A stretch of 42,209 nt of DNA from Effusibacillus pohliae DSM 22757 (GTDB lineage Bacteria > Bacillota > Bacilli > Tumebacillales > Effusibacillaceae): contig NZ_AQXL01000110.1 of assembly GCF_000376225.1 (NCBI RefSeq), forward strand, positions 1 to 42,209. Reading direction: 5' to 3'. Below, piece by piece: positions 1 to 42,209 of the stretch. A model generated the notes under the pieces. It was given only the letters and a program-made list of their open reading frames with translations. It made no database searches and had not been told where the DNA came from. Numbering within the stretch: position 1 is the stretch's first letter; each line of letters starts with the position of its first letter. The position numbers and the translations under genes are program-made.

Positions 1-8
1 CGGTCAAC

Positions 9-84
9 GCTTCCTTAGCTCAGTCGGCAGAGCGCATCCATGGTAAGGATGAGGTCGCCGGTTCGATCCCGGCAGGAAGCTCCA
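9..84 (+). tRNA. tRNA-Thr (GGT)
   Basis: Complete cloverleaf. The acceptor arms GCTTCCT and AGGAAGC pair fully. The anticodon stem CATCC/GGATG encloses loop ATGGTAA with anticodon GGT. The T arm has GGTTCGATCC, and CCA is encoded. It is the first tRNA of a run at the window start, so the cluster may extend upstream. Confidence 0.96.
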
Positions 85-169
85 GACAAACCCACCGAAG
101 GAAAGCGCGGTTTCGCGGCAACGCTGAATGCTTCGGTAGCGGTTGAAAGCAAGTTCTATTCATCCAAGT

Positions 170-246
170 GGCGCGTTGGAGAAGTGGCTTAACTCACCGC
201 CCTTTCAAGGCGGCATTCACGGGTTCGAATCCCGTACGCGTCACCA
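170..246 (+). tRNA. tRNA-Glu (TTC)
   Basis: Cloverleaf with acceptor GGCGCGT pairing ACGCGTC (one G-T pair). Anticodon stem CCGCC/GGCGG encloses CTTTCAA, anticodon TTC. T loop TTCGAAT, encoded CCA. It closely resembles the Bacillus Glu tRNA. Confidence 0.96.
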
Positions 247-311
247 ACATGGGGCCCCCACAAAGTATTTGGTGTTGCTGCAAAGCTTCGCTTCACTTTG
301 TGGGGTATTTC

Positions 312-387
312 GGAGGCTTAGCTCAGCTGGGAGAGCATCTGCCTTACAAGCAGAGGGTCGGCGGTTCGATCCCGTCAGCCTCCACCA
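312..387 (+). tRNA. tRNA-Val (TAC)
   Basis: Cloverleaf with acceptor GGAGGCT/AGCCTCC. Anticodon stem TCTGC/GCAGA encloses CTTACAA, anticodon TAC. T arm with GTTCGATC, encoded CCA. Confidence 0.96.
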
Positions 388-478
388 ATTTTCCATCAAA
401 CTCTTGTTCGCCAACGTACCGGAGTGGCTTTGAAGTGCAGTGCCGGGATTCTGGCGGAGCAGCAAAATTTATCATCGT

Positions 479-554
479 CGCGGGGTGGAGCAGTTGGCAG
501 CTCGTCGGGCTCATAACCCGAAGGTCGCAGGTTCGAGTCCTGCCCCCGCAACCA
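479..554 (+). tRNA. Initiator tRNA-fMet (CAT)
   Basis: Cloverleaf with anticodon CAT in loop CTCATAA, closed by the GGG/CCC pairs typical of initiators. The first acceptor position is C opposite A, the unpaired 1:72 position that marks bacterial initiator tRNA. CCA is encoded. The next tRNA starts only four bases after it. Confidence 0.96.
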
Positions 555-558
555 GAGT

Positions 559-635
559 GGAGCTGTGGTGTAGTGGCCTAACATGCCCGCCTGTCACGCG
601 GGAGATCGCGGGTTCGAATCCCGTCAGCTCCGCCA
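559..635 (+). tRNA. tRNA-Asp (GTC)
   Basis: Cloverleaf with acceptor GGAGCTG/CAGCTCC. Anticodon stem CCCGC/GCGGG encloses CTGTCAC, anticodon GTC. T loop TTCGAAT, encoded CCA. Probably cotranscribed with the adjacent fMet tRNA. Confidence 0.96.
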
Positions 636-812
636 CTGTTTCAAAGCGATCATTCCGCCGGCAGGTGACAACTCGCGCTGCGGAACCATCCTTGATTTAC
701 AACCGGGATACCGGAATTGCGCTTCGACAGCTCAAGCTGTGCAATCGGCAACGGAGTTGCCGTATCCTGTCTGTTTCTGCTATACTTTTGTTGTGACAAG
801 CGCAAAGCCTAT

Positions 813-886
813 GCGGGTGTAGTTCAATGGTAGAACTCCAGCTTCCCAAGCTGGCGGCGTGGGTTCGATTCCCATCACCCGCTCCA
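813..886 (+). tRNA. tRNA-Gly (CCC)
   Basis: Cloverleaf with acceptor GCGGGTG/CACCCGC. Anticodon stem CCAGC/GCTGG encloses TTCCCAA, anticodon CCC. CCA is encoded. An intrinsic terminator follows within ten bases, so this is the last tRNA of the first cluster. Confidence 0.94.
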
Positions 887-895
887 CACTGAAAC

Positions 896-918
896 CCTTG
901 AGAAATCAAGGTTTTTTT
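896..918 (+). terminator. Terminator after the tRNA-Gly gene
   Basis: Stem CCTTGA/TCAAGG with a GAAA tetraloop, followed by seven T. It ends the tRNA cluster. Confidence 0.85.
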
Positions 919-1259
919 GATTTATGGACACCAAGCGTGGCATCATTCCCGCACGAAAAATCTTCGGGGGCCCTGAATCCGGTGTCGAAGATGTTGGATC
1001 ACCCAGATAACCAATAACTTTTTGCCCCCTTGGTTCTGGTAAGGTAGGGTTGACAAAGCGACATCAGTCAAATCGACAATTGGCACTATGCCGAAGGAGA
1101 GGATGTATGCGCGAATCGGTTGGCTCCCCAAAAATTTTTTGCGATATGTCAGGATAACTGACAGGGATGAAGACCCTTTCGCCTGATTTGCTGTACATTA
1201 AGGGTGCGGGATGTCCGGGCTCTTCGCATCCTGAAACTCCAACTCCACTCCTTTCTCAC
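919..1259. other. 340-base gap with no recognisable gene
   Basis: No convincing coding region lies here. A 62-codon reading frame on the minus strand (943-1131) has no clear ribosome binding site. Part of it vaguely recalls a transposase, but I could not assign it. I saw no T-box consensus, SRP RNA motif or riboswitch core. Because a strong plus-strand terminator ends the stretch, a short non-coding transcript or a decayed gene is possible. Confidence 0.4.
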
Positions 1260-1288
1260 GGTACCTGATGCAGGTACCCTTTTTTTTT
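1260..1288 (+). terminator. Strong intrinsic terminator with no gene before it
   Basis: Perfect 8-bp stem GGTACCTG/CAGGTACC with a three-base loop, then C and nine T. No recognisable gene precedes it on the plus strand for 370 bases. Confidence 0.85.
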
Positions 1289-1478
1289 CTAAACATGTTG
1301 CTGTCGGAACGTGAATACGCGGATTGGCGACGGTCAATCGGCTGGCTCCTGTGTTCGGAGGTTTTGATCCCGATTTCTCAATGTGTTAAGATCCGGTGTA
1401 GTGGTCACCGACTACTTGTCATTTCCTGCGGATCTTGTTATAATGCAAAATTGCAAGATCGACTTTTTATACGTACCT

Positions 1479-1567
1479 GGAGGGATACCGAAGTGGTCAT
1501 AACGGGGCGGTCTTGAAAACCGTTAGGGCGCAAGCCCACGGGGGTTCGAATCCCTCTCCCTCCGCCA
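1479..1567 (+). tRNA. tRNA-Ser (TGA)
   Basis: Class II tRNA with a long variable arm. Anticodon stem GCGGT/ACCGT encloses CTTGAAA, anticodon TGA. Acceptor GGAGGGA pairs with TCCCTCC, and CCA is encoded. Confidence 0.96.
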
Positions 1568-1574
1568 GAACGAA

Positions 1575-1602
1575 CGCCATCCGCGGCAGGATGGCGTTTT
1601 TT
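1575..1602 (+). terminator. Terminator of tRNA-Ser
   Basis: Stem CGCCATCC/GGATGGCG, loop GCGGCA, then six T. Confidence 0.9.
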
Positions 1603-1604
1603 CA

Positions 1605-1633
1605 TTGACAAACCGGAAGTTCGTTGTTACCAT
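1605..1633 (+). promoter_or_regulatory. Sigma-A promoter of the trpGE operon
   Basis: TTGACA at 1605-1610, a 17-base spacer, and TACCAT at 1628-1633. Transcription would start near 1640, giving a leader of about 165 bases before trpG. Confidence 0.8.
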
Positions 1634-1664
1634 GATTGAAACACCACAAAGTTTTGAATTTGCA

Positions 1665-1706
1665 GAGCCGAGTTGAGATGAGTAGAATGAGGGGAGTGAA
1701 GCCGAG
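1665..1706 (+). promoter_or_regulatory. TRAP (MtrB) binding site 1, upstream of the attenuator
   Basis: GAG triplets begin at 1665, 1670, 1675, 1680, 1689, 1694 and 1704, with TAG at 1683 and AAG at 1699. Most keep a five-base period. Eleven (G/U)AG triplets separated by two or three bases is the known ligand of tryptophan-bound TRAP in Bacillus. The segment GAAGC at 1698-1702 inside the array can pair with GCTTC at 1735-1739 in the terminator region. TRAP binding would therefore block an antiterminator. The pairing model is my inference. Confidence 0.8.
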
Positions 1707-1727
1707 GAACGCGGGATCTTGTGAGAC

Positions 1728-1757
1728 AAGACCAGCTTCGTTGAGGCTGGTCTTTTT
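1728..1757 (+). terminator. trp attenuator (intrinsic terminator in the leader)
   Basis: Perfect 9-bp stem AAGACCAGC/GCTGGTCTT (1728-1736 with 1746-1754) followed by a run of T. A competing small hairpin TCTTGT/ACAAGA (1717-1722 with 1726-1731) overlaps its 5' arm and could act in antitermination. Confidence 0.85.
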
Positions 1758-1762
1758 GTGTT

Positions 1763-1804
1763 GAGCTGTCGGAGCCGAGATGAGCAGAGAGGAGAGGAGT
1801 GGAG
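1763..1804 (+). promoter_or_regulatory. TRAP binding site 2, covering the trpG ribosome binding site
   Basis: GAG triplets begin at 1772, 1777, 1782, 1787, 1792, 1797 and 1802, an unbroken five-base period, plus one at 1763. The Shine-Dalgarno GAGGAG (1794-1799) is built from these triplets and the ATG follows at 1808. In B. subtilis TRAP blocks trpG (pabA) translation by binding over its ribosome binding site. The same control is very likely here. Confidence 0.85.
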
Positions 1805-1807
1805 CGC

Positions 1808-2389
1808 ATGATCGCTGTGATCGACAATTACGATTCGTTTACTTACAATCTGGTGCAGTATCTGCGGGAATTCGGATGTGAAGTGAAAACGTTTCGCAAC
1901 GACAAGGTGACGGTGGCCGAGCTGGCAGCATTGCCGTTGACTCATCTGCTGATTTCGCCGGGGCCATGCACGCCCGATCAGGCGGGGATCTCGCTGGAAG
2001 CGATCCGGTTTTTTGCCGGAAAAGTGCCGATCCTGGGGGTCTGCTTGGGACACCAGTCGATCGGGCAGGCGTTTGGCGGCCGAATTGTCAAAGCCAAAAG
2101 GATGATGCACGGCAAAACATCGCCCGTTTTTCATACGGGGGAAAGCGTTTTTCAGACGCTGCCCAGTCCTTTCCGGGCCACCCGGTACCATTCGTTGGTG
2201 GTGGAGAAAAACAGCCTGCCGGCCTGTCTGCAGGTGATCGCCGAGTCAGACGATGGAGAAATCATGGCGCTTCAGCATCGCGAGTACGCGATCACGGGCG
2301 TCCAGTTTCACCCGGAAAGCATCATGACCGAACACGGCAAAACGATCATCCGCAACTTTCTGGAGCAGCGGGAGAGGGTGCTCGCATGA
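1808..2389 (+). CDS. trpG: Anthranilate synthase glutamine amidotransferase subunit
   Basis: Class I glutamine amidotransferase of 193 residues that releases ammonia from glutamine for the TrpE partner in the first committed step of tryptophan synthesis. The start [11 protein letters not shown] is the family N-terminus. The nucleophile elbow GVCLGHQ carries the catalytic Cys, and VQFHPES near residue 170 carries the catalytic His. I chose ATG 1808 over an in-frame GTG at 1799 because the ribosome binding site lies at 1794-1799. The stop overlaps the trpE start as ATGA, so the two are translationally coupled. In many Bacilli this subunit also serves p-aminobenzoate synthase (PabA), and the sequence cannot exclude that double role. 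The tryptophan-type leader favours TrpG. Confidence 0.93.
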
Positions 2390-3834
2390 AGACGGTCGCC
2401 AGCAAGATTCGGGTTCACTCGCAGGAGCGGGTATATCCGCGAACCGTTGACGCATTTGAGGTATTTCGCAAGCTGCACGCAAAATATGGTGCGACGTCCG
2501 CGTTTTTGCTGGATTCCGTAAGCGATCCGAAAAGCCGCTATTGTTCGTCCCTGATTGGCTTGTTTCCATTGGTGGCCTGCCGCTTCAAGGGACGGACTCT
2601 GTTGGTCGAAGGCGATCCGGCACTGATCCCGACGATCGCTGAAAACTTGCGCGGCAACGGGCATGCGCTGCCGAAATTTTCCGGTCCGCTGCCGCCGGTG
2701 TTGGATACCATCCGAAACAGTTTCGAACTGGTCGGCAAACCGGCACTGCAGCCGTATTCGTTTGGTTTCATCGGCTTTTTCTCATACGACGCGATCCGTT
2801 ACTTTGAAGCGATCCCCAATACGGCGCTGGACGACCGCGGCTTGGACGACGTGCTGCTGCAGATTCATCAGGTAATCCTGCATTTTGAGCAGGATCGGAT
2901 TCGGGTGGTCATCAACCGGGTGGCAGGTGTGGAGACGCCCGATTTTTCCGCGATCGAATCGTTGCTGACGGCCGACGGGGCGCCGCCGTTTGCAGGGTTT
3001 GACCCGTCGCGGCTGGTCGTGGAAGAAGATGTGCAGAAAGAGGAATATCTCGAACGCGTAAAACGGGCGAAGGAGTACATCCGCGAGGGAGACATTTTTC
3101 AGGTGGTGCTTTCCAAGCGGGACCGCGTGATCGGGCGGATTGACCCGCTGTTGGTGTACCAGCGGTTAAAGGATGTCAACCCGTCGCCTTATATGTTCTT
3201 TGTCGATTATGGCAGGTATCGGGTCTTCGGGGCGAGCCCGGAAATGCAGATCCGGTTGGAAAATGGGCTCGCGCAGATGCGCCCGATTGCCGGCACGACC
3301 AAGGGAAAAGGCAGGACGGAGGAAGAAAACCGGGCGCTGATCGAGAATCTGCTGGCGGATGAGAAGGAGAAAGCGGAACATCTGATGCTGGTCGATCTGT
3401 GTCGGAACGATCTGGGTCGGGTGTGCAAGCCGGGAACGGTGCGGGTGAAAGATTTTATGGCGGTGGAGGAGTACTCGCATGTGTTCCATATCGTGTCCAC
3501 GGTCGAAGGAGAGGTCGAGCCGGACGTGTCGCCGTTTGACGTATTCTTGTCGACGTTTCCGGCCGGAACGTTGAGCGGGGCGCCGAAAGTGCGGGCGATG
3601 GAAATCATCGATGAGCTGGAGACGCTGTCGCGAGGGATCTACGGGGGAGTCATCGGCTTCTTCGATTTTCTCGGGAATATGAACACGGCGATTGTGATTC
3701 GGACGGTAATCAACCAGGACGGGGTTTCCTATTTGCAGGCGGGAGCCGGCATCGTCGCCGATTCGGTGCCGGAAAACGAATGGAACGAATGCGATCACAA
3801 GCTGCGGGCGTTGAAAACGGCACTGTTTTCATAG
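2386..3834 (+). CDS. trpE: Anthranilate synthase component I
   Basis: 482-residue chorismate-using enzyme that makes anthranilate from chorismate and ammonia supplied by TrpG. The chorismate-binding domain occupies roughly the last 270 residues, with [29 protein letters not shown] and GTLSGAPK. Anthranilate synthases have Ala in PIAGT, whereas p-aminobenzoate synthase normally has Lys (PIKGT), so TrpE is preferred over PabB. The N-terminal FLLDS corresponds to the LLES tryptophan feedback site with Asp for Glu, so feedback inhibition may be altered. The start is the ATG overlapping the trpG stop. No trpD, trpC or trpF follows, so the rest of the pathway must lie elsewhere. Confidence 0.9.
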
Positions 3835-3854
3835 AATGGCAGCGAACGGAATGA

Positions 3855-3908
3855 GAGAAGCTACAGCGTAGGAGGTGGTTCTTCTGAAGCTGCGAGCTTC
3901 TCTTTTTT
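3855..3908 (+). terminator. Two competing hairpins at the trpE / transpeptidase junction
   Basis: GAAGCT/AGCTTC (3886-3891 with 3895-3900) followed by TCTTTTTT looks like an intrinsic terminator. It lies inside the first codons of the next gene. Alternatively GAGAAGCT at 3855-3862 pairs perfectly with AGCTTCTC at 3895-3902 and places the next ribosome binding site in the loop. The role is inferred. Confidence 0.5.
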
Positions 3909-4339
3909 CTGCCGCGTTGGCCGGTTGTTTGACAGGCGTATTCCCAACCCCTTCTTATATCATGGTCGACAAGTCGAACAATACCCTTACGTTTTATTCG
4001 TACAATATCCCCGTCCGTACGTTTTCCGTGGCCACCGGCCGCAGCGAGGAGGACACTCCGGTCGGCACGTTTCCGGTCGTCATGCTGGTGAAAAATCCCT
4101 GGTACCTGAAACAGAACATTCCGGGCGGCGACCCGAACAATCCGCTCGGCTCCCGCTGGATCGGGCTGGAAGTGCCGGGGACGGACGGTTCCCAATATGG
4201 CATCCACGGCACCAACCAACCGGACTCGATCGGCGCTCACCAATCGGCCGGCTGTATCCGCATGCGAAATGAGGACGTCAACTGGTTATACGAGTACGTG
4301 CGAGTGGGCACGTGGGTGAGCATCGTTCCCAAGTCCTGA
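3884..4339 (+). CDS. L,D-transpeptidase (YkuD family)
   Basis: About 151 residues. The family forms 3-3 cross-links in peptidoglycan or attaches proteins to it, using a catalytic Cys outside the membrane. The YkuD motif is clear: YGIHGTN (His) and SAGCIRM (Cys) near residues 105-130. The N-terminus is a short hydrophobic segment containing LAGC, which fits a lipobox and suggests a lipoprotein. The start is uncertain. Ribosome binding site GGAGGT at 3871-3876 best serves a CTG at 3884. An in-frame GTG at 3875 overlaps that site, and the first ATG (3963) would remove the signal. The terminator-like hairpin over the start codons is unusual. Confidence 0.85.
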   Translation: MKLRASLFSAALAGCLTGVFPTPSYIMVDKSNNTLTFYSYNIPVRTFSVATGRSEEDTPVGTFPVVMLVKNPWYLKQNIPGGDPNNPLGSRWIGLEVPGTDGSQYGIHGTNQPDSIGAHQSAGCIRMRNEDVNWLYEYVRVGTWVSIVPKS

Positions 4340-4350
4340 AAATTGTCATC

Positions 4351-4378
4351 TTCTTGTGATATAAAAGTATGATATAAT
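4351..4378 (+). promoter_or_regulatory. Promoter of the LCP gene
   Basis: Perfect TATAAT at 4373-4378 with a weak -35 (TTCTTG at 4351-4356, 16-base spacer), 77 bases before the LCP start. Confidence 0.55.
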
Positions 4379-4455
4379 GAGGATTGTCTTAAAAACGGAG
4401 TCGGATTTTGGCGATTGATTGAGTGTCGATTTTGGTAGAGTAAGGGGAATTGTTG

Positions 4456-5856
4456 ATGGAACGGATCGCTCGCTTTAAAAAGAAACGGCCTTTTTACCGG
4501 CGGAAAGGGTTTCTATATAGTTTGTGTTTCCTGCTCTTGATGGTAATTGGCGGAGCCGGTTATTATGCATATTCTGTTTACAGCTTTACGCAAAAAATTT
4601 CCAAACCGACGAATCCTGACGAACCGATTGCAATGGAAGAGTGGACCGGTACGGAACGGGTGAATATTGCGCTGCTCGGTGTCGACTCGCGGCCGGGGGA
4701 CGGTCCGCCGCGGAGCGATTCGATCATGGTGCTGAGCATCGACCCGCAGACCAAACAGGCCGCTTTGTTTTCTGTGTTGCGGGATACGTATTATAAGATT
4801 CCCGGTCACGGATTCCGTAAGATCAATGAGGCGTTTGCGCTAGGCGGGCCGCGATTGACTGTGGACACGGTTTCCAAATTTATGCAACTGCCGATCCATT
4901 ACTATGTGAAGACAGATTTTAACGGGTTCGCCAATATAGTCGACGTGCTCGGCGGCATCGACATGTATGTGGAAAAGGACATGGATTGGCAGGATGACGG
5001 CACCTATGATATTCACCTGAAAAAAGGCTACCAGCATCTGGATGGAAAACATGCCCTGATGTACGTGCGTTTTCGCCATGATGCGATGTCCGACTTCACC
5101 CGAACGGAACGGCAGCGAAAGTTTCTGGCGACATTGGCGTCCGAGTTGAAGTCGACCAGTTCGTTGATTAAATTGCCGGATATTTTGAAAGCGATCCAGA
5201 ACGATGTGGAGACCAACATGTCATTCAGCGACATGGTAAAACTGGCCAAATTGGCTTACAACCTGGATCTCAGCCAGCTGCAATCGGTGCAGCTGCCGCC
5301 GTTCCAGGATTCCACCGGATCGAAACCGGCGCTGGTCGACGCCGTCCGGAACGGGGCTGCCGTGGTGATTCCCGATTTGTACGAAACGAGACTGCTGGTT
5401 CACAAGACGCTGAATGACGGCCAAACTGTGGTCAGAACCTATGACGATCAGGCGCCGATGGTGGCGGAGGATGCCCCGCCGAAGAATACAATGTCGGCGA
5501 CTCCTCCGGCGCCCAAACTGCCAACTCCGCCCGCCAACACGGGAGGAACCGGCAGCAAATCGGGCACTGGCTCGAATGGTACCGGTGGCACCAACTCCGG
5601 GGGAAGCACAGGCGGTACCGGTACCGGCGGTGGCTCCGGCACTTCAACCGGCGGGACGAAGCCGGGCGGAACCGGCGGAAGTGGCACTGGTACGGGCAAT
5701 ACAAACGGCGGCAGTCCGGCAGGGGGAGGGGCCGGTTCAGGTAACGGCGGGCCCACAGGTGGCGGCTCGCCCGGGGGAAGCGGAGGCGGAACAGGTACGC
5801 AAACCGTCCCCACGCCTCAGCCGCCAACTCCTCCATCATCTCCTTCCACTTCCTGA
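4456..5856 (+). CDS. LytR-CpsA-Psr (LCP) family cell-wall glycopolymer ligase
   Basis: 466-residue membrane-anchored protein. LCP enzymes move teichoic-acid or other glycopolymers from lipid carriers to peptidoglycan on the outer face of the membrane. A basic N-terminus precedes one membrane segment at about residues 20-40. The LCP domain covers about 65-290, with LLGVDSRPG, SDSIMVLS, SVLRDTY, KINEAFALGG and YVRFRHD supplying the expected Asp and Arg residues. From about residue 365 the protein is a low-complexity Gly/Thr/Ser tail with many GTG-type repeats and a Pro-rich end, longer than usual and probably a flexible wall-spanning segment. ATG 4456 follows AAGGGG; two TTG codons directly before it are less likely. 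Confidence 0.92.
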   Translation: MERIARFKKKRPFYRRKGFLYSLCFLLLMVIGGAGYYAYSVYSFTQKISKPTNPDEPIAMEEWTGTERVNIALLGVDSRPGDGPPRSDSIMVLSIDPQTKQAALFSVLRDTYYKIPGHGFRKINEAFALGGPRLTVDTVSKFMQLPIHYYVKTDFNGFANIVDVLGGIDMYVEKDMDWQDDGTYDIHLKKGYQHLDGKHALMYVRFRHDAMSDFTRTERQRKFLATLASELKSTSSLIKLPDILKAIQNDVETNMSFSDMVKLAKLAYNLDLSQLQSVQLPPFQDSTGSKPALVDAVRNGAAVVIPDLYETRLLVHKTLNDGQTVVRTYDDQAPMVAEDAPPKNTMSATPPAPKLPTPPANTGGTGSKSGTGSNGTGGTNSGGSTGGTGTGGGSGTSTGGTKPGGTGGSGTGTGNTNGGSPAGGGAGSGNGGPTGGGSPGGSGGGTGTQTVPTPQPPTPPSSPSTS

Positions 5857-5905
5857 ATGAGACGGGATGAATCAGACGCAGACGGGATCGTGCGGGTGGC
5901 TGATA

Positions 5906-5933
5906 GAGGGTCTCCAGATCGGAGACTCTTTTT
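5906..5933 (+). terminator. Terminator of the LCP gene
   Basis: Stem GGGTCTCC/GGAGACTC with loop AGATC, followed by TTTTT. Confidence 0.85.
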
Positions 5934-6000
5934 CATTGCGGGATTGCGTTGTACAAGCTATCATTGATCTAGACACCATAGGATTCAAGGGGGCTTTTGC

Positions 6001-7365
6001 TTGAAAGCTTTAAGAATATGGCTGGCAATCGTGGCAGCAAAGGCGACTAAGCGGCTGTTGGCGGTCTTGGGCCGGAAAGGAACCACTCTGCCGGGAGCGG
6101 TCGCGCTTCGCATCTGTCCGGACTTGTTGCACTATTACGGCCGCAAACTGGAAGACCGGGTCGTGTTAGTGACCGGCACCAACGGGAAGACGACGACGAG
6201 CAATCTGCTTGCCCATTTTTTGCGGAAAGACGGGCGCGATGTGATTTCCAATTCGCTCGGCGCCAATTTGATTCAGGGGATTGCGGCCGCTCTGGTCGAA
6301 GGGGTGTCCGGGTCAAGTCGAAGCCAGTCGGCTGTGCTGGAGGTCGATGAGGCGACGATCGGCAAATTGATTGAACCGCTGCAGCCGACCGCGGTTGTGG
6401 TGACCAATTTTTTCCGGGACCAGATGGACCGATATGGGGAACTGGATACGGTCGTCGGGATGGTGGGACGCGCTCTGGAGCGTTCTCCGGCGAATACGAC
6501 GCTGGTGTTAAATGCGGACGACCCGCTGGTTTCTTCGATCGCTCCACCGGGAAAAAAGACGGTCTATTACGGAATCGAGTCGAGCGCGATTCAGACGGAC
6601 GAGCAGGGGGAAGTGCGCGACGGCAAGTTCTGCCGCCGTTGCGGGTCAAGCCTTCGATATAGTTTGTATCACTACGGGCAGCTCGGCTTTTATGAATGTC
6701 CGGGATGCGGGTTCAAGCGGCAGACGCCGGATCAGGCAGCGCACGACGTGCGAATGCATGAAGGGGGGATCCTGTTTGAACTGGACGGAGAGACCGGTTT
6801 TTTGAATGCGCCCGCCTTTTACAATGTCTATAACGTGCTGGCGGCGATTTCGGCTGCGAAAGTGTTGGGCGTTCCATCGCAGGTGATCGGACGTGAGATG
6901 AAGAACCTGAACATCGGGCTCGGCCGTATGGAGCGCATCCTGGTGAATGGCTGGCAAGATGCGATGCTGGCATTGGTGAAAAATCCGACCGGCTGCAACC
7001 AGGTCCTGAAAGTGATCGGCCAGATGAATCAGCCGATTGATCTGGTTTTCATCCTCAATGACCGGTACGCGGACGGCACCGACGTGTCGTGGATCTGGGA
7101 CACGCATCTGGAACGGCTGCGGGAGCAACCGGGTCTGCGCCGGATCGTGGCGGCGGGGACAAGGGCGCATGATATCGCCGTTCGTTTGAAGTACGCCGGT
7201 TTGGGGGATATCACGACGATTGGGGAAGGGGATGTGGCGGCGGTCGAAGCTGCGCTTGGCGAGTTGCCGGCAGGTCACACACTGTTTATTTTGTCTACGT
7301 ATACATCCCTGTATGCAGTACGGGATCACTTGTTGGAGAAAGGTCGTGTGGCAGTTGAAGCTTAA
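6001..7365 (+). CDS. murT: Lipid II isoglutaminyl synthase, Mur-ligase subunit
   Basis: 454-residue Mur-ligase-like protein that activates the D-Glu alpha-carboxyl of lipid II with ATP. With GatD it amidates this to D-isoglutamine, which supports peptidoglycan cross-linking. The ATP loop VTGTNGKTTTSN lies at about residue 57-68. A zinc ribbon of two CxxC pairs (CRRC and CPGC, about residues 211-240) is the MurT hallmark within the central domain. A MurT-specific C-terminal domain follows. The start is TTG with AAGGGGG eight to ten bases before it. The last 20 bases overlap gatD, so the two subunits are made together. Confidence 0.94.
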   Translation: MKALRIWLAIVAAKATKRLLAVLGRKGTTLPGAVALRICPDLLHYYGRKLEDRVVLVTGTNGKTTTSNLLAHFLRKDGRDVISNSLGANLIQGIAAALVEGVSGSSRSQSAVLEVDEATIGKLIEPLQPTAVVVTNFFRDQMDRYGELDTVVGMVGRALERSPANTTLVLNADDPLVSSIAPPGKKTVYYGIESSAIQTDEQGEVRDGKFCRRCGSSLRYSLYHYGQLGFYECPGCGFKRQTPDQAAHDVRMHEGGILFELDGETGFLNAPAFYNVYNVLAAISAAKVLGVPSQVIGREMKNLNIGLGRMERILVNGWQDAMLALVKNPTGCNQVLKVIGQMNQPIDLVFILNDRYADGTDVSWIWDTHLERLREQPGLRRIVAAGTRAHDIAVRLKYAGLGDITTIGEGDVAAVEAALGELPAGHTLFILSTYTSLYAVRDHLLEKGRVAVEA

Positions 7366-8095
7366 GATCGGCTATCTGTATCCGGATTTGCTCGAGGTGT
7401 ACAGTGACCGGGGGAATGTCACGGTCTTGCAGAAAAGGGCGGAATGGCGGGGCATCGACGTGCAGGTGGACCACATCACGATCGGCGACAACCCTGATCT
7501 GTCAGACTATGACTTGCTGTTCGCGGGCGGCGGTGAAGACCGGGAGCAGTTGCTGGTGGCGGAAGATCTGTTGAAAAAACGGGACTCGCTGTTCAAGGCG
7601 GTCGATTCTGGCACAGTGGTGCTGGCGATCTGCGGCAGCTACCAACTGCTCGGCCATTATTTTGAAACGATTGGCGGCAATCGGATTGAAGGGATTGGCC
7701 TGCTCGATCTCTACACGATCGGCGGCCGACGGCGGCTCGTTGGCAATGCGGTCGGCAAGCTGACGATTTTTGATGAGGAGTGCACGGTTGTCGGATATGA
7801 AAATCATTCGGGCAGGACGTATCTTGGCCCGGAAATGGCGCCGCTGGCGGCGGTGGTTAGCGGGTTCGGCAATAACGGGGAAGACGGATTGGAGGGCGTC
7901 GTGGAGGGCACTGTGTTCGGCACTTATTTGCATGGGCCGATTTTGTCGAAGAATCCGCGGCTGGCCGATCATTTGCTGCAGTTGGCGCTGCGACGGAGGA
8001 CGGACAATCCGTACTTGCCGCCGCTCGACGATGATTGGGAATTGGCGGCACATGAGCGCGTCGTCCGGCAATATGCCCAGATTGGACGCAGGTAG
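7346..8095 (+). CDS. gatD: Lipid II isoglutaminyl synthase, glutamine amidotransferase subunit
   Basis: 249-residue class I glutaminase that supplies ammonia to MurT. The catalytic Cys lies in AICGSYQLLG and the His in YLHGPI. The N-terminus IGYLYPDLLEVYSDRGN is typical of GatD. I chose GTG 7346 because GGAG lies about seven bases before it. A TTG at 7355 is the alternative. The overlap with murT indicates one operon. Confidence 0.93.
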   Translation: MWQLKLKIGYLYPDLLEVYSDRGNVTVLQKRAEWRGIDVQVDHITIGDNPDLSDYDLLFAGGGEDREQLLVAEDLLKKRDSLFKAVDSGTVVLAICGSYQLLGHYFETIGGNRIEGIGLLDLYTIGGRRRLVGNAVGKLTIFDEECTVVGYENHSGRTYLGPEMAPLAAVVSGFGNNGEDGLEGVVEGTVFGTYLHGPILSKNPRLADHLLQLALRRRTDNPYLPPLDDDWELAAHERVVRQYAQIGRR

Positions 8096-8151
8096 CAGGA
8101 CGTAACAGGTTGCTTTACGCCATTTTGTTCGAAAATCGGATCGGCGCCCGA

Positions 8152-8180
8152 TTGAAATTCCGGCCAGGCCGTGGTACCAT
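8152..8180 (+). promoter_or_regulatory. Promoter of the second tRNA cluster
   Basis: TTGAAA, a 17-base spacer, then TACCAT at 8175-8180, about 70 bases before the first tRNA. Confidence 0.7.
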
Positions 8181-8250
8181 ATCATTTGTCGCCGCGAACA
8201 GGCAACGCGAACAGGCAATGTGTTTTGCCTTGGCGGCAAGTGATGTTCGC

Positions 8251-8343
8251 GGAGAGATGTCCGAGTTGGTCGAAGGAGCACGATTGGAAATCGTGTAGGC
8301 GGTTCACCCCGCCTCGTGGGTTCGAATCCCACTCTCTCCGCCA
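8251..8343 (+). tRNA. tRNA-Ser (GGA)
   Basis: Class II tRNA with a long variable arm. Anticodon stem CACGA/TCGTG encloses TTGGAAA, anticodon GGA. Acceptor GGAGAGA/TCTCTCC, encoded CCA. Confidence 0.96.
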
Positions 8344-8353
8344 GACAACCATT

Positions 8354-8430
8354 GGCTCGATAGCTCAGTTGGTGAGAGCGACGGATTCATAACCCGTAGG
8401 TCGGGGGTTCAATTCCCTCTCGAGCCACCA
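8354..8430 (+). tRNA. tRNA-Met (CAT), elongator
   Basis: Acceptor GGCTCGA/TCGAGCC is fully paired and CCA is encoded. The anticodon loop TTCATAA carries CAT. The first acceptor pair is G-C, so it is not an initiator. It looks like the elongator Met tRNA of Bacilli. The minor Ile (CAT, modified to lysidine) is the alternative. Confidence 0.9.
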
Positions 8431-8463
8431 TTTTCAGCCCATTCAAATCAAACAAAGCCAAGT

Positions 8464-8558
8464 GGAGTGATGGCCGAGTAGGTCGAAGGCGCTCGCCTGC
8501 TAAGCGAGTATACGGGAATAAACCCGTATCGAGGGTTCGAATCCCTCTCACTCCGCCA
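8464..8558 (+). tRNA. tRNA-Ser (GCT)
   Basis: Class II tRNA with a long variable arm (TACGGG/CCCGTA). Anticodon stem CTCGC/GCGAG encloses CTGCTAA, anticodon GCT. Acceptor GGAGTGA/TCACTCC, encoded CCA. Confidence 0.96.
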
Positions 8559-8585
8559 GTTAAGCTTGCTTTCGGGCAAAGGATC

Positions 8586-8618
8586 CGAAGGGGCTGCCTT
8601 GAGTGGGCAGCCCCTTCG
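8586..8618 (+). terminator. Stable hairpin ending the second tRNA cluster
   Basis: 13-bp stem CGAAGGGGCTGCC/GGCAGCCCCTTCG with a seven-base loop. A proper T run is missing, so it is a terminator by position and stability only. Confidence 0.55.
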
Positions 8619-8714
8619 CGGTTTACCCAATCAGGTGGAAAATCAACATTCCCAGGAGATTCAAGACCACCCGCATGCTCGCTCCTGTCAGGACACGTCT
8701 TAGGAGGAACGCGG

Positions 8715-8918
8715 ATGATTCGTACCATGCTGGTTCTTAAAGATGGGGAAATCACGACGATTTTTATGCTGCTGACCTTTATTGTCGGCGTGTACGGCAT
8801 GAATTTCGACAATATGCCGGAACTGCACTGGAAATACGGATACTATGCGGTGCTCGGGCTGATGGCCGCGATCGCGCTCGGCATGGTGCTCTGGTTCAAA
8901 CGAAAAGGCTGGTTTTAA
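8715..8918 (+). pseudogene. CorA C-terminal fragment (two membrane helices)
   Basis: 67 codons that match only the last 50-55 residues of CorA Mg2+/Co2+ channels. The first helix is followed by the signature YGMNF and [10 protein letters not shown], then the second helix and the end FKRKGWF. The whole cytoplasmic domain, about 250 residues in normal CorA, is absent. The first 13 residues do not look like CorA. The fragment nevertheless has its own strong ribosome binding site (AGGAGG, 8704-8709) and an intact frame. It is probably a truncated remnant. A retained small membrane protein is possible. Confidence 0.75.
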
Positions 8919-8932
8919 GGGAGTATGGGCAG

Positions 8933-10210
8933 ATGAACTATGATGTGATCGTCGTCGGCGGCGGACCGTCCGGCCTGATGGCATGCGTTTCCGCCGGAAT
9001 GCAAGGAGCGAAAGTGCTGCTCGTCGACAAGGGGGACAGGCTTGGCCGGAAGCTGGCGATTTCGGGCGGCGGCCGCTGCAATGTGACGAATAATCGGGAC
9101 ATCGACGAGATTGTCAAAAATATACCGGGAAACGGGCGGTTCCTGTACAGTGCGTTTTCCATTTTTAACAACCGCGACATCATCCGATTTTTTGAGGAAT
9201 TGGGGATTCGGCTGAAGGAGGAAGACAGGGGCAGAATGTTTCCGGTCTCGAATCGGTCGAAAGATGTGGTCGAAGCCCTGATCCGAAAAGTGAAAGAAGT
9301 GGGCACGGAGATCCGCGTGCATGCCCCCGTCGAGCGGGTACTCTATCAGGATGGACAGGTAGTCGGGGTCCGCTTGCGTTCAGGCGAAGAAATCGACGCC
9401 TGCAACGTGATTGTGGCGGTGGGCGGGAAGTCGGTGCCGCATACAGGTTCGACCGGTGACGGATACGCGTGGGCTGAAGAAGCGGGTCATACGATCACGG
9501 AACTGTTCCCGACGGAAGTGCCGATCACGCTGAACGAAGATTTTATCCGGGAACGGCGGTTGCAGGGATTGTCCCTGCGCAACATTCATCTGGCGGTGTA
9601 CAACGCAAAGGGCAAAAAAATGGTCGAACACGAAGGCGATATGATCTTTACCCATTTTGGCATTTCCGGGCCGGCGGCACTCCGCTGCAGCCAGTTTGTG
9701 GTGAAAGCGCTGAAACAGTCGAACGGGCAGGACATCCGGATGACGATCGACCTGTTTCCGGAAAAAACAGAGGACCAGATTTTTCACGAGACGTATGAAC
9801 TGGCGAAGCGGGAACCGCGGAAAGCGGTAAAAAATGTGCTGAAAGGCTATTTGCAGGAGCGGATGATTCCGCTTGTGCTGGAGCGGGCAGGGCTGCGGGA
9901 CGACATTACGTTCGCCAACCTGCCAAAAGCACCGTGGGCCAAAATGGCCCATTTGCTCAAAGCGTTTCCCCTCAGAGCGAACGGCACGCTGACGATCGAG
10001 GAAGCGTTTGTCACCGGCGGCGGCGTCAATCTGAAGGAAATCGATCCGAAGACGATGCAATCGAAGCTGATGCAGGGCTTGTTTTTCTGCGGGGAGATCC
10101 TGGATATTCACGGGTATACGGGAGGGTACAACATCACGGCTGCGTTCAGCACGGGTTACACCGCCGGAAAAAGCGCCGCGGAGCGGGCCTTGCGGCTGAG
10201 TGGGCAATAA
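8933..10210 (+). CDS. HI0933/BaiN-like NAD(P)/FAD-dependent oxidoreductase
   Basis: 425-residue flavoprotein. The N-terminal Rossmann motif [11 protein letters not shown] is followed by the family signature [11 protein letters not shown] at about residues 40-50. [20 protein letters not shown]-like sequence (broken here as [12 protein letters not shown]) and [16 protein letters not shown] near the C-terminus are typical of the HI0933/YhiN group. The physiological substrate of the family is mostly unknown, and BaiN relatives in gut clostridia act on bile acids. The ATG follows AAGGGAG. It lies 14 bases after the CorA fragment and probably shares its transcript. Confidence 0.88.
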
Positions 10211-10214
10211 CGAA

Positions 10215-10240
10215 CGGCCGCGCTTTTCACGCCGCGGCCG
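10215..10240. terminator. GC-rich hairpin between convergent genes
   Basis: CGGCCGCG/CGCGGCCG stem with a ten-base loop between two convergent stops. There is no T run on either side, so its function as a terminator is uncertain. Confidence 0.45.
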
Positions 10241-10255
10241 CCCGCTTGTGGACCG

Positions 10256-10540
10256 TTATTCTGTTGCGAAGCTTTCGTACGCCTGCACCACACGGTTCCA
10301 CTCTTCGTCATCTTCAATATCAATCAAGTATTCTTCTCCGTTTTCATCCGCTTCGATCCGCAAGATGACCGCTTCCGCCGCTTCCTGGTCGCGCGGCACC
10401 AGGATCGCGTAATTTTTGTCAGACACTTCCATCACGTCAATAATCACGAACTCGTGATCGTTCCCTTCATCGTCGGTCAACACGACAACATCGTGCTCGT
10501 GGTCGCAGTCAGGACCATGCACGTGGTTATGTTCGGTCAT
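10256..10540 (-). CDS. DUF1292 family protein
   Basis: 94-residue acidic protein of the DUF1292 (YrzB-like) family, found widely in Bacillota and of unknown function. The body VVLTDDEGNDHEF ... YAILVP ... VILRIEADENGEEYLI ... IEDDEEWNRV is characteristic. The N-terminus MTEHNHVHGPDCDHEH has five His and one Cys and could bind metal, a common extension in this family. The start is the ATG at 10540 with AGAGGG about eight bases before it, rather than an in-frame ATG 45 bases further upstream. Confidence 0.88.
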   Translation of the reverse strand: MTEHNHVHGPDCDHEHDVVVLTDDEGNDHEFVIIDVMEVSDKNYAILVPRDQEAAEAVILRIEADENGEEYLIDIEDDEEWNRVVQAYESFATE

Positions 10541-10583
10541 TGTGGCAACCCTCTTCTCTGTTTCAGAATCAATGCTTCGATTC

Positions 10584-10613
10584 ATGATACCATGGTAAAA
10601 CTTGCCCCGTCAA
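10584..10613 (-). promoter_or_regulatory. Promoter of the DUF1292 gene
   Basis: On the minus strand, TTGACG (10608-10613), an 18-base spacer and TATCAT (10584-10589), about 45 bases before the start codon. Confidence 0.65.
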
Positions 10614-10641
10614 ATAAAAAAAGGAGAACGAACCGTTCTCC
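10614..10641 (-). terminator. Terminator of the ylbF gene
   Basis: On the minus strand, stem GGAGAACG/CGTTCTCC with a three-base loop followed by eight or more T. It lies 19 bases after the ylbF stop and next to the DUF1292 promoter. Confidence 0.88.
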
Positions 10642-10659
10642 CGATTTGCGTCCCTATTG

Positions 10660-11055
10660 TCAGCCGCTGCCGCAACCGCCTGCGGATGGCCGCGGATACG
10701 GCACGCCGTTCACCTTGCCGGTGATGCAGTTGGCCAGCAATGTGGTGACCGATTGCAGCAGTTCGTCCACCTTGCTGCATGCTTGCTTAAACGCCGTTAC
10801 CTCAGGAAACTGATCGAGCTGTTCGATCAGAGCGTTGATCGAATGTTCCAGCTCCTGCAGGTGAGGCCCCTGACTGTACCCCTGCAACTTTTCGTGCTCT
10901 GCCTGCATGTCCCGCAATTTTCGCAAGAGCGGTTTGATCTGCGGGTGGGCTTCCATCTTCTCTTTTGCCTGTTTATATACTTCCACTTCGGGGGAATCGG
11001 CGATCAAACAGCCCAGTTCATAGGCTTGTCCCCAGAGTTCGTTGTGGTCCACCAT
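10660..11055 (-). CDS. ylbF: YlbF family protein
   Basis: 131-residue mostly helical protein of the YlbF/YmcA family. In B. subtilis YlbF, YmcA and YaaT form an iron-sulfur complex that directs RNase Y and affects competence, sporulation and biofilm formation. Central helices with VYKQAKEKMEAHPQIKPL and LRDMQAEHEKLQ are typical. The C-terminus GGCGSG plus a Cys at residue 110 could supply Fe-S ligands, as in the known complex. The start is ATG 11055; GGAGG lies 11-12 bases before it, a little far. YmcA is the alternative paralogue name. Confidence 0.85.
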   Translation of the reverse strand: MVDHNELWGQAYELGCLIADSPEVEVYKQAKEKMEAHPQIKPLLRKLRDMQAEHEKLQGYSQGPHLQELEHSINALIEQLDQFPEVTAFKQACSKVDELLQSVTTLLANCITGKVNGVPYPRPSAGGCGSG

Positions 11056-11092
11056 GGTGTACTCATCCTCCCTTATACCAGACAGTATAAAG

Positions 11093-11120
11093 AAAAGCCC
11101 GCGGGAAGTCACGGGCTTTT
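11093..11120. terminator. Terminator between ylbF and the 65-residue membrane protein gene
   Basis: Near-symmetrical stem AAAAGCCCG/CGGGCTTTT with a ten-base loop. The T run serves the minus-strand gene at 11138-11335 and also works in the other direction. Confidence 0.8.
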
Positions 11121-11137
11121 CACGGCTTCACAAATGA

Positions 11138-11335
11138 TTAGTGGTGGTAATTGTGCACCGCATTGTGGTGTTTGAATTTTTCATCTCGCTTGTTGTCGAT
11201 CTTTTCGATCCACAGACCGATCGCCAGCGAGGCCAGCAGGGTGATTCCCAGCACTGCGTACGATTTTGAAACGAGGCCGATCACGACCGACGCGAACACC
11301 AAGACGAAGAAGAAATACCGGTTCCCCCGTGTCAC
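11138..11335 (-). CDS. Small two-helix membrane protein, His-rich tail
   Basis: 65 residues. Two adjacent hydrophobic helices (about residues 7-22 and 27-43) are followed by a charged segment and the tail KFKHHNAVHNYHH. The start is GTG 11335, with a strong AAAGGAGGG about six bases before it. The longer in-frame extension upstream is non-coding. I do not recognise the family. The His cluster could bind a metal. Confidence 0.7.
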   Translation of the reverse strand: MTRGNRYFFFVLVFASVVIGLVSKSYAVLGITLLASLAIGLWIEKIDNKRDEKFKHHNAVHNYHH

Positions 11336-11564
11336 TGCGATCCCTCCTTTGTCTGCAAGTATAGCAAAAGAAACGGGCTTCGACCAGTCGGTCGGCTTGC
11401 TGCAGATTCGAAATTCCGAAGACAAATTTTTCCCCCAAATGGTAAGCTGACCCGGAATTCGTGTTCGAATTTTTGTTAGAAACAAGCTGCTGCATTTACT
11501 TGACGGAGCCCGGAATTATTTTTATGCTAAATGGGAATAGAAAGAGTGGAAGGAGGCGTCAGCG

Positions 11565-11684
11565 ATGTGGGGTCTCTTGGCGTTTATCGGCGGAGTTTTC
11601 TTGCTGTTGTTTATGTGCGCGAACATCACGTCGGAAAAATTTAATGAAGCGATCAAAAAGCAGCATGAGCAATGGGAGCAGTAG
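11565..11684 (+). CDS. 39-residue membrane peptide
   Basis: Starts MWGLLAFIGGVFLLLFMCAN and then becomes charged (SEKFNEAIKKQHEQWEQ), giving one N-terminal helix and a hydrophilic tail. A strong ribosome binding site, AAGGAGG, ends nine bases before the ATG, and a terminator follows the stop. Family unknown. Confidence 0.65.
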   Translation: MWGLLAFIGGVFLLLFMCANITSEKFNEAIKKQHEQWEQ

Positions 11685-11690
11685 ATGCAG

Positions 11691-11717
11691 GCAGGCGGAG
11701 CGTCCCCTGCTTTTTTT
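11691..11717 (+). terminator. Terminator after the 39-residue peptide gene
   Basis: Short stem GCAGG/CCTGC with a ten-base loop followed by seven T. Confidence 0.6.
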
Positions 11718-11743
11718 CTAAGCCGATGTTGGGAGTGTGTGGC

Positions 11744-12190
11744 ATGAAACCTGTCTTGACGTTCCCCAAGGCCGATCATTACGCTTTTTTTTATGAAGAA
11801 GCGCACCTGATGCTTGTGAGCTGGCAGCGGGATGACAAAAAAGAGCTGTACCGCATCGCCGGACAGCAGGGGGAAACGCTGCAGCTCGATTACCCAGGCG
11901 AACTGTATACGGAACGCGTGATGGAACTGATCAGCCGGATTTTTTTCATCACCGTGCAGGAGGAAACACAGGAGAAAGCGTACGCGTTAGGCGCGTTCTT
12001 CAGCTTGCGCGACCAAGGCTACGCGGTCTATTACGAGCGGGAAAAAACGTCCCATTCGCAACTGGTTTTCTTCCGGGTGGCGGAAGAAGCGGACGGATAC
12101 GGCCTGCAGGTGGTCGAAGACGAAGCGGAACAGAACTTGGTCGTCAACGAGATCGAACAACGGTACGGCAGTTTTCTGCATATCCACTAG
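11744..12190 (+). CDS. Hypothetical protein, 148 residues
   Basis: Soluble mixed alpha/beta protein rich in acidic and aromatic residues, with no signal or membrane segment. It starts MKPVLTFPKADHYAFFYEE and ends YGSFLHIH. The central AYALGAFFSLRDQGYAVYYER looks like a structured core. I do not recognise the family. ATG 11744 follows GGGAG at the right spacing; an ATG at 11726 is a weaker alternative. It stands alone between a terminator and the promoter of the next gene. Confidence 0.7.
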   Translation: MKPVLTFPKADHYAFFYEEAHLMLVSWQRDDKKELYRIAGQQGETLQLDYPGELYTERVMELISRIFFITVQEETQEKAYALGAFFSLRDQGYAVYYEREKTSHSQLVFFRVAEEADGYGLQVVEDEAEQNLVVNEIEQRYGSFLHIH

Positions 12191-12229
12191 CAATGGCCTC
12201 CGCAGATACATAAGAAGCATTGACAATTG

Positions 12230-12259
12230 TTGAAACCGGGCGAATGCTTGTGTTACCAT
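12230..12259 (+). promoter_or_regulatory. Promoter of the isochorismatase-like gene
   Basis: TTGAAA, an 18-base spacer, then TACCAT at 12254-12259, 39 bases before the start codon. A TTGACA at 12220 is a second possible -35. Confidence 0.6.
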
Positions 12260-12297
12260 GAGATAGGAAATTTGGCGACGGAAAGGTGCGACAGTCA

Positions 12298-12771
12298 ATG
12301 AAAAAGGCGCTGCTGCTGATTGATGTGCAAGAAGATTTTCTCGGCAATCTGGGCAATTTGGACTACATTGTCCGGCTGAGCCAACAGTATCTGGATCAAA
12401 ACGCGAACGAATATGACCTGATTATCACCACGACCTGGAAATATGAAGACAACGAAGGCAAGGACACATTGCTGATCTCCCATCCGAAAGCGAAGCGGGT
12501 GGAAAAGAGAACCTACTCCGCATTCAATGAGGAAGTGAAAAAACTGCTGGAAGAGCATCAGATCGAACTTGTCCATCTGGGCGGCATGGACGCCGAAATG
12601 GCCGTCATGGCGACCATGTACAGCCTGCTGGATAACGGGTACAAGGTGCAGATTCTGGAACCGCTGCTCGCTTCCTACCATGCGCGGAACTGGGAAGCGA
12701 CGACGATTATGAAGCACGTGCTCGGCGAAGAAAATGTGTTGCGCGTCGGTGGCGACCGCGTGTGGGTGTAA
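12298..12771 (+). CDS. Isochorismatase-fold protein lacking the catalytic cysteine
   Basis: 157-residue protein with the cysteine-hydrolase fold. The Asp of LLIDVQEDF (residue 8) and the Lys of EKRTYSAF are in place. The motif that normally reads G-x-x-T-x-x-C-V-x-A-T is GMDAEMAVMAT here, so the nucleophilic Cys is Ala at residue 102. The rest, including DNGYKVQILEPLLASY, is well conserved. Active members hydrolyse isochorismate, nicotinamide or similar amides; this one probably cannot, and may bind a ligand or partner. ATG 12298 follows AAAGGTG; GTG 12286 is possible but lacks its own site. Confidence 0.82.
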   Translation: MKKALLLIDVQEDFLGNLGNLDYIVRLSQQYLDQNANEYDLIITTTWKYEDNEGKDTLLISHPKAKRVEKRTYSAFNEEVKKLLEEHQIELVHLGGMDAEMAVMATMYSLLDNGYKVQILEPLLASYHARNWEATTIMKHVLGEENVLRVGGDRVWV

Positions 12772-12859
12772 GTGACAGCCGAGACACTTTTTGTCGGGTG
12801 TGATTCCCTGCTGCCAGGGTCAAACTAGTGATACGATGCTGGCGCTTGGGGGGATCCAC

Positions 12860-13036
12860 GTGTCATGGGTATACTGGGCAGGTTTGTACGACAGCAAGTT
12901 TGAAGCCTACTGCGCCGTCATGTGGGTGGAAGGCGACAAGCGGATCTATGGGAACCATCCGCCGCGTGAAGTGGAATTGTATCGGACACGAAAAGGCAAA
13001 TATGGCGTTCGGTTTCGTTCCGACAGAACCCGATGA
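12860..13036 (+). CDS. Hypothetical protein, 58 residues
   Basis: Starts MSWVYWAGLYDSKFEAYCAV and ends with a basic RTRKGKYGVRFRS segment. The start is a GTG with GGGGGGAT six bases before it; in-frame codons further upstream (TTG 12791, ATG 12836) have no site. A terminator follows the stop. Family not recognised. Confidence 0.55.
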   Translation: MSWVYWAGLYDSKFEAYCAVMWVEGDKRIYGNHPPREVELYRTRKGKYGVRFRSDRTR

Positions 13037-13045
13037 AAAAACAGG

Positions 13046-13074
13046 AGCCACCGCGACAGGTGGCTCTGCTTTTG
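13046..13074 (+). terminator. Terminator after the 58-residue ORF
   Basis: Stem AGCCACC/GGTGGCT with loop GCGACA, followed by CTGCTTTT. Confidence 0.7.
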
Positions 13075-13250
13075 GCAAGTCCTTACCGTGCCGTAGCGGA
13101 GGCAGGGTTCGGCCGGGCGGCGGGCGCGGCTGCTTGCGGAACGGCCGGCTGCTCGGTTGTCGAAATCCCGATCGCATGCATCATCGGGCAGACACGGGTG
13201 ACGCCGGATATGCGGATATCATGAGAAAGAGAATTTGTAACGGCGGGCAC

Positions 13251-13279
13251 TTTCAGGAAAGGGACGGATGTGGCATACT
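13251..13279 (+). promoter_or_regulatory. Possible clpP promoter
   Basis: TTTCAG, a 17-base spacer and CATACT, 43 bases before the clpP start. It is a weak match, and I saw no CtsR direct repeat here. Confidence 0.35.
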
Positions 13280-13321
13280 GAATACGAAACGGGAAGCATC
13301 GCTTGAAGGAGGCGTACATAG

Positions 13322-13903
13322 ATGAATCTGGTGCCGATTGTGGTTGAACAGACGAGCCGCGGAGAACGCTCGTACGACATTTATTCCCGTCTGTTGAAAG
13401 ACCGGATTGTGTTCTTGGGAAGCGAAATCGACGACATGGTCGCCAATTCGGTGATCGCCCAATTGCTGTTCCTGGCGGCGGAAGATCCGGAGAAGGACAT
13501 CCACTTGTATATCAACAGCCCGGGCGGTTCGATCACCGCAGGCATGGCCATCTATGACACGATGCAGTACATCAAGCCGGACGTATCCACCATCTGCATC
13601 GGGCTGGCCGCTTCGATGGGCGCATTCTTGCTGACGGCCGGGGCTAAAGGCAAACGGTACGCGCTGCCGAACGCGGAAGTGATGATTCACCAGCCGCTGG
13701 GCGGGGCGCGCGGCCAGGCGGCCGACATCAAAATCGCCGCTGAGCGGATTCTCCGCATGCGCGACACGCTGAACCGGATCATTGCGGAACGGTCCGGGCA
13801 GCCGCTGGAGAAGGTGGAACGGGATACCGACCGCGACTATTTTATGACCGCGGAAGAAGCGAAAGAATACGGCTTGATCGACAAGGTCATCGAAAAAATC
13901 TAG
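13322..13903 (+). CDS. clpP: ATP-dependent Clp protease proteolytic subunit
   Basis: 193-residue serine peptidase that forms the 14-subunit barrel fed by ClpX or ClpC. It degrades regulators and damaged proteins in the cytoplasm. The catalytic triad is visible: Ser in AASMGAFLL (about residue 97), His in MIHQPLGG (about 122) and Asp in [11 protein letters not shown] (about 171). INSPGGS is the oxyanion-loop motif. The length is the family norm. ATG 13322 follows GGAGG. The MidA-like gene begins ten bases after the stop. Confidence 0.96.
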
Positions 13904-13913
13904 GGTTTTCCGC

Positions 13914-14990
13914 ATGAACGAACTGGAAGCCATCATCCGGCAGCGCATCCGCGAAAAGGGGCCTGTCCCTTTTCGCGATTTTATGGAATGGGCCCTCTAT
14001 TTTCCGGAACTTGGGTACTATCAGCGGCAACGGGATCCGTTTGGAAAATCGGGCGATTTTTACACCGCGCCGACCGTGCATCCGGTGTTCGGCGAAACGA
14101 TCGCGCGCGACCTGGTGTCCCGCTGGGAGCAGCTTGACCGTCCTGTTCCGTGCACCGTTCTGGAATGCGGGGCCGGGCGGGGAACCCTTGCCAAACAGAT
14201 TTTGGACGCCATCAGGGACAGCACACCGGAGTTGTATGCGGCGGTGGAGTATCGCATTTGGGAACGATCCACTTCCCTGCGGGTGGTTCAGCAAACGATC
14301 CTGCAAGGGCAACCGGTGGATTGGATCTCCGATGTGAATGAAATCGCCCCGTTCACCGGCATCGTCCTGTCAAACGAACTGATCGACGCGATGCCGGTGC
14401 ACGTTGTGGCGAAATCGGACAAGTGTTTGCAGGAACTGTATGTAACGGAACAAAATGGCCAGCTTGCGGAATGGTGGGGACCGGTTTCCGACGAAAGGAT
14501 CGTTCCGTACCTGCAACAATTTGCCCCACCCCTGAAAAATCGGCAGCGTGCCGAAGTCAATCTGGCTGCATTGGAATGGCTCGCGCTGGTGGCGCGTGCG
14601 CTCGCTACCGGCTGGATCATCACAATCGACTATGGGGAGCAGGCGGAATTGTTGTATGAGGGGCGAATGCACGGCACGCTCCGCGCCTACCGCCAGCACC
14701 AATTTTCCCCGAGCCTGTTGCGGGCTGTGGGAGAACAGGACATTACGGCTGATGTGAATTTTACGGCGTTGATGCAATCGGGAGAAGCGTTGGGCCTGCA
14801 GACCGTCTTTTACGGAACCCAGGCCCGGTTTCTGGTGGAAGCGGGGATTTTTCAGTTGCTTTCCCCCGACCCGGCAGCCGATCCGTTTCGGGATGACCGG
14901 ATGAAACGGAATCTGGCGGTGAAACACTTGGTCCTGCCCGGAGGCATGGGAGAATGCTTTAAAGTACTGGTGCAACGGAAAATGGCTTGA
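13914..14990 (+). CDS. MidA/NDUFAF7-like SAM-dependent methyltransferase
   Basis: 358-residue class I methyltransferase of the DUF185 group. The family start is seen in GPVPFRDFMEWALYFPELGYY and GKSGDFYTAPTVHPVFGE. The SAM-binding motif is LECGAGRGTLA at about residue 83-93, and LSNELIDAMPVH is a conserved active-site segment. In mitochondria the relative NDUFAF7 methylates an arginine of a complex I subunit. The bacterial substrate is unknown. Short spacing suggests cotranscription with clpP. Confidence 0.86.
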   Translation: MNELEAIIRQRIREKGPVPFRDFMEWALYFPELGYYQRQRDPFGKSGDFYTAPTVHPVFGETIARDLVSRWEQLDRPVPCTVLECGAGRGTLAKQILDAIRDSTPELYAAVEYRIWERSTSLRVVQQTILQGQPVDWISDVNEIAPFTGIVLSNELIDAMPVHVVAKSDKCLQELYVTEQNGQLAEWWGPVSDERIVPYLQQFAPPLKNRQRAEVNLAALEWLALVARALATGWIITIDYGEQAELLYEGRMHGTLRAYRQHQFSPSLLRAVGEQDITADVNFTALMQSGEALGLQTVFYGTQARFLVEAGIFQLLSPDPAADPFRDDRMKRNLAVKHLVLPGGMGECFKVLVQRKMA

Positions 14991-15001
14991 GAGGTGGCTG
15001 C

Positions 15002-15085
15002 ATGCTAAAGAAACTGGCGACCGGTCTGATTGTCGGCGGCCTGCTGTTTTTACTGCTGGGCATCTGGTTTCTGACGAACCGCTGA
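15002..15085 (+). CDS. 27-residue membrane peptide
   Basis: MLKKLATGLIVGGLLFLLLG followed by IWFLTNR: one hydrophobic helix with a basic start. GAGGTGG lies four to ten bases before the ATG, 11 bases after the methyltransferase stop, and a terminator follows at once. It is probably the last gene of the clpP transcript. Function unknown. Confidence 0.55.
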   Translation: MLKKLATGLIVGGLLFLLLGIWFLTNR

Positions 15086-15086
15086 G

Positions 15087-15122
15087 AACAGGGAGTTCTT
15101 TTTAGGACTCGCTGTTTTTTTT
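15087..15122 (+). terminator. Terminator after the 27-residue peptide gene
   Basis: Stem AACAG-GAGTTCT paired with AGGACTC-CTGTT around one mismatch, followed by eight T. Confidence 0.8.
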
Positions 15123-15151
15123 GTGGAAATAATAGTGGAGAGAGCGGAATT

Positions 15152-15180
15152 TTGACACCAATAGAACAATTGTGTCATAC
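15152..15180 (+). promoter_or_regulatory. gapB promoter
   Basis: TTGACA at 15152-15157, a 17-base spacer and TCATAC at 15175-15180. The leader would be about 90 bases. Confidence 0.65.
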
Positions 15181-15181
15181 T
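15171..15181 (+). promoter_or_regulatory. CcpN-like operator over the gapB -10 region
   Basis: TGTGTCATACT fits the reported CcpN consensus TRTGHYATAYW at every position. A second, inverted copy with two mismatches lies at 15203-15213. CcpN represses gapB and pckA on glycolytic carbon in B. subtilis. The consensus is recalled from memory, and the assignment is by motif only. Confidence 0.6.
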
Positions 15182-15237
15182 TTTTAGTAGAAATCGATAA
15201 ATAGTATGGTGTAATTGCCCGGTTCGATGTAAAATAA

Positions 15238-16308
<1,071 letters not shown>

Positions 16309-16369
16309 ATCGGCAGCCAGAACGGCGAACACGGAACCCAATAGACAACTATCAGTCGATATTCGAGGG

Positions 16370-16429
16370 GGCGTGTGGCAAGACGGGCAGGGATCACGAT
16401 TCCTGCCGGTTTGTCGGCACGCCTTTTTT
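16370..16429 (+). terminator. Long terminator hairpin after gapB
   Basis: Nested stem: outer GGCGTG/CACGCC and inner GGCAGG/CCTGCC with further pairing between them, followed by six T. Confidence 0.85.
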
Positions 16430-16454
16430 GCGTGGGGCTCGGCCATTCGGGGTC

Positions 16455-16483
16455 TTGTGCCCGCCAGGCGGCAGGGCTATAAT
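16455..16483 (+). promoter_or_regulatory. Promoter of nifZ-thiI
   Basis: TTGTGC, a 17-base spacer and a perfect TATAAT at 16478-16483. Confidence 0.75.
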
Positions 16484-16549
16484 GGAGGAACGGATAAGGG
16501 GATACTATGATCCATCGAAAAAACGAGCACCACGAAAGGGGGATCAGGC

Positions 16550-17707
16550 GTGAGTCGGGAAATTTATCTGGACAACAGTGCGACGACACGTCCTTTTCCG
16601 GAAGTGCTGGACGCGATGACGGAAGTAATGACCCGCTATTACGGGAACCCTTCCTCCTTACATAGAAAAGGAATCGAAACGGAAGAACGGGTGGATGACG
16701 CGCGGCGGGAGATCGCCCGCACGCTTGGCGCCAAACCGTCCGAAATCCTGTTCACCTCGGGCGGCACCGAGGCAAACAACCTGGCGATACAGGGGGCGGT
16801 CCGCCGTTACAAAAACCGGGGTAACCATCTTATCACCAGTGCGATTGAGCATTCTTCGGTGCTGGACGTGATGAAGCACCTGGAGGGAGAAGGCTTTCGG
16901 GTGACGTATTTGCCGGTTGGCCGGGATGGACGCGTACGCGTTGAAGATGTGGAAAAATCAATGACGGATCAGACGATTCTGGTCTCCATTATGTATGTGA
17001 ACAATGAAACGGGCGCGATTCAGCCGATTTCGCAAATTGGGCAGTTGCTGTCGGGCAGGCCGAAGACGCTTTTTCATGTGGATGCGGTGCAAGCGTATGG
17101 GAAGCTTCCGATCAACGTAAAGGAGGTCAAGGTCGATCTGCTGTCCGTCTCGGCTCACAAAGTGCACGGGCCAAAAGGAGTCGGAGCTCTCTACGTACGG
17201 GAAGGCGTCGAGTTGGTCCCGCTGGTGTTCGGCGGCGGCCAGGAGAACGGGAAACGATCGGGGACTGAGAATGTGCCAGGGATCGTAGGGTTTGGGGCGG
17301 CTGTCCGCCGGCTGTTCTCCACGTTCGAAGCGGACCGCAAGCGGATGCAAACGCTGCGCGATCAACTGATCGAGTCGCTCCGCCATTCGATTCCCAACCT
17401 GAAAATCAACACGCTCCCCGAAATGGCGGCTCCCCATATCGTCAATGTGTCGTTTCCGGGAGTCAAGGGAGAAGTACTGGTTCACGCATTGGAAACGGAA
17501 GGCATCTTTGTCACAACCGGCTCTGCCTGTTCGTCGAAGGAGAAAAAGCACAGCCACGTGCTGAAAGCGATGGGATTGGCGGAGGCGGAGCTGGAAGGCG
17601 CCATCCGGTTGTCGTTATCGCCGGAAACGACGGGCGATGAGATTGCCGCTGCGGTCGGGGCGTTGAGCCGAATCGTCGGGGATCTGCGGCTGCTGACACG
17701 GAGGTGA
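16550..17707 (+). CDS. nifZ: Cysteine desulfurase (NifZ/IscS-like)
   Basis: 385-residue PLP enzyme that removes sulfur from cysteine and passes it to acceptors. The family start YLDNSATTRP is clear. The PLP lysine is in SVSAHKVHGPKG (about residue 203) and the persulfide cysteine in GSACSSKEKKHSH (about residue 326). It lies four bases before thiI. In B. subtilis the neighbouring nifZ and thiI form a dedicated sulfur route to 4-thiouridine in tRNA. The start is GTG with GGGGGAT before it. Confidence 0.93.
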   Translation: MSREIYLDNSATTRPFPEVLDAMTEVMTRYYGNPSSLHRKGIETEERVDDARREIARTLGAKPSEILFTSGGTEANNLAIQGAVRRYKNRGNHLITSAIEHSSVLDVMKHLEGEGFRVTYLPVGRDGRVRVEDVEKSMTDQTILVSIMYVNNETGAIQPISQIGQLLSGRPKTLFHVDAVQAYGKLPINVKEVKVDLLSVSAHKVHGPKGVGALYVREGVELVPLVFGGGQENGKRSGTENVPGIVGFGAAVRRLFSTFEADRKRMQTLRDQLIESLRHSIPNLKINTLPEMAAPHIVNVSFPGVKGEVLVHALETEGIFVTTGSACSSKEKKHSHVLKAMGLAEAELEGAIRLSLSPETTGDEIAAAVGALSRIVGDLRLLTRR

Positions 17708-17711
17708 CAGA

Positions 17712-18902
17712 ATGTATTCGATGCTGATCGCCCGCTACGGGGAGATCTCAATCAAAGGGAAAAACCGCTCCGACTTTGAGAAAAAACTGGCGGAAAACAT
17801 GCAGCGGGCCGTCAAGGACATCGGCGGCGTCAAAATCTCCCGCGGCGGCGGGCGGATTCTGATCCATCTGAACGGAGCCGACTACCAGCCGGTGTTGGAG
17901 CGATTGCGCTGGGTACCGGGAATCGTCTCGTTGTCGCCTGTCGTTACAGCGGAACAGGATATCGGCCATATCAAACGGGCAGCCGTGCAACTGCTCCGCC
18001 AGGTGGTGCACCAGCCAACCACGTTCAAGGTAGAAGCCCGCCGGGCGAATAAAACGTTTCCGCTGTCTTCGCTCGAAATTGCGAAAGAGTTGGGCGGCCA
18101 TCTCCTGCGCAATTTTCCGCAATTGAAGGTGGATGTGCACAATCCGCAGTTGACGTTCACGTGCGAGATCCGGGAGACGGAAGCGTACCTGTATGTGGAA
18201 GTCATCCCGGGCCCTGGCGGCTTGCCGGTCGGCTCATCGGGCAAAGCGCTGCTGCTTTTGTCCGGCGGCATCGATTCGCCGGTCGCCGGGTGGATGGCGA
18301 TGAAGCGGGGAGTGGAGATTGAAGCGGTGCATTTTCACTCGTTTCCGTTCACGAGCGAGCGGGCGCGCAAGAAAGTGGAGGATTTGGCCCGTCGCCTGGC
18401 CCATTTTGGAGGAAGAGTGCGGCTGCATGTGGTGCACTTCACGGACGTCCAAAAAGCGATTCGCCAGCATTGCCCGGAGGAACTGTCGATTACGGTGATG
18501 CGTCGCTTTATGTTGCGGATTGCGGAGCGGCTCGCCGAACGGCACAAACTGTTGGCGTTGGTGACGGGCGAAAGTTTGGGGCAGGTGGCCAGCCAAACGC
18601 TCGAGAGCATGTACACGATCAACCACGTGACCCATATGCCGATCCTGCGGCCGCTCGTTGCGATGGACAAGGTCGACATCATCCGCATTGCGAAAGACCT
18701 GGGAACGTATGGAATTTCAATTCTCCCGTACGAGGATTGCTGCACCATTTTTATGCCGAAAAATCCCCGCACCCGCCCGCGCGTCGAAGAAGCGGAGCGG
18801 GCCGAGGCCCATCTCGACATTGAGCAGCTCGTACAGGAAGCGCTGGACAAAACGGAGACGGTGACCTACTACAGGGAACTGGAAAATCAGACAACCGTAT
18901 AG
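17712..18902 (+). CDS. thiI: tRNA 4-thiouridine synthase
   Basis: 396-residue enzyme that adenylates U8 of tRNA and inserts sulfur from the cysteine desulfurase. Order: N-terminal ferredoxin-like domain with RYGEISIKGKNR, a THUMP domain to about residue 165, then the PP-loop ATPase with LLLSGGIDSPVAGW at about residues 179-192. The C-terminal rhodanese domain of the enterobacterial enzyme is absent, as is normal in Bacilli, where NifZ supplies sulfur directly. The last 30 residues are acidic. Confidence 0.95.
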   Translation: MYSMLIARYGEISIKGKNRSDFEKKLAENMQRAVKDIGGVKISRGGGRILIHLNGADYQPVLERLRWVPGIVSLSPVVTAEQDIGHIKRAAVQLLRQVVHQPTTFKVEARRANKTFPLSSLEIAKELGGHLLRNFPQLKVDVHNPQLTFTCEIRETEAYLYVEVIPGPGGLPVGSSGKALLLLSGGIDSPVAGWMAMKRGVEIEAVHFHSFPFTSERARKKVEDLARRLAHFGGRVRLHVVHFTDVQKAIRQHCPEELSITVMRRFMLRIAERLAERHKLLALVTGESLGQVASQTLESMYTINHVTHMPILRPLVAMDKVDIIRIAKDLGTYGISILPYEDCCTIFMPKNPRTRPRVEEAERAEAHLDIEQLVQEALDKTETVTYYRELENQTTV

Positions 18903-18961
18903 AACGGTGGCAACCGGTCACACTATCCATAAATCCTTGACGGAAAGGATGTGATCGGACT

Positions 18962-19102
18962 TTGGTGAGAATGTTGAGATATTGCCGATGGGCCGCGTTT
19001 CTGATCAATCTGGTGCCGGTGGTGCTGGCACTGAGGGGCAGCGTGTTGAGACGACGCCGTTCCCGCAAGTTGCTGCGAAAAGTGATTAAAAATCTGGCAT
19101 AG
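18962..19102 (+). CDS. 46-residue basic membrane peptide
   Basis: TTG start, then [19 protein letters not shown], one short hydrophobic helix, and a very basic tail with [15 protein letters not shown]. The upstream GGAAAGGATGTGATC matches the extended anti-Shine-Dalgarno target with one mismatch, the best site in the window. An intrinsic terminator follows the stop. Family unknown; the GTG (18965) or ATG (18971) could also serve as start. Confidence 0.6.
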
Positions 19103-19107
19103 CTGCG

Positions 19108-19136
19108 GCCACCCACCTGGGGTGGCTGTTTATTTT
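19108..19136 (+). terminator. Terminator after the 46-residue peptide gene
   Basis: Stem GCCACCC/GGGTGGC with a five-base loop, followed by TGTTTATTTT. Confidence 0.75.
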
Positions 19137-19200
19137 CCGGCGAAAATGGCAATACCGTATGGAAGCGATGATTGTGTTTGTGCGGGGAGGTTGTTGTTCG

Positions 19201-19809
19201 ATGAGAGCATTGCGTCAAGACGCCTGGACGGAAGAAGATGACAGAGTCTTGGCGGAGATTGTTTTGCGCCACATCCAGCAAGGCAGCACGCAACTGGCGG
19301 CGTTTGAGGAGTGTGCGGGTAAATTGGGCCGGACGCCTGCCGCCTGCGGATACAGATGGAACGCTTGCGTGCGCAAGAGGTACGAGGCGGGCATCGAACT
19401 GGCGAAAGCGCAGCGGAAACAGGCGAAAGCGGAACAAAAAAGAACATTCGTCCGGCAGCCGGACGACCGGCCGAAAGCAGTCGACATTTCGTGGAGCGAC
19501 GTGTTTCGATTTTTGAAAGAGCGGAAACAGCAAGATGCGGTGCTCGTCAACCGGATTCGGCTGCTGGAACGGGATCTCGGCGGCAAACAAAAAGAGTTGC
19601 AGGATCTGACTCTGGCCAACCGGCAATTGGCCGACCAGTTGCAAAAAATCAGGCAAGAACATGAGCGGATGAAAGAGGATTACATGATGTTGGTGAAGAT
19701 CATGGAGCGGGCGCGCAAATTGACGCTGTTCAGCCCCGACGGGGACGACCTGCGGCAAACCGCGACCCGCTTCCGGATGGATGCCAACGGCAACCTGGAA
19801 AGGATGTAA
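19201..19809 (+). CDS. RsfA family transcriptional regulator
   Basis: 202 residues. The N-terminal Myb/SANT-like domain (residues 1-60) carries [25 protein letters not shown] and [12 protein letters not shown], the RsfA family signature. A basic linker and a long coiled coil (about residues 110-170) follow. In B. subtilis RsfA acts in the prespore and its relative YlbO (GerR) in the mother cell. Here the neighbour is a YlbP-like acetyltransferase, which favours the YlbO branch. The ATG follows GGGGAGG at about 11 bases. Confidence 0.87.
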
Positions 19810-19828
19810 ATGGTAAATGGGCTGATTT

Positions 19829-20026
19829 CTAGTGCACTGTTTTCGCGTTGTCCGATCCGTCGACAAACTTGATACTGTCCAACTGCTTGCGGAACTCCGT
19901 GCGGAACGATTCCAGGTATTCCTCGCGGAGCTGTTGCTGTTCCATCCGTTCTTCACTGGTTAAGCCGACTGTTTTCGATTTGCGTGCCAGTTCATTGATG
20001 CGTTGGATTTTGTCGCTCGGCAGCAC
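19829..20026 (-). CDS. DUF896 family protein (YnzC-like)
   Basis: 65-residue helical-hairpin protein of unknown function, common in Bacilli. Signature: PSDKIQRINELARKSK, GLTSEE, EQQQLREEYLESFRTEFRKQ. The start is GTG 20026, with AAGGAGG eight bases before it. The first 35 bases overlap the end of the acetyltransferase gene on the same strand in another frame, so the two are translationally linked. Confidence 0.9.
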   Translation of the reverse strand: MLPSDKIQRINELARKSKTVGLTSEERMEQQQLREEYLESFRTEFRKQLDSIKFVDGSDNAKTVH

Positions 20027-20507
20027 CGGCGGATCCTCCTTCAGCAGCCCGGCTGGCCGGTTCCGGCAGCCAGACATACGGATTTTCGCCGCGGTCGCGG
20101 GCAGGGTCATATTTGACAGGTCGGAAGCCGAGTTTCAGAAAGAATTCCTGGGCGCCCAACCGGACGTTGGTTTTGATGGGCAGCCCCAGCGATTGCGCGT
20201 AGCGAACCAGTGCGGAGCCGTACCCTTTCCCCTTGTAGCCGGGCAGCACTTCCAGTTTCCACAGTTCGTAATGATCCTGCGGGGGAGTGAAATAGCGGTC
20301 GTATTTTGCTTCGATCCGGTACAAACTCATGCGGGCGACCAGCTTCCCGTCCTCGTAGATCCCGTAAAAGGGGGATACACTATTGTTCTCGATCAATTTG
20401 GACTGCAGTTCTTCGTGCATGGCCAGTTCTTCCAGGCCGTTTTCGCGAAACTTCTTGAATTCTTCGAGCGTTTTATAGTTGATCAGGAGCTTTTGCACCT
20501 GCGTCAT
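19992..20507 (-). CDS. GNAT N-acetyltransferase, YlbP-like
   Basis: 171 residues. The GNAT acetyl-CoA motif is LEVLPGYKGKGYGSALVRYA at about residues 85-104, followed by AQEFFLKLGFRPV. The N-terminus MTQVQKLLINYKTLEEFKKF resembles B. subtilis YlbP. The substrate is unknown. The last 20 residues (Ala/Gly-rich, ending RQNPTHQ) look unconserved and overlap the DUF896 start. The gene converges on the RsfA-like gene, and in B. subtilis ylbO and ylbP are also neighbours. Confidence 0.85.
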   Translation of the reverse strand: MTQVQKLLINYKTLEEFKKFRENGLEELAMHEELQSKLIENNSVSPFYGIYEDGKLVARMSLYRIEAKYDRYFTPPQDHYELWKLEVLPGYKGKGYGSALVRYAQSLGLPIKTNVRLGAQEFFLKLGFRPVKYDPARDRGENPYVWLPEPASRAAEGGSAGAAERQNPTHQ

Positions 20508-20663
20508 GAGCTTCTCTCCCTCCCCGATGGGCTTTCCTTTTCATTATACACCGAACCGGGCAAAAGAGAAATGGTTGCAGGCCAGCCCAACAATTCGCCC
20601 GCCTTGTGTCCATGCAGCGCGAACCGGCCCGATTTTTGTCAAAAAAACAGGTTTTTTCTTAAC

Positions 20664-20692
20664 TGTTCACTCGCGGCCCTGTTCAGTATAAT
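20664..20692 (+). promoter_or_regulatory. Promoter of the Spo0E-like gene
   Basis: Perfect TATAAT at 20687-20692 with a poor -35 (TGTTCA, 17-base spacer). Confidence 0.5.
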
Positions 20693-20736
20693 GGAAAAGT
20701 GTGATTCTACAAACGATGAAGGGTTGAAGGCTCTCG

Positions 20737-20898
20737 ATGAAGAAAGAAGCTTTGCTCAAGCAGATTGATCAGTTGCGGTCGGAACTTCATCGGTTGCTTG
20801 GCCAGAATGGCAGCCTGCTCGATCCCGGCGTGATTGAAAAGAGCCAGCAGCTGGATCGGTTAATCGTGTTGACATACAATCAAAAGGACAAACGGTGA
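20737..20898 (+). CDS. Spo0E-like aspartyl-phosphate phosphatase
   Basis: 53 residues predicted to fold as a two-helix hairpin. The family motif S-Q-x-L-D-x-L-I appears as EKSQQLDRLIVLTYN near the C-terminus. Spo0E-type proteins dephosphorylate Spo0A~P and delay sporulation. Their size (50-85 residues) matches. The ATG follows GAAGG at seven bases. It supports the view that the organism forms endospores. Confidence 0.82.
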   Translation: MKKEALLKQIDQLRSELHRLLGQNGSLLDPGVIEKSQQLDRLIVLTYNQKDKR

Positions 20899-20915
20899 AG
20901 GAAGGAGGCAGTTGG

Positions 20916-21269
20916 ATGGATTCGCTGCATGAGCTGGAGGAACTCGCCTCTTTTCTGGAAGATTTCCTGCTGGATAGAGCCGTCTGGGCCCGTCTTGAAT
21001 GGGAGCCGCCGGACGGGCGGAGCCCGATCGTTTTGTGCCAGTTCGCGGGGCAGATCGATTTCTGTGACGTGGCGGCGGATGAGACGGATCGGGAAACGGC
21101 CCTCGAATTTTTGTTTTATCCGCAACGTGACGGGGAAGAACCGCCGACTGTCGCTCTGCCCGTGGATCCGGAAAATGTGGAAGTGAATCTTTTGGACGAC
21201 GGGTTGGAAATTCGCAGTCTCGAATTTTGCCTGCTGTTTACAATTGCCAGCTGTTCCGCTAGCGCTTAA
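20916..21269 (+). CDS. Hypothetical protein, 117 residues
   Basis: Acidic, probably soluble protein with a Glu/Asp/Leu-rich first 30 residues and beta-rich centre. It ends in a hydrophobic, Cys- and Ser-containing stretch, LLFTIASCSASA. The ATG follows AAGGAGG at seven to eight bases and lies 17 bases after the Spo0E-like stop, so cotranscription is likely. I do not recognise the family. Confidence 0.65.
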   Translation: MDSLHELEELASFLEDFLLDRAVWARLEWEPPDGRSPIVLCQFAGQIDFCDVAADETDRETALEFLFYPQRDGEEPPTVALPVDPENVEVNLLDDGLEIRSLEFCLLFTIASCSASA

Positions 21270-21334
21270 CGGCATGATGCCCCTGTCGCGGGGAAACACT
21301 AGCAGAAAACCGTGACAGGGGGTAACAGCGACCC

Positions 21335-21574
21335 ATGACCGATCTGCATTCGGAAGAACGCAATGAACGCAAAGAAGAGGAACGTTTGCACAAGCAGTTT
21401 ACGCCGATTGAGGAAGAGTATCACGCCGCTTACCCGGATGTGAAAGCCCCGCTGACCGCGGGCTTTCTGACCGGTCTGTTCGGGAGGTACGGCAAGGGAT
21501 TCCTGCTGGCCGCGTTGATCGGGGCGGCGATCGCCGTCGGCTTCTGGATCGCATTCGCTATCGCTTTCTACTGA
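21335..21574 (+). CDS. Small membrane protein, 79 residues
   Basis: Charged N-terminal half (EERNERKEEERLHKQF) followed by a Gly/Ala-rich hydrophobic helix at about residues 52-78. The family is not recognised. Upstream, CCCCTGTC (21280-21287) can pair with GACAGGGG (21314-21321), hiding the ribosome binding site AGGGGG. A terminator follows the stop. Confidence 0.65.
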   Translation: MTDLHSEERNERKEEERLHKQFTPIEEEYHAAYPDVKAPLTAGFLTGLFGRYGKGFLLAALIGAAIAVGFWIAFAIAFY

Positions 21575-21597
21575 ACCGCCAAAGTTTACAGCTTCGG

Positions 21598-21622
21598 CCG
21601 CTGCTAACCGGCAGCGGTTTTT
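21598..21622 (+). terminator. Terminator after the 79-residue membrane protein gene
   Basis: Stem CCGCTGC/GCAGCGG with a six-base loop, followed by five T. Confidence 0.85.
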
Positions 21623-21659
21623 CATGCTTTGCGCCAGCATGGTTTTCGGCTGCGTGTCG

Positions 21660-21665
21660 TATAAT
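21660..21665 (+). promoter_or_regulatory. -10 element of the HAD-DUF188 gene
   Basis: Perfect TATAAT, 39 bases before the TTG start. I see no good -35. Confidence 0.45.
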
Positions 21666-21703
21666 GGGGAGTGCGTGACACTCTGGGCGGAGGGGGAGTC
21701 GGT

Positions 21704-22891
21704 TTGTCGACCCAGCATATTTTGCTTGATCTGGACGATACCCTGATTCATTGCAACCGGCATTTTACCTGGACGCGCGAAAAATTTCTGAACCGGATGA
21801 TGGAACTGTTCAAAGACTATCCGCTTGACCGCAAGCTGGTCGACGCCACCCAGCAGCAAATCGACGTGGCTGGCGTGGAACAAAAGGGACTGGGCAAAAA
21901 CCGCTTTCCTGAATCGCTTGTCCAAACCTACCGGCTGATGTGCGCCAAATACGGAAAGCAGCCGAGCAAACAGGAAGAGAAGGAACTGTTCGAGCTGGGG
22001 CATTCCGTGTATGATTTTGCTGTGGAATTGTATCCGCACGCGCTGTCCACACTGGAAAAATTGATCGAACGGGGACACGAGCTGTACCTGTACACCGGCG
22101 GCGATCGCCAGATTCAGACGCAAAAGGTGATCAATGCAGGACTGGAGGCGATTTTTCCGGAGGAGCGGCGGTTTATTTTTGAGCATAAAAATACGTTGAT
22201 GTTAAAAAAAATCATGCAAAAACACCGTTTTGACCCGAACCGCACGTGGATGGTGGGCAATTCCGCGCGCAACGACATTCGTCCCGCTCTGGAATTGGGG
22301 CTGCACGCGATTCACATTCCGGACGCGTACGGTTGGGAATATGATCGCGTCGAGCTGGACATTCCCGCCAAAGGGCATTTTCATGTGCTGAAGTCGATCA
22401 AGGAGGTGCCCGACGTAATTGAACAGTCGATCCGGGAGGGGCGGTTGCGAGAACCGGTCAGGAACATCTGGATCGACGCAGACGGGTGTCCGCGCGGAGT
22501 CATCCGGATCACGCGCGAGTACGCGGAAAAGCTGAACATCCCGTGTTGGACGGTGTCCAATTTTCACCATGAATTGGCCGGTGACACGCACATTGTGGTG
22601 GATGATGCCTCGCAATCGGCCGATCTGGCGATTCTCAACCGCTGCCAGGCAGGCGATCTAGTGATTACGCAAGACATCGGTTTGGCTGCGATGGTGCTCG
22701 GCAAACAGTGCCGCGCGCTGGGGATCTGCGGACAGGAGTACCGACCGGAGGAGATTGCACTGCTGCTGGAACTGCGGGAGCAATCGGCCAAATTCCGGCG
22801 AGCTGGCGGCCGCACGAAAGGACCCCGCAAGCGGACTTCGGCGGACGATGCAGCGTTTGCAGCGGGATTGAAGCGAATCTTGGAAATCTGA
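21704..22891 (+). CDS. HAD-superfamily hydrolase fused to a DUF188 (YaiI/YqxD) domain
   Basis: 395 residues. The N-terminal HAD domain (1-240) has motif I LLDLDDTLIH, a Thr of motif II in YLYTGGD, and motif IV MVGNSARNDIRPALE, so a phosphatase is expected. From about residue 252 a complete DUF188 domain follows: IWIDADGCPRGVI, VVDDASQSADLAI, GDLVITQDIGLAAMVL, and the tail GGRTKGPRKRT. DUF188 is a PIN-like family of unknown function that usually stands alone. The start is TTG 21704 with GGAGGGGG before it; an upstream GTG (21671) lacks a site. Confidence 0.88.
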   Translation: MSTQHILLDLDDTLIHCNRHFTWTREKFLNRMMELFKDYPLDRKLVDATQQQIDVAGVEQKGLGKNRFPESLVQTYRLMCAKYGKQPSKQEEKELFELGHSVYDFAVELYPHALSTLEKLIERGHELYLYTGGDRQIQTQKVINAGLEAIFPEERRFIFEHKNTLMLKKIMQKHRFDPNRTWMVGNSARNDIRPALELGLHAIHIPDAYGWEYDRVELDIPAKGHFHVLKSIKEVPDVIEQSIREGRLREPVRNIWIDADGCPRGVIRITREYAEKLNIPCWTVSNFHHELAGDTHIVVDDASQSADLAILNRCQAGDLVITQDIGLAAMVLGKQCRALGICGQEYRPEEIALLLELREQSAKFRRAGGRTKGPRKRTSADDAAFAAGLKRILEI

Positions 22892-22922
22892 GTCTCTGCC
22901 AACCTGGCGGAGGCTTTTCTGC

Positions 22923-22928
22923 TATAAT
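22923..22928 (+). promoter_or_regulatory. -10 element of the typA transcript
   Basis: Perfect TATAAT between the HAD-DUF188 stop and the leader ORF. The -35 is unclear. Confidence 0.5.
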
Positions 22929-22961
22929 AGAGGAGTTAGACAGAAAAAGGGGCTGTCAGGC

Positions 22962-23081
22962 ATGAGCTTTCTCACACACGACGGTTACGTATCAGATGTC
23001 TCCCCGCATTGGGGATTCGGAAGAGCGTTTTTTCGGCATTTGAGGTTGTCTCGTACACAAGCGGCGGGAGGTACAGCATGA
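22962..23081 (+). CDS. 39-codon leader ORF overlapping the typA start
   Basis: ATG with AAGGGG nine bases before it. The reading frame begins MSFLTHDGYVSDVSPHW and ends in TGA within ATGA, whose ATG is the typA start. The peptide is aromatic and basic with no helix or known domain. Position suggests translational coupling or a regulatory leader peptide for typA. It could be chance, since the frame is short. Confidence 0.45.
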   Translation: MSFLTHDGYVSDVSPHWGFGRAFFRHLRLSRTQAAGGTA

Positions 23082-24913
23082 ATCACCAGGAAAAACTGCG
23101 AAATATCGCGATTATCGCGCATGTCGACCACGGGAAAACGACACTGGTCGACAAATTGCTGCAGCAGTCCGGGATTTTCCGGGAAAACGAACATGTGGCG
23201 GAACGGGTTCTCGATTCAAACGATTTGGAACGGGAACGGGGCATTACGATTTTGGCGAAAAATACGGCTATTCAATATAACGGCTATACGATCAACATTG
23301 TGGACACACCCGGCCACGCCGACTTCGGCGGTGAAGTGGAACGGATCATGCGGATGGTGGACGGGGTGCTGCTGGTGGTGGATGCGTTCGAAGGCTGCAT
23401 GCCGCAGACGAAATTCGTGCTGCGCAAGGCGCTCGAACAGAACCTGACGCCGATCGTGGTGGTGAACAAGATCGACCGGCCGAATGCCCGGCCGCAGGAA
23501 GTGGTCGACGAAGTACTGGAGCTGTTTATTGAGTTGGGCGCCAACGACGAACAGCTCGATTTTCCGGTTGTGTATGCGTCCGCCCTGCATGGCTACGCGT
23601 CGCTGGAGCCCGATCAGCAAACGACGAACATGCAGGTGCTGTTCGACGCGATCGTCCAGCACATTCCGGCACCGGAAGGCGATCCCGGGGCGCCGCTGCA
23701 GTTTCAGGTCACGCTGCTCGATTATAACGACTATCTGGGACGGATCGGCATCGGCCGCGTGCAGCGCGGGGAGATCAGGTTGAACTCGCAGGTGGCTGTT
23801 GTGAAACGGGATGGTACAATCCAGAAGGCGCGCGTTGCGAAATTGTTCGGTTTTATCGGATTGAAACGAGTCGAGATTGAGACCGCCCAAGCGGGAGATA
23901 TCATTGCAATTGCGGGGCTTGGCGAAATCAACGTCGGGGAGACGGTGGCGGATCCCGAGCAGCCGGAGGCGTTGCCGCTCCTGCATATCGACGAACCGAC
24001 CCTGCAGATGACGTTCCTGGTCAACGATTCTCCGTTTGCCGGCCGGGACGGCAAACACGTGACCGCCCGCAAGCTGAAAGAACGGCTGCTGGCGGAACTG
24101 GAAACGGACGTCTCGCTGCGGGTAGAAGAAACCGATTCGCCCGATGCGTTCCTGGTGTCTGGGCGGGGAGAGCTGCACCTGTCGATTTTGATTGAAACGA
24201 TGCGGCGGGAAGGCTATGAACTGCAGGTGTCGAAACCGCAAGTGATCATCCGCGAAGAAAACGGCGTGAAAATGGAGCCGTTCGAGCATTTGGTGATCGA
24301 CGTCCCGGAAGAGTACATGGGGGCGGTGATGGAGCGGTTGGGCACCCGCAAGGCGGATATGATCAACATGGTCAACCACGGGACGGGCAACGTGCGGCTG
24401 GAGTTTCTCATCCCGGCGCGCGGACTGATCGGCTTCCGCACCGATTTTTTGACGGAAACGCGCGGCTATGGCGTGATGAACCACAGTTTTCATTCATATC
24501 AGCCCTACCGTGGGGAGATGGAAGGCCGCAGGCAGGGGGTGCTGATCGCCAGCGAATCGGGCACCGCCACCACCTACAGCCTGGAAGGTCTGGAAGATCG
24601 GGGAGTGATGTTTATAACACCGGGGACGGAAGTGTACGAAGGGATGATCGTCGGCGAGCATAACCGTGACAATGACCTCACTGTCAACGTTACGAAAGCG
24701 AAAGCGATGACCAACATCCGCTCCGCGACGAAAGAAGAAACCACCAAACTGAAGGCGCCGCGCATCCTCTCGCTGGAACAGGCGCTCGAGTATCTGAACG
24801 AAGACGAGTATTGCGAAATCACTCCGCAATCGATCCGGCTGCGCAAGAAGTTTCTGAAGAAAAATGAGCGGGATCGCTATCAGAAGCAAAAAGAATATGC
24901 GAATCAGGCATAA
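23078..24913 (+). CDS. typA: Ribosome-associated GTPase TypA/BipA
   Basis: 611-residue translational GTPase that binds the ribosome and helps 50S assembly and growth at low temperature or stress. G1 is [10 protein letters not shown] (about residue 14-23), G3 [17 protein letters not shown]4 NKIDRP. Domain II, the EF-G-like domains and the BipA-specific C-terminus ending [15 protein letters not shown] follow. ATG 23078 follows GGGAGG. Full family length. Confidence 0.96.
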
Positions 24914-24942
24914 GCCGCCTTGTCACGGGGAGCCGCTTGCAG

Positions 24943-24966
24943 GCCGCCCGTGCGGGCGGCTCTTTT
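24943..24966 (+). terminator. Terminator of typA
   Basis: Stem GCCGCCCG/CGGGCGGC with a two-base minimal loop, followed by TCTTTT. It separates typA from the P-type ATPase block. Confidence 0.8.
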
Positions 24967-25063
24967 CATGGAACAAGCGCCCATCGGTTCAATCGATGTA
25001 AGGAATAAAAACGAATGGTCCCCCGAACAATAAACACAGCTTTGGATGGAAGAGGGGATCCGA

Positions 25064-28000
25064 TTGTTCGAATTTCTGCGGAATTGGACAAGCCGTACCG
25101 ACGTACCGGGGCGGCTGCGGATCAAAGTAAACGGTTTGCGTCAGAATCCGAAACGAAAGTGCGAGATCGAACAGGCCCTCGGCCAGCTGCACGGCGTTCG
25201 GCTGGTGGAAGCCAGTCCCGTCACCGGCAGAGTACTGATTTTGTTTGATCAATCGGTGGTGCAGCCGCAGCAACTTTGTGAAATGCTGCAGATTGTCGGG
25301 GAGGTTACGGGTGGTGGCTGCGAAGACGTCGCGTGGGGCGGAGCCAGTCGGGAAGTGGCTGCTTCCGCGGCGGAAATCGTGCATCAAGTCCCGTCTGACA
25401 CGCACTGGCACGCACAATCGATCGAATGGACGATCGAATGCTTGCGAACCGACACGTCCGGTCTGTTATTGAGGGAGATCAATGAGAGATTGGCCAGGCA
25501 CGGGCCAAACCGGCTGGCAGAAGTGCCGCCTGCCGGCTGGGGCCGTTTGTTTTTCCGGCAGTTCGCCAATTTTATGACGATCACCTTGATCGCGTCGGCT
25601 GCCGTTGCGCTGTTTCTGGGCCGGACACTCGATGCGCTTAGCATCCTCGGGGTCCTGGTGCTCAATGCGGCGATCGGCACGTTTCAGGAACAGAAGGCGG
25701 ACAATGAGGCGCGGGCACTGCGCAAACTGACCGCTCCCAGCGCCCGCGTGCTGCGCGGCGGGAAGGAAATGAAAGTGCCGGCCGATGCGCTGGTGCCGGG
25801 TGATGTGATCATTCTCGACCCGGGTGATCAAATCCCGGCTGATGCTCGCATCATCGATTGTTGGAATCTGGAAGTGGATGAATCGTCGTTGACGGGCGAA
25901 TCGGTGCCGGTGGCGAAAAAAGCGGGATTGTGCGAATCCGACGCGCCGCTCGCCGATCGCACCAACATGCTGTTTATGGGCACCCATGTTACCCGCGGCC
26001 GCGCGCGGGCTGTTGTTGTCGCCACAGGCATGAACACGGAACTGGGCCGCCTGTTTGCGCTGATGCAGAGCCAGTCGGATGAATCGACTCCTTTGCAGCG
26101 CAAATTGAACACGCTCGGCCAATATCTCGTGTTCGGTTCACTCGCTGCCGGCTTGTTCGTGATACTGGTCGGACTGCTCCGCGGCATTCCGACCGTCGAT
26201 ATGTTGATGACCGGCGTCAGCCTGGCCACTTCCGCCATCCCGGAGGGGCTGCCGATCATGATTACGATCGCGCTGGCGGTGGGCATGCGCCGGATGGTTG
26301 GCAAAAATGCGCTGGTGCGCAAACTGTCCGCATTGGAGACGCTCGGACGGGCCACCGTGATCTGTTCCGACAAAACGGGAACCCTCACGAAAAACGAAAT
26401 GACCGTGCGGGCCATAGCCAGCGCCACAACAACCTGGGAAGTGGCGGGAAACGGCTACGCGCCGATCGGTTTTTTTACCGAAAATGGGGTGGAGATTGAC
26501 CCGCAGCAAGCAACTGACTTGCGGTGGATCCTGACAGCCGCCACCTTGTGCAGTAATGCCCAACTGCTGCATAACGGGACGGCCGACTGGGTGACGGAAT
26601 GGCGGCAGTGCCCGGCAGCCGTTCCGGAATCCGGCTGGACGATCCAGGGGGACCCGACGGAAGGGGCGATCCTGGTCGCGGCGGCAAAAGCGAATATCTG
26701 GCCGGACGATTGCCGAAAACCGTGGCAGCGGATCAAGGAGACGCCGTTCGAATCGGAGCGCCGGCGAATGTCGGTCGTCTGCCGCGATCGGGACGGCCAG
26801 CATCAACTGATCGTCAAAGGCGCGATCGAAGAGGTCCTGCAACTGTGCAACCGAGTGCAGATTGATGGCCAGGCTGTGCCGCTTTCGCCTTCGCACCAAA
26901 CGTCGATTTTGCGGCAAAATGAACAGTTTGCCTCACGGGCGCTGCGCGTTCTGGCGGTCGCTTGCCGGCCGCTGGCCGACCAGGAACTGCGGACTGAGCA
27001 AGTCGCGGAGAGCAACCTGATTTTTGCCGGACTGATCGGCATGATTGACCCGCCGCGGGAACAGGTGAAAGAAAGCATCGCCAGCTGTAAAAAAGCGGGC
27101 ATCAAAGTGGTGATGATCACCGGCGACCATCCGCAAACCGCGGCCGCGATCGCGCGGGAACTGAATCTGCTTGAGGACGAGGGGCGGGTGATCACCGGCA
27201 GCGAATTGGAGCAAATGAACGAATCGCAACTGACCGAGTTGGTTCCGCATATCGACGTGTACGCCCGCGTGTCCCCCCATCACAAGCTACGGATCGTATC
27301 CGCCTTCAAAAATCGGGGCGAAATTGTCGTCATGACGGGCGACGGGGTGAACGATGCGCCGGCGGTGAAGCAGGCGGATGTCGGAATCGCGATGGGGAAA
27401 AGCGGGGTGGAAGTGACCAAACAGGCGTCTTCGATGATCATCACCGACGACAATTTTGTCACCATCTGCAAAGGAGTGCAGGAAGGCCGCACGGTGCTCG
27501 GCAATATCCGGAAGGCGCTCGGCTATCTGCTAAGCGGCAACCTGGGGGAAGTGATCTATGCGATGCTGGCGGTGCTTGCCGGGATGCCGCTGCCACTGGT
27601 GCCGATCCAAATCCTGCTGATCAACCTGTTTACTGACGCGCTGCCGTCGATCGCGCTGGCGATGGGGCATCCGCAGCAGGATCCGCAGCGGTTGGCGATG
27701 CGCAGCGAGTGCGATGTGACCGACCGCAGCCTGATTTCCGAAATCATCTCCCGCGGCGTGATCATCGGCCTGACCACGATGGCGGTGTTCAGCGGAGCGC
27801 TGGCGTTCACCGGAAATGTGATGCTGGCCCGGACACTCGCCTTTATGACCGTTTGCGCCAGCGAACTGATCCAGGCGGTCGATTGGTGGCGGAGCGGCGA
27901 TACGCAACCGGAACCGGGCGGCCTGTGGCGGGACCGGTTTATGGTCGGTACATTGGTCGTCTCGTGGTCCGGACTGTTGTCGATCGTGTATCTGCCGCCG

Positions 28001-28222
28001 TTGCAACGCCTGTTCCAAACTGTGCCGTTGGCATTGCCGCATTGGGTGATCGTGCTGGGAATCGGCTATTCGATTTCGCTGCTCAGCAAGCCGACGGCTC
28101 GCTTGGTCGACAGGATTGGCAATCTGCTGCGCGCGAACTTCGGGCGCACCGTTCATTTGCAGCCGCTTGCCGGTTACGCGGCACATGCGACAGTTTCTGA
28201 CAAGCTGAACGCGACTGTATGA
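25064..28222 (+). CDS. P2-type cation ATPase 1 with N-terminal HMA_2-like domain
   Basis: About 1,052 residues. Residues 12-80 form an HMA_2-like domain (VPGRLRIKVNGL, TGRVLILFD) without CxxC. A cation-ATPase N domain follows, then TGES (277-280), PEGLP in M4 (E394), DKTGTLT (D436) and TGDGVND (758-764). The Ca2+-pump ion ligands are conserved: N826/E829 in M5 (GNLGE) and N854/D858 in M6 (NLFTD). I expect ATP-driven export of Ca2+, Mn2+ or a similar ion. The start is TTG 25064, which has GAGG eight bases before it; in-frame ATG 25046 has none. It is the first gene of a block with three more ATPase-like genes. Confidence 0.9.
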   Translation: MFEFLRNWTSRTDVPGRLRIKVNGLRQNPKRKCEIEQALGQLHGVRLVEASPVTGRVLILFDQSVVQPQQLCEMLQIVGEVTGGGCEDVAWGGASREVAASAAEIVHQVPSDTHWHAQSIEWTIECLRTDTSGLLLREINERLARHGPNRLAEVPPAGWGRLFFRQFANFMTITLIASAAVALFLGRTLDALSILGVLVLNAAIGTFQEQKADNEARALRKLTAPSARVLRGGKEMKVPADALVPGDVIILDPGDQIPADARIIDCWNLEVDESSLTGESVPVAKKAGLCESDAPLADRTNMLFMGTHVTRGRARAVVVATGMNTELGRLFALMQSQSDESTPLQRKLNTLGQYLVFGSLAAGLFVILVGLLRGIPTVDMLMTGVSLATSAIPEGLPIMITIALAVGMRRMVGKNALVRKLSALETLGRATVICSDKTGTLTKNEMTVRAIASATTTWEVAGNGYAPIGFFTENGVEIDPQQATDLRWILTAATLCSNAQLLHNGTADWVTEWRQCPAAVPESGWTIQGDPTEGAILVAAAKANIWPDDCRKPWQRIKETPFESERRRMSVVCRDRDGQHQLIVKGAIEEVLQLCNRVQIDGQAVPLSPSHQTSILRQNEQFASRALRVLAVACRPLADQELRTEQVAESNLIFAGLIGMIDPPREQVKESIASCKKAGIKVVMITGDHPQTAAAIARELNLLEDEGRVITGSELEQMNESQLTELVPHIDVYARVSPHHKLRIVSAFKNRGEIVVMTGDGVNDAPAVKQADVGIAMGKSGVEVTKQASSMIITDDNFVTICKGVQEGRTVLGNIRKALGYLLSGNLGEVIYAMLAVLAGMPLPLVPIQILLINLFTDALPSIALAMGHPQQDPQRLAMRSECDVTDRSLISEIISRGVIIGLTTMAVFSGALAFTGNVMLARTLAFMTVCASELIQAVDWWRSGDTQPEPGGLWRDRFMVGTLVVSWSGLLSIVYLPPLQRLFQTVPLALPHWVIVLGIGYSISLLSKPTARLVDRIGNLLRANFGRTVHLQPLAGYAAHATVSDKLNATV

Positions 28223-28267
28223 TTCCGAACCGGATGGTGACAATACAGGTCAGAGGAGGGATAGCTG

Positions 28268-28459
28268 ATGGAGCCTTTTGAATGGGTGGTAGCCGGCATG
28301 TTGGCGTACGCGGTATTCCCGCGGGTGCGCCAGGCAGTGTCAAACACGTGGTCGAGCATTGTGTCAACAGCCAATCAAACGATGCAGGGGATCGGCGGCA
28401 GCACTGCCACAGCCGCGAACAAAACGCAAACCATGTATTCCCCTGACCAGCACCAGTAA
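28268..28459 (+). CDS. Small protein between two P-type ATPases
   Basis: 63 residues. A hydrophobic N-terminal segment (about residues 6-18) is followed by a polar Ser/Thr/Gln/Ala-rich tail ending SPDQHQ. The ribosome binding site GAGGAGGG seven bases before the ATG is strong. It lies 45 bases after ATPase 1 and is probably cotranscribed, so a membrane-associated partner of the pumps is possible. Family not recognised. Confidence 0.65.
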   Translation: MEPFEWVVAGMLAYAVFPRVRQAVSNTWSSIVSTANQTMQGIGGSTATAANKTQTMYSPDQHQ

Positions 28460-28474
28460 AATAACGGCGGGCAG

Positions 28475-28510
28475 AAAGGCCTTCCCGGTCGAGCGTGCGG
28501 AAGGCCCTTT
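28475..28510 (+). terminator. Hairpin between the small gene and ATPase 2
   Basis: AAAGGCCTTCC pairs with GGAAGGCC-CTTT around one bulge. The T run is only three bases, so it may attenuate or protect the message rather than stop it. Confidence 0.45.
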
Positions 28511-28559
28511 CGGCCTGCCGACCGGCGTCTGCAAACGATTTTTGCCAGGAGAGAGGCGA

Positions 28560-31500
28560 ATGGAGTTGGAAGTGCGGTTTGTCCGGCGTATGCCGGGGCG
28601 CTTGCGAATGTACATATACGGGTTGCAAAACGACGCCCGCAGCTGCCGTTTATTTGAAGAATTTTGCTTGCAGGTCCCCGGCGTGAGGATGGCGTCAGCC
28701 GGGATGGTCACCGGCCGTGTGCTGGTTCTGTTTGATGAAAGCAAACTGACACATGCGGAGCTGGAACAGCGGCTGCTTGAACTTGAACGGCTGCTGCCGC
28801 AACCGGTCCGATTGGCTGCTGCTGCGAAAGAGCAGTTTGCCACAGAAGGCGCGCTCGCTGTGAAACTCGACTGGCACTGCTTGCGGCCGTCCGAAATTTT
28901 GCAGCATCTGCAAAGTGACAGCCAAAATGGGCTGACTGCCGCGGAGGCGGCCAGCAGACGTCTGTATTTCGGCGCAAACGAACTGCCGGAGGCGGAAGCG
29001 GCCGCCTGGTACAGGACGCTCTTCCGACAACTGTTTAACTTTACCACGCTCGCGATGGTCAGCATTTCGGCACTGCCGATTTTTTTCGGGCGAATCCGCG
29101 ATACCGCGGGCGTTCTGTTGATCCTGGCGGTCAATGCGGTGATCGGCACCTACCAGGAACAGAAAGCGCAAAATGACATCCGGTCGTTGCAGAAACTGGC
29201 GGTGCATCAGGCGAAAGTCATCCGGTCGGGCGAGCAAACGGAGATTCTGGCGAACGAATTGGTGCCCGGTGACATTTTGCTGCTGGAAGCGGGCGATCGG
29301 ATTCCGGCCGATGCGGTTGTGCTGGACAGTTGGGATCTGGAAGTCGACGAGTCGGCTCTGACGGGCGAATCGTTGCCGGTGGCAAAAGCGGCCGCCGTCA
29401 GCCGACCGGACCTGCCTGTGGCCGAGCGCAAAAACATGCTGCACATGGGTACATTTATCACTCGCGGCCGGGCCAAAGCGGTGGTGGTCGCAACCGGTGA
29501 AAAAACGGAGATGGGCAAGCTGGCCAGCGGCCTGCAGACGGTGGAAAATCGGCCAACACCGCTGCAGCGAAGGCTGAATGTGGTGGCGCGAACATTGGTC
29601 ATCTCGGCACTGTTGATTGCCGGGTTGGTTGTAGCGGCGCGATTTATGCAAGGATTCTCGCTGACCGAAACGCTGATGACCGGAGTTTCGGTGGCGACCA
29701 CCGCAATTTCGGAAGGGCTGCCGATCATGATCACGCTGTCGCTGGTTGCGGGGATGCGCCGGATGGTTCGCCACAAGGCGGTAATCCGGCGGCTGTCCGC
29801 GCTTGAAACGCTGGCGAAAGTCGATGTCATCTGTTGCGACAAGACAGGCACACTGACGAAAAATCAGATGACCGTGCGGTCCGTCATTTCTCCCGATCGA
29901 ACGTGGACCGTGTCGGGTGACGGGGATCGTGGCCAGGGTGCACCCGATGAGGATCTGGCGTGGTTGGCAACGATTGCTGCTGTCTGCAACGATGCCTCAT
30001 TCTTTCATGAGCGGGTCGATTCGGCAACAAGGAGAGGGAACATCGCCGGGGCGGGCAGCCGGCGGGCGGTCGAGGGAGACCCGACGGAGGCGGCGTTGCT
30101 TGCGGCAGCGGTGCAAACGGGCGTTTCGCCGGAAGATTGCCGCAACCGGTGGCACAGGCTGTTCGAGATTCCGTTCGATTCGAACCGGCGGCGCATGACA
30201 GTTGTCTGCCAAAATCGCGGCGGCGATACGTTCGTCTTCATGAAAGGGTCGGTCGATGTGGTTCTGGAACGATGCCAGTTTACAAAAATCGGCGGTGCCG
30301 TCTGCGAACTGGATCCCCGCCTGCGCACCAAAATCATCGACCAGGAGCGGGAAGCGGCCGGTCAAGCAATGCGTGTGCTGGCGGTTGCCTACAAAAAGCT
30401 GCAGGAGGAACCGGTCTCGTTGCCAGCGGAGGAACTGGAAGCCGATCTGGTGTTTGGCGGAATGTTTGCGATGGTTGACCCGCCGCGCGAGGATGTGCGA
30501 AACAGCATCGCGGCGTGCCGAAAGGCGGGCATCCAAGTTGTGATGATCACCGGCGACCATCCGCAAACCGCGGAAGCCATCGGCCGGGAACTGGGGCTGG
30601 TGTGGGAACCCGGCCAGGTGCTGACGGGGGCCGATTTGGCAAACGTGAGCGATGAACAGTTGGCGGCCGCCAGCGACTCTGTGCGAATCTACAGCCGGGT
30701 GTCACCTACTGACAAGCAGCGGATCGTGTCCGCCCTGCAAAAGCGGGGACGGATCGTCGCCATGACAGGTGACGGAGTGAACGACGGACCGGCACTGAAG
30801 CAGGCGGACGTCGGCATTGCGCTCGGATCGGGCACCGATGTAGCGAAAGAATCCGCTTCGCTGGTTTTGATGGACGACCGTTTTTCCACTATCGTCCAGG
30901 CGATTCGCCAAGGGCGGTCAGTATTGCGCAATATCCGGAGCACGATCGGGTATATTTTTACCGGCAATTTTGCGGAAGTGCTGTACGCGGGGCTGACTGT
31001 TGCAGTCGGTTTGCCGCTGCCTCTGATGCCGCTGCAAATGATGTTCATGAACCTGTTGACCGATTCACTGCCGACCATGATGATGATCCTCGGCCGGCCC
31101 GGTGGCCGGCTGGCGGCTGCCGAACGACCGCTGCCCGCAGCCAGCGAAGTGTTCGACAAAGGACAGATCGCCCGGGTAATCGCCGGCGGAGCGCTGGTCG
31201 GGCTGGCGACCAGCGTTCTGTTTCTGGGAGCCACTACTTTCACCGGCAATCCTGCGTTGGCCGGAACGATGGCGTTGGCCGCTCTGTGCATTGGAAAATT
31301 GGCGCAAGTGTCCTACTGGCGGAAAGGCAGCGGCGAACCGGGAGATTGGCGGAGCGATTCGATCATGATCGCCACCTTGGGCGTCTCGCTGGCCGGGCTC
31401 GGGGCTGCCATCTACTTGCCGCAATTGCGGTTTGCGTTCAACAGCGTGCCGCTCGGTCTCCATCATTGGGCGTTGATTCTGGCGACCGTTTTTGCAGCGG

Positions 31501-31607
31501 TACGGTTGACCCCGCGCTTGACCGAAACCATCCTTGGCTCGTTGCACCGGTTTTCCGGACGGAAGTCCGCAAATTACCAGCTGCGCCCGCAACTGTCAGT
31601 CGGTTAA
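28560..31607 (+). CDS. P2-type cation ATPase 2 with N-terminal HMA_2-like domain
   Basis: 1,015 residues, clearly related to ATPase 1. The HMA_2-like domain (MPGRLRMYIYGL, VTGRVLVLFDE) lacks CxxC. The catalytic set is complete: TGES (268-271), DKTGTLT (D427) and TGDGVND (736-742). Ion-site residues N803/E806 (GNFAE) and N831/D835 (NLLTD) are kept. M4 reads SEGLP instead of PEGLP (S384, E385), so the helix-breaking proline of the ion site is lost, which may change selectivity or coupling. The ATG follows AGGAGAGAGG. The next gene starts 66 bases later. Confidence 0.9.
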   Translation: MELEVRFVRRMPGRLRMYIYGLQNDARSCRLFEEFCLQVPGVRMASAGMVTGRVLVLFDESKLTHAELEQRLLELERLLPQPVRLAAAAKEQFATEGALAVKLDWHCLRPSEILQHLQSDSQNGLTAAEAASRRLYFGANELPEAEAAAWYRTLFRQLFNFTTLAMVSISALPIFFGRIRDTAGVLLILAVNAVIGTYQEQKAQNDIRSLQKLAVHQAKVIRSGEQTEILANELVPGDILLLEAGDRIPADAVVLDSWDLEVDESALTGESLPVAKAAAVSRPDLPVAERKNMLHMGTFITRGRAKAVVVATGEKTEMGKLASGLQTVENRPTPLQRRLNVVARTLVISALLIAGLVVAARFMQGFSLTETLMTGVSVATTAISEGLPIMITLSLVAGMRRMVRHKAVIRRLSALETLAKVDVICCDKTGTLTKNQMTVRSVISPDRTWTVSGDGDRGQGAPDEDLAWLATIAAVCNDASFFHERVDSATRRGNIAGAGSRRAVEGDPTEAALLAAAVQTGVSPEDCRNRWHRLFEIPFDSNRRRMTVVCQNRGGDTFVFMKGSVDVVLERCQFTKIGGAVCELDPRLRTKIIDQEREAAGQAMRVLAVAYKKLQEEPVSLPAEELEADLVFGGMFAMVDPPREDVRNSIAACRKAGIQVVMITGDHPQTAEAIGRELGLVWEPGQVLTGADLANVSDEQLAAASDSVRIYSRVSPTDKQRIVSALQKRGRIVAMTGDGVNDGPALKQADVGIALGSGTDVAKESASLVLMDDRFSTIVQAIRQGRSVLRNIRSTIGYIFTGNFAEVLYAGLTVAVGLPLPLMPLQMMFMNLLTDSLPTMMMILGRPGGRLAAAERPLPAASEVFDKGQIARVIAGGALVGLATSVLFLGATTFTGNPALAGTMALAALCIGKLAQVSYWRKGSGEPGDWRSDSIMIATLGVSLAGLGAAIYLPQLRFAFNSVPLGLHHWALILATVFAAVRLTPRLTETILGSLHRFSGRKSANYQLRPQLSVG

Positions 31608-31673
31608 TCGAATCTGGATTGGGGAATCTAGGGGCAGGAGGATTTGAGATCCGGAACAGCGAGGTGAACCGGT

Positions 31674-34445
31674 ATGATCCAGATGATCAACAGAGTGGGC
31701 AGGGTAGCGCTTCAGTTGACGCGGATTCCTGCGATTTTCCTGCAAAATTTGGTGACGGGCGGCCAGCAGCCGAATCTTGTGCAAGGACAGCTGCAGCAAA
31801 GCGATTTGATGGACGGTTGGGAGAAAGGGTTGACCTCGGAGCAGGCAACCGCCCGCCTGCAGCAACACGGGTATAACCACTACCGGCCGCAGGTCGGCCG
31901 TGCGCAACTATTCGGCGAACATTTTAAAAATGTGGCCGCACTCAGCCTGTTGGGCTTCGGCGCGTTGGCATTGGCGATCGGCAAATACGCGGACGCCGCC
32001 ATTGTGTTTCTGGTCTTTGCCGTCTCGGCCGCTTATGCAACCCGGTTAAAACTGCGGTCCGAGCAAAGCTACCGACACCAGTTGGAACAGCAAAAGACTG
32101 CGACCGTCCTGCGGGACGGCAAACTGTGTCAAGTCGCTCCGGCCCGCGTGGTTCCGGGGGACATCGTTTTCCTGCGGCAAGGCGATGTGGTGCCGGCCGA
32201 TTGCGTCATCTTGCGCTGCACGAATCTGCAGGTCCGCGAAATGGATGCCGATTCTTCGTTTCGTGTCATGTTGAAATGCGCGGCGAATTCTGAATTCGGG
32301 CAACCTGTACGGCTACATGCCGCAACGGATGCGAACAGGCTGGTCGCCGGATCGGTTGTAATCGGCGGCGCGGCGCAAGCCCTCGTCACCGCCACCGGGA
32401 ATTCCACGCGGCATGCGTCCATTTTTCGCAAACCAAAACATCAACATTTGTTTACAGAAACACGCTACAATCAGTTTTCCAAGCAACTGACCAAAATCGG
32501 CTGGGTGGTCCTGCTGCTCGCAGCCGGCTTGGTCCTGGCGGTCGGCTGGCCTGCGGCGGTGGCTGTGGAAACGGCCAGCGCTGTTGCTACGTCGGTGATT
32601 CCAGGCGGTTTCTCGTTGCCGATTTGCTTGGCGTTTTGGACCGCGGTCCAGAGAACCGGCTGGAGAGGGCAGGACCTGCCGAGTCTGCACCATGTGGACC
32701 GGCTGGAGGACACCAAGCTGGTGGTCCTCTCCGAACAAGCTCTCACGCAGGACATGCATCCCAGCAAGTTGTGGTGTCCGCAGTCGCACTGGACGGTGGC
32801 AGCTGATGTACAGGACCACGAACATGCGGGGAAGCTGCTTTTTTACAAAAGCGGCATTCGGACACAACCAAGCGGTTCATCCGAATGTCTGTCCGTCGTG
32901 CAAGCGGCGAGGCTGTTTGCCCGCGTGGACGGGGAATGGGGGCCTTATGACCGGGCGGTGAACCGGCTGTACAGCCATTTTCAGGTGCCGACAGCGTTCG
33001 ATGTGAGCGGCTGGCCATGGATCGATCACACTGACTTGCCGGAGCACGGTCTGTTTGAAATGCGAGCCTTCCAGGTCCCCGGCGGACCGATTGTGGAAGT
33101 GGTTCGCGGGCCGGCGGAACTGCTGTTTGAAAGCTGCCGGCGGGTGATGGGACCGGAGCAAAATCTGGCTCTTCTGAACCCGGACAACACCGTTGCCAAA
33201 ACTGACGGGATTCGCCGGTCGTTGGAGGATTGGCTGGAAACCGCCCGGCGGCACCACGAGTGCACCGTTGGATTTGCTTACCGCCTTCGCGGAGCTGGCA
33301 CGCTTCCGCAACCGGACGGGCAACAGGCGGCTGCGAAACAGGAGACTGATGGCCTGATCTGGATTGGCGCTCTGGCTTTTCGGCGAACGTACCAAGCTTC
33401 GTCCCAATTGTTGCAACGGTTTGCAAAACTCGGCCTGCCCGTTGTGCTGACCGTGCATGAATGCGTACTGCAGGATCCGACCTTCCGGAAAGCGGTTGTG
33501 TTTGAGAATGCGAACGTCCGCATCCTTCCGGCGAGCGAATTTCTGGCCGGTCTCGAGCATGGACAAGCGCAATTGCAGCAGTCCGACATGTGGATCGTCG
33601 CCGCCGATGAACGGGAGCGCCTGCAGGTGCTGCGAAAACTGCGTGAGCAATTCTCCGATGTGTGTTTTATCGGGTGCTGCGACCAGGAACGGGCATATTA
33701 CGGAGCGGTCTGGATGGCGATCGAACAGGGAATTCGGCGGGGATTGCAGGACATCGTGGAGACGCTGGAGGAAACCCGGCACGCCCGCTCCCGCATCGGC
33801 CATGCCAATGGATTCATCCTCAGCGGCAACATCGGAGAAGCGGTGTATTCGATCGTTTCCGGTTTGGCCGGGGCCCATCATGCGCTTTCACCGGTGATCG
33901 TCAACCTGCTGACCGGCACCGTCGCATCGATCGGGTTGGCTGCAGGACGGCGCGGGATGGATCCTTCACAGCCACACCAAAACAGCGATCTGGGACACTT
34001 GCACAAACCGATCGTGACGCATGGGATCGTATCGGGCAGCATATCGTTACTGGCGTATGCGGGCGGGCTGCTGATCAGCGACGATCCACTGTTTGCCGCT
34101 ACGTTTGCGTTTGCCACGTTGATATTGTCGCAATTGTGGCAGGCGTTTCACTGGCGCCGACAGTCGCGTCTCGCCAAGCTCAGCGACCTGTGGGAAGACC
34201 GGGTGTTGGCGATCGCTTTGTTCGCCTCGCTTGCGATTCTCGCTCTCAGCATCCATCTGCCGGGACTGTCGCAATTGTTGCAGACGACACCGCTCGCATT
34301 GCAGGATTGGCTGGTTGCCGCAGCCATTGCCGGTGGGGTCGGACCGGTCGCTTCCACAAGCGAACAGATCATTTGGCCGCTGTTGGAGCGAATCGGCAAG
34401 CTGCTCCAGCGATCCCGTTCCGCAAATCAGGGGGCAGCTGCGTAA
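31674..34445 (+). CDS. Catalytically dead P2-type ATPase homologue (pseudo-pump)
   Basis: 923-residue uninterrupted ORF with the full P2 layout but degraded motifs. The N-terminal region and first helices match ATPases 1 and 2 (VVPGDIVFLRQGDVVPADCVIL), but there is no HMA_2 domain. TGES is replaced by ADSSFRVM. M4 reads PGGF (310-313) for PEGL. The segment replacing DKTGTLT is SEQALTQ with Glu at 354, so the phosphorylation Asp is gone. TGDGVND is replaced by GCCDQERAYY. M5 keeps GNIGE while M6 has NLLTG, losing the Asp. It cannot be a phosphorylating pump. The intact length argues for a structural or sensory role. Ribosome binding site GAGGTGA. Confidence 0.87.
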   Translation: MIQMINRVGRVALQLTRIPAIFLQNLVTGGQQPNLVQGQLQQSDLMDGWEKGLTSEQATARLQQHGYNHYRPQVGRAQLFGEHFKNVAALSLLGFGALALAIGKYADAAIVFLVFAVSAAYATRLKLRSEQSYRHQLEQQKTATVLRDGKLCQVAPARVVPGDIVFLRQGDVVPADCVILRCTNLQVREMDADSSFRVMLKCAANSEFGQPVRLHAATDANRLVAGSVVIGGAAQALVTATGNSTRHASIFRKPKHQHLFTETRYNQFSKQLTKIGWVVLLLAAGLVLAVGWPAAVAVETASAVATSVIPGGFSLPICLAFWTAVQRTGWRGQDLPSLHHVDRLEDTKLVVLSEQALTQDMHPSKLWCPQSHWTVAADVQDHEHAGKLLFYKSGIRTQPSGSSECLSVVQAARLFARVDGEWGPYDRAVNRLYSHFQVPTAFDVSGWPWIDHTDLPEHGLFEMRAFQVPGGPIVEVVRGPAELLFESCRRVMGPEQNLALLNPDNTVAKTDGIRRSLEDWLETARRHHECTVGFAYRLRGAGTLPQPDGQQAAAKQETDGLIWIGALAFRRTYQASSQLLQRFAKLGLPVVLTVHECVLQDPTFRKAVVFENANVRILPASEFLAGLEHGQAQLQQSDMWIVAADERERLQVLRKLREQFSDVCFIGCCDQERAYYGAVWMAIEQGIRRGLQDIVETLEETRHARSRIGHANGFILSGNIGEAVYSIVSGLAGAHHALSPVIVNLLTGTVASIGLAAGRRGMDPSQPHQNSDLGHLHKPIVTHGIVSGSISLLAYAGGLLISDDPLFAATFAFATLILSQLWQAFHWRRQSRLAKLSDLWEDRVLAIALFASLAILALSIHLPGLSQLLQTTPLALQDWLVAAAIAGGVGPVASTSEQIIWPLLERIGKLLQRSRSANQGAAA

Positions 34446-34452
34446 CGCGAAA

Positions 34453-34492
34453 CAAGGGGCGAAAACAACTTCGGTTGTTCCTGCCCCTTTTT
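34453..34492 (+). terminator. Terminator after the pseudo-pump gene
   Basis: Long stem: outer AGGGGC/GCCCCT and inner ACAAC-TTCG-GTTGT, followed by TTTTT. Confidence 0.85.
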
Positions 34493-34558
34493 GCTGCCGA
34501 GCGGTACTAGCGGGAGCGGACGCGGCCGCTTCTGTGCCCGTTCGCCTGTCAGGCGGTT

Positions 34559-34584
34559 CAAAAATCCCCGGTAGCTGGCGGGGA
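34559..34584 (-). terminator. Terminator of the 85-residue minus-strand gene
   Basis: On the minus strand, stem TCCCCG/CGGGGA with an eight-base loop followed by TTTTT. Confidence 0.75.
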
Positions 34585-34591
34585 ATAACGG

Positions 34592-34849
34592 TTAAGATTG
34601 GACCGGCTCCGTTTGCTTTTGCGACTCTTCGCCCATGGACTCCACGAGACGCATCTCTTCCACCAGAGAACTCAACTGCTCCCGGGCACCGGTCGCGGTG
34701 CTGCGAACCTGGTCCATCAAATCCAACAGGGCGACCGTGCCTTTCACCGCCAGTTTGCGGGCCGCTTGCCTGGCTTCCGGAGACAGCGCCAGAATGACGG
34801 TGGCGGCGGTCAGGGTCAGACCAAGCGGCGATCGGAAAAATCGAACCAT
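34592..34849 (-). CDS. Small membrane protein with amphipathic tail
   Basis: 85 residues. A membrane segment at about residues 5-22 is followed by SPEARQAARKL and a helical, charged tail (VEEMRLVESMGEESQKQ). The start is ATG 34849 with GGAGGG six to seven bases before it; the longer upstream frame has no site. It is divergent from the pseudo-P1B gene at 34998, sharing a 150-base control region, and has its own terminator. It resembles the DUF5132 protein of this block in layout (helix then charged tail), though not clearly in sequence. Confidence 0.68.
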   Translation of the reverse strand: MVRFFRSPLGLTLTAATVILALSPEARQAARKLAVKGTVALLDLMDQVRSTATGAREQLSSLVEEMRLVESMGEESQKQTEPVQS

Positions 34850-34997
34850 CCAGAACCCTCCATTCAATGCCAAAGTCAGCCAACTGCTGCTAAGCATACC
34901 CGAACCGGCCAAAAATATTCTGCGCCCGTTCAGTAATAAAATTTGGCAAACCGTTCACAATATGCCTAGTTCAACCTGATTTTTAAGGAGAATCGTT

Positions 34998-36926
34998 ATG
35001 CCCGGAATCCACGAGAAAGGGAGACTCGTGCGAGCGCTCCCTGGCAGAGTCCGCGTCGAGGTGCACGGACTCCGACACAATCGACAGGCGGAAAGCTGGA
35101 TTTTGCAGCGATTTCGGCGGCTGGAAGGGATTTGTAAAGTTTCCCCCTGCGCGCTGACAGGCCGAGTCTTGTTCGTGTACGACGAACAGCGGATCACTTT
35201 GCAGGCCATCCTGCAGCACATCCGCTCTTTTGAAGCGCAAATGGTGCAGATGCAGACGGCGGAGCGGGAAGTGGCGCCTGCCGCCCAGCCGGCCGGTGTG
35301 ACTTCGCTTCCGACCGCTTCCGCAGTCGCAAAAAACGAATATGTGGGCGAACGGGTTCCCCTGGGCTTGGCGTTGTCGGTCGGCGGTTTGGGGGCGCTTG
35401 CCGTCAAACAGTTGTGGATTGGCGGACCGTCCGCCCTGGCGCGAAATCCGGCCGCTTTTTACCTGTCCGGATTGGTCTCGGTGGTGATGGGTTATCCGGT
35501 TTTCGCCCAGGTCGTTCAGCAGGCGGTGCGCAACGGCAAGCGGAGCGGCAGCAAACCGACGATCGATCCGATTTTTCTGAGTGCGTTGGTGCTGGCGCTG
35601 GTGCGGGAAAATTTGGTCGTGCTGTGCGGACTGAGCTTGATCCAGTATCTGAACTGGCAGCGGCAGCAGGCGGCTTTTGAGCAGGACAGCAAAGCGTCGC
35701 CCGCCTGGTCCTGTCCGGAAATCAGGCGGTACAGCGAACAGGCGGGCATCTGGGGAATCGCTCTCGCTGCCGCCGCATGGGCGGCCACCCGCAATCCGCT
35801 GACCGGGCTGGCCGTGCTGCTGGCGGCCAACCCGCGGCCGGCCACCTTGCCGTCCGATTATGCCTGGCGGCAGGCGGAGGTAATCGCTCGCGAACGAGGA
35901 TATCAAGTGCCGGACCGCGGTTCCTTGCTGCAACTGGCCCGCACGAAAACCGTTTTGTTCGAAGACACCTCATTGATTTTCAGGCAGGATGACGATTCGG
36001 ACATCCGCTGCGTTTCGAAGCGGGATCAGGCAGAAAAAATCTGGTGTCTCGCGGCATCCCTCCTGAAGAAAAGCGATCACCCGTGGCGACAGGCGGTGTT
36101 CAGGCAGGCGGAAGCAAGCGGTCGCACCGTTCGTACCGCTTTTGACGTGTCAGTGACAGAGCATGGTATCAAAGGGAAAGTCAACGGGTTGGAAGTGTTG
36201 CTCGGCGACCGGGAATTCATGCGGCAAAACGGCGTGGATTGCAGCGAGTACGATCTGGAAGCGAAACGGTTGAAAAAAGCAGGCTATCTGTTCCAATTTT
36301 TGGCAAAACAGGAACACAACCAACGGTTGTGCCGCGGGCTGCTGGCCGGCAAAATGGGTGGCGTTACGCCCGAATTTGCCGATTTTGTCAACCGGGCTGC
36401 CAATTCGAAATGGCAGATCGGCGCTTTGCACAACAGCCTGCAGATCGATCGGGAGACGCTGCTTCGAAAGGGAATCGAACCTACCTGGTTAGCCTGTGAA
36501 GGCAGGCGAGCGGCGCACGATCTCCACGCGATGCTGCGTCAGGGGGAACATGTGCTGCTTGTAAGTGGGGATGCTTTCGGTGCGAAAGAGTTGGCCAACA
36601 CGATGAACATTCCGTCTGTCTCACTGGAACAATTGCAGGATGTCGTCCCGGCCGTAGAGTACGCCCGCCGGATCGATCAGATGGTCCGGCAGCATCTGGT
36701 GGTCGCGAAGCTTTGGAATGTGGTCGGTTGCCTGCTGGCGATCCCGTTCGGGTTCAGTTCATTTTCCATCAATGTGCTGGCGGACGCCGTATTCTTGCTC
36801 CTCCTGGTCCGGGCGACGCGCGTCAGCCAGCTCGAAGTACCGGTTGAACGGGCTATCGGAGAGCGTCATAATTTGCCCCGGGTAGAGGTGGCCGCCGCCG
36901 TGGAAACGGTTGATTCGGCGGTCTAA
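34998..36926 (+). CDS. HMA_2-domain pseudo-P1B-type ATPase lacking the actuator domain
   Basis: 642 residues. Residues 8-75 form an HMA_2-like domain (LPGRVRVEVHGLRHN, LTGRVLFVYDE) without CxxC. Four or more membrane helices follow. The metal-site CPC motif is NPRP (278-281). The whole actuator domain with TGES, about 100 residues, is missing. FDKTGTLT reads FEDTSLIF, with Glu322 for Asp. SDHP (359-362) and HGIKGKVNGLEVLLGDREF of the nucleotide domain survive. TGDGxND is SGDAFGA (523-529). It therefore derives from a P1B heavy-metal ATPase, not from the P2 pumps nearby, and cannot transport by the usual cycle. ATG 34998 follows AAGGAG. Confidence 0.85.
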   Translation: MPGIHEKGRLVRALPGRVRVEVHGLRHNRQAESWILQRFRRLEGICKVSPCALTGRVLFVYDEQRITLQAILQHIRSFEAQMVQMQTAEREVAPAAQPAGVTSLPTASAVAKNEYVGERVPLGLALSVGGLGALAVKQLWIGGPSALARNPAAFYLSGLVSVVMGYPVFAQVVQQAVRNGKRSGSKPTIDPIFLSALVLALVRENLVVLCGLSLIQYLNWQRQQAAFEQDSKASPAWSCPEIRRYSEQAGIWGIALAAAAWAATRNPLTGLAVLLAANPRPATLPSDYAWRQAEVIARERGYQVPDRGSLLQLARTKTVLFEDTSLIFRQDDDSDIRCVSKRDQAEKIWCLAASLLKKSDHPWRQAVFRQAEASGRTVRTAFDVSVTEHGIKGKVNGLEVLLGDREFMRQNGVDCSEYDLEAKRLKKAGYLFQFLAKQEHNQRLCRGLLAGKMGGVTPEFADFVNRAANSKWQIGALHNSLQIDRETLLRKGIEPTWLACEGRRAAHDLHAMLRQGEHVLLVSGDAFGAKELANTMNIPSVSLEQLQDVVPAVEYARRIDQMVRQHLVVAKLWNVVGCLLAIPFGFSSFSINVLADAVFLLLLVRATRVSQLEVPVERAIGERHNLPRVEVAAAVETVDSAV

Positions 36927-36953
36927 AACGATTCCGAAGGAGGAAATGGGAGA

Positions 36954-37199
36954 ATGCAAGGTAACCTTGAAAAAATCGTCACCGGCATCGCGCTTGCACT
37001 AGCTGCTCCGGTGGTGCTGCCGATTGCCAAGAATGTCCTGCGTCCCCTGGCCGTTATCGGTATCCGGGGAGCGGAAGAGCTGGTCAACCGGGCAAAATAC
37101 GCGGTTCAGATCACGCGCGAAGAAATGGAAGATATCATCGCGGAAGCCCAGTTTGAACGAATGAAAAAACAGTTGGACCGAGAGATTGCTCTCGAATAA
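36954..37199 (+). CDS. DUF5132 family protein
   Basis: 81 residues. The N-terminal hydrophobic segment IVTGIALALAAPVVLPIAKN and the following VLRPLAVIGIRG, then a charged helix containing EEMEDIIAEAQFER, are typical of DUF5132. The family is of unknown function and, as far as I recall, often sits beside HMA_2 and P-type ATPase genes. The ribosome binding site AAGGAGG lies 11 bases before the ATG, and the gene starts 27 bases after the pseudo-P1B gene. Confidence 0.8.
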   Translation: MQGNLEKIVTGIALALAAPVVLPIAKNVLRPLAVIGIRGAEELVNRAKYAVQITREEMEDIIAEAQFERMKKQLDREIALE

Positions 37200-37223
37200 G
37201 GTTGCAAGCGAGGAGTGAGGCGT

Positions 37224-37451
37224 ATGACGGAAGAACAAACGATCGATCACCATCTGCGGCAGGCGCTAGCCCATCTGGAAACCGCTCTGAATCAAAGCGT
37301 GGCGGCGGTTATGAACGACCAGGCGCTGAAAAAGGAGATCGGAAAGAAATGGGAGATGTTTCTCGGAGACTTTTTTGGGTATGTGCGGGAAAAAGGCAAG
37401 CAGCACCGGATCAACTTGCTCGGCTGGATTTCGTTTCCGCGCTTGAGGTAA
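37224..37451 (+). CDS. Small soluble protein ending the ATPase block
   Basis: 75 residues, mostly helical and charged (DHHLRQALAHLETALNQS, LKKEIGKKWEMF), with an aromatic stretch FLGDFFGYV that may form an amphipathic helix. It lies 24 bases after the DUF5132 gene and is followed by a terminator, so it is probably the last gene of the operon. GAGGAGTGAGG precedes the ATG; GTG 37215 is an alternative. Family not recognised. Confidence 0.65.
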   Translation: MTEEQTIDHHLRQALAHLETALNQSVAAVMNDQALKKEIGKKWEMFLGDFFGYVREKGKQHRINLLGWISFPRLR

Positions 37452-37475
37452 GCGATCGCGTGATGCTTGCTCAAA

Positions 37476-37515
37476 AAATGGAGTGCAAACGGCAAACGTT
37501 GACACTCCATTTGTT
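37476..37515. terminator. Bidirectional terminator closing the ATPase block
   Basis: Stem AAATGGAGTG/CACTCCATTT with a 17-base loop. A-rich and T-rich flanks serve both strands. Confidence 0.75.
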
Positions 37516-37518
37516 TTG

Positions 37519-37674
37519 TCAGTCCATATAAGGATTCAACGGTGAATCGAACGGAATCTCTTGCTTTGCCGTCTCCTGTTCCGCTTCCATCTGGTCGTCC
37601 GCTTCCCGCATGCTGGCAAGCATCGGATCATCAGCGAACGTGTCATGTAGTGTAGGACGTTCTGCAATGGACAT
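37519..37674 (-). CDS. Small acidic protein, 51 residues
   Basis: Starts MSIAERPTLHDTFADDPMLA and ends PFDSPLNPYMD, with many Asp and Glu and no hydrophobic segment. The start is ATG 37674, with GGGAGG about eight bases before it; the longer frame upstream is non-coding. Family not recognised. Confidence 0.6.
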   Translation of the reverse strand: MSIAERPTLHDTFADDPMLASMREADDQMEAEQETAKQEIPFDSPLNPYMD

Positions 37675-37796
37675 CGGATAACCTCCCTTCCACGACGGCT
37701 CAAGCCGCAACCGGATCGTTCTGCCAATAGGATGTCCTGCCCGGCCGGGCGTATGCATGAGATGAAGACAGAACGGAGAACGCGCATGCGTTATGG

Positions 37797-37802
37797 TATA
37801 AT
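37797..37802 (+). promoter_or_regulatory. -10 element of the split-barrel gene
   Basis: Perfect TATAAT, 39 bases before the ATG. No convincing -35. Confidence 0.45.
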
Positions 37803-37840
37803 AGGGAAAAATTTGCTTGCCAATTGGAAAGGGGATCTCT

Positions 37841-38296
37841 ATGGCAGAAAAAGTGGCAACCGAATTGTCGCAGGAACTGGTGGATTTTTTGCAAGGGGAA
37901 AAATTGGTGTTTCTCCACACGACCGATCATGAGACAGGCGCCCCCAACGTCGCGGCGATTTCTTGGCTGCTTGCGATCAATCCGAAACGGATCCGCTTCG
38001 CGATCGACCCGCGTTCCCGCGTCGTCGCGAATATCAACAAAGACGGACGGGTTTCCGTGGCGGTGCCGGGACCCGATTCCTGCTACTCGATCAGCGGTGT
38101 GGCCAAGGCAGATACGAAGCGTCTGGAAGGTGTCGCCCTCAACATGATCAAGGTGGACATCGAAGTGGACGAGGTTCGCGACGTGATGTTCTATGGGGCG
38201 AAGCTGTCGGCAGAACCGAAGTACGTGAAAACGTACGATCCGAAATTGGCGGAAAAATATGATACGGAAGTTTATGGGGCGCTAAAAAAGGGATAA
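37841..38296 (+). CDS. Pyridoxamine 5'-phosphate oxidase-like split-barrel protein
   Basis: 151-residue FMN-binding split-barrel protein. LVFLHTTDHETGAPNVAAISWLL-type start (seen as two parts, LVFLHTTDHE and PNVAAISWLL), RIRFAIDPRSRVVANI and VSVAVPGPDSCYSI match the family. Members reduce or oxidise small cofactors or bind flavin or haem; the substrate here is unknown. The ATG follows AAAGGGGAT. Confidence 0.83.
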   Translation: MAEKVATELSQELVDFLQGEKLVFLHTTDHETGAPNVAAISWLLAINPKRIRFAIDPRSRVVANINKDGRVSVAVPGPDSCYSISGVAKADTKRLEGVALNMIKVDIEVDEVRDVMFYGAKLSAEPKYVKTYDPKLAEKYDTEVYGALKKG

Positions 38297-38355
38297 TGGA
38301 TAATAAAACTCTTGCAGGAACCGGTCGTGTGGGCTCACCGGTAGGAGGGATTCAC

Positions 38356-38820
38356 TTGTCGGAGAAACCATTTCTCTTTCCGCTGACGATGAAAAACGGG
38401 AAGGTGTTCGATTCCACAGGACGCGACATCACGGAGGCGTACCAACAGTTCAAACAGGTAGAAGCGGCCGAAAAAATGTGTGCAGCGTTGGAGATTCTGG
38501 GCCGGGTGAAGGCGGATGGCCAGGAGACGCGCCGCATGCTGTTTGTCGACACCGCCTACAAGTATGCCGCCGTCGTCGAAACGTTTATCGGCGACGACCT
38601 GTCGGAGCGGTTGAACCTTGCGTATGCGGGAAAGGTGAAGGTTGACGAAACGGGTGAATGGACGCTCGGCAAACTGAATCGGACATTGCTGCCGCTGACC
38701 AGTCTGGCCGACCTGTACAGGCAGGCGGCGAGAGGTTACCTGACGATTCAAATGGCCGAACAAGCGTGGGATCATCGCGGAAGCTCGTTTTATCTGATCA
38801 AAGCGGATCAGCAATGGTAA
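38356..38820 (+). CDS. Hypothetical protein, 154 residues
   Basis: Soluble protein starting at a TTG with AGGAGG seven bases before it. An in-frame ATG at 38296 overlaps the previous stop but has a poorly placed site. Segments such as LFPLTMKNGKVFDSTGRDI and LFVDTAYKYAAVVETFIGDD give no known motif. It is probably cotranscribed with the split-barrel gene, and a terminator follows. Family not recognised. Confidence 0.68.
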   Translation: MSEKPFLFPLTMKNGKVFDSTGRDITEAYQQFKQVEAAEKMCAALEILGRVKADGQETRRMLFVDTAYKYAAVVETFIGDDLSERLNLAYAGKVKVDETGEWTLGKLNRTLLPLTSLADLYRQAARGYLTIQMAEQAWDHRGSSFYLIKADQQW

Positions 38821-38839
38821 CAGTGACCTGCAAACAAAC

Positions 38840-38879
38840 GACCAGCTTTTCGACTCGAGGGAAAAGCTGGTCATTTTTT
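38840..38879. terminator. Terminator between convergent genes
   Basis: Perfect 12-bp stem GACCAGCTTTTC/GAAAAGCTGGTC with a nine-base loop, followed by A and six T. It can also act for the minus-strand SDR gene, whose stop it touches. Confidence 0.9.
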
Positions 38880-39636
38880 AAGTGAGGAACCCGCCGTTGG
38901 GAGAAATCACCTGGCCAGTGATAAAGCCGGATGCGGGCAGGGCGAGAAAGCTCACCACCGATGCGATGTCCTGCGGCGTCCCCAGCCGTCCGACCGGCGT
39001 CTGCTGGGAGAGGTTTTCGCGATCGCTCTGGGTTAACATGCTTAGCATATCGGTCTCCACCACGCCGGGCGCAACGGCGTTAACGGTGATCCCGGACGCC
39101 CCCATCTCTTTCGCGAGCGCTTTCGTGAACGAGATGAGGCCGCCTTTTGCCGCCGAATAGGCCACTTCCCCCGAACCTCCCGCAATTCCCCAGATGGACG
39201 ACATGTTGATGATTCGTCCGTACCGCTTCCGAATCATGTGCGGCAACACCGATTTTGCGCACAAAAATGGGGCTTTCAGGTTGGCTGCCATCACCCGGTC
39301 CCATTCGTACTCGGTGGTGTCGATCAGCAAACTGTGGCTAGCGATCCCGGCGTTGTTGACCAGGATGTCGGGCTTGCCCAGATACAAACAGGCGGTTTCC
39401 ACCAGCCGGGCGACATCCTCCGGTTTTGTCACATCCGCCTGCACAGGGATCGCCCGTACCCCGAAAGACTCACACAGCGATGCCACTTGCTCCGCGTATT
39501 CTTTTAAATGGAGATAGTTGACCGCCACGGCAGCGCCGAGCCGGGCCAACTCCTGGGCGATTGCCCGGCCGATGCCGCGCGAGGCGCCTGTCACGATCGC
39601 CACTTGCCCCGCCAGGGGGCGATCCGACCGATTCAC
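38878..39636 (-). CDS. SDR family oxidoreductase (FabG-like)
   Basis: 252-residue short-chain dehydrogenase. Cofactor motif VTGASRGIGRAIA (about residues 16-28), NNAGIA, the catalytic Ser in INMSSIWG and Tyr/Lys in AYSAAKGG, and ITGQVISPNGGF near the end. It is probably NADP-dependent. FabG-type 3-oxoacyl reductases and the EF-P 5-aminopentanone reductase YmfI are close relatives; context does not choose between them. The start is GTG 39636 with GGAGG six bases before it; the ATG at 39642 sits directly on that site. Confidence 0.87.
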   Translation of the reverse strand: MNRSDRPLAGQVAIVTGASRGIGRAIAQELARLGAAVAVNYLHLKEYAEQVASLCESFGVRAIPVQADVTKPEDVARLVETACLYLGKPDILVNNAGIASHSLLIDTTEYEWDRVMAANLKAPFLCAKSVLPHMIRKRYGRIINMSSIWGIAGGSGEVAYSAAKGGLISFTKALAKEMGASGITVNAVAPGVVETDMLSMLTQSDRENLSQQTPVGRLGTPQDIASVVSFLALPASGFITGQVISPNGGFLT

Positions 39637-39642
39637 GCACAT

Positions 39643-39962
39643 CCTCCGATCCGATTGATGTTTGCAAGTGTATCATACAACAAACCGGAACAAATCCGCT
39701 ACGTCCTGTGGAAAAAACTGGACCAAGTGTTATGGAATTATACCAGAAACGAAAGATTTGATCGATCCGGTTGATTACAATAGAGGCTCGGAAATGATCT
39801 GGGCCGTTTGGGGAATGTTTAGTGGTTTAGGGTGTTTGTAGCTGGAAACTGCTAGTTCTTCGCTCTTTTTATGCTGCTTTCCAGAAAAGTAGGCATGACA
39901 AAGAAGCGTAGCTTCCAGCAATTTTTAAAGATCTACGCTCAGCTAAAGGGATTTGTTTGTTC
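39643..39962. other. 320-base gap without a gene
   Basis: It holds the upstream region of the SDR gene and AT-richer sequence leading to IS remnants. No reading frame with a ribosome binding site, RNA gene or repeat was seen. Confidence 0.5.
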
Positions 39963-40570
39963 CTAGCGAGCATGTTGGCGCCGGGGCATTAAGATCCAGA
40001 CGATGGACGGATTGTTCACAGTTGCCTGTTCATGGATTATAACGACACGCTCGCCATGACGGGAAAAGTTGCGTTTGACGAACCCAACGACGTTTTCCAC
40101 CCGCCCTTTGCTTTCCGGATCCTGCTTGCGGCACATGCGCACTTGAAATCCGCGTTGCCGGACGTAGGCAGCGAATTTGGCTGTCAGGATCAGGTCACCA
40201 TGATTCTCGCTGACGAGCAGCAAATGATCCTGATCATAGACGATCTCACGGGTCATGCCGCCGAAAAATTCGAAGGCATTTCATGACAACGAATGACGTT
40301 CGTTGTGGTGAACGGTCGATCCTGCCATTCCACGTATTTGTACCGGGAATGGGACAGGACGAACGTTATGCACGATAACCGCACAGGATGCTGATGAAGA
40401 TCGTGCGTTTTCGTTTCGCCGAAATCGACCTGCATCTGCTGTCCCATGGGTGGATCTTCGATCGCTTCGTACTGGCGCATGGGCTTGCTTTTCGGGATGC
40501 CATGCTGCTCACGCAAGTGACGAACGAAGTTCCGAACGGTACTCTCGCAGACGTTGGGAGTATAAAATCT
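39963..40570 (-). pseudogene. istA: IS21-family transposase istA remnant
   Basis: Two minus-strand frames join into one IstA-like sequence. The first (down to 40253) has TVRNFVRHLREQHGIPKS, QYEAIEDPPMGQQMQVDFGE and a DDE Asp. The second (40256-39963) has MTREIVYDQDHLLLVSENHG and RKQDPESKGRVENVVGFVK with the DDE Glu. A one-base shift near 40255 separates them. The N-terminal DNA-binding part and the C-terminus are both missing, and no istB follows, so it is dead debris. Confidence 0.85.
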
Positions 40571-40617
40571 CATCCGATTCGAGCAGCCCAACCTGCTAGG
40601 TTGCCCCTTTTCTCCTT

Positions 40618-41511
40618 TCACTGGCGACTGGACATTTTGGCCCGGCGCAGCAGCATCCAGGTGCCGGTCGCTAGAAGCAGGAGCGTCACCGTTGATCCGA
40701 CGGGAAACGGAGTGCCCGCAATGGAACGGTTGTGAACGGAAACAAAAAATTCACTGTCCGGTAAACTGCTAAAATACCCGCTCAGGATCCGGCCGCCTTC
40801 CCCGGTTTCCCTGACATCAAGCTGTGGTTGGGTGGCGATCGCCAAATTGGGCGGTGCAATCACTCGGATAGACAGGTTTTGAAACGAACTCCAATAGCCG
40901 GCGGGTGACAGCAGGTATGTGAAATGGTACATCCGTTTCCGGGAATCGTTGCACGCATCGCAGGCGGTGGCTTCCTGATGGTAGGTCACGACCAACTCCC
41001 CTTCCGATCCGCCGGCAACCGTCAGGGGAAACAAGGCGGTGTGCAGCCCGTTTGCGTACACCGTTTTGTTCGCATAGGTCTCGCCGGTTGACGGATTAAG
41101 CCAGCGCGTGTCGATTCGGTTAATTGATTCCAGTCCCTGCGGGGGCTGCCAACCCTGCGGCATATCCGGTCCCGGCGGTTGCATCGGGACATCCTGTCCG
41201 TTCCAGGTGGCCTTGATATCGGCTGCCGGTTTCAGGTAGAGAAACGCTACCTTGAGGGGTGCCGCTTGCGGCGATGGATTTTTCAGTCGATATTTGGCGG
41301 TGACCAACGGTGATGCATCGGAAGGAGCGGCGGGCGGGCGAAAATCGAACGTCAGCTCTTCTGCGACAACTTCTATTTTTGAATTGGCATCTGGTACCAG
41401 CATGGCGGACGGGGAAGATTCCAGCGAGACGGGAAGACCGTTCGCACCGGCCAGATCCACGAGGCAAAGCAGGTACAGACAAACGGCGGCCGCGATTCGC
41501 GAATACTGCAA
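40618..41511 (-). CDS. Secreted membrane-anchored protein of unknown function
   Basis: About 297 residues. An N-terminal signal peptide (LYLLCLVDLAGANG, cleavage likely after ANG) precedes a beta-rich extracellular domain with YRLKNPSPQAAPLKVAFLY, a CDAC pair at about residue 183-186 and many aromatic residues. A C-terminal helix (GSTVTLLLLATGTWMLL) with basic tail LRRAKMSSRQ follows, so it is a type I membrane protein. The best start is TTG 41511 with AAAGGGAG ten bases before it; an in-frame ATG at 41541 has no site. IS debris flanks it on both sides. Family not recognised. Confidence 0.72.
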   Translation of the reverse strand: MQYSRIAAAVCLYLLCLVDLAGANGLPVSLESSPSAMLVPDANSKIEVVAEELTFDFRPPAAPSDASPLVTAKYRLKNPSPQAAPLKVAFLYLKPAADIKATWNGQDVPMQPPGPDMPQGWQPPQGLESINRIDTRWLNPSTGETYANKTVYANGLHTALFPLTVAGGSEGELVVTYHQEATACDACNDSRKRMYHFTYLLSPAGYWSSFQNLSIRVIAPPNLAIATQPQLDVRETGEGGRILSGYFSSLPDSEFFVSVHNRSIAGTPFPVGSTVTLLLLATGTWMLLRRAKMSSRQ

Positions 41512-41559
41512 GACGATCACGCTCCCTTTGGCATGGAACATCTGACGACCCAGGCTTTT

Positions 41560-41928
41560 TTAGTAGCCTGGGTGTACGTATAATAAGGTGTATCCGGATG
41601 AACTGGACCAATCGATCCAAGAATCGGTTCCCCATGTATTCACGTTAACCATCCACGCACCGCTACAAAATGGTAGGTATAGGGAGAGCCACTCAAACCA
41701 AAATACATTCCCAAGGGACGGCCTGCATTAATTTCGTTTGTTAGTCCCGTCCAATAGTCACCAGTGATTTCGTTAGATTGGAAGTGATACCCTCCATAAT
41801 TTCTGGCGTGAATCTCCATCCCTGAGTGCCAATTGTAAATCGTTGTACCCCAACTAGAAGTGCCCATTTCAGAGTAGAGTTGGCTCATCAAGTTAACGCC
41901 AGTTGATTCATCGTAAGTGGATTGAAGT
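41560..41928 (-). pseudogene. C39-like peptidase pseudogene, truncated and frameshifted
   Basis: The readable part GTTIYNWHSGMEIHARNYGG ... TGLTNEINAGRPLGMYFG ... YHFVAVRGW matches the C-terminal half of C39-like papain-fold peptidases, including the catalytic His in YHFVAV. The frame is lost near 41655; in the next frame it continues VNVNTWGTDSWIDWSSSSGY and ends YVHPGY at 41560. The N-terminal half with the catalytic Cys is absent. Upstream the frame runs into the IS21 end at about 41929, which suggests the insertion removed it. Confidence 0.75.
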
Positions 41929-42023
41929 TGTCAATAGCGGATTAAAACTCCCCAAAAAAATCGCGCTCGATTCCCCACAAACAGCGGATTCATTTCCCCA
42001 AAATCATCGCGCATCATTCCCCA
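41929..42023. repeat. IS21-type element end with four 23-bp-spaced repeats
   Basis: TCCCCA begins at 41949, 41972, 41995 and 42018, exactly 23 bases apart, with flanking AATCGCGC or similar. IS21 elements carry such multiple repeats as transposase binding sites. The putative end is TGTCAATAG at 41929, giving the terminal TG. The element continues past the right edge of the window. Confidence 0.75.
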
Positions 42024-42037
42024 GACATATGTTCGGT

Positions 42038-42209
42038 CTACGCGGTCACCTCCTCCTTCAGTGCATGTGTCACCCCGGCGCGCAGCTTGTCCTTCATCCG
42101 GTAGCTGTTGCCGCGGATGTTGATGGTGGTGGCGTGGTGTAGGAGCCGGTCGAGCAAGGCAGAGGCCAGCACCTGGTCACCGAACAGTGTCCCCCAGTTG
42201 GTGAAGCTG
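42038..42209 (-). CDS. istB: IS21 helper ATPase IstB, C-terminal part
   Basis: The last 57 codons, cut by the window edge. FTNWGTLFGDQVLASALLDR and LLHHATTINIRGNSYRMK are the standard IstB C-terminus. IstB is the AAA+ ATPase that helps IstA choose and engage targets. It reads towards the repeats at 41929-42023, the expected order for an IS21 element inserted in minus orientation. Confidence 0.9.
   Translation of the reverse strand, partial: SFTNWGTLFGDQVLASALLDRLLHHATTINIRGNSYRMKDKLRAGVTHALKEEVTA

Follow-up and report, generated by a model that had tools for sequence, protein, structure and literature searches.

The protein encoded at positions 34998 to 36926 of contig NZ_AQXL01000110.1 from Effusibacillus pohliae DSM 22757 is, judged by its sequence, a conserved pseudo-ATPase: P1B by descent, and not a working P1B pump. 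We call it psP1B. Our preferred reading, to which we give a probability of roughly 0.55, is that psP1B has no catalytic role and acts as a membrane subunit onto which small membrane proteins and P2 cation pumps dock, most likely within the forespore. A P-type ATPase is usually regarded as an enzyme complete in itself; a dead member preserved by constraint, and either joined to a live pump of a different class or encoded next to one, would amount to a pseudoenzyme subunit within the P-type superfamily.

The window, meaning the whole 42,209-nucleotide stretch of DNA that was analysed, carries a cluster of two P2 ATPases that look alive, two pseudo-ATPases (psP2 and psP1B), and three small genes:

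25046..28222, + strand: ATP1, an HMA_2-P2 ATPase with TGES, DKTGT, GDGVND, and PEGLP in M4
28560..31607, + strand: ATP2, an HMA_2-P2 ATPase with intact catalytic motifs; M4 reads SEGLP
31674..34445, + strand: psP2, a P2-derived pseudo-ATPase of 923 aa, still matched by PF00122, with DKTGT, TGES, and GDGxND lost
34592..34849, - strand: pac-like divergent small membrane protein (SPLG...LSPEAR...VKG); start at 34849 by ribosome site, with a longer TTG ORF to 34912
34998..36926, + strand: psP1B, HMA_2 plus an actuator-less, catalytically dead P1B-derived protein, 642 aa
36954..37199, + strand: DUF5132-like small membrane protein of 81 aa, companion of psP1B
37215..37451, + strand: S78, 78 aa, no membrane segment by eye, conserved after units that contain a P2 ATPase

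ATP2 has SEGLP instead of the P2-type PEGLP in all four copies compared (the window and genomes G007, G001, and G006). Elsewhere in the window, two adjoining ORFs at 39963-40621 (- strand) look by eye like transposase pieces; they have no Pfam match. DUF421/YetF-like membrane proteins, also recognized by eye, lie near the cluster in two other genomes (L035 485-1219 and L037 14330-15064).

The psP1B frame is intact, and its ATG start codon has GGAG seven bases 5'. Its parts are as follows:

35031..35225, + strand: HMA_2 domain, with an LPGRVR motif and without CxxC
35349..35894, + strand: membrane part MA-M4, residues 118-299, the most conserved region of the family
35685..35717, + strand: short M2-M3 loop at the normal place of the actuator domain, residues 230-240 (AlphaFold2 model, no PF00122)
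35829..35840, + strand: NPRP in M4, in the place of CPC/SPC, residues 278-281
35961..35972, + strand: EDTS where DKTGT would begin, residues 322-325
35988..36353, + strand: degenerate N domain, residues 331-452, containing SDHP (359-362) and HGIKGKV (389-395)
36624..36830, + strand: M5-M6, residues 543-611, with W573-N574 in M5 and N592 and D596 in M6

Three hallmarks of a working P1B pump are missing: DKTGT, an actuator domain with TGE, and the CPx/SPC metal motif in M4. Neither GDGxND nor TGE was found anywhere in psP1B. A preliminary description, made from the sequence alone, had proposed an HMA_2 domain followed by a degenerate NPRP helix and the P and N domains, with the actuator domain deleted, and had called for structure prediction. 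The description holds. Pfam HMA_2 (PF19991) matches residues 12-76 above its gathering score (34.4 bits; cut-off, 30), NPRP stands at 278-281, and the reading frame is unbroken. The E1-E2_ATPase family PF00122, matched by the other three ATPases of the cluster, does not match psP1B, and in the AlphaFold2 model about ten residues are all that separate the M1-M2 helix (191-230) from M3 (240-264), with no beta domain between M2 and M3.

The kinship with P1B pumps, also proposed beforehand, is real but remote. NCBIfam TIGR01525 matches residues 254-440 (E=1e-12), under the family cut-off, and sequence matches among proteins of known structure include LpCopA (7.9e-5) and SsZntA (9.6e-4). The structural model, built from 21 sequences (mean pLDDT 76.6, pTM 0.56), is confident in HMA_2 and in the P/N region, and mostly of low confidence in membrane residues 142-204. 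Its top 21 Foldseek matches are all P1B pumps or their ATP-binding domains. A CopA structure aligns over 373 residues (Z 17.9), although with an rmsd of 5.6; alignment of the P/N part to ADP-bound CopA gives Z 17.8 and rmsd 3.2. For a fused relative that lacks the N domain, the eight best fold matches were likewise P1B pumps, none at E < 0.001.

The same architecture recurs in relatives, which excludes chance as its explanation. Among 61 genomes, the window's own included, three others have a full stand-alone psP1B, one from the window's genus and two from its order (42, 46, and 38% identity), each time within a four-ATPase cluster. A scan of a contig collection with the single psP1B protein found no match; a scan with an alignment of the family identified 19 named loci in Bacilli (Brevibacillus, Paenibacillus, Thermoactinomycetaceae, Ammoniphilus, Aneurinibacillus, Bacillaceae and kin, and Tumebacillus). 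At every one of the 19 loci, the actuator-less module forms the N-terminal half of a long ORF (1401-1637 aa) and is joined to a P2 ATPase. This bears out the proposal that two different pump families had been combined: the P1B piece and the P2 ATPase share one ORF. These loci hold 20 fused copies, of which one (L055) is interrupted at 1239, in the P2 half, and another (L047) starts at a contig end. All 20 have DKTGT once, in the P2 half, and none in the N-terminal half; all 20 P2 halves have GDGVND, PEGLP, and TGES (SGES in three), and 14 copies have the NLxTD pattern of M6.

Class-wide, psP1B matches occur in 37 of 398 genomes sampled, where searches scored the best 3 (psP1B), 2 (psP2), or 13 (DUF5132-like) first-look candidates per genome. 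In 26 of the 37 the open frame is long (1400-1661 aa), which we interpret as a fusion. The full stand-alone form is present in four genomes, two of which also carry the long form, and psP2 is found in the same four. A short stand-alone form (370-511 aa) occurs in eight genomes of one family (L071-L078), and one match (G293) is a broken piece close to the end of its contig. Genes near the short forms include cell-division genes, presumably of the mraZ/mraW type. In 36 of the 37 genomes the matches lie in open frames, and their spans are too short to house an actuator domain. The preliminary description had called for a search for homologues with the same deletion, and had reasoned that close homologues with a full actuator domain and DKTGT would mark psP1B as a recent decay product. 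The deletion is instead common to those 36 genomes, and homologues with both features are only distant, in other classes.

Two further surveys delimit the distribution. Among 341 plasmid records, no place covers 80% of the psP1B query; among the 40 matches listed, similarity is confined to residues 264-592, and 38 carry an annotation as P-type or cation ATPase, the other two carrying none. In 14 control genomes HMA_2 was never over its cut-off, and was weak in two.

A phylum-wide search gave 39 genomes with a match, and the loci inspected besides the window's were those of G485, G690, G540, and G726, all four genomes lying outside the class sample. L087 and L088 encode P1B pumps with CPC, TGES, DKTGT, and HN in M6. 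A third P1B pump (L090) has SPR in M4 and DKTGT, and adjoins an HMA_2-P2 pump. HMA_2 is Pfam-confirmed in the P1B genes of L087 and L090, and recognized by motif only in L088.

One locus, L089, encodes a 1571-aa tandem P-type ATPase (4480-9195, - strand), P1B-like and then P2, with DKTGT and GDGxND in both halves. TGES is only in the second half, the first reading TGSA; an HMA_2-like ORF overlaps the start, and the locus also holds a further DKTGT-bearing P1B gene. The tandem is possibly a living intermediate of the fusion.

In a tree of the N-terminal module, built without L052, the second L053 copy, L055, L056, and G377, the actuator-less family stands apart from the active P1B pumps (100/100). 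The stand-alone proteins form one clade (95/77), which itself sits within a group of fused forms (97/98); the short forms and two of the fused rows, G007 and Tumebacillus, branch outside that group. In a quick tree of P2 sequences, covering 11 of the 19 named loci, the third ATPase of G006 (L037 8942-12061) falls inside the clade of fused P2 halves (SH-aLRT 100), next to the fused protein of G006 itself (86). Its gene adjoins the stand-alone psP1B. On these trees, the G006 P2 gene and the stand-alone psP1B are arranged as fission would leave complementary products. The psP2 protein could not be placed, because it is too divergent (branch 9.3 in the P2 tree).

The simplest history that fits the sequences begins with separate pumps, continues with fusion and death of the P1B half, and ends with fission, G006 at least having retained both products. 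The ancestor of psP1B would have been an HMA_2-P1B metal pump that was later joined to a P2 cation pump. Within Bacilli, the actuator domain and the phosphorylation site of the P1B half would then have disappeared, as would its N domain in one branch, whereas the membrane domain would have been kept. In the lineage of the window, this dead half appears, from sequences and trees, to have split off again to stand alone with P2 ATPases.

Across all rows of the psP1B family, mean pairwise identity is 0.51 in MA-M4, 0.43 in the former phosphorylation region, 0.37 in both HMA_2 and M5-M6, 0.35 in the N domain, and lowest, 0.23, in the former GDGxND region. A control alignment of 18 P2 halves (leaving out the interrupted L055 and the second L053 copy) gives 0.77 in the phosphorylation region, 0.67 in the GDGxND region, 0.67 in M3-M4, 0.62 in M5-M10, 0.57 in the A domain, 0.50 in the N domain, and 0.44 in M1-M2. 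Thus, the catalytic core is ahead in the live half and behind in the dead half, whereas both halves preserve M3-M4 well. A conserved membrane region is not in itself a peculiarity of the dead half, since M3-M4 of the P2 halves ties with their GDGxND region. R203, E204, N278, P279, and D596 are invariant in all 21 aligned rows, and R280 is retained in 20; DKTGT is found in none of the 21.

These invariant residues, together with a membrane part that is the best conserved region, could also mean that psP1B is a non-catalytic sensor or gate that regulates the attached P2 pump. Its altered site (NPR in M4, RE at M1-M2, and N/D in M6) would then bind an ion or be held shut by a salt bridge, and an HMA_2 domain in front would fit metal sensing. 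However, (R/K)ES at M1-M2 is also present in the active relatives L087, L088, and L090, and is therefore inherited rather than new; there is no known ligand; and the model is too weak in M1-M2 to bear on a salt bridge. We consider regulation of this kind unlikely, though it fares best among the alternatives to docking.

The docking interpretation of psP1B itself derives mainly from the small proteins, which divide into two groups according to the ATPase that they accompany. The window's DUF5132-like protein just misses Pfam DUF5132 (24.7 bits; cut-off, 25). A profile of such proteins matches 37 of the 398 class genomes, 36 of which are among the 37 psP1B genomes. Both exceptions are explained by contig ends: the psP1B fragment in G293 lies about 200 bases from one, and in G005 the contig begins inside the P2 ATPase ORF, followed by the DUF5132-like gene. 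A DUF5132-like gene lies less than 6 kb from 36 of the 39 psP1B matches. The remaining three are the cut copy in G293 and the fused genes in G006 and in G007; neither fused gene has small partner genes alongside, and both genomes have a stand-alone unit elsewhere.

The pac-like gene is present in all 38 carriers (the 37 psP1B genomes plus G005) vs 4 of 41 other genomes tested. It lies away from the unit in G007 and G005, and about 3 kb downstream in L050. S78 follows a different pattern: it is found at 18 of the 19 named loci, next to the L089 tandem, and next to all four HMA_2-P2 genes compared from the short-form family, but next to none of the eight short psP1B units. Both the DUF5132-like and the pac-like genes stay with the short psP1B in all eight of those genomes, where no P2 ATPase adjoins. 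This split implies that the DUF5132-like and pac-like proteins go with the dead P1B module, and S78 with the P2 pump. Pfam places none of the small partners in a secure family: the best E value among 26 pac-like members is 0.0024, with others weak, and S78 has no family above cut-off.

On this basis, the psP1B membrane domain would serve as a docking surface for the DUF5132-like and pac-like membrane proteins. The scaffold would hold one or more P2 pumps in a single assembly, by analogy with mycobacterial PacL/P-ATPase platforms. Weighing against this are the lack of small partners at the fused genes of G006 and G007 and the distance of the pac-like gene from the unit in G007 and G005.

Where such an assembly might act is suggested by promoters. 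Candidates of forespore-sigma type precede two genes of the window's cluster:

34934..34962, + strand: psP1B promoter candidate, TAATA-N17-CACAATA, one mismatch
25003..25032, + strand: ATP1 promoter candidate, GAATA-N18-AACAATA, one mismatch

The pattern follows what we take to be the sigma G consensus. A first scan, with CA[ACT][ACT][ACT]TA as the -10 element, matched 6 of 19 loci on the coding strand (0.22 expected) and 2 of 19 on the other (0.18 expected). The -10 element was narrowed to CAHAHTA after these first matches were seen, and the loci are related to each other; with the pattern so tuned, one mismatch allowed, and a limit of 160 bases, sites precede 16 of 23 units of the family, vs 4 of 23 on the other strand. 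Dinucleotide shuffles gave a mean of 1.6 (maximum, 6) and permuted motifs a mean of 2.1 (maximum, 8). Spacer lengths peak at 17 and 18. Of 234 other ORFs at the same loci, 19 are preceded by the pattern. For ATP1, which was kept out of the tuning, the sites in G007 and G001 are perfect and that in the window has one mismatch. One-mismatch sites also precede the fused genes of G006 and G007 and one of four HMA_2-P2 genes of the short-form family.

No such site was found before the eight short units, the four ATP2 genes, the four psP2 genes, the third ATPase gene of G006, or the window's DUF5132-like gene; the result for the short units counts against a forespore site. Patterns for sigma A, B, and E matched 0 of 19 loci, which says little because fewer than 0.5 matches are expected by chance. 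Promoters of sigma F and sigma G have mutually similar -35 and -10 consensus elements (PMC5942855 and PMC3789822). Genes for SASP are present in all 38 carriers; this adds little, since 37 of 42 non-carriers have them too.

In the proposed model, then, the docked assembly would be made in the forespore and would handle divalent cations, of Ca or Mn type to judge from the P2 motifs, with a role in the spore membrane or in germination. Such a role is not obvious for a P2 efflux pump, because in the forespore membrane it would move cations out of the core.

If the promoter signal were coincidental, the same assembly could be a metal-stress efflux platform like that of PacL and CtpC, unrelated to sporulation. 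Small transmembrane proteins of similar layout do lie beside the HMA_2-P1B pumps of L087, L088, and L090, and PacL platforms are established (PMC9374683 and PMC13043812). We nevertheless judge this improbable: the promoter motif exceeds both shuffles and permuted motifs, has a spacer peak, and recurs in the untuned ATP1 promoters, and Pfam does not put the small proteins in DUF1490 (only one of 26 pac-like members was matched, at E=0.076 and 13.5 bits vs 28.4).

A third alternative concerns the N domain. The preliminary description noted that SDHP and HGIKGKV remain, as they do (359-362 and 389-395), and reasoned that psP1B might still bind a nucleotide. A degenerate domain that did so could make the partner pump subject to cellular ATP. 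Its fold is predicted with confidence (VIA Z 18.2, rmsd 1.6, over 116 residues of the CopA N domain), and the His of SEHP is retained in all 11 N-domain-bearing rows of the 21-row alignment. However, the first Gly of GxG, which we take to be the P1B N-domain motif, is Glu 388 in psP1B and is retained in 0 of the 11 rows; a single row of the 11 keeps the Asn of the GN pair. The whole domain is missing from the other 10 rows, all of Bacillaceae-like genomes, and is not recognizable in the eight short stand-alone forms. Retained nucleotide binding is thus weakly supported, and ATP-dependent regulation of the partner seems to us distinctly improbable.

Nor is psP1B a wreck. Compared among the window, G001, and G007 (G006 was left out), third codon positions of the gene differ by 0.58-0.66 and first and second positions by 0.30-0.48, at 56-60% amino-acid divergence and with synonymous sites near saturation; neighbouring genes have the same pattern. 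Recent decay to a pseudogene, as the loss of every catalytic motif might imply, is therefore ruled out by a deletion common across families (36 genomes), by intact frames in all four full stand-alone copies and in every named fused copy but the interrupted L055 (19 of 20), and by the third-position excess. The psP1B module seems instead to be a conserved, perhaps spore-related, helper subunit.

A broader generalization is tentative, with the odds somewhat against it. Spore-forming Bacilli would have a widespread class of P-type pseudo-ATPases, dead P1B proteins fused to or beside living P2 pumps, that are obligate scaffolds, together with two small membrane proteins, of a heteromeric forespore cation-pump complex. 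The window's lineage would have two live and two dead chains, and the N-terminal half of CtpH and CtpI might be explained as well.

Comparison with known systems places psP1B among several families. To the P1B-ATPases, P1B6-like ones in particular, it is likened by its fold and by features of distant active relatives: HMA_2 in front, small transmembrane partner genes, and, in L087 and L088, CPC in M4 and HN in M6. It differs in having no A domain, DKTGT, TGE, or GDGxND, and in NPR in M4. Calcium P2A ATPases of the PMR1/SERCA type share (T/S)GES, DKTGT, GDGVND, and PEGLP with ATP1 and the fused C-terminal halves; ATP1 and the fused forms differ from them by an N-terminal HMA_2, and the fused forms also by a tethered pseudo-P1B half.

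The nearest mechanistic model is the mycobacterial efflux platform, in which small transmembrane proteins such as PacL (DUF1490) are encoded with P-type ATPases such as CtpC and have a proposed platform role (PMC9374683 and PMC13043812). The partners of psP1B are by contrast DUF5132-like and of an unnamed family, and the core of the platform would be a dead pump. In the open-access literature searched we found no paper that pairs a pseudo-ATPase with a P-type ATPase, none on DUF5132, and none that identifies the N-terminal segment of FUPA24 as a dead P1B pump.

FUPA24 (TC 3.A.3.24), which includes mycobacterial CtpH and CtpI, is described in PMC3573892 as about twice normal length, with the pump motifs C-terminal and a large unexplained N-terminal segment; a 2023 review calls CtpH and CtpI uncharacterised (PMC10654040). 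The named Bacilli fused homologues of psP1B have this overall plan. psP1B differs in being the N-terminal segment alone, 642 aa without a catalytic half. A natural fission of a fused pump would show which half is which. A dead P1B pump offers a testable account of the FUPA24 N-terminal segment, and directs attention to the spore.
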